Part shown: positions 1-27,833 of the stretch, in pieces
How positions within the stretch are numbered: position 1 is the stretch's first letter
Layout of the letters: every line of letters starts with the position of its first letter
Origin: a virus
Strand: one strand, 5' to 3'
DNA: 27,833 bases
IMG/VR virus record: IMGVR_UViG_3300035698_009352
Span: 1-27,833 of that record
Position numbers and translations under genes: made by a program
The notes under the pieces: model-generated
Seen by the model: only the letters and a program-made list of their open reading frames with translations
Told to the model about the DNA's origin: nothing
Database searches by the model: none

Positions 1-9
1 GTATCCTCC
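1..9 (-). promoter_or_regulatory. Ribosome-binding site of a gene starting left of the window
   Basis: Read on the minus strand this is GGAGGATAC, the same 9-mer that sits just before the starts at 846, 3666, 4024 and 4765. The minus-strand operon therefore continues past the left edge, and the next start codon lies within a few bases outside the window. Confidence 0.7.
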
Positions 10-12
10 GAT

Positions 13-348
13 TTAGATTGCGTAGCGCACTTCTTCGAACATCCGGTACGTGGGGCACTGAGAATATATAGCTGAGAGGTTCGGCGGAGCGACGACCGAT
101 AGGGAGTTGCGGAGCGTAGCGCTCACAGACCCAGCCATTGGCGTACTACGAGAAACGCACCTCCTTTCAAAAGGAGCTTCACATCTGTTTCTTTCGATGC
201 CCCCGTCTTCTCCTCCAATAGGAACGACCAGTCTCGCTCTACCTTGGATTTCTTCTTCTTCTTTCTCTTGAACATAGACCTCCAGTGGATAGATAGTACC
301 AGGAAGAAGGGCATAGGAGGGATCGGACCTCCAACCGTCATGCCCCAC
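13..348 (-). CDS. Small hypothetical phage protein (frame uncertain)
   Basis: This is an open frame of 111 codons from a GTG at 346-348 to a TAA at 13-15. The stop sits directly before the ribosome-binding site at 1-9, which fits the tight packing of this operon. The first half reads like a soluble domain (SYALLPGTIYPLEVYVQEK, residues 11-29). The second half looks less protein-like and uses codons unlike the neighbours, for example a GAA run where neighbours prefer GAG. No good Shine-Dalgarno precedes the GTG, which lies 9 bases after the upstream stop, so reinitiation is possible. A competing frame (123-341) covers the same DNA. Possible explanations are a frameshift in the purine-rich run near 245-265 or two separate short genes. 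I do not recognise a family. Confidence 0.4.
   Translation of the reverse strand: MGHDGWRSDPSYALLPGTIYPLEVYVQEKEEEEIQGRARLVVPIGGEDGGIERNRCEAPFERRCVSRSTPMAGSVSATLRNSLSVVAPPNLSAIYSQCPTYRMFEEVRYAI
123..341 (-). CDS. Alternative 72-aa frame in the same DNA
   Basis: ATG at 339-341, stop TGA at 123-125. Codon choice in its second half (AAG, GAG, GTA) matches neighbouring minus-strand genes better than the competing 13-348 frame. Its first half is less convincing and it has a short hydrophobic start followed by a lysine run. If it is real, about 110 bases would remain without a gene before the next ribosome-binding site at 1-9, which is unusual here. At most one of the two frames is probably correct over its full length. 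No family was recognised. Confidence 0.3.
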   Translation of the reverse strand: MTVGGPIPPMPFFLVLSIHWRSMFKRKKKKKSKVERDWSFLLEEKTGASKETDVKLLLKGGAFLVVRQWLGL

Positions 349-357
349 GAGGAAACT

Positions 358-660
358 CTATTCCGCGTTCTCCAGGCGACTGAGCTTCATCTCGAGTTCG
401 ATCCGGCGAGCATGAGAACACTCGTAGAGCTCCTCGATGATCATCTGGCAACGCAGTTCACGGACATCAGCACGGTGTTCGTAGGCCTCCTCGGTCATGT
501 TCTTCTTCTTGGTGTAGGAGATGTTACCCTCCTCATCACGAGACAGTCGCAGGCGGGCATTCTTCAACTGCTTACCACGAGCTCTGAAGAACCCACCCAG
601 TGCGGGCAGGGGGTTGATCATCTTGATCTCGAAGGTCTTCTCATTGTCGTTGTCAGCCAT
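358..660 (-). CDS. 100-aa charged hypothetical protein
   Basis: ATG at 658-660 is preceded by GGAGGACTAGAGA, a strong ribosome-binding site that overlaps the end of the upstream gene (stop 664-666). The protein is rich in Lys, Arg and Glu and probably largely helical. The C-terminal half (about residues 55-100) is a likely coiled coil or helical hairpin with Cys71 and Cys81. There is no signal peptide or membrane segment. It is part of the co-directional small-gene operon. It is unrecognised; a cytoplasmic early phage protein is the default inference from context. Confidence 0.75.
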   Translation of the reverse strand: MADNDNEKTFEIKMINPLPALGGFFRARGKQLKNARLRLSRDEEGNISYTKKKNMTEEAYEHRADVRELRCQMIIEELYECSHARRIELEMKLSRLENAE

Positions 661-663
661 TCT

Positions 664-846
664 CTAGTCCTCCTTGTTGGTGTTCAGATCACAGTCCATG
701 CAGCAGCCGGTACCGTAGCTGCTCACCTTGATGAACGGACGACCGCACATGCGGCAATCCTCCTGGTCCTTCGCGAGCTCATTAGCGAGCTTGTTGATGG
801 TGATGCCCCATTCACGAGACATTGGTGCCATGTTATCCATGACCAT
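664..846 (-). CDS. 60-aa protein with CxxC...CCxxC zinc-knuckle
   Basis: The start at 844-846 follows GGAGGATACT, one of the recurring ribosome-binding cassettes of this operon. The C-terminal half carries CRMCGRPF and then GCCMDCDLN, giving two CxxC pairs spaced like a small zinc ribbon. The N-terminal half is a short amphipathic helix region. Small zinc-ribbon proteins of this size are common in phage early regions and usually bind nucleic acid or host proteins; that role is inference. The gene is coupled to the next one, whose Shine-Dalgarno lies across its stop. Confidence 0.75.
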   Translation of the reverse strand: MVMDNMAPMSREWGITINKLANELAKDQEDCRMCGRPFIKVSSYGTGCCMDCDLNTNKED

Positions 847-855
847 AGTATCCTC

Positions 856-915
856 CTAGCAACAAATGAAATAGATTAATGAGAGAGCACCGATCCAAGC
901 CAGTACACGGGTCAT
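856..915 (-). CDS. 19-aa hydrophobic mini-protein
   Basis: ATG at 913-915 directly abuts the TAG of the upstream gene (916-918) and is preceded by AAGGAGGACTAG, an excellent ribosome-binding site. The peptide is MTRVLAWIGALSLIYFICC, a positively charged start followed by a single membrane-spanning-length hydrophobic stretch. Its TAG (856-858) overlaps the GGAGGATAC ribosome-binding site of the next gene. Stop-start abutment and strong sites on both sides support a translated gene that is too short for usual gene callers. It may be a small inner-membrane peptide or a coupling leader; its function is unknown. Confidence 0.6.
   Translation of the reverse strand: MTRVLAWIGALSLIYFICC
897..908 (-). 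repeat. Short copy of the GTGTACTGGCTT repeat
   Basis: The minus strand reads GTGTACTGGCTT, matching 12 of the 18 bases of the repeats at 4039-4056 and 4514-4531. Here it lies inside the 19-codon mini-gene and encodes part of V-L-A. Confidence 0.5.
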
Positions 916-1392
916 CTAGTCCTCCTTGTCCTTCTTGGTCATCTTGATCCAGCCCACCTTGAAGTCGTCCAGGGCCTTGGAGAATTCCTCATCGTCCTTT
1001 ACTGTCTCGGTCAGCTCCGCAGTCATCTCAGCAAAGTCTCCACGCGCCTCGATGCGCTCATCGATCAGCCCCATGGTGTCCTCGAAGAACTTGGCGCACA
1101 TCACACCGATGGGGAATGCCAGGCTAGTGATCTCACGCCACAGCTGTGCACAGAAGTGGGCTACCAGATCTGCCTTGTCCTCGTCCTGCATCATCTTGCA
1201 GCATGCCTGGGCAAACGTCACCAAGACGATGACGAACGCACAGGTGTGACCGAAGCCAGCGGCCATGCCCATGATGTCCTTGTAGCCCTTCTCATCGAGG
1301 TGGTCCGCCTCTTTCTGTCCCTGCTGGGTGAGCTCCATGCCCATGTCTACGATGTTCTTGGCAGTTTCCCGGATCTTGGTCGAGTCCAACAT
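916..1392 (-). CDS. 158-aa hypothetical protein with a hydrophobic helix
   Basis: ATG at 1390-1392 follows AAGGAGATAAC. The N-terminus (1-35) is charged and helical. Residues about 44-66 (AGFGHTCAFVIVLVTFAQACC) form a hydrophobic helix long enough to span a membrane. A second, weaker one covers about 88-104, and the acidic/basic C-terminus (110-158) is probably helical. There is no cleavable signal. It could be a membrane-associated early protein or a helical soluble bundle. The stop codon directly abuts the ATG of the mini-gene, so the two are probably translationally coupled. No family was recognised. Confidence 0.8.
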   Translation of the reverse strand: MLDSTKIRETAKNIVDMGMELTQQGQKEADHLDEKGYKDIMGMAAGFGHTCAFVIVLVTFAQACCKMMQDEDKADLVAHFCAQLWREITSLAFPIGVMCAKFFEDTMGLIDERIEARGDFAEMTAELTETVKDDEEFSKALDDFKVGWIKMTKKDKED

Positions 1393-1422
1393 GTTATCTC
1401 CTTGAATTTATTGGAAAGAAGT

Positions 1423-1457
1423 GAGGGGCAGAGGGACTGAAACCCCTCCTACCCCTC
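1423..1457 (-). other. Intergenic hairpin, possible attenuator or weak terminator
   Basis: Two nested inverted repeats pair here: GAGGGG (1423-1428) with CCCCTC (1452-1457), and inside them GAGGG (1431-1435) with CCCTC (1444-1448) around an 8-base loop. It lies about 20 bases after the stop of the 1476-2132 gene. On the minus strand it is followed by ACTTCTTTCC rather than a clean U-tract, so partial termination, attenuation or mRNA processing are all possible. Confidence 0.45.
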
Positions 1458-1475
1458 TTCAGTTGCACTATTACA

Positions 1476-2132
1476 CTAGCAGGACAGCATCTTGACCAGA
1501 TCCGACTTCTTCTCCTTCCCAGTGAGCTTCACGCTCAGGTTCTTGGCCAGTGCCACGAGGGTGGCCTTCTTGCACTTGGACAGAGCCTCCTCGTTCAGAC
1601 CCATGTAGCGGAACGCGGACTTGAGCACCTGACCCTTGCGAGCCGGGCACAGGAAGCACTTGAACAAGGAGTCGGCCTTCTCCAGGGCGTCCTTGGTGTC
1701 CTCACCGCAGTTGGGGTGGGACAGGAAGTCCTGCTTGGTGCCCTTGACGAGCCGGATCAGGATGTAGGGGTGGCCCGCCTTGTTCTTCATCTCCTTGCCC
1801 ACGGCCAGGATGGGATTGAACGTCCCCAGCTTGGTGGTCATGTTGGGGATCACACCCGTGCTGACCTTGTGGTCGTTGTCGGAGTTCACGTAGAAGTCCT
1901 TGATGCCCTGCAGGTTGATCCGCAGGTTGAACTCACGGGGGATCGCGTCCTTGCTCACCCAGCTCTTCTTGTTGTCGAGGTGGAGGATTGCCTCCTCCTG
2001 GTCCTTGGTGCTGCCCACCAGGGGGCGGTTGTTGGACGTGCGGGGACCATCGTAGGTGTTCTTGGTCTTCTGCACGAAGCGCGTGTTGTGGTTCTCGCCA
2101 TTCTGCTTCACGGTCTCAATGAAAAGTGCCAT
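1476..2132 (-). CDS. 218-aa hypothetical protein with SAP-like C-terminus
   Basis: ATG at 2130-2132 follows CCGGAGGCTACCAC. The protein is soluble and basic. Residues 1-130 look like a mixed alpha/beta domain without a recognised motif. Cysteines occur at about 144, 161 and 164 (CFLCPARKG is a CxxC). The last 40 residues contain LSVKLTGKEKKSDLVKML, which resembles the second helix of a SAP DNA-binding motif (hydrophobic, G-K, then L..L), preceded by a helix LVALAKN. A DNA-associated role is therefore possible but rests on a weak pattern. It is the largest gene of the left operon and strongly G/C-ending in codon use, suggesting good expression. Followed by a hairpin at 1423-1457. Confidence 0.85.
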   Translation of the reverse strand: MALFIETVKQNGENHNTRFVQKTKNTYDGPRTSNNRPLVGSTKDQEEAILHLDNKKSWVSKDAIPREFNLRINLQGIKDFYVNSDNDHKVSTGVIPNMTTKLGTFNPILAVGKEMKNKAGHPYILIRLVKGTKQDFLSHPNCGEDTKDALEKADSLFKCFLCPARKGQVLKSAFRYMGLNEEALSKCKKATLVALAKNLSVKLTGKEKKSDLVKMLSC

Positions 2133-2223
2133 GTGGTAGCCTCCGGTATCGAATTGTTATTGTTCTACGGTCAGCACTAGCACCTGCGCCCATCATATGC
2201 GGCGGTCCTCGACTGCTATTCAT
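2116..2223 (-). CDS. Possible 35-aa basic peptide
   Basis: An ATG at 2221-2223 lies 8 bases after AAGGAG and opens 35 codons, ending in TGA at 2116-2118, 17 bases into the next gene. The product is Arg-rich with a Gly/Ala/Ser stretch. It would fill the otherwise empty gap between the 59-aa gene and the 218-aa gene. Evidence is only the ribosome-binding site and position, and codon use is not convincing. Confidence 0.3.
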   Translation of the reverse strand: MNSSRGPPHMMGAGASADRRTITIRYRRLPHGTFH

Positions 2224-2242
2224 AGATCATCTCCTTGAAGAA

Positions 2243-2422
2243 CTACGGCATCCCGTTAGGGTCGAAGTCCTTCAGAAACTGCTTCTTGATCCGGTCACTG
2301 TCCAGTTGCGTGACTGTCTTCCCCTTCTTGGGGCGAATACGCTCACTGTCACGGTCATTGGTGATCATACGGTCCGATGATCCCGTCAGACCAGCCTGGA
2401 AGAACAGGTAGTTGCTATGCAT
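2243..2422 (-). CDS. 59-aa charged hypothetical protein
   Basis: ATG at 2420-2422 begins one base after the TAA of the upstream gene (2424-2426) and is preceded by GGAGAAGTAAG. It runs 59 codons to TAG at 2243-2245. The protein starts MHSNYLFFQAGLTGSSDRM and then becomes strongly charged, with alternating Lys/Arg and Asp and no cysteines. Codons are mostly G/C-ending like the neighbours, and the packing is exactly that of the operon, so I consider it a real gene although it is very short. Function unknown. Confidence 0.65.
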   Translation of the reverse strand: MHSNYLFFQAGLTGSSDRMITNDRDSERIRPKKGKTVTQLDSDRIKKQFLKDFDPNGMP

Positions 2423-2423
2423 C

Positions 2424-2573
2424 TTACTTCTCCTTCTTGAACAGGGTACCCAGCTTGTCCATGGCCTCTGCCTGAGACTGGAACCTCTTCGACATCTCCT
2501 GCCACCGCGTCACATTACGGGGCTTATGGTCCACGTCCTTGACCTCAATCTGTCCACGCTTCTGGATTTTCAT
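2424..2573 (-). CDS. 49-aa basic helical protein
   Basis: The longer open frame begins inside the upstream gene, but the start is best placed at the ATG 2571-2573. That ATG overlaps the upstream TAA as TAATG and follows GGAGGTGAAGTA. The product is a 49-aa Lys/Arg-rich protein, probably one amphipathic helix over residues 20-45. It is translationally coupled at both ends. No family recognised. Confidence 0.65.
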   Translation of the reverse strand: MKIQKRGQIEVKDVDHKPRNVTRWQEMSKRFQSQAEAMDKLGTLFKKEK

Positions 2574-2869
2574 TACTTCACCTCCAGCATCGTCTTGATC
2601 CGCTTCACATCGTTCCTGAGTACCTGGGTGCTGCACTGCGTCCCCAGCTTCTCCATGTAGTCCATCGTATCCGCCTGCATGTCCTTGACCTCCTGCTTGT
2701 CCGTCTCCTTGTCACACAGGTCACAGGCCTCCTCCATGGCGTCCGTGAGCTCGTTGTCCAGCTGCAGGCTGGTCTTGTTGCGGTAGAATGCCGATCCCAC
2801 ACGGGCACGTTCCTGGTCCGTGGTGCAGGCGTCGTACAGGGCGATCAGGGTCTGGTTAACGTTAAACAT
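2573..2869 (-). CDS. 98-aa acidic helical protein
   Basis: I chose the ATG at 2867-2869 because GGGAGGACTCAC stands directly before it; a further 13 codons upstream lie inside the preceding gene. The start overlaps the end of the upstream gene (stop 2862-2864). The protein begins MFNVNQTLIALYDAC and is acidic and helical, with a CDLCDKE pair (CxxC) near residue 50 and another Cys near 80. This could be a small metal site. No membrane segment. Function unknown. Confidence 0.75.
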   Translation of the reverse strand: MFNVNQTLIALYDACTTDQERARVGSAFYRNKTSLQLDNELTDAMEEACDLCDKETDKQEVKDMQADTMDYMEKLGTQCSTQVLRNDVKRIKTMLEVK

Positions 2870-3050
2870 GTGAGTCCTCCCTCTTTTCGAACATTGCGTC
2901 CATTTCACGTTCGATCAGCACTGCCTTTGCCTTTTCTCCTATTTGAACTAGCACCTCCAAGGCCTCTGCCTCCTTGTCTGATAAATGTTCCGGTGGCAAG
3001 CCTACTGCCAGGTTCGCCATCAGGTTCAGTGCGTATTCCAGCTTCGACAT
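2862..3050 (-). CDS. 62-aa helical hypothetical protein
   Basis: The ATG at 3048-3050 overlaps the upstream TGA as TGATG and follows GAGGTGGTGTG. A GTG one codon earlier is possible but lies closer to the Shine-Dalgarno. The product is a small, largely helical acidic protein (LSDKEAEALEVLVQIGEKA in the middle) and may form a helical hairpin. It overlaps the downstream start by 8 bases. Unrecognised. Confidence 0.7.
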   Translation of the reverse strand: MSKLEYALNLMANLAVGLPPEHLSDKEAEALEVLVQIGEKAKAVLIEREMDAMFEKREDSHV

Positions 3051-3334
3051 CACACCACCTCGAAGAACATCGTGTGCAGATCACTAAGTCGATCCTTGGT
3101 TATCTCGTACCCAGAGGCATCCGCGATGACACTGTCCACCATGCAGTACGGACACAGAGCTGTCTCACCTCCATCAGTCCAGTCCTTGATCTGGCTGGCC
3201 TTGTAGATCCTCATGCAGTAGAAACACCCGCACTTGTCACTCTTCTTGAGCTCCTCCTTGTTGTTGCCACTGTGATGGTGGGCGTTACGTCCCACCACTT
3301 CCATCTTGGCCTTCCTCCTGTTCAGGTCAGACAT
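3050..3334 (-). CDS. 94-aa zinc-ribbon protein, widespread phage/bacterial 'cytoplasmic protein' type
   Basis: ATG at 3332-3334 follows AAGGAGGACTAGA. After a basic, His-rich N-terminus, residues about 35-68 contain CGCFYCMRIY, then a tryptophan (IKDWTDGG), then TALCPYCMVDSVI. This two-CxxC arrangement (CxCxxC ... CPYC.xDSVI) is a pattern I recognise from small conserved proteins of phages and proteobacteria generally annotated as cytoplasmic proteins of unknown function. Zinc binding by the four outer cysteines is very likely; the partner is unknown. The remaining C-terminus is helical. It is coupled to the next gene through TGATG. Confidence 0.8.
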   Translation of the reverse strand: MSDLNRRKAKMEVVGRNAHHHSGNNKEELKKSDKCGCFYCMRIYKASQIKDWTDGGETALCPYCMVDSVIADASGYEITKDRLSDLHTMFFEVV

Positions 3335-3345
3335 TCTAGTCCTCC

Positions 3346-3666
3346 TTAGACGAGACCGTCGAGCAGGATGATGGCGGTGTCACACAGCTCGATGCCGTGC
3401 TTGCCCATCAGCACGAACTTGATCTGCTCCTTGACCATGGTGTTGAACCGCACGTTCGCCTCGTGGTCCAGGGCGTCGGACGGACCGTACATCTTCAGCA
3501 TGGCCTTGTTGAAGGCGTAGACGTGGGAGTCAGCGATGGCCGTCATGTACTTGCGCGGCACGTCCACCAGCTTGCTATCGTCCATCACCTCGGTCGTGGT
3601 AGGCCAGACCACTGCCACGCGGTCGAACTCACCTTCGTTGTCCAACATCCAATACATGTCCTTCAT
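3346..3666 (-). CDS. 106-aa hypothetical protein
   Basis: ATG at 3664-3666 follows GGAGGATACTAAA. It is a soluble mixed alpha/beta protein beginning MKDMYWMLDNEGEFDRVAV, with a central helical stretch and a hydrophobic C-terminus (TAIILLDGLV). No motif recognised. Its TAA lies directly upstream of the GGAGGACTAGA ribosome-binding site of the zinc-ribbon gene, consistent with one transcript. The 100 bases before this gene hold no convincing gene. Confidence 0.75.
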   Translation of the reverse strand: MKDMYWMLDNEGEFDRVAVVWPTTTEVMDDSKLVDVPRKYMTAIADSHVYAFNKAMLKMYGPSDALDHEANVRFNTMVKEQIKFVLMGKHGIELCDTAIILLDGLV

Positions 3667-3766
3667 TTTAGTATCCTCCGTTGCTAGTTGGGTTCACCAT
3701 AAACCCGGCATGCCCTCCAACCACCACCAGGACAGTGGCAGCTGGAAGGCATAAAGGATAGGCGAA

Positions 3767-4024
3767 CTAGGGAGTGACAGTGATGTGCATGCTGGGGTCA
3801 TACCAGAACGTGAGCATAGTACCATTGGGGAACGTGTAGCTACGCATCCACTCGGTAGCACAGCAACCACGAGGCAGGGCATCAGGCTCCCACCCCTTGG
3901 TGCGGATGTACGTCTCTACTGTCTTCACCTTGCCCAGCTTGGACGTGAAGAGGCAAGCCACGACCTTGGTCTGGTGGTCACGCCTGTCGAGGTGCAACCA
4001 GTAGCCATTACGAGGCGTCTTCAT
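3767..4024 (-). CDS. 85-aa hypothetical protein
   Basis: I place the start at ATG 4022-4024 because CAAGGAGGATACTGTT stands directly before it. The frame stays open 48 codons further upstream (to a GTG at 4166-4168). That extension encodes a hydrophobic stretch (LLVGVFICVLAYY) but has no ribosome-binding site. The 85-aa form is a compact soluble protein with Trp, Tyr and two adjacent cysteines (GCCATEW). Possible roles are unknown. The codons of the extension overlap an 18-base repeat (4039-4056) and a direct repeat, so it is more likely regulatory. Confidence 0.7.
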   Translation of the reverse strand: MKTPRNGYWLHLDRRDHQTKVVACLFTSKLGKVKTVETYIRTKGWEPDALPRGCCATEWMRSYTFPNGTMLTFWYDPSMHITVTP

Positions 4025-4038
4025 AACAGTATCCTCCT

Positions 4039-4056
4039 TGTAGTAAGCCAGTACAC
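4039..4056 (-). repeat. 18-base repeat upstream of a gene start (copy A)
   Basis: TGTAGTAAGCCAGTACAC on the plus strand is identical at 4514-4531. On the minus strand it ends immediately before the AGGAGG of the 3767-4024 gene, so it sits in the 5' untranslated region. A 12-base piece recurs at 897-908. It may be a promoter, operator or RNA element shared by genes of the left operon. Confidence 0.7.
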
Positions 4057-4072
4057 ATATAAACACACCTAC

Positions 4073-4098
4073 TAGTAGAGTAGATGATAGTAGAGTAG
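4073..4098. repeat. Direct repeat of 11 bases, period 15
   Basis: TAGTAGAGTAG occurs at 4073-4083 and again at 4088-4098. It lies in the 177-base gap between the 4202-4486 and 3767-4024 genes. It is a possible protein-binding site or just low-complexity sequence. Confidence 0.45.
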
Positions 4099-4201
4099 CA
4101 CCTCCAGCTTGACCATATAGGTAGGGGCCTAGGTATATTCGCACCCCTTTATCCGCTGGCTTACCCACCCATATCTCGGCATAGGGTAGGTGTTAGTAGC
4201 A

Positions 4202-4486
4202 CTAGAACCTGTACTGCACGACACTCAGGAAGTAGCTGTGTCCCACGATGTGCTTGGTACCGTCCTGGTAGACGACCTCATCCTCAGTGGTGCTGTGAGG
4301 CATGACATGCACCTTGACCGTGCTGCCATCCCACTCCTTGATGAGATAGACGCTGTTGCAGGGCCTGCGGACTATCTCGTTCCTGTTGGATACGTGGTTG
4401 CGCTGTCCACACACCTTGCACGTCTCGTTGCGACCATTGGGCATACCATAGATGTCCTCAGTCTGCTCTACGATAGTGAAGCTCAT
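4202..4486 (-). CDS. 94-aa hypothetical protein with one CxxC
   Basis: ATG at 4484-4486 follows GAGGAGGAGAAAGGTT. The protein begins MSFTIVEQTEDIYGMPNGR and carries CKVCGQRNHV near residues 23-32, a single zinc-knuckle-like pair with nearby His. A beta-rich C-terminal half follows (about residues 45-94). Soluble, no signal. It and the next upstream gene are separated by the second copy of the 18-base repeat. Function unknown. Confidence 0.75.
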   Translation of the reverse strand: MSFTIVEQTEDIYGMPNGRNETCKVCGQRNHVSNRNEIVRRPCNSVYLIKEWDGSTVKVHVMPHSTTEDEVVYQDGTKHIVGHSYFLSVVQYRF

Positions 4487-4513
4487 AACCTTTCTCCTCC
4501 TCTTCTTCTACTC

Positions 4514-4531
4514 TGTAGTAAGCCAGTACAC
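4514..4531 (-). repeat. 18-base repeat upstream of a gene start (copy B)
   Basis: Identical to 4039-4056. It begins directly after the TAG of the 4532-4765 gene and ends about 28 bases before the ATG of the 4202-4486 gene. Confidence 0.7.
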
Positions 4532-4765
4532 CTAGAACACCTGGACGACGTCCTCTACACTGAAGTTCGAACGCATCTGTGCCTCAGCACTATGCAGGTT
4601 GGTATGTCCCATGATGCAGATACGTGCCGTGTTGCCACTGGGACGGGTCACTACGAAGGTGTACTCATCCTCCTGTATCTCATTGGGCAGTAGGCCTAGG
4701 CCCATGAACAGTGCCTCTATGGGGAGGCGGGGTATACGGGGCATGTGTCCTAGCTTGATCTTCAT
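4532..4765 (-). CDS. 77-aa hypothetical protein, first gene of the minus-strand operon in view
   Basis: ATG at 4763-4765 follows GGAGGATAC directly, with a 15-bp dyad (4776-4790) just upstream. The protein begins MKIKLGHMPRIPRLPIEAL and is a small mixed alpha/beta protein with one Cys (ARICIMGH). No recognised motif. It is the promoter-proximal gene next to the divergent control region and should be the first translated in the leftward transcript. Confidence 0.75.
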   Translation of the reverse strand: MKIKLGHMPRIPRLPIEALFMGLGLLPNEIQEDEYTFVVTRPSGNTARICIMGHTNLHSAEAQMRSNFSVEDVVQVF

Positions 4766-4775
4766 GTATCCTCCT

Positions 4776-4790
4776 TGGTACCTAGTACCA
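4776..4790 (-). promoter_or_regulatory. 15-bp dyad before the leftward operon
   Basis: TGGTAC CTA GTACCA is a perfect 6-bp inverted repeat around 3 bases, lying two bases upstream of the GGAGG of the first leftward gene. It could be a repressor operator or a 5' hairpin that exposes or hides the ribosome-binding site. Confidence 0.5.
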
Positions 4791-4823
4791 TGTGTATAGC
4801 ACTACCACACCTGACTACCACCA

Positions 4824-4877
4824 CACACCAGTACATGCACACCAGTACACACATGGGTACACATGTGGGTACAGCTA
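4824..4877. repeat. GTAC-centred degenerate tandem repeats
   Basis: Four consecutive units of about 12-16 bases read CACCAGTACATG, CACCAGTACACACATG, GGGTACACATG and TGGGTACAGCTATG. The first two share the CCAGTACA core of the 18-base repeats at 4039 and 4514. The iteron-like arrangement in a divergent promoter region suggests binding sites for a phage regulator or replication initiator. Confidence 0.5.
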
Positions 4878-5231
4878 TGAGTATATAGGTGTAGTGATAG
4901 GCACGTGAGGTGGCATACTTGCCTTGTTAGGTGTATGCCAGACCTAAGCTCATCTGTTCATAGCCCAGTGAGCACTATAGGCTACACATTCATTGTTAGT
5001 AGGTGACAGCCCATGTGTGAGAGGCTGTGTGTATGACAGTGTGTTTCTCTTGCCCTATATGCAAGCTATCTGTAGTAGGTCATGCCTACATAGACAGGTA
5101 TATGTATCCAATAGCACTAGTGTATCGACATAATGGTGTATGTATGCGTATCTATATATGCACTGAGATGTATGTCAGCGTTAGTATCCCCTGTTGGTCA
5201 ATTGGTCGGGGAAGACCACTGGTTAGTTAGG

Positions 5232-5344
5232 GGGCATCTATCAGACAGTATTGCCGATAGCCCTGTGATGTGGGTGAGTCATAATAGACTCGCGATCGCA
5301 CTGCTACATTGCGGATATCTGACCCCGGGGGCTCGAATAGAGCC
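5232..5344 (+). other. Run of small hairpins, possible structured RNA
   Basis: Successive inverted repeats are GGG..CTATC (5232-5242) with GATAG-CCC (5256-5263); GTGAGTC (5274-5280) with GACTCGC (5287-5293); CGCA (5297-5300) with TGCG (5310-5313); and GGCTC (5330-5334) with GAGCC (5340-5344). An 8-bp palindrome GCGATCGC is at 5292-5299. The density of stems is above that of the surrounding sequence. It does not fold as a tRNA by eye: there is no canonical T-loop or D-loop. Confidence 0.35.
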
Positions 5345-5352
5345 ATGATTAG

Positions 5353-5376
5353 GGGTACTATACTATACAGGTACCC
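5353..5376. promoter_or_regulatory. Inverted repeat GGGTAC...GTACCC
   Basis: A perfect 6-bp inverted repeat (5353-5358 with 5371-5376) flanks a 12-base AT-rich centre and is followed by T-rich sequence. The GGTAC half-site matches the dyad at 4776-4790 at the other end of the control region, so the same protein might bind both. A weak terminator is the alternative. Confidence 0.35.
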
Positions 5377-5501
5377 TTATACAGTTTTCTCTAAATTTTT
5401 CACCTATACAAAATCCTATCGCTTTCTACCCTAAATGAATTCATATATTTGATTTCCTATTGGACTTTTAGTATTCTCACAAAATTTTCTCACTTATTTC
5501 C

Positions 5502-5531
5502 TCGTCATAGAGTTTTTCTTCTATCTATGAT
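5502..5531 (+). promoter_or_regulatory. Candidate sigma70-like promoter of the rightward cluster
   Basis: TCGTCA (5502-5507), 18 bases, then TATGAT (5526-5531, 5 of 6 to TATAAT). The ATG at 5543 lies 11 bases after the -10 box, so the transcript would have almost no leader. A second, weaker pair TTGATT (5449-5454), 17 bases, TATTCT (5472-5477) lies upstream in the same AT-rich stretch and would provide a longer leader. Confidence 0.4.
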
Positions 5532-5542
5532 ACACTCTAGAC

Positions 5543-5986
5543 ATGAACCGCTCCCTCCTCTTTCTCTATACTTCAATCCTAGCCCTTTTCTTACTTGGTG
5601 GCACACCTACATCCCCTGATGGTCCTTTAACTCCTATTGTCCAAGAGAAATTGAACCAGACGATGGAATCAAACAGGTCTGACCTCACTTCTTCTTGGAT
5701 CATCTATTTCGAAACTATGTATGGGTGGCGTTGTTCTGTTCAGATCAAGGTAGTGGACAGACATTATGACGAGCTCGGTGTCTTTGGACACGAGCAAGCT
5801 AAATTGACTTGTGAGATGAGATACCTCAAGGATACGACCAAGTGGTTGCCTCTCGAGCCTGTATCTTGGGATTTATTTTCATTCTGGAGTTTCATTGCCC
5901 CAGAGCATAGATTGAATATGGGTAACTGGGTGCTGGTCTATAGAAGGATGGAGTTCGTCCCTCAAGTCCAAGGAGAGTCGCTATGA
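5543..5986 (+). CDS. 147-aa protein with N-terminal signal/membrane segment
   Basis: The protein begins MNRSLLFLYTSILALFLLGG, a short positive n-region and a hydrophobic core typical of a signal peptide or anchor, followed by a Pro/Thr-rich stretch. The remainder (about 30-147) is a soluble domain with two cysteines (about 64 and 95) that could form a disulfide outside the cytoplasm. No Shine-Dalgarno precedes the ATG, unlike almost all neighbours; a near-leaderless start from the TATGAT at 5526 is possible. It overlaps the next ATG (ATGA). Exported phage proteins can act in lysis or superinfection exclusion, but nothing here identifies which. Confidence 0.7.
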   Translation: MNRSLLFLYTSILALFLLGGTPTSPDGPLTPIVQEKLNQTMESNRSDLTSSWIIYFETMYGWRCSVQIKVVDRHYDELGVFGHEQAKLTCEMRYLKDTTKWLPLEPVSWDLFSFWSFIAPEHRLNMGNWVLVYRRMEFVPQVQGESL

Positions 5987-6108
5987 AGTATGTAAAGCCT
6001 GTCGTGAAGCAAACTATCGATTCAGAGCTCAACCGAACTCAGCTACGTGTCATTAAGCACCTCGACCAGCTGACGGATCATGGGCGACTACGAAAACCCG
6101 AAAATTAG
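5983..6108 (+). CDS. 41-aa basic hypothetical protein
   Basis: ATG at 5983-5985 overlaps the upstream TGA as ATGA and follows AAGGAGAGTCGCT. It runs 41 codons to TAG at 6106-6108 and starts MKYVKPVVKQTIDSELNRT. It is basic and probably helical. The good ribosome-binding site and the overlap favour a real gene. Function unknown. Confidence 0.55.
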   Translation: MKYVKPVVKQTIDSELNRTQLRVIKHLDQLTDHGRLRKPEN

Positions 6109-6313
6109 CACAGTGGACCCGGAATCCTATAACCCTGACGAAGAGTCAGTCGCAAAGTCCTTGACGGTCATGTCCTTAAAGGATCTACTCGAAAAAGCCA
6201 AGGCAAGACACAAGAGGGCAAGGAATGGGACAAATAGACATAAGACTGCAGTTTCTAGATACCGCAATGCCAGAAGACCTAGACGACCTCGAGCTCCTCG
6301 AGAAGCTTCGTAG
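6080..6313 (+). CDS. 77-aa protein with strongly basic C-terminus, overlapping both neighbours
   Basis: ATG at 6080 lies inside the 3' end of the 41-aa gene, without a clear ribosome-binding site, and the frame runs to 6313, 89 bases into the next gene. The N-terminal 45 residues look like an acidic disordered region plus a helix. The C-terminus is Arg/Lys/Pro-rich (RYRNARRPRRPRAPREAS), which may be an out-of-frame reading of the acidic next gene. It could be a DNA-binding tail or a partly spurious frame. Confidence 0.5.
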   Translation: MGDYENPKISTVDPESYNPDEESVAKSLTVMSLKDLLEKAKARHKRARNGTNRHKTAVSRYRNARRPRRPRAPREAS

Positions 6314-6476
6314 ACGACTCGCTGCGTCATGGGTCCAACCCTATACATACTTCAAGAACACAGAACCAGACGGTTGTGAGAAGGTATCCAAGACTTTAGA
6401 CAAGTTTGTAGTCATGGACCTGGAAGAATTAACAGAATTGATTACAATATTAGAGAAGAGGTTGAATCGTGGCTGA
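6225..6476 (+). CDS. 83-aa acidic helical hypothetical protein
   Basis: ATG at 6225 follows GAGGGCAAGGA. An ATG at 6267 (MPEDLDDLELLEKLRRR) is another in-frame start but lacks a ribosome-binding site. The protein is acidic and helical, with leucine-rich stretches at about 18-32 and 64-80 that could form a coiled coil. It overlaps the next gene by 8 bases. Small acidic helical proteins are common in phages before the structural genes; no specific role can be assigned. Confidence 0.7.
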   Translation: MGQIDIRLQFLDTAMPEDLDDLELLEKLRRRLAASWVQPYTYFKNTEPDGCEKVSKTLDKFVVMDLEELTELITILEKRLNRG

Positions 6477-7344
6477 AGAAGAAACCAAGTTCCTTTCTCC
6501 ACTCATCGCTCGTTCCCTGAAGCGAGGACGTAGAAAAGAAGAAGAACATCAGCGCTCTACAGAAGAAGAGCGTGGAGAAACCAAGACTGCCGTCAGATCC
6601 GTGACTCTGAGCGGTATCGGTATCACTGATGAGGGGACTGAGATCGATCGGAACTACTTCGTAGCCCTCAAGGGTTACGTAACTCCCCAGAATGATAGGA
6701 TGCTTAGCAAAGCTGACGCCAAGAAGATTCAGAAATACATGATCGGACTTTCTACCGGTGCTGCGGCTGTCATGCCTATGACTTGTGTCGGTCCTATGTG
6801 CCCTATGTCCAGTAAGTGTGTCTTCATCACTGGGCAGATTGATGGTGGCCCTCCACTCACATACCCCTGTCCTATCGAGATCGCTATGATCGCTCACAAG
6901 AAACAACTCTATATTGAAGAGTTTGAAGTGTCCCTCGAGTCTGTAGTAGAGCTCAGTCTCATTGATGAGCTAGTTCGCCTGGAAATCGAGGAGATTCGCC
7001 TTACCGCGCAGCTATCCAAGGAAAGAGACTCCGCACTGGTTACCGAGGAAGTCATAGGTTCAGAAAATGAGGATCCGATCTACCAACGCCGGGTGAGCCC
7101 AATTATCGAAGCTCTGGAGCGTAGGTCCAATAAACGGGCTAAGCTTTTGAAGATGATGGTAGGGGATCGGGAGTCCAAGTGGAAAAAGCTGGTTGGACTC
7201 AATAAACGGGACGAGAACGATGCTGCTAACAGTATGGCTGATATGTCTACATTTGCTAACTCAATCATTGAAGCACTGAAAGCAGGTGCTACTGTAGAAG
7301 ATATGGAGGCTTTGGTCGCGTCTACGGTGGCCAAGAAAATATAG
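6469..7344 (+). CDS. 291-aa cysteine-cluster protein near the packaging genes
   Basis: It starts at GTG 6469-6471, 8 bases inside the previous gene, with GAAGAGG upstream. Residues 1-40 are charged and disordered. Residues about 100-136 carry Cys106, Cys111, Cys117 and Cys134 in the pattern CVGPMCPMSSKC...YPCPIE, a probable zinc or iron-sulfur site. A helical region (140-180, YIEEFEVSLESVVELSLID) and a long helical C-terminus (200-291) follow. I have a general recollection of this 'C..CP...C...G..CPIE' pattern in uncharacterised phage proteins near terminase genes. A small-terminase or DNA-binding role is a possible inference, not shown. The stop abuts the TTG of the next gene. Confidence 0.85.
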   Translation: MAEEETKFLSPLIARSLKRGRRKEEEHQRSTEEERGETKTAVRSVTLSGIGITDEGTEIDRNYFVALKGYVTPQNDRMLSKADAKKIQKYMIGLSTGAAAVMPMTCVGPMCPMSSKCVFITGQIDGGPPLTYPCPIEIAMIAHKKQLYIEEFEVSLESVVELSLIDELVRLEIEEIRLTAQLSKERDSALVTEEVIGSENEDPIYQRRVSPIIEALERRSNKRAKLLKMMVGDRESKWKKLVGLNKRDENDAANSMADMSTFANSIIEALKAGATVEDMEALVASTVAKKI

Positions 7345-9666
7345 TTGGATCTTAGTAATGTACTATTCCTCGATATTGAAGCGGCTGGGCTATCGCCCGG
7401 TGGCAACCAAGTCCTTTCATATTACCACTCCAAGGGGCAACAGAATCTAGCTGCCCTCAAGACCAACGAACGGTTCATAGCTCCCCAAATAGGTCAGAGT
7501 ATCACTGGGTTCTCCAAAGAGAGAGTTCTACCACAGCTAGCAGGTAAGAATCTCGAGTCTGAAGCTAAGGGTATCAGAAATCTGATAGATACCTTTAAAC
7601 AGAACAAGGGCGGTACGTTAGCTGGCTGGAACCTTGGAGAAGCAAAGAAGTTCGGCTCGAGTGCAGGCTTCGACCTCTCATTCCTCTATGATAGGGCCGC
7701 AGTAGGCTATGGTGCTGGGGCTGGAGCAGAATTCAAGGAAGCTGTAGGCGGGATGAAGCTGTGGGACGTTGCTAAGTCCTACAAGGATCTAGCTGCAGGT
7801 GCATTCAAGGGTCAAGGTGTCATAGACGAAATAGAGATGTTGCGAGGAGCAGCTACTGGTTCTCATGCTGCAGGATATTCGAAGTTTGCTGGACAGTATC
7901 GAGGTTACGCTGTTGGTGGTGGAGAAAAGGTCGCAGGCTGGGGCCTCGGTATGCTTCACGACTTCTGGGGCAGAGAGCTCGAGGGTAAAGGTGCCCTAGA
8001 GAAGGGCTGGCTAGAAAAACAGAATCAACTGATCAAACAGCATGGTGGTGCTCATGGTGCCGGCGTAGACATCGAGGTCATGACCAAGAACATGGCTGAG
8101 ATGTTCGGTAGTCACCAGTCTACAATGGAACAGATCGTAGAAGAGGATTCTGCTGGGTTTAGGCGACGACTCTACAAAGCACACGATATGTTCGGTAGAA
8201 TGAATCCCAAGACCGCTGCTGCAACTACTACTATGACACCCGAGCTCCTCGAGGGGATGGGGATCTCTGTCAGTGGCGCTGAAAAGGCTGCTGCAGAGAA
8301 GGTTTACTTTGGTAACGCTGGAGCTTTTGCTCCTGAGGTAGAGAAAGGAGCGACGAGACGAGGCCTGGGTAAGGGTGCTTCAGCACTGAAGAGTGTGTTC
8401 CGTGGTTATGGTGGAGCTATCGCAGCTGGTGGAGCAGCACTGGTCCTAGGGGCAAACCTCTTCTCTGGTTTCGATGATGACTTCAATACTATCGAAGGTC
8501 TCCCTCACGGTGGTCTAGGTCAAGGGCTAAGGATGAGTCTCACTGACTTCGGTTCTGGTTGGAGAGGATTGACTCAAGGTAACTCTCTACCTATGTCTCT
8601 CATGGGACAGAAGATTGATCCTGAGATCCTGGCCTTTAGAACAGGCACCTGGGCTGATAAGAGTGAACGACGAGACCTAGAGTCTCAGTTAAAGCGCAAT
8701 GAGAAGGCAGCACAGGGGGAGCTTGCTTCGTTTAGTCCTACTGACTTCTTCCAGCAGAATCTTGCGACTATCGAGGGAATCAACCAGAACAACCAAGATC
8801 TCACTGCTGTAAACATCGACAACTTCTCTGTCAACGTGGATGATGCTGACACTCTTGTTTTAAAACGTCGCGGTTTGCAAAACATGTTCAAGAAGGACAT
8901 CCAAGTCCGTCTTGCCGGTATCGATGCTCCTGAGACCGCAGGCCATAGTAATGACCCACTCGACATGGTTCGTATCTGGCAGGCACAGCCAGGTGGTGAA
9001 GAAGCTGCACAGATGCTCAAGAACCTCATGCAGCACAAGAGGATGGGGCTTGTTGTATCGACTGGAAGAAAGACCTACGGTCGTTATCTAGGTGCTCTCT
9101 ATGATGAAGAAGGAAAGAACGTCAACCTCGAGCTCTTGCGTGCTGGTGCAGTAACAAACTTGCCTTTCGGTAAAAAGAAGTGGGACGTCATAGACAGGCA
9201 AGCTTCTGCTCAAGCAGAAGAAGCAGCCTTTACTGACAGACGAGGCCTGTGGCAGTATAAACGCTACAAGGCTATGAAACAGGTCAATGAATCTGTCGGT
9301 CGTCCTCTTACTCACAACTTGATGACTCGTATCGACAAAATGGGACGTAACCTTTCTCTAGGAGCTTATGGTTCATGGCTAGCAGAGATGGGAGACGAGC
9401 GTGGGGAGCTTCGTGGTGGAGAGATCTCCAAGGCTAGTAAGATGGGCCGTGTTCTTGCCAAGACACACGGTAACCCTAGTAGCTGGGGTAAGAAGAATCC
9501 GAACGTGAGCAGAGATGATGGTAAGCCAAGAAGACGAAAAATGGAGATGGCGAAGAAGCAGAAATTAGCACAAGCAATGATGTTCAATTCCGCGAATGGT
9601 GGTTCTGGTAGTCCTCGAGGAGGCCAGAGACATACTGGATTCGCAGGTTCAAGGATTATGGGGTAG
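7345..9666 (+). CDS. DEDDh exonuclease - hydrophobic linker - SNase-like nuclease fusion
   Basis: The start is TTG 7345, directly after the previous stop; the exonuclease motif begins nine residues later, which supports it. Residues 1-250 contain DEDDh 3'-5' exonuclease motifs: D10-I-E12, FDLSFL with D110, and H237-GAGV-D242 (Hx4D). Residues about 350-376 are a Gly/Ala-rich hydrophobic segment, followed by NTIEGLPHGGLGQ and TDFGSGW. Residues about 496-640 match a staphylococcal-nuclease-like domain: VRLAGIDAPE (R522, D527, E530), YGRYLGAL (R580), NLELLRAGAV and RRGLW at the end. The C-terminus is basic and disordered. All catalytic residues appear intact. It is encoded with structural genes, so it may be a virion component; targets (host DNA, competing DNA, or phage DNA ends) are unknown. 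Confidence 0.9.
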   Translation: MDLSNVLFLDIEAAGLSPGGNQVLSYYHSKGQQNLAALKTNERFIAPQIGQSITGFSKERVLPQLAGKNLESEAKGIRNLIDTFKQNKGGTLAGWNLGEAKKFGSSAGFDLSFLYDRAAVGYGAGAGAEFKEAVGGMKLWDVAKSYKDLAAGAFKGQGVIDEIEMLRGAATGSHAAGYSKFAGQYRGYAVGGGEKVAGWGLGMLHDFWGRELEGKGALEKGWLEKQNQLIKQHGGAHGAGVDIEVMTKNMAEMFGSHQSTMEQIVEEDSAGFRRRLYKAHDMFGRMNPKTAAATTTMTPELLEGMGISVSGAEKAAAEKVYFGNAGAFAPEVEKGATRRGLGKGASALKSVFRGYGGAIAAGGAALVLGANLFSGFDDDFNTIEGLPHGGLGQGLRMSLTDFGSGWRGLTQGNSLPMSLMGQKIDPEILAFRTGTWADKSERRDLESQLKRNEKAAQGELASFSPTDFFQQNLATIEGINQNNQDLTAVNIDNFSVNVDDADTLVLKRRGLQNMFKKDIQVRLAGIDAPETAGHSNDPLDMVRIWQAQPGGEEAAQMLKNLMQHKRMGLVVSTGRKTYGRYLGALYDEEGKNVNLELLRAGAVTNLPFGKKKWDVIDRQASAQAEEAAFTDRRGLWQYKRYKAMKQVNESVGRPLTHNLMTRIDKMGRNLSLGAYGSWLAEMGDERGELRGGEISKASKMGRVLAKTHGNPSSWGKKNPNVSRDDGKPRRRKMEMAKKQKLAQAMMFNSANGGSGSPRGGQRHTGFAGSRIMG

Positions 9667-9675
9667 AATAGAGTT

Positions 9676-10635
9676 ATGCTTAGTTGGTCACTACTCAAGA
9701 CAGCAGGTAAAGGTCTTCTAGGTCCAGGTAAGACCATTAGTGAGATTGGTGGTCGTACTCGTTGGGGTATGAAGGGTGGCGGCATTGGTGCTATGGCCCA
9801 CTGGGGGGCTACCAATCTCATGGTCCGTCCTGCACTTGGTGGTGTAGCTGGTGCAGCGTATGGTTCTACTCAAGAGAATAGAGCAGAGGGTATTTTAGGT
9901 TATGCTGCTGCTGGCGCTGCTGTCGGCCTAGGTATAGCCCCTGCAAGTAGAGCGATCACTGGTGCTGCTAAAAGTATGATGGTCAAACGAGGAATGCAAC
10001 AGACTGGTGGATTTGGTGCTGGTCAGCTACGTGCTTTCGAACACTCCTACACTGGCGGCTGGCTACCACAGACAGCTATTACCGGTGGTCCTCCTGCCGT
10101 AAGAGGATCTCTCAAGCTTAGAGAGAGAATCCTTTTAGGTCGAGGTGGAGTGAAGAGTTTAAACCAATCCAAGAATATGTATGGCCTTACTCCTTACGTT
10201 AATAAGAGTGGCAATAGTATGTCTAGTATGTGGCAAATAGGCAAAACTAACGAGACTGGGACTTTGGTAGAGGGTTTTGATAGGTATGCATTTGCTCATG
10301 CAGACAAAAACATATTAGAGCGTGCTGCTGGTGGAATAGCCCATACGGCCGGTTCGCTAGGTACTAATGTTATGGAGACTGGTGGCCTAGTAGGAATGGC
10401 TGCACGAGGAACTCTAGGCATGATGGCCAAGCATCCTACAGCAACAATGGTTGGTGCTGGTGGAGCTTTTGCGACACATGGATTGCTCTGGGGTGACCAA
10501 GGTCACCAGTCGATGGGTGGAGGAAGAACAGGTGATTCGTATTATAAAGATTACGCTGCACTACACAAACGTAGGTATGAGCAGTCAGGGTTAGACAATC
10601 TAGTGCAAGGCCTCCACCAGGGTCGTCATGGGTAA
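9676..10635 (+). CDS. 319-aa Gly/Ala-rich glycine-zipper-like protein
   Basis: ATG at 9676 has only a weak ribosome-binding site. The protein is rich in Gly and Ala. Residues about 53-100 contain GGVAGAAYGSTQENR, then a hydrophobic ILGYAAAGAAVGLG stretch, resembling the segment of the 12286-12591 protein. A second hydrophobic Gly-rich part lies near 235-275 (GMAARGTLGMMAKH, MVGAGGAFATHG). Such glycine-zipper segments pack helices in membranes or pores. A role as an internal virion or membrane-inserting ejection protein is inferred. The C-terminus GLHQGRHG overlaps the ATG of the HNH gene and resembles the end of that gene (see findings). Confidence 0.85.
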   Translation: MLSWSLLKTAGKGLLGPGKTISEIGGRTRWGMKGGGIGAMAHWGATNLMVRPALGGVAGAAYGSTQENRAEGILGYAAAGAAVGLGIAPASRAITGAAKSMMVKRGMQQTGGFGAGQLRAFEHSYTGGWLPQTAITGGPPAVRGSLKLRERILLGRGGVKSLNQSKNMYGLTPYVNKSGNSMSSMWQIGKTNETGTLVEGFDRYAFAHADKNILERAAGGIAHTAGSLGTNVMETGGLVGMAARGTLGMMAKHPTATMVGAGGAFATHGLLWGDQGHQSMGGGRTGDSYYKDYAALHKRRYEQSGLDNLVQGLHQGRHG

Positions 10636-11404
10636 GTCTTTGACAAAGGAAAATGCTGTTTTACTCGCTTCTCTATGGTATGAAAGAGGATTGTCGAGAG
10701 ATAAGGCATGTGAAATCGTCAAGATTCCGAGGGGTTCCGCAACCTATCTTCTTCAAAAATTTGGTCTTCACCAGCGGAAGACGATCCGACATTCATATTC
10801 AGAAAAACAGATGGAGTCGGTTGTTCGACACTATGAAGAAGGAATGACTAGAAAAGAAGCATGTCAAAAAGTAGGACTTAGCGAAGGCTGTTTTGATGCT
10901 GTTAAAAGAAAGTATAATCTAAAATGTCGTCCGGCTGGTTTTCAGCCAGGGAATAATGTCGGTAGACAATTTAAACTCAAACCTAGAACCTCGCGTGACT
11001 GTTTATATTGTGGACAAGAAATGCTTCTCGCTCCATATGAAGTGAAAAACAATAAACGGTTCTGTTCTTTTAGTTGTCGAAGTCTCTATTTTGCTAAGAG
11101 AGGTAAAGATCATCCGATGTGGAAAGGTGGAATCTCTGACAAATGGTCTAAACTCCATAACAGCAAAGAGTACCAAGATTGGAGATTGACTGTATACCAA
11201 AGAGATAGGTTCTCTTGTTTTCTCTGCAAACAGCCGCAGTCTAGGAAGAATAGATTACATGCCCACCATAAATACCCTAAGAAGGATTATCCTGAATTGA
11301 TTTTAGATATAAAGAATGGATTAACTCTATGTAAGGATTGCCATGTATTTGGGCATTCGAAGAACGCACTACAAATCCATCAATCTAGACACGGTGGTAG
11401 ATAA
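10628..11404 (+). CDS. HNH homing endonuclease with two N-terminal helix-turn-helix motifs
   Basis: Residues 3-47 and 56-98 are two similar helix-turn-helix units (RGLSRDKACEIVKIP and EGMTRKEACQKVGLS). C125/C128 and C146/C150 form a zinc finger. Residues about 184-245 form the HNH nuclease: W185RLTVYQRD, C197/C200, H211-A-H213-H214 with the catalytic His, N230, then C235/C238/H239. This is the architecture of free-standing phage homing endonucleases, which nick or cut a cognate site and copy themselves into it. Codons and base composition are more AT-rich than its neighbours. It overlaps the upstream stop by 8 bases and its stop overlaps the next ATG (TAATG), so it is wedged exactly between two structural genes. 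Confidence 0.93.
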   Translation: MGKSLTKENAVLLASLWYERGLSRDKACEIVKIPRGSATYLLQKFGLHQRKTIRHSYSEKQMESVVRHYEEGMTRKEACQKVGLSEGCFDAVKRKYNLKCRPAGFQPGNNVGRQFKLKPRTSRDCLYCGQEMLLAPYEVKNNKRFCSFSCRSLYFAKRGKDHPMWKGGISDKWSKLHNSKEYQDWRLTVYQRDRFSCFLCKQPQSRKNRLHAHHKYPKKDYPELILDIKNGLTLCKDCHVFGHSKNALQIHQSRHGGR

Positions 11405-12231
11405 TGGCTGAAACACCAGGTATGCGACAGCAGGTGATGACCCACGTAGAGAGCAACCCTCTCTATCAGAAGGGCCAGGGCATTTGGGAAGGTCTTCCTC
11501 CTGGAACTAAAGCTCGAGCAGGACAGTTTGGGCGTATCGGTAAACAGGCATTTCTTGGCGCGTTTGGAATGGAGTTTGGACAAAAGGGTACTTCCTTTGG
11601 AGGTGGCTTCTATAGTGGAAATGTAGCTCTTGCCGAAGGACTTGAAAATGCTGGCGTAAAAAGTATGCACGGGCAAAGAGCAGCACGCGCAAACTTCATG
11701 GGGGCGAGTAACAGAGTCGGCACGGGTTCTTGGCGATTCCTGGGATTGTCTGGAGAGACTGGCCGTGCTGCAGCTTACGAGGGTTTGAAGAAGGGTGGAG
11801 CATCATCCTATCAGGCATTTAGGGGAGCATCCAAAGGATTGCTCCATACAGCACTGCCTGCTGCATTTACTGGCTATGCAATGTACGAAGGATTTCAGCA
11901 CGGTGGTGTTTTTGGTGCTGCCAAGGCTGGTGTCAAATCTGCTGCTGAGTGGACTGCCTTTGAATTAGTTCTACAGACTCTAGGGCCATATGCGCTTCCT
12001 CTTGAAGCTGCTGCTCTTGGAGCTCTAGCTGGGTATGGGATGTACAAGGCTCTGGACTACGGGGCTCAGAAGACTCGACAAAAGAGAGGTCTGGAGTTCG
12101 GTGGAGCTAAGGTCCAGGATCCGTTTGGAAATATCGCCACTATGAGACAGCGATCTCTGATGGAAATGCAGAGAAGTCATGGTGCTATCAGGGGAGCTCT
12201 GGGAACGGAGGCTCAGTACCAACATATGTAA
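11404..12231 (+). CDS. 275-aa Gly/Ala-rich glycine-zipper-like protein
   Basis: ATG at 11404 overlaps the previous TAA (TAATG). It is Gly/Ala/aromatic-rich. Hydrophobic segments occur at about 150-168 and 195-223 (ALPLEAAALGALAGYGMYK). A conserved-looking C-terminal tail follows (DPFGNIATMRQRSLMEMQRS near 239-258, then ALGTEAQYQ). I believe tails of this kind occur in uncharacterised virion-module proteins of other phages, but I cannot check that here. It is probably an internal virion or membrane-active protein, by analogy with its neighbours. No enzyme motif seen. Confidence 0.85.
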   Translation: MAETPGMRQQVMTHVESNPLYQKGQGIWEGLPPGTKARAGQFGRIGKQAFLGAFGMEFGQKGTSFGGGFYSGNVALAEGLENAGVKSMHGQRAARANFMGASNRVGTGSWRFLGLSGETGRAAAYEGLKKGGASSYQAFRGASKGLLHTALPAAFTGYAMYEGFQHGGVFGAAKAGVKSAAEWTAFELVLQTLGPYALPLEAAALGALAGYGMYKALDYGAQKTRQKRGLEFGGAKVQDPFGNIATMRQRSLMEMQRSHGAIRGALGTEAQYQHM

Positions 12232-12238
12232 CGTTATA

Positions 12239-12266
12239 TTGACAGTTTTTGTTACAGGAGTATCAT
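12239..12266 (+). promoter_or_regulatory. Candidate internal sigma70-like promoter
   Basis: TTGACA (12239-12244, perfect -35), 16 bases, then TATCAT (12261-12266, 5 of 6). An 8-bp palindrome TAACGTTA (12229-12236) and the inverted repeat TGTAAC (12227-12232) / GTTACA (12251-12256) overlap it and could be operator sites. The predicted transcription start falls very near the ribosome-binding site of the 12286 gene, so the first gene may be poorly translated from it, but terL would be served. Confidence 0.5.
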
Positions 12267-12285
12267 TGAAAAGGAGGACTTTACG

Positions 12286-12591
12286 ATGCTAGGAACGGCC
12301 AAAGCTGCTTGGGGTCTCGGGATGGCTAACCCCGTTACTCGCAAGGTAATGTACGGTGCCGGCATTGGTGGAGCGTATGGAGCTCTCTCAGGTCGAGAGT
12401 CAATTGCTGGCGGTGCGATGAAGGGTGGTATGCTAGGGGCTGGACATGCTGCTTGGAAATTCGGAGGGGGTTTCAAGGGTCTGAATAATGCGCGTAAAGC
12501 TGGTATCTTAGGTTTTCGTGGGAAGAACTCAGCGAGATATATCGGACGCAATATCACCAAGACGCTGGGTAAAATCGAAGGCCTAATCTAG
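12286..12591 (+). CDS. 101-aa glycine-zipper-like protein
   Basis: ATG at 12286 follows AAAAGGAGGACTTTACG, the strongest ribosome-binding site of this block. The protein has GAGIGGAYGALSGRESIAGG and then GGMLGAGHAAWKFGGG (about residues 25-65), the same AYG..xxR..I.GG..GxxxG layout as residues 56-90 of the 9676-10635 protein. The ends are basic. It is likely a paralogous domain that inserts in a membrane or packs in the virion. It is directly before terL. Confidence 0.8.
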   Translation: MLGTAKAAWGLGMANPVTRKVMYGAGIGGAYGALSGRESIAGGAMKGGMLGAGHAAWKFGGGFKGLNNARKAGILGFRGKNSARYIGRNITKTLGKIEGLI

Positions 12592-12598
12592 GTGCTCT

Positions 12599-14512
12599 TT
12601 GAGTCAACTCGCTCCATCCTTTGACCTCGATAAATGCGAACCTACCTGCACTGAGTGTGTAGCGAAGTATAACGAGAAATACAGTAAAGAAACAAAGGAA
12701 TGGGAGCTCCCGTGTAGAGGGATACCCAAAAATCATCTTCCTGAAGCTATTACCAAGTTCATGACTGATGATCAAATCAATCAGCTAGAAACATCACTAA
12801 GTCCTCTGGCCTGGGCCAAGAAGTATCTGAACTGGGAACCTCGCTGGTATCAGAAGATTATGCTCGAGTGTACCTCCTTAAGAAAGGTCTCTCGTATCGG
12901 TAGGCAGGCTGGCAAGTCTGAGGCATTGTCTATACTTACATTGTTTCTGTTGTTTAATAACAAAAATTTCCACGGTATGGTTTTGACACCTTACAAGAGC
13001 CAGGCGGAGATCATTTTTCGACGGCTTAACAAGTTCATCAACAGTAATCCCTTTCTTGCTGCATCACGGATTCGTAATGTCCGTGGCCCTAACCATGAGA
13101 TTGGTTTGTCTAATGACTCTGGTATCGTGGGTTTTTCGACTGGTACCAAATCAGCACAGCATGCAGACTCAGCCCGTGGTGACTCTGTAAACCTCCTTAT
13201 CTACGATGAAGCTGATTTTATGGTACGTGAGGATATCGATTCGAGTCTTGCGACTATCATCAACTTCCCAGAGGCAGTTGTATGGATGTCTTCTACCCCA
13301 ACTGGTAAAAGAGAGGCATTCTATGATCGATGTGTGAACGATCCGATGTATCGGGAGTTCCACTATCCTAGCCACGCTAATGACAACTTCACTGAACGAA
13401 CAGACAGAGAGTTCAAGAGAAGTCTAACTGAGCTCGGTTACCAGCATGAGATCCTGGCCATCTGGGGTGAGCAGGCTGCAGGTGTCTATCAGAAGAAGTA
13501 TATTGATGCTGCTCTTACGGACTTCAAGTATGAGGATCAACAGCCACTAGTCGGTTGGACCTATACTGTCGGAGTAGACTGGAACGCTGGAGAGATTGGC
13601 ACTCGTATCGTAGTTATCGGATATAACAATTTAGCTGGTGAAGACGGGAAGTTAAGGGTCGTCCAAAAGTATACAGTCTCTCGAGATGGGTGGTCGCAGC
13701 TGGCTGCTATTGAGAAGGTCAAAGAGGTTAACAGAGAATGGAGTCCTACCTGGATCTATATTGACCAAGGATTTGGCTACGTTCAGGACGAGATCCTTCG
13801 ATTGGTAGGTTATCAGAGTAAGCCTGGAACTGCAGATGCTAGACTGAAGGATATTGTAATACCTTACGATTCTGGTTCTCAGATTGAAACCTTTGAACCT
13901 GTTACGAAACTGCCAGTAAAGAAGCCCGCTAAGGTCTTCATGGTCGAGAGCGCTGTCCGCTACTTCGAGGCTATGCAGATGGAAGTGTCTCAGTACGATG
14001 ATGAAATCAAGTCACAGTTGGCTGGTTACATCGTCGGTAAGGTAAGTGCAAATGGACGTCCCGTGTATCAAGCCGGTAACACACAGGCTGGAGACCACGA
14101 CATTGATGCGATGAACCTAGCCCTGGTGGCGTTTGCTTTGAAGTACTCGATCCTGGGAACTCCCAAATATAGTTACAAAATTCTCTTTGTTGACGAGCCT
14201 TTAAATGTTATTCTAGACAGAGGTGGGAGTGGGAAGCCTAGACAAGATACGCCGGGGATGCCCACTATCCGTATCGTTAGACCGCATACTAATTTGAGGA
14301 AGGATGTTCGACAGCAGCATAAGCCTGCTGGCGGAAGAACGAATTTCGGAGGAGGGTCGCCAATGAATCCAACCCTACCAGCGAATCACGCTTCGGGTAC
14401 TGGTACGAAGCTTTGGGATCATCCTGGATTCATGAGGGACAAGCCCGCTCCTGTTCGTAGAAGCAGAATCTACGGAGGAGATAGAGGTCGTCCTCATCGG
14501 ACAAATATCTAG
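12599..14512 (+). CDS. terL: Terminase large subunit (TerL)
   Basis: This is the ATPase-nuclease motor that cuts concatemeric DNA and pumps it through the portal. The start is TTG 12599 with a weak AGGTG upstream. The ATPase motifs are Walker A GRQAGKSE (101-108), Walker B LLIYDEAD (199-206) and the coupling motif SSTPTGK (231-237). The RNase H-like nuclease has acidic residues in VGVDWNAGE (D327), WIYIDQG (D389) and GDHDIDAMN (D499-D503). The N-terminus has CEPTCTEC plus Cys39, a possible small metal site not usual for TerL. The C-terminus (about 540-637) is a Pro/Gly/Arg-rich tail, making the protein longer than many TerLs. A separate small subunit is not obvious. Confidence 0.97.
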   Translation: MSQLAPSFDLDKCEPTCTECVAKYNEKYSKETKEWELPCRGIPKNHLPEAITKFMTDDQINQLETSLSPLAWAKKYLNWEPRWYQKIMLECTSLRKVSRIGRQAGKSEALSILTLFLLFNNKNFHGMVLTPYKSQAEIIFRRLNKFINSNPFLAASRIRNVRGPNHEIGLSNDSGIVGFSTGTKSAQHADSARGDSVNLLIYDEADFMVREDIDSSLATIINFPEAVVWMSSTPTGKREAFYDRCVNDPMYREFHYPSHANDNFTERTDREFKRSLTELGYQHEILAIWGEQAAGVYQKKYIDAALTDFKYEDQQPLVGWTYTVGVDWNAGEIGTRIVVIGYNNLAGEDGKLRVVQKYTVSRDGWSQLAAIEKVKEVNREWSPTWIYIDQGFGYVQDEILRLVGYQSKPGTADARLKDIVIPYDSGSQIETFEPVTKLPVKKPAKVFMVESAVRYFEAMQMEVSQYDDEIKSQLAGYIVGKVSANGRPVYQAGNTQAGDHDIDAMNLALVAFALKYSILGTPKYSYKILFVDEPLNVILDRGGSGKPRQDTPGMPTIRIVRPHTNLRKDVRQQHKPAGGRTNFGGGSPMNPTLPANHASGTGTKLWDHPGFMRDKPAPVRRSRIYGGDRGRPHRTNI

Positions 14513-14520
14513 GAGGACAT

Positions 14521-15033
14521 ATGGCACTTGTCGATCATAGTGTAGGTCTTGGTATCTACACAGAACCTAAACAGAATGCACGGATTTCTAATGGAGATTC
14601 TTTCGACAAGCCTCTACTCTTGACACAGGACGGTGTTGAGGGTGGAATCCTAGATACTCGTCTTTATCTCGGTAGCAATGACAACGTCCATGCTTATCTA
14701 GGTGCTGATGAGGATCTTGCTGGCCAAGGTATCGAGATTTATTTTGATGATCCCGATAACCATACTACTGGGACAACTCCTGGTTGGTATTGGAAGCTCA
14801 AGGCTGGCGATAAGCATCCTACAGAGAACGAGTGGGGTCAAGCCGCTGTCGGTATCGGTGTCTTTGTCGGTAATCTATACAATGAATTTAACAGCTATGA
14901 TGGAGGACTGCAGACGTACCTTCCTTTCTGGCTGAGAACCAATATTCCCGCAATCACTAATGCTCAGATGATCTCATCTGTAAAACTCAAAATAGTAGGC
15001 ACTCGCATGGATGTCGGCTGGTACTTCGCATAG
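14521..15033 (+). CDS. 170-aa probable virion protein
   Basis: ATG at 14521 follows TAGGAGGACAT. It is a soluble, beta-rich protein with many Gly, Asp and aromatic residues, beginning MALVDHSVGLGIYTEPKQN and ending DVGWYFA. There are no cysteines and no motifs. Its placement between terL and portal and its composition suggest a virion structural protein, for example a head or neck decoration. The family is not recognised. Confidence 0.8.
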   Translation: MALVDHSVGLGIYTEPKQNARISNGDSFDKPLLLTQDGVEGGILDTRLYLGSNDNVHAYLGADEDLAGQGIEIYFDDPDNHTTGTTPGWYWKLKAGDKHPTENEWGQAAVGIGVFVGNLYNEFNSYDGGLQTYLPFWLRTNIPAITNAQMISSVKLKIVGTRMDVGWYFA

Positions 15034-15045
15034 AAAGGATTTCCT

Positions 15046-15681
15046 GTGGCTTCAGAACTTGATGACAAAAGTAAAGATGTCCTTCGCCCCAAAAGGGACG
15101 TTCCTCATGTCGAACGTAAGCAGATCATCACCGATCAGACTGGAGATGGAGATAAGCCAGAGTCACTAATTCCTGATGATGCTGTTCCACTAGAACAGCA
15201 AGATCACTTCGGCCTTATCTACGAGGGTGCTGACAAAGTTAAGAAGTTAGCAAAGGTTGTAGATATCCAGGTAGATGCCAAGTTGCGAGGACATGAGATC
15301 AACGCTGAGGATATTGGTAAGAAGAACACTCCTATGTTAGATGCTGAGTTCCGCTTGTTCGGTACAAGAACTGGTGTCGTAAATCATAATATGTACAAGA
15401 GTTGTTTGGAGATTGTTGGCACACAGATGAAGGATTTCAATGGCAAGGTTGCCATGAGTCCCGAGAAGATTCTCGATGCTGTCGGTGGCGATCTCAAGAA
15501 TGCGTTTGACCCTGCTTCTATCTTGAAGATGACTAAACCAGACATCAATTTCAACGATATCTCCTCACCTCTCGAGGAGCCAGACCTTGATGCTATGCAA
15601 GAGGATATGATCAAGCAGTTGTTTACCATGATCTTGGATATCGCTGCTCCTGGGCTGAAAGACCTGTTGGGGATTGAGTAA
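15046..15681 (+). CDS. 211-aa hypothetical head-module protein
   Basis: It starts at GTG 15046 with AAGGA seven bases upstream. The N-terminal 45 residues are charged and disordered; the rest is mixed helical with Leu/Ile-rich C-terminal helices (MIKQLFTMILDIAAPGLKDLL). Its stop overlaps the next ATG (TAATG), so the two are probably made together and may form a complex. Unrecognised. Confidence 0.8.
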   Translation: MASELDDKSKDVLRPKRDVPHVERKQIITDQTGDGDKPESLIPDDAVPLEQQDHFGLIYEGADKVKKLAKVVDIQVDAKLRGHEINAEDIGKKNTPMLDAEFRLFGTRTGVVNHNMYKSCLEIVGTQMKDFNGKVAMSPEKILDAVGGDLKNAFDPASILKMTKPDINFNDISSPLEEPDLDAMQEDMIKQLFTMILDIAAPGLKDLLGIE

Positions 15682-17225
15682 TGGCTACACTACGAGAGTT
15701 TCAAGATGCCACTCTTCTGATCTCTATTTACGAAGAGGGTTCTAATCACGAGACTACAGAACAGAGTGCTTTCGTTCCTGTCTCTCGTATCGTTCATATG
15801 ATGCAGGGTGAGATGGACGCTTACAAGGCTTCATTTACTCCTGACAATATCTTACTAGACCAAATTGTTACTGCTGGTGATGCGAACTTTGGTGATGTTG
15901 CTGAGAAGTTTGCAGCTGAAGCTGGATTAGAAGATAGCGGAGTAGGTGAAGAGAGCAAGGAGACAAAAGATCTCAAGAAGGAGTTCGGTCGTCTAGCTGC
16001 TAGCTGGATGAGGGACTGTATTCCTTGTGGCAAGCGGATGGAGAACTTTGCGCTCGGCTGGCCTTCTTTACCTCTGGAAGTGCTACAAGCAATTCTCGGA
16101 GACCTACTCAGTCGATTACAGTTCTTACAGGAGATTTTAGGTCTACTTGGTGATACTTCGGTCTTTGATGACATGTGTCAGTTGGCTCAGTTCCTTTCTT
16201 ACCAATGCGTCCCTGATCTTGCTGCTCTACTAGGAGCTCTTGCATTCTCGATGTCTAAGTGGAATTCCGAAGGCATCAAGAATATGAACCTCCTGCCTAA
16301 CTATTGGATTGCCCAGCTATTCTATCTTCCTTTCTTGATGGCTGTCATGGGGATTATCTCCAGATTTTCAAACGAGATCAAGGGTATTGTAAAATGTATT
16401 GCTGATTCTTTAGTCAAACAGATTAACAATCTAGATGTCAAACCAGGAGTCAATCGTATCGGTAAAGTGATCTTTGATGAGCGTAAGAGATTTGGTGATA
16501 CCTCGAAGAGGAAAGATCCATTCAAGAATCCGCAGGAGAACAAGGCTCGTACTGTCGTTAAGGATGGACAGAAGGGCATTGGCGATAGTCTTAACTATCT
16601 TACTGAAAGCCTAAATCTATTCAGGAAGATGCTCGAGAAAGAGATTACGAAACTGAAAGAATCGCTACAGTCAGTATTCGGCATGGGTGGTCAGGCCAAT
16701 GTTAGTATGGTTGATTATGTAAAGACCAAGATGGTTCTGGCACGAATGATCGGCGCAGTACGATGGATGATCGAGTTAGCTGCTACAGATTATGCCAAGC
16801 AATGGGACGTTAATGTCGAGGCGGGCGGAACACGAGGCCTGAGAGTCACTTGTGGTGAACCTAGCGCAGCTTACGACGGATTGCTCAACGAGATGAAGAA
16901 TTTCTTTGAGGATGTTAGTAATGGTAATGTAGAGCGCGACAACGATGGTAACATCGTTTGGAGCTCCATTCCAGACACGGAAGCTCTCAAGGAAGCAGCT
17001 CGAGAGTTCAAGGATGAATTCACAGGTATTCCAGGTATTCTCGGAGATGAAGGTGCGGAGATGGCTGGCTATGCACTGAAGAACGAAGATGACAGAAAGT
17101 CAATCGGTGATAAAATGGCGGAGATGGCATCGACCGAAGTAGTTGTATCTTGTAAGGGTCTAGCTGAAATGCTCAGCAAAAATGACTCTGCCACATTGCA
17201 GCAGTGGATCACGGATCTTGGCTAG
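15681..17225 (+). CDS. 514-aa hypothetical virion-module protein
   Basis: ATG 15681 overlaps the previous TAA. Residues about 113-116 are CIPC. They are followed by a leucine-rich helical section with two more cysteines (MCQLAQFL and YQCVPDL, about 160-185). A hydrophobic region with Trp/Tyr/Phe lies near 205-235 (LFYLPFLMAVMGIISRF), long enough to cross a membrane. The C-terminal half is helical and charged. I recall uncharacterised proteins with this CxxC plus leucine-rich layout next to portals in large phages, but the role is unknown. It may be an internal virion, portal-associated or assembly protein. Confidence 0.85.
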   Translation: MATLREFQDATLLISIYEEGSNHETTEQSAFVPVSRIVHMMQGEMDAYKASFTPDNILLDQIVTAGDANFGDVAEKFAAEAGLEDSGVGEESKETKDLKKEFGRLAASWMRDCIPCGKRMENFALGWPSLPLEVLQAILGDLLSRLQFLQEILGLLGDTSVFDDMCQLAQFLSYQCVPDLAALLGALAFSMSKWNSEGIKNMNLLPNYWIAQLFYLPFLMAVMGIISRFSNEIKGIVKCIADSLVKQINNLDVKPGVNRIGKVIFDERKRFGDTSKRKDPFKNPQENKARTVVKDGQKGIGDSLNYLTESLNLFRKMLEKEITKLKESLQSVFGMGGQANVSMVDYVKTKMVLARMIGAVRWMIELAATDYAKQWDVNVEAGGTRGLRVTCGEPSAAYDGLLNEMKNFFEDVSNGNVERDNDGNIVWSSIPDTEALKEAAREFKDEFTGIPGILGDEGAEMAGYALKNEDDRKSIGDKMAEMASTEVVVSCKGLAEMLSKNDSATLQQWITDLG

Positions 17226-17234
17226 GAGCATATT

Positions 17235-19802
17235 GTGGCATTAATGGACCTTTTCCGGAAAGAAAAAGAACCTAGGATCAGTAAGTTTAGATCTCCTGCG
17301 GGAGCTCCATTCAATGTCGCTCAGGATGCTAAGAAACCCTCAAAGAAAACTCACAACAAGATTCTATCCCTACCTAAGCTACTGAAAGAACAGAAGCAAC
17401 TTCGAACTCCTCTAAAGAGTTTTCAATCCATGTCTAACTCAGAGGGTTGGATCTATTCAGAGTATGATCTAGCAGAGCCTTACCGTATCGGAGATACAGA
17501 AAGTTACTTTAACCAGGCAATCAAGAAGAAGACAGCACTAGCTTTCAAGTATGGATTTGATTTTGTCGGGCCTAACAAACGACAGATCGACTATATCAGG
17601 ACACGGCTACGGCAGATCGAGTTCATGACCAAGCTCTCGAGCACTCAGCTTTTACGGAAGGTGTTCAGGGACTTGGCTACTTGTTCCAATGCTTTTATGA
17701 TCAAGGTTAGAAACCCCAAGGCTTCTGGGGGTATGACTCGATCTCTAGGTAAGAAGGAACTCAAGCCAGTAGCCGGGTATTTTCTTGCTCATCCGTCAAC
17801 TATGCAGCCTATGGTTAAGGACAATAAGGTCGTTAAGTGGAGACAATACGTAGCCTCTGCTGGTGACTATGTCTATTTCAAGCCAGAAGATGTAATTCAT
17901 TTCACACTAGATAGGAAGCAGGGTTTCTTCTTTGGTACTCCTGTAACTACTGCTGTAAAAGATGATATCAGAGCTCTTCGAAAGATCGAAGAGAACGTCG
18001 AAATGCTCTTGTATCAACACCTTTTCCCACTGTTCCATTACATTGTAGGCACAGAGAAGCAACCTGCTGGCGTTGACCAAGAAGGCAATGATGAGTGTAT
18101 GGTAGCTCGATCAGAGCTACAGGCGATGGCTGCAGAGGGTGGTATTATTACCACTCATCGACATGAGCTCAAGCTTCTTGGTATTGAAGGTAAGGTTCTC
18201 GACGCAACAAAGTACCTGAGCTACTTTCAGCAGCGTGTCCTTGGTGGCCTGGGAATTTCTTCAGTAGATATCGGTATAGCTGATACTGCTAACCGAGCTT
18301 CAGCTGATTCACTCAGCCGTAGTCTCATTGATTCAGTGCGGGATATCCAACTCATCATTAAAGAGATCTTTGACCGTGAGGTCATTCAAGAGCTACTGCT
18401 CGAGTCTAGCTTTATGTCTCTACAGAATATTTTTGATGGAACACAGACTACACTCAGCTGGGCTGAGATTGATACAGATTACAAGGTAAAGATCGAGAAT
18501 CACTATCTTGATATGTTTGTGAAGCAGGCTATTACCCACAGAGAACTAAGGCAGGAGATCGGTCGAGATCCGATTAACCTCGAGGATGGAGACGAGGACT
18601 TTGAGGAGCTTTACTTTAGTGCTTTCGAAAAACCGCTAGCTCTGCTCAAGGCTGGACAGGATCCATATTCCATGGGTGCCTTGGCTTCTGCTCGAGCACG
18701 AGGAACTGGCGTTGAAGAGGGTGACGTCAAGGCAGGCAAGGCGGCAATTCTGAATCGAGAGACTGCAGTGCGCAAGGCTGGAGCAGCTTCCAAGCCTACT
18801 GCAAGTGGTTCCAAGGCCAAGGCTAAGCCTAAGTCTAATATTTCCGCAAAAGTGAAACCTAAGAACCAGCATGGGTCTGGTGTCCCAACCCGCAAGAAGG
18901 ACGAGCTTGAGATGTCCGATGCCTTAGAAGCAAAGGGTAAGCTGATCCGCAACCGTAAGGTCTATAGGGATAGCGAGCTACTAGATGAGTACGGACAGAT
19001 TCGGTTGGCCGTAATCGACTTCGTGAGGACTAAGGAAGATCTAAGTAAGCGAGATCATGATCATATTTACAGCCTGCTCAAGCTAGGACAGACTAATCTT
19101 AAGAAGAGAATCTCGAGAGTTCAGCATGATGGATACCGGGCTGGGATCAATAAGACGATCATTCCGATCGATGTCATCAGGACGCTAGATGAGAGAGCTG
19201 AGAAGTACACACAGCGACTGATTGATAAACTGTATCATAACATCGAAAGGGCTTTAATTGACAAGAATGTCCAAGATGGTAAAATTTCACCAGAGCTTGC
19301 TATTGGAGATAGGTTCGATTCTTTGGAATTTCGACTGAATTTTTTAAGTGATTTCGAGACTAAGCTGGCTAAGACATGGGGAAGTACCAGGACTTGGCTA
19401 GAGGATAAGGGGTTTTTGGGTGGAGAGTTTGTCACTGTCGGTAAAGATGGAAAGATCACACTCCAGAAAGGTCTCGGAAAATTCCCAGTTGCAACCATAG
19501 AGAATGGAGACGATCCTTGCGAAACTTGTGCGGATCATTCAGAAAGTCTGGTTGTAACAGATGTCAATAGTCTCTACTTCAATCCAGAGAGACTATCTCC
19601 ATTCCATCCAGGATGTCACTGTAAGGTCCAATTGGACGTATTCCATAACGAGCCAGAGGATGAAACCTCAGATGGCGAAAAGACGGAGAGTTGCATGACG
19701 AAGGTCAAGGCACAGTTGAAAGAGAAAAACGCAAAGTGGACTGACAAGAAGGTCAAGTCCGCCGCTTCTGCTATTTGTACCAAATCAACTGGTGGTAAAT
19801 AA
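17235..19802 (+). CDS. Portal protein fused to a MuF-like head morphogenesis domain
   Basis: It starts at GTG 17235 with AGGAG seven bases upstream. Residues 1 to about 490 are a phage portal: an early SEGWIYSEYDLAEPYR segment, LRKVFRDLATCSNAFMIKV, YFKPEDVIHFT and an FFFGTPV...DDIRAL wing region. The portal is the dodecameric ring through which TerL pumps DNA. Residues about 492-560 are a Lys/Ala/Pro-rich linker. Residues about 560-800 resemble the MuF minor head protein, ending in DPCETCADH (758-766) and PFHPGCHCKV (789-798), the typical 'C..C ... P.HP.C.C' signature. A short C-terminal piece (819-850) has paired cysteines ending in SAICT. At 855 aa it is far longer than a plain portal. The stop overlaps the next ATG. 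Confidence 0.93.
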   Translation: MALMDLFRKEKEPRISKFRSPAGAPFNVAQDAKKPSKKTHNKILSLPKLLKEQKQLRTPLKSFQSMSNSEGWIYSEYDLAEPYRIGDTESYFNQAIKKKTALAFKYGFDFVGPNKRQIDYIRTRLRQIEFMTKLSSTQLLRKVFRDLATCSNAFMIKVRNPKASGGMTRSLGKKELKPVAGYFLAHPSTMQPMVKDNKVVKWRQYVASAGDYVYFKPEDVIHFTLDRKQGFFFGTPVTTAVKDDIRALRKIEENVEMLLYQHLFPLFHYIVGTEKQPAGVDQEGNDECMVARSELQAMAAEGGIITTHRHELKLLGIEGKVLDATKYLSYFQQRVLGGLGISSVDIGIADTANRASADSLSRSLIDSVRDIQLIIKEIFDREVIQELLLESSFMSLQNIFDGTQTTLSWAEIDTDYKVKIENHYLDMFVKQAITHRELRQEIGRDPINLEDGDEDFEELYFSAFEKPLALLKAGQDPYSMGALASARARGTGVEEGDVKAGKAAILNRETAVRKAGAASKPTASGSKAKAKPKSNISAKVKPKNQHGSGVPTRKKDELEMSDALEAKGKLIRNRKVYRDSELLDEYGQIRLAVIDFVRTKEDLSKRDHDHIYSLLKLGQTNLKKRISRVQHDGYRAGINKTIIPIDVIRTLDERAEKYTQRLIDKLYHNIERALIDKNVQDGKISPELAIGDRFDSLEFRLNFLSDFETKLAKTWGSTRTWLEDKGFLGGEFVTVGKDGKITLQKGLGKFPVATIENGDDPCETCADHSESLVVTDVNSLYFNPERLSPFHPGCHCKVQLDVFHNEPEDETSDGEKTESCMTKVKAQLKEKNAKWTDKKVKSAASAICTKSTGGK

Positions 19803-22192
19803 TGAGTGACCAAGAAGACCAATTTCTAATCCAAGATAGTTTCGGTCTCGAGATTCCTAAGCTCGTTCCTGAGAAGCTAAAGGTTCTCGATGCTGCTTAC
19901 CGAGATAGTAATGGTCCTCAGGATCTGTTCATCAAAATGAAGGCCACCCATGGTGGCATCGTTAATGGTAACAAGGTACTTTATGTTCCTTATCGGCAAC
20001 GTGATTCCCTACATACATTCACTCAGCCCTACCCCAAGCCTTTCTTGTCGCGTCACTTTCGTCCTATGGAAGAGAGCTCCAATGAGGCTATCGGTCGTGT
20101 AGCAGATGCTGGATTCGTTGACCTCTCAGACAACTACAAGATGGTCACTCAGGATAGCTTGAACTCCGTCAATGGTCTGATGCAGGACAATGGTGCGAAT
20201 CGGATGTACAAGGGCATCCAGAAGATGATGAAGTATGGTCTTCTAGCTGATAAAAGTTGGGAAGGCCTTAGCTATGTAGAACTCTTGGTGCGAGTAATCG
20301 ATCCTGATGCAATTCAGAAGATTGTAGATGGACGTTACTTGACTGTTTCTACTTCTCAAGCAACAGACGATATGGTTTGTTGGCACTGTAAGAGAAGCCT
20401 CAAGAGCGGTGGTTGTGATCACCCTAGAGGCAAGGTCTACCAGGATGACGATGGGAATGAGTATCCTAACTTCTATATCTTCGGTAATTTTGATTACAGA
20501 GAAGTAACTGCAGTGCCTGTCCCAGCTGATCAGTTCGCAACCGTGGAGGTTACGAACCAGGTGAAGCTTGGCAGTGATTCTGCTTCCGAAGGTTTCTTGC
20601 TGAAAAATGCTATGTCTTCAATCAGTGAGATGTTCGTAGCAAGTCAAGATAGCGATTTTATGGTTTCTCTGACTGACAGAGGACCAAACATTTATGAGAT
20701 TAGAGATCACATGGAAGAACTAGATGGCATTGTACAAGCGGTAAAAAACGATAAGGGAAGGGACAAAAAAATGAAGGTAGTTGACTTCATGAAGCTGGAC
20801 GACGAAAAACAGATCGAGATGCTTGATGCTTTCAAGCCAGAAAGCGTGGAGGAGAAATCTCTATTTATTCGAGTCCACAACTCACTCCATCAGATTGCTA
20901 GTTGGGATGGCATCAATGACATGACTCCTGCTAATATCAAACTTCACCTGAAGTGTCATCAGCTAGCAGATGAGTATAAGTTCAATGACTCTCTTTCCTG
21001 GCCCAACGATGGTCTAGACGAGACTCTGGACGGACTCAAGTTCAAGATTCCCAAGGAATACTCCAAGTCTGATACAGACAATACAGAGCCAGAGACTCCA
21101 GCAGAAGAACCTGCTGTTGAGCCAGAGCCGAAGGTACCTGCCACAGATGCACCTGATGACAAACCTGCAGACGAGCCAAAGCCTGTAGATGAGCCAGCTA
21201 AGAGTACTGATGAGCCAGAGGCAGACTGGTTTGATGAGATCAAGGACTTTACAGCTGAGCATCTAACTGATGAAGTTGTAGGAAAGATCTCTGATCGGAT
21301 GGAAGAGGGAATGGCTGATGAGGCCAAGCTTTCTCCTGAGAAACGAAAGGATCTTCGGGCTTCACAGTGCTGTGGCCCCAACAACAGTTTCCCGGTGACA
21401 GACGCAGCCCATTACGCTGCGGCTAAGGCTCTTGTGTATAGTTACAAGGGTTCTGCTGATACCAAGAAGATTGCTAATCGAATTGAGCGTAGAGGTAAGG
21501 CCATGGGTTGCACAGAGAAGGCTAACAAGGTTGGCCTTGATGCCATGACTGCTGAGGAGCTACAGGCTCTCAACAAGCAGGTATTTGATAAGATGGTAGA
21601 GCTCAAGCTAGTCACTACAGACGAATGTGATACTTGTGCAAACTTTGAAGCCAAGCATGATGAAATGGTCAAGCAGCTCGAGGAGCTAGATGCGAACTTC
21701 GAGATTCTCGAGGATGAGGCTAAGATGCTTCGGGCCGAGAATGAAGTCATGGAAGACGAACTTGGTGATAAAGTCCGGGTAATCCGGGAATATAAGGTAG
21801 ATCGGGTCCTTCAGATCCAGCTATTAAACGGGGATAAAATTGAGGATTACGACCAGGCGCGGGAAGAGCTTCTAGCCGAAGACGCCCAAGCACTTGATTC
21901 GAAAGAAGAAGAATTGGTAGCGGGACTTGACACGAAGGAAATTACTGGTAGATTAAATAGTGGAATGGCAAACACTATCGATGGCACAGAAGAAATCCAA
22001 GATCCAACAGCTAATAATGCAATTAACGCAGATCAAAAACCCAAGGTCACAAAAGAGATGCTAGATCATATCGCAACTGAGCTCATGTCACGTCGATTTG
22101 GTTCGGCAGATGGTGCGGCTCAGGCTGAGATGTATCTAACAGATCTCCGTGAGCAAGGTATTCTACCTTCCATTGATCCGAAGAAAGTTTAG
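19802..22192 (+). CDS. Prohead protease - scaffold polyprotein
   Basis: Residues 20-250 resemble an S78-type prohead protease: KATHGG (H50), PKPFLSRHF (H85), IGRVADAGF, LTVSTS (S183, candidate nucleophile) and the end strand YREVTAVPVPAD. A zinc-ribbon-like CWHC...GGCDH (C193, C196, C205, H207) sits right after the candidate serine. Residues 325-415 are helical. Residues about 424-472 are a Pro/Glu/Asp-rich linker. Residues 520-570 contain CCGPNNSFPVTDAAHYAAA. Residues 610-690 form an acidic coiled coil suited to a scaffold. An in-frame ATG at 20771 (residue 324) with GGGAAGGGA upstream could produce scaffold alone. The protease matures the prohead and probably destroys the scaffold before packaging. 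Confidence 0.88.
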   Translation: MSDQEDQFLIQDSFGLEIPKLVPEKLKVLDAAYRDSNGPQDLFIKMKATHGGIVNGNKVLYVPYRQRDSLHTFTQPYPKPFLSRHFRPMEESSNEAIGRVADAGFVDLSDNYKMVTQDSLNSVNGLMQDNGANRMYKGIQKMMKYGLLADKSWEGLSYVELLVRVIDPDAIQKIVDGRYLTVSTSQATDDMVCWHCKRSLKSGGCDHPRGKVYQDDDGNEYPNFYIFGNFDYREVTAVPVPADQFATVEVTNQVKLGSDSASEGFLLKNAMSSISEMFVASQDSDFMVSLTDRGPNIYEIRDHMEELDGIVQAVKNDKGRDKKMKVVDFMKLDDEKQIEMLDAFKPESVEEKSLFIRVHNSLHQIASWDGINDMTPANIKLHLKCHQLADEYKFNDSLSWPNDGLDETLDGLKFKIPKEYSKSDTDNTEPETPAEEPAVEPEPKVPATDAPDDKPADEPKPVDEPAKSTDEPEADWFDEIKDFTAEHLTDEVVGKISDRMEEGMADEAKLSPEKRKDLRASQCCGPNNSFPVTDAAHYAAAKALVYSYKGSADTKKIANRIERRGKAMGCTEKANKVGLDAMTAEELQALNKQVFDKMVELKLVTTDECDTCANFEAKHDEMVKQLEELDANFEILEDEAKMLRAENEVMEDELGDKVRVIREYKVDRVLQIQLLNGDKIEDYDQAREELLAEDAQALDSKEEELVAGLDTKEITGRLNSGMANTIDGTEEIQDPTANNAINADQKPKVTKEMLDHIATELMSRRFGSADGAAQAEMYLTDLREQGILPSIDPKKV
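20771..22192 (+). CDS. Possible internally initiated scaffold protein
   Basis: ATG 20771, in frame with the protease gene, follows GGGAAGGGACAAAAAA, a plausible ribosome-binding site, and begins MKVVDFMKLDDEKQ. The product would be 473 aa without the protease domain: a helical part, an acidic proline-rich linker and a coiled coil. Nested scaffold genes are established in phage lambda (Nu3 within C). Here it is inferred from the start signal only. Confidence 0.4.
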   Translation: MKVVDFMKLDDEKQIEMLDAFKPESVEEKSLFIRVHNSLHQIASWDGINDMTPANIKLHLKCHQLADEYKFNDSLSWPNDGLDETLDGLKFKIPKEYSKSDTDNTEPETPAEEPAVEPEPKVPATDAPDDKPADEPKPVDEPAKSTDEPEADWFDEIKDFTAEHLTDEVVGKISDRMEEGMADEAKLSPEKRKDLRASQCCGPNNSFPVTDAAHYAAAKALVYSYKGSADTKKIANRIERRGKAMGCTEKANKVGLDAMTAEELQALNKQVFDKMVELKLVTTDECDTCANFEAKHDEMVKQLEELDANFEILEDEAKMLRAENEVMEDELGDKVRVIREYKVDRVLQIQLLNGDKIEDYDQAREELLAEDAQALDSKEEELVAGLDTKEITGRLNSGMANTIDGTEEIQDPTANNAINADQKPKVTKEMLDHIATELMSRRFGSADGAAQAEMYLTDLREQGILPSIDPKKV

Positions 22193-22206
22193 AGGAGGAT
22201 AAATAA

Positions 22207-23445
22207 ATGAGTTTTGGAACACTAGGACAGCTGGATATCCCGAAGAAAGCATGGGACCATCTAGGTAACTTTACTCCGAACTTCGTAATCTCGGAAGGTC
22301 TCGTACCTGCGGAGGATCTGCGTTGCGCAGCTTGGCTCCCGGTACAGTTCCGCGATAAGAAGCTAGAAGTCTACAAGACCGTCATGGCTGGTAAGCTAGT
22401 CGCCCTGGACAACGATGGGCGGGTAGCTCCTTCACAGTATCAGTCAGGCACTATTACTTACACTTCCACTGACGTGGACGAGCTAGTAATTGATTGTCGT
22501 ACTGGTACTGAGCTACTTACTGCTGACATCGGCACTTTCAATGTAGCTGACGTAGGTAACTTTATGGGTCGGACAGGCACGACCATGGAAGTCTCTGCTC
22601 CTATCGGCACCGCACACTTTGACTTCTTCCAGGACGCTTTTGACTACGACTCAGGCTATGACGAGCAGGCAGGCGATCCTTATGAGCAGTCAAGTGATGC
22701 TCCTGGTAATCCTGTTGGCCTACGACAGTACAACTTTAATCTGCAGCATTGTGTCGCAATTCTTACTGATGCGTATCTCGAGTTTCCGATCGTTCCTGGC
22801 GTACAGACCGCCACAGCTCTTGGGGCACTAACCAAGGATGCAAGTTCTAATATCCTAGACAGTGCTGCTCTGACTAGCAAGCCAGTAGCTCCGAATACAG
22901 TTCGAACAGCTATTACTTTCGCTGACAGTGCAGAGACTGACTCCTCAACTCGCTTTGCGAATGAGGTAGAGGCTCGGGCCGATATCGCCACTGCGGGTGA
23001 CTGGTATCTCCAGCCTCGGACTGGTGTTGTGAGTGTGTATGGAACTGCAGGCCTAGCGCTAGGTTCTTACACCATCTCGTATTACCACTACGCTGATGTC
23101 CCGGCAACTGTTTCTAAGATCGCCACGTGCGTAGGTAACCCTCGCCCCGGCGACTTCCTGAAGGGTGATCCAAACTCCAACTGGGTCGTAGATGCAGATC
23201 CGTCCATCCAACAGACCATGGGTCAGGTATGGCGAGTCTTCAACGCAGCGGGCCGAGGTCTACTCGACCGAGTAATGAGTGCGTATAAGCCTGCTATCGC
23301 AGGTATGAGTGGTACCGGTCTGCTTCCTGGTTATGACGGACAGGCTGACCAGACAGCTGGTACTGCGACTGGTGGCGTGCCTTCTAATGTTCACTGGGCT
23401 GGCGCTTCTAACCTCATCGTTCGCGTAAACATGTTTAACCGATAG
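22207..23445 (+). CDS. Probable abundant head decoration/structural protein
   Basis: ATG 22207 follows AGAGGAGGATAAATA, a near-ideal ribosome-binding site, and codons are more G/C-ending than in the assembly genes, both signs of high expression. The 412-aa protein is beta-rich with many Gly, Ala, Thr and Asp residues, few cysteines and no signal. Its position directly between the protease/scaffold and the major capsid gene is the usual place of a head decoration or capsid-stabilising protein, but it is much longer than the typical 100-150 aa. An internal part (about 215-300) looks like a separate beta domain. Family not recognised. Confidence 0.8.
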   Translation: MSFGTLGQLDIPKKAWDHLGNFTPNFVISEGLVPAEDLRCAAWLPVQFRDKKLEVYKTVMAGKLVALDNDGRVAPSQYQSGTITYTSTDVDELVIDCRTGTELLTADIGTFNVADVGNFMGRTGTTMEVSAPIGTAHFDFFQDAFDYDSGYDEQAGDPYEQSSDAPGNPVGLRQYNFNLQHCVAILTDAYLEFPIVPGVQTATALGALTKDASSNILDSAALTSKPVAPNTVRTAITFADSAETDSSTRFANEVEARADIATAGDWYLQPRTGVVSVYGTAGLALGSYTISYYHYADVPATVSKIATCVGNPRPGDFLKGDPNSNWVVDADPSIQQTMGQVWRVFNAAGRGLLDRVMSAYKPAIAGMSGTGLLPGYDGQADQTAGTATGGVPSNVHWAGASNLIVRVNMFNR

Positions 23446-23477
23446 AGAAAAGAAAAACGAAGGAGAGGAGATAAGAA

Positions 23478-24761
23478 ATGAGTGATACCCTGACCACAGA
23501 CGTCCCAGAGAGTCAGTTGGACGAAGTTACAGCTGAGGACCTACAACTATTCCAGGACTATATGTTCCTGTTCACCACTGGTCGTAACCAGTCTGGTGAG
23601 CACATGAAGATGGAGGACGTCCTGGCGACTTCAAACGCCACTCCTCTCCTGAATCGTGTAGTTGAGACCGTGGTTCGCGATGCAGTTGAGCCTAACCTGA
23701 TGATCTCGCAGCTGTTCCAAACACTGCGATTTACTTCTGGTGCTCATATCATCGAGTTCCCAACAATCGGAGCTCTCTACGCTGCGGATATCCCGGAATC
23801 CGGTGAGTATCCTGAGCGGTACCCTGATTGGGGCGGCAGCACAGTCACTGCAAAGATTGGCAAGTCCGGTCTAGCAGTGAGGATCACTGACGAGATGATC
23901 CGCTACAGTCAGTTCGATGTCATCGGTATGATGCTTCGTAAGGGTGGGCAGGCTCTTGCTCGCTGGAAGGAAGCTAAGTGCTCCAAGATGCTTACTGCTC
24001 TTGGTGTTCGTGCTTTCGATAACGTGACTCCGACAGGCTCGGTTCACGGTGTCATGCACGGTCGGGACATGCAGGGTAATGCCAACGGGTCTATGACTCT
24101 AGATGACCTTATGGATGCCTGGGTGCTCCTGATGTCAAATGGCTATAATCCTAATACTCTAATCATGCATCCACTCGCGTTTGCGATGTTCCTGAAGGAT
24201 CCATACCTCCGCGAGTTCGCTCGTATGGCAGGTGGTGGTGTTTGGTTCGGTGGCTGGAATGGTAGTGCTCAGAATGTTAACCCATTCGGTGGACATGCTG
24301 GTGGCCAGGCTGGTCCAGGACGCGGTAACATCATAATTCCTGGTGGCGGCGCTTCAAGCGCGACTCCAACCGGAGAGAAGGAATACAACCAGCTTCTGAC
24401 TTCTTCACCGAAGCTCCCAGACCGCTGGCCCTTCCCACTACGTATGGTCATTTCACCACTGGTTCGGTTTATTCCGCACCGTAAGCTCACAGACATTATC
24501 CTCTGTGACAGCTCGGCCGTAGGCGCAATCCTGCAGGACGAGGATCCCACCACAGAGCAGTTCGAAGACGCTGCTCGGGACATGCAGAAGCTCAAGATTC
24601 GGGAGCGCTATGCGACCGTCGTACTCGAAGAGGGACAAGGCATCGTGACTCTGAAGAACGTACACGTAGTACCCAACGAGGTAATCCTACCTGCGCAGAC
24701 TACGCTAGATGTTAGCGCCTCAGTGCTAGCTCCGATCACCGCGACAGCGTCAGTCCTCTAG
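23478..24761 (+). CDS. Major capsid protein (HK97 fold)
   Basis: ATG 23478 follows GAAGGAGAGGAGATAAGAA. This is the shell-forming protein. The 427-aa length, its position after protease/scaffold and its strong G/C-ending codon bias agree. Visible are an N-terminal acidic helix (1-60), a SGAHIIEFPTIG strand, AVRITDEMIRYSQFDV like the spine helix entry, LDDLMDAWVLLMSNGYNPNTLIMHP typical of the P-domain, and a C-terminal VVLEEGQGIVTLKNV strand. Residues about 253-297 are a Gly/Asn-rich insertion likely forming a surface loop. No obvious cleavable delta domain beyond the short N-terminus. Followed by a strong terminator. Confidence 0.9.
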   Translation: MSDTLTTDVPESQLDEVTAEDLQLFQDYMFLFTTGRNQSGEHMKMEDVLATSNATPLLNRVVETVVRDAVEPNLMISQLFQTLRFTSGAHIIEFPTIGALYAADIPESGEYPERYPDWGGSTVTAKIGKSGLAVRITDEMIRYSQFDVIGMMLRKGGQALARWKEAKCSKMLTALGVRAFDNVTPTGSVHGVMHGRDMQGNANGSMTLDDLMDAWVLLMSNGYNPNTLIMHPLAFAMFLKDPYLREFARMAGGGVWFGGWNGSAQNVNPFGGHAGGQAGPGRGNIIIPGGGASSATPTGEKEYNQLLTSSPKLPDRWPFPLRMVISPLVRFIPHRKLTDIILCDSSAVGAILQDEDPTTEQFEDAARDMQKLKIRERYATVVLEEGQGIVTLKNVHVVPNEVILPAQTTLDVSASVLAPITATASVL

Positions 24762-24788
24762 TAGCCTTCCCTAATCCACACTAAATCT

Positions 24789-24823
24789 GAGAGCCTTGTT
24801 TTCGCAGGGCTCTCCTTTTCTTT
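24789..24823 (+). terminator. Intrinsic terminator after the capsid gene
   Basis: GAGAGCCTTG (24789-24798) pairs over 10 positions (one G-T) with CAGGGCTCTC (24805-24814) around loop TTTTCG, followed by CTTTTCTTT. It lies 28 bases after the capsid stop. It is a textbook rho-independent terminator separating head from downstream genes. Confidence 0.88.
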
Positions 24824-24878
24824 ACATCAGCCGTGGTTATGATAAAATTTCAGGGGATGGTATAGTTAAGACCCTAGA
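24824..24878 (+). promoter_or_regulatory. Possible promoter for the post-capsid genes
   Basis: This is an AT-rich stretch between the terminator and the next gene with -10-like TATGAT (near 24838) and TATAGT (near 24861). No good -35 lies at normal spacing for either. A promoter is expected here because the terminator would otherwise cut off the genes that follow. Confidence 0.3.
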
Positions 24879-24895
24879 CAAAAGGAGCGGGCAGA

Positions 24896-25585
24896 ATGCA
24901 GATTCAACTCAACGCAGATCGACTTTCATTATGGTTTCTAGATGGTCGGGATGACCTTAATCTTACTTGGGAAAACCCAGGTCCAGTTGAATTTAACTGG
25001 GATACTCTGACTCCTTTTCAAAAGCAAATTGTCTATCGAGACCTTCTAAATCGAAAGATCACACGTCCAGATACTACTGCTCTACCAGATATGGGGATGG
25101 CTCAGCCAGCCCTGCCTGTAGTTCCAGCTATTTCCGCAATGGTTCCAGTGATTGCTGGTGGTGACGAACGAGACGTAGATATCGATAACGATCCAGAGAT
25201 GCTTGATCAGATGCTCGAGCAGCGTCGGGCTAAGACTGAGCGTCTTACTAAGGAAGCTAAGGTTTTTCTACGTAAGCGGTTTACAACGATTCTACAGACT
25301 CTAGGGGACAGAACCTCGAATGATCTGCCGTTCTTGCTTATTGCCCTTAAGTTAGAGAGTGACAAGCGTAAGCCTCGTCCTGATGTCGTGGGAGGTTTGG
25401 AAACAACTATCGCAGATGTCAGAAGTAAGATGACTGATGCTGACTATGATGATACTCAGTGGCAAGGCAATCTCAAGAAGGATGGACTAGCTGTCCTCGA
25501 TGATGATGATGCGGGCCGTGAGTTCACTATCGACTATGAAAGTCGAGAGATTAGAGTTGAGGGTACGGAGGCGGAAGCAGTCTAG
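24896..25585 (+). CDS. 229-aa hypothetical post-capsid protein
   Basis: ATG 24896 follows AAAAGGAGCGGGCAG. The N-terminus (1-60) is a small globular part. A Pro/Ala-rich stretch follows (about 62-88). A charged helix (100-130) has EQRRAKTERLTKEAKVFLRKRF. The C-terminus is very acidic (LDDDDAGREFTIDYESRE). It is directly joined to the next gene (stop then ATG). By position it may be a head-tail connector or completion protein; no family recognised. Confidence 0.8.
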   Translation: MQIQLNADRLSLWFLDGRDDLNLTWENPGPVEFNWDTLTPFQKQIVYRDLLNRKITRPDTTALPDMGMAQPALPVVPAISAMVPVIAGGDERDVDIDNDPEMLDQMLEQRRAKTERLTKEAKVFLRKRFTTILQTLGDRTSNDLPFLLIALKLESDKRKPRPDVVGGLETTIADVRSKMTDADYDDTQWQGNLKKDGLAVLDDDDAGREFTIDYESREIRVEGTEAEAV

Positions 25586-26686
25586 ATGACCGATGTCGCT
25601 ATTTCCACAGTTATAGACTCTGTCTATCCTGCAGATGATGCAGAACAGATTCCCCTACTCTCCACTGTACAGATCATCTTTTCTGAAGAGATGGACGAAA
25701 ACTCTGTTGAAAACAATTTTCATATTGAGGGACCAAACAACGATAGCTATAACGGTCCGTTCATGCTCAACTGGAATAGGGGGCGAGAGTATACTGCCGA
25801 TGCTGAAGATCTGTTCTCGAGTACGGAGATGGGTGGCATCCTCGAGGGGACCGTCACCTTTAGTCGAGTTGATAACGACAACCTAAATCCCTACAGTGGA
25901 TTCGATTACTCTGGGGCTGGTAGCGACTTTAGGACTAAGGTTACGTTTACTCCCACCAGGCCCATGGTGGCAAACACAACTTTCTTGGTTCGGTTAGTAG
26001 GCAAGGACTCAGGGGATAACCTGGGTATCCGTAAGCGTAGTGTCTTTGATACAAATAAGACGGCTGGTGCTGGTAGTGCTACTTGTACTATAGGTGGCAC
26101 ATATACTGATGCTGGTGACGATACTTTCTATACGGAAATTGTTACTGCTGGAGCTCTAGGTACAGCAACGTACCAATGGTGGAGGAGTTCAAATCCCATC
26201 ATTGTTCATGGTCCCTACAAGACTCATCTATCCAAGAAGACTATGGAGGATGGTGTCTATGCTCAGTTTGGTTCTGAGGGGACATTTGCGACAGGTGATA
26301 AGTTCTCGTGTGTAGTCACAGTTCCAGATGATACGACTGGTATCCTCGAGTGGGACTTTACTAGTGGCACTGGTAGTATCCAGAGCATTCCATCAACTGT
26401 CTCTACTTCAGTTATCGGACTGGATCCGTCAGCTGATTCAGGGGTCATCTTCGCGGTAAGCGAGACTGACCCAGCAAACAGAGATTATAATATCCCGCTG
26501 TCCAGGGTGAATCCGATTACTGTTACTTTTTCAAAAGCATTAGGTGCTGTCACGCCAGATCATGTGAAAGTGAAAGCTGCAGCTGTAGTAGATGATCCAT
26601 CTGTTAACGTTTCTGGTGGCGAAAACTCAGATGACTTACCTATTCGAATTGGTATTGACGGAAGCATTTTGTCGATCTATATCTAG
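25586..26686 (+). CDS. Ig-like domain virion protein
   Basis: ATG 25586 immediately follows the previous TAG, so it is coupled. Residues 5-50 read VIDSVYPADDAEQIPL...VQIIFSEEMDENSV, the start of a bacterial SbsA/Big_5-type Ig-like domain, which runs to about 155. A middle beta-rich part (160-255) and a second Ig-like part (about 268-345, with PITVTFSKALGAVTPDHVKV) follow. Such domains decorate phage capsids and tails and can bind host surface sugars. The protein is acidic, all-beta, with few cysteines, and contains no enzyme motif. Confidence 0.85.
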   Translation: MTDVAISTVIDSVYPADDAEQIPLLSTVQIIFSEEMDENSVENNFHIEGPNNDSYNGPFMLNWNRGREYTADAEDLFSSTEMGGILEGTVTFSRVDNDNLNPYSGFDYSGAGSDFRTKVTFTPTRPMVANTTFLVRLVGKDSGDNLGIRKRSVFDTNKTAGAGSATCTIGGTYTDAGDDTFYTEIVTAGALGTATYQWWRSSNPIIVHGPYKTHLSKKTMEDGVYAQFGSEGTFATGDKFSCVVTVPDDTTGILEWDFTSGTGSIQSIPSTVSTSVIGLDPSADSGVIFAVSETDPANRDYNIPLSRVNPITVTFSKALGAVTPDHVKVKAAAVVDDPSVNVSGGENSDDLPIRIGIDGSILSIYI

Positions 26687-26695
26687 GAGGAAGAG

Positions 26696-27442
26696 ATGAC
26701 TGGTTCAGGAGTAGGCAAGCATACTAATGCAATCAATGCATTGTTTGAAGGTATTACGGCCGATAGTGGATTGAGAATGCCGGTAACGGTTGTCGAGGAT
26801 CCAGCAAATCCTGGACAGTTTCTTTTAAGAACAGACACCGAATTGGTATTGGATAGTGGTGCTACTATCACTGTTGGTGCAGATACTGATATCAAACGGC
26901 TAGATGGTATTCCTATCGATACCGATACTGGTAACTCAAGTGCAGGTACTCAACGAATGACAGAAGCTGACGATAGTCCTGTGACTATTCGTTTAGGTTC
27001 CATTGGCGATGCTGCTAGCGCTACAGGCTCTGAGGCTGCTCAGTTACGTCAGATCAGCGATACTTTGGCTGCGCTAGAGAGTTCTGTGTGTTCAGGTATA
27101 TATTACAAGGAGATTCTTGCTGCTGTTACTAATGGTTCGGATGGTACTTATCCTTACTATCTTTCGATGGATGATTATCGTTATGCTTCTTTCCAGATTA
27201 CGACAGATCAAGGCTCTGGAAATCTAGAGTATTATCTTGATGCTTCAGATGACGATCTCGCTCCCGCTAGTTGTACTTATCAAGATATGACTCAGGCTCT
27301 TTTTGGTGTAGATAGCGGCGTGGATAATAGCTTCTGGTTCGTTGACTCTCCTTTAGCTGTAACACAGTTTAGAGTAAGAGTAATCGCATCAACAGGAGCA
27401 GACGACGGTGACTGGAAAGTGGTTTCGAAGAAAATGCGGTAA
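26696..27442 (+). CDS. 248-aa probable virion surface protein
   Basis: ATG 26696 follows TAGGAGGAAGAG. The first half is low-complexity, acidic and Gly/Asp/Thr-rich. A helical piece lies near 110-130 (AAQLRQISDTLAALESS). The second half is a beta-rich domain with two cysteines (about 132 and 194) ending VRVIASTGADDGDWKVVSKK. The helix-then-beta layout suggests an oligomeric surface or tail-associated protein. No family recognised. Confidence 0.8.
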   Translation: MTGSGVGKHTNAINALFEGITADSGLRMPVTVVEDPANPGQFLLRTDTELVLDSGATITVGADTDIKRLDGIPIDTDTGNSSAGTQRMTEADDSPVTIRLGSIGDAASATGSEAAQLRQISDTLAALESSVCSGIYYKEILAAVTNGSDGTYPYYLSMDDYRYASFQITTDQGSGNLEYYLDASDDDLAPASCTYQDMTQALFGVDSGVDNSFWFVDSPLAVTQFRVRVIASTGADDGDWKVVSKKMR

Positions 27443-27508
27443 GATAAGTGGTAAACAAATTATTAAAAAGATTAGTGATTATTCGAGTTAGTCGCCAGGA
27501 GAACGAAA

Positions 27509-27833
27509 ATGACAGTAAAACGTAGTTCAATTTGTACATTAAGAGACGTGCTATTCAAGAATGGCACAGTAGCATATACAGGGCCAGATACTCTTGCATC
27601 GATTACACATACTCCAGTAGCTGCTTTTACTAATGATTTAGTTAATTTAGAGGGTGTTGGCCCCAATTTTAATGGCACTGTCCTAAATCTTAAATCAGAC
27701 GACGCTGGCTCCAGCTTCCTCACCATGGACAACGGAACGATCGATGCGTTCAGCTTCTCGCAGGCTGGCGTGTTCACCATGGGGGACGGGTCGGTCTATA
27801 CGCACACGAGTACGGCGGTCGCTGGCCCAGAAC
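27509..27833 (+). CDS. Fibre-like structural protein, 3' end outside the window
   Basis: ATG 27509 follows CAGGAGAACGAAA, and the frame stays open for 108 codons to the right edge. The N-terminus (MTVKRSSICTLRDVLFKNG) is followed by Thr/Asn/Gly-rich beta-type sequence, including FLTMDNGTIDAFSFSQAG and FTMGDGSVYTHTSTA, which resembles tail-fibre or tailspike repeats. Codon use changes sharply at about 27698 (see findings), so the gene may be a mosaic of two sources. Confidence 0.7.
   Translation, partial: MTVKRSSICTLRDVLFKNGTVAYTGPDTLASITHTPVAAFTNDLVNLEGVGPNFNGTVLNLKSDDAGSSFLTMDNGTIDAFSFSQAGVFTMGDGSVYTHTSTAVAGPE

What the first reader, a model, noticed from the sequence alone, without database searches (positions are those of the whole stretch)
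7345..9666. Two complete nuclease domains fused in one structural-cluster protein
A DEDDh exonuclease (D10/E12, D110, H237, D242) and an SNase-like domain (R522, D527, E530, R580) sit at the two ends of a 773-aa protein, joined by a Gly/Ala-rich hydrophobic segment. All key residues are present, so both should be active. This pairing is not one I associate with a known phage system. Its place among virion genes suggests a packaged nuclease used at infection, or a DNA-end processing factor.
Basis: partly seen in the sequence, partly recalled or inferred. Interest (0 to 1): 0.75.

Follow-up and report, generated by a model that had tools for sequence, protein, structure and literature searches.

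The report
Shuffled multi-enzyme phage effector protein
This phage gene fuses two different DNA/RNA-cutting enzymes, and it belongs to a previously unnoted family of giant-phage proteins in which enzymes of unrelated kinds are mixed and matched between copies of one short conserved motif, probably as cargo carried into the host at infection.

Summary
The 773-aa ORF at 7345-9666 has an N-terminal DEDDh exonuclease: D10, E12, D110, H237 and D242 are invariant in nine family members, and the predicted fold matches E. coli ExoI and Pol III epsilon. It also has a staphylococcal-nuclease domain (Pfam E=2.8e-15) with R522, D527, E530 and R580 present. The motif defines a family: 46 non-redundant uncultured-phage ORFs carry 1-5 copies, with enzyme modules placed between the copies (kinases in 22, DEDDh exonuclease in 18, some degraded; SNase in 15; HEXXH peptidase-like in 13). 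The gene occupies one syntenic slot between a conserved gene and the terminase-portal cluster of phages related to Acinetobacter phage ME3, whose slot protein ME3_11 looks like an exonuclease-only version. The nearest relative by core genes shares only the motif and C-terminal tail with the window protein; its enzymes are different. Best explanation: a variable multi-enzyme effector of the polyvalent-protein kind, probably packaged and injected. Virion packaging and the motif's function are not shown. The pairing is recurrent (7 of 46), not unique.

The parts
7345..9666 (+). 773-aa modular nuclease protein: exonuclease, hydrophobic helix, motif, SNase, tail
   Evidence: ORF and translation; family
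7345..8130 (+). DEDDh exonuclease module, aa 1-262 (D10, E12, D110, D141, H237, D242)
   Evidence: invariant residues in A3; fold match to ExoI, Pol III epsilon, TREX1, RNase T; linked relatives hit PHROG 192
8413..8460 (+). Gly/Ala-rich hydrophobic helix just before the motif, about aa 357-372
   Evidence: KD peaks of 1.6 or more precede 27 of 98 motif copies against 26 of 920 random positions, including this one at 1.81
8461..8562 (+). 34-aa inter-module motif, aa 373-406 (FSGFDDDFNTIEGLPHGGLGQGLRMSLTDFGSGW)
   Evidence: motif profile 64.8 bits here; 100 copies in 46 non-redundant ORFs
8809..9321 (+). SNase module, aa 489-659 (R522, D527, E530, R580)
   Evidence: Pfam PF00565 E=2.8e-15; own profile
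9529..9663 (+). basic C-terminal tail ending GGQRHTGFAGSRIMG
   Evidence: 51% identical to L046 tail over aa 729-763; G[GRK]..H-type ending in 19 of 39 complete members against shuffle mean 3.0, maximum 8
6469..7344 (+). conserved upstream gene (291 aa, Cys cluster, unknown function) that marks the slot
   Evidence: homologues directly upstream of family genes in many loci and in ME3, MTATph1 and KLEB27-3
12599..14512 (+). terminase large subunit, downstream marker of the slot
   Evidence: Pfam/PHROG; homologues downstream of the family gene
17235..19802 (+). portal protein, start of the head module
   Evidence: PHROG 9232 E=3.1e-39
23478..24761 (+). major capsid protein
   Evidence: PHROG 3922 E=8e-19

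Best explanation
The gene encodes a member of a phage family of modular multi-enzyme effectors. Its constant parts are the slot next to the terminase, a hydrophobic helix, a 34-aa inter-module motif and often a basic C-terminal tail. Its variable parts are enzymes exchanged between phages. SHOWN by sequence: this copy carries a DEDDh exonuclease and an SNase, both with full catalytic sets; other copies carry kinases, peptidase-like, DnaJ and Cas4-like modules; the gene sits in a conserved late-gene slot. INFERRED: the protein is made with the head proteins, is packaged (the motif and tail being the obvious candidates for packaging or docking signals), and enters the host with the DNA, the hydrophobic helix helping membrane association or passage. 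In the cell the SNase would make internal cuts and the 3'-5' exonuclease would trim the ends, degrading host or defence nucleic acids early in infection.
For: Family and motif. Module content and order. Exonuclease. SNase. Synteny. Module exchange: the closest core-gene relative L046 (TerL 44.5%, portal 46.1% identical) aligns with the window protein only at the motif (aa 371-411, 51%) and tail (aa 729-763, 51%), and has kinase-like sequence instead. Phage polyvalent proteins are typically near virion genes and judged likely to be packaged (PMC5512222). Cultured relative: ME3_11 in the same slot starts with a DTET exonuclease motif and ends with a Gly-rich helix and a His/Asn tail. ME3 carries an SNase domain in its baseplate hub.
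Against: No direct evidence of presence in virions. KLEB27-3 genes in this slot are annotated 'hypothetical', not 'structural'. The motif has no known function and no confident fold (mean pLDDT 66). Some relatives have lost or degraded the exonuclease. All 46 members are from uncultured contigs, and some ORFs are pieces of one gene. The DEDDh module has no direct profile hit in the window itself.
Confidence: 0.6

Rival explanations
1. A late membrane-associated intracellular enzyme: made late, held at the membrane by its hydrophobic helix, degrading host nucleic acids or excluding other phages, and not packaged.
For: Hydrophobic helix before the first motif in most members; no virion proteomics; slot genes of KLEB27-3 not labelled structural.
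Against: Late expression beside head genes is late for host takeover; the module repertoire (kinase, peptidase, nuclease) resembles injected polyvalent proteins (PMC5512222); constant motif and tail suggest a shared delivery need.
Confidence: 0.2
2. A DNA-end or packaging processing factor working with the neighbouring terminase.
For: Fixed position upstream of TerL; DEDDh exonuclease frequent as the first module; the ME3 slot protein looks exonuclease-only.
Against: Same-slot proteins lack nucleases in many relatives and carry kinases or other modules instead; several have truncated or degraded exonucleases.
Confidence: 0.12
3. A polyprotein: the motif is a cleavage site and the head-maturation protease (or an internal HEXXH peptidase) cuts modules apart during virion assembly. 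This is compatible with packaging and concerns what the motif does.
For: The motif lies between modules; it contains T-I-E-G, loosely like Glu-P1 prohead-protease sites (from memory); 13 of 46 members carry HEXXH; the 19802-22192 product is related to a KLEB27-3 protein annotated prohead protease.
Against: The Glu is not strictly kept (TIQG, TIMG, TIKG; E in about 80%), and the FGSG end is as conserved; a bare cleavage site would not need 34 conserved residues.
Confidence: 0.25

Closest known systems
Polyvalent proteins of phages and conjugative elements (Iyer et al. 2017, PMC5512222)
   Same: Several unrelated enzyme domains in one polypeptide, variable combinations, phage versions near virion genes; kinases and zincin-like HEXXH motifs shared.
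   Different: No repeated inter-module motif was found in the parts of the paper read here; SNase, DnaQ and DEDD do not occur in its main text; this family has a fixed slot upstream of TerL, and no convincing copy was found in cellular genomes.
DEDDh (DnaQ-like) 3'-5' exonucleases: ExoI, Pol III epsilon, TREX1, RNase T
   Same: Fold and catalytic set, including HX4D.
   Different: N-terminal module of a multidomain protein in a virion gene cluster; extra invariant D141; no direct profile hit in the window protein.
Staphylococcal nuclease family (PF00565), including the SNase domain in the ME3 baseplate hub
   Same: Catalytic R, D, E and R present.
   Different: Sits inside a modular phage protein; the ME3 hub copy has no motif.
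Acinetobacter phage ME3 protein ME3_11 (AND75172.1)
   Same: Same slot; DTET exonuclease motif, Gly-rich helix followed by LKP, short His/Asn tail.
   Different: 529 aa, no SNase, no motif match; exonuclease evidence weak to moderate (PHROG 192 E=4.7e-5).
Polymorphic toxins (PMC3482391)
   Same: Constant parts with exchangeable enzyme modules.
   Different: No secretion or immunity genes seen; variation occurs throughout the protein rather than only at the C-terminus.

Membership tests
DEDDh exonuclease | DxE, D and HX4D catalytic residues | tested here: met
   D10, E12, D110, H237, D242 invariant in nine members
DEDDh exonuclease | RNase H-like DnaQ fold | tested here: met
   ExoI Z 14.5, Pol III epsilon Z 13.6 over aa 1-264, though aa 150-264 are of low model confidence
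DEDDh exonuclease | 3'-5' exonuclease activity | not testable with these tools
   needs a biochemical assay
Staphylococcal nuclease (PF00565) | profile match above the curated cut-off | tested here: met
   57.1 bits against 21
Staphylococcal nuclease (PF00565) | catalytic R35/D40/E43/R87 equivalents | tested here: met
   R522, D527, E530, R580; seen also in the homologues listed
Polyvalent proteins | two or more enzyme domains of disparate activity in one polypeptide | tested here: met
   family architectures; the window copy itself has two nucleases only
Polyvalent proteins | phage versions encoded among late or virion genes | tested here: met
   slot before TerL, portal and MCP
Polyvalent proteins | domains belong to the published polyvalent domain network | tested here: inconclusive
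   kinases and HEXXH are shared themes; SNase and DnaQ/DEDD not found in the paper's main text
Polyvalent proteins | packaged and injected with DNA | not testable with these tools
   needs virion proteomics
Polymorphic toxins | neighbouring immunity gene and secretion-linked N-terminus | not tested
   none seen in passing; no dedicated search made

The most novel reading that the evidence does not exclude
A phage lineage has a general cargo system: a 34-aa motif plus a basic C-terminal tail acts as a tag that packages the enzymes beside it into the virion for injection, so that these proteins form a natural protein-delivery scaffold that evolves by module exchange.
Probability: 0.3. Interest if true: 0.9.

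Novelty: new variant of a known kind. Interest (0 to 1): 0.72.

Why it matters
It ties dozens of unannotated giant-phage proteins into one family through a single motif, with a conserved gene slot and swapped enzymes. That gives a testable account of how such phages may deliver several enzymes at once, names a cultured relative (ME3_11) to test it in, and could reveal a short protein-packaging signal.

Tried and rejected
A direct search for relatives of the whole protein found none in viral contigs or cultured phages; a TerL query also found no viral contig by exact peptides. My first DNA pattern for the motif was one base short and matched nothing, not even the window; the corrected pattern worked. 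Two of the 16 hits (L012, L016) are chance frames. The genome-contig scan gave 11 hits with no convincing motif. A mixed exonuclease plus SNase alignment misaligned and was discarded. Amber read-through joining the genes at 6469, 7345 and 9676 (same frame, single TAGs) was considered and rejected: TAG is the commonest stop of the window's late genes, and in several relatives the same two genes overlap out of frame (coordinates). The motif gave no confident fold and no match in the viral structure library. The Cyanophage S-TIM5 hit to L045 is in the kinase-like part and outside the slot. Phage 0305phi8-36 is not held, so its slot could not be read. No paper in the library prints the motif; that search covers main text only. 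PADLOC gave no hit for the window protein.

Full report
WHAT IS THERE. The window is a 27.8-kb viral contig with a late-gene cluster: terminase large subunit, portal and major capsid protein. Its nearest cultured relatives by terminase and portal are Moorella phage MTATph1, Acinetobacter phage ME3 and Bacillus phage KLEB27-3, 177-235 kb.

SNASE. Pfam PF00565 matches aa 520-637 at 2.8e-15. R522, D527, E530 and R580 correspond to R35, D40, E43 and R87 of staphylococcal nuclease (numbering from established knowledge), and the same set is visible in the family copies.

EXONUCLEASE. Library profiles do not hit the window N-terminus. Its relatives do link to known families: L034 hits PHROG 192, DNA polymerase exonuclease subunit, at 6.7e-13 and Pfam RNase_H_2 at 4e-6, and L038 hits PHROG 192 at 9.7e-10. 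In nine aligned members D10, E12, D110, D141, H237 and D242 are invariant. The AlphaFold model is confident for roughly aa 1-150 and weak beyond. Structural alignment over aa 1-264 ranks E. coli ExoI (Z 14.5), a TREX1 homologue (13.9) and Pol III epsilon (13.6) on top, all DEDDh enzymes (Foldseek).

THE MOTIF. Between the domains, directly after a Gly/Ala-rich hydrophobic helix, lies FSGFDDDFNTIEGLPHGGLGQGLRMSLTDFGSGW. Searching its back-translated core in IMG/VR returned 16 contigs, 14 with true motifs in long ORFs. Two further patterns brought the set to 61 ORFs, 46 non-redundant, with 100 copies, 1 to 5 per protein. Some ORFs are pieces of one gene on one contig (for example L007, L053 and L057), so the number of independent genes is somewhat lower. 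The consensus is FSG[KR]DDxYNTIEGLxHGGxAxxxRxxxTDFGSG[WY]; G13, G18, R24, F30, G31 and S32 are kept in 87-93%. The modules between copies are mostly unrelated to each other and recur in different positions: kinase-like in 22 ORFs, exonuclease in 18 (some truncated), SNase in 15, both nucleases in 7 (window, L036, L044, L045, L050, L056, L074), always with the exonuclease first. Others include a DnaJ domain in L010, a match to a CRISPR-associated PHROG in L034 (PHROG 1706; I call it Cas4-like from memory) and HEXXH motifs in 13 proteins.

CONSTANT AND VARIABLE PARTS. The clearest single comparison is with L046, the closest contig by core genes (terminase 44.5%, portal 46.1% identity). Its slot protein, whose N-terminus is cut off by the contig end, aligns with the window protein only over the motif (aa 371-411, 51%) and the tail (aa 729-763, 51%); the modules that can be seen differ. 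A C-terminal G[GRK]..H-type signature is present in 19 of 39 complete members, against a shuffle mean of 3.0 and maximum of 8. The signature was written after looking at the tails, so this is a description, not a blind test. Hydrophobic peaks precede motifs in 27 of 98 cases against 26 of 920 random positions, mostly before the first motif.

SLOT. In most loci with enough flank the order is a homologue of the 6469-7344 gene, the modular gene, Gly/Ala-rich small genes, terminase, then the portal region. ME3, MTATph1 and KLEB27-3 keep the flanking genes but not the motif protein. In ME3 the slot holds ME3_11, 529 aa, with a DTET exonuclease motif at its start, a Gly-rich helix ending in LKP and a short His/Asn tail. 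Its exonuclease assignment rests on PHROG 192 at 4.7e-5 and our own profile at about 1e-3, so it is probable rather than proven. If right, an exonuclease-plus-helix protein may be the older form, and SNase, kinases and others were added after the motif; that order is a guess.

LOSS. The exonuclease is not always intact: L055 lacks the acidic residues, and L015 and L050 keep only the helical second half. For the window protein there is no sign of decay.

HOW IT MAY WORK. Late-cluster position, exchangeable enzymes and constant tags resemble phage polyvalent proteins, which are thought to be packaged and injected (PMC5512222). I take packaging and injection as the best inference, with SNase cuts followed by exonuclease trimming acting on host or defence nucleic acids. 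None of the delivery steps is shown. The motif could be a packaging or docking tag, a cleavage site or a flexible spacer; its low-confidence model does not decide.

NOVELTY. Each domain is known and the general idea of polyvalent proteins is published. New, as far as this library shows, are the repeated inter-module motif, the family it defines, its slot, and SNase/DEDDh as members of such arrays. The motif strings do not occur in the searchable papers. I therefore file it as a new variant of a known kind.

Noticed in passing
window 6469-7344: Conserved 291-aa gene of unknown function with a Cys cluster, present directly upstream of most family genes with enough flank and in ME3, MTATph1 and KLEB27-3; no Pfam or PHROG hit.
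   Followed up: partly
L046, L055, L056, L066, L020, L003, L004 terminase genes: Terminase large subunits carry large insertions near the Walker A motif; three inspected (L056, L004, L003) have an intein-like HN[ST] junction. The window terminase has none.
   Followed up: partly
window 6469-27442: Of 17 late genes 10 end in TAG, 7 in TAA and none in TGA; genes 6469, 7345 and 9676 are in one frame separated by single TAG codons.
   Followed up: yes
window 17235-19802: The portal ORF (855 aa) has a long C-terminal extension with a CxxC...HPGCHC stretch that looks like a MuF-type head domain; not tested.
   Followed up: no
window 10628-11404: HNH endonuclease with HTH inserted among the Gly/Ala-rich small genes; HNH genes occur near the same place in several relatives.
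   Followed up: partly
L100 (ME3) 9000-15989: The ME3 baseplate hub protein (2333 aa open frame) contains an SNase domain; large ORFs of MTATph1 and KLEB27-3 show weaker matches.
   Followed up: partly
window 9676-10635, 11404-12231, 12286-12591: Run of Gly/Ala-rich hydrophobic proteins between the nuclease gene and terminase, conserved in position in relatives, function unknown.
   Followed up: partly
L006, L008, L010, L015, L020, L068: Recurrent unknown module beginning GTGHKRI[IL]IPK with an HEDxH-like stretch, placed between motif copies.
   Followed up: no
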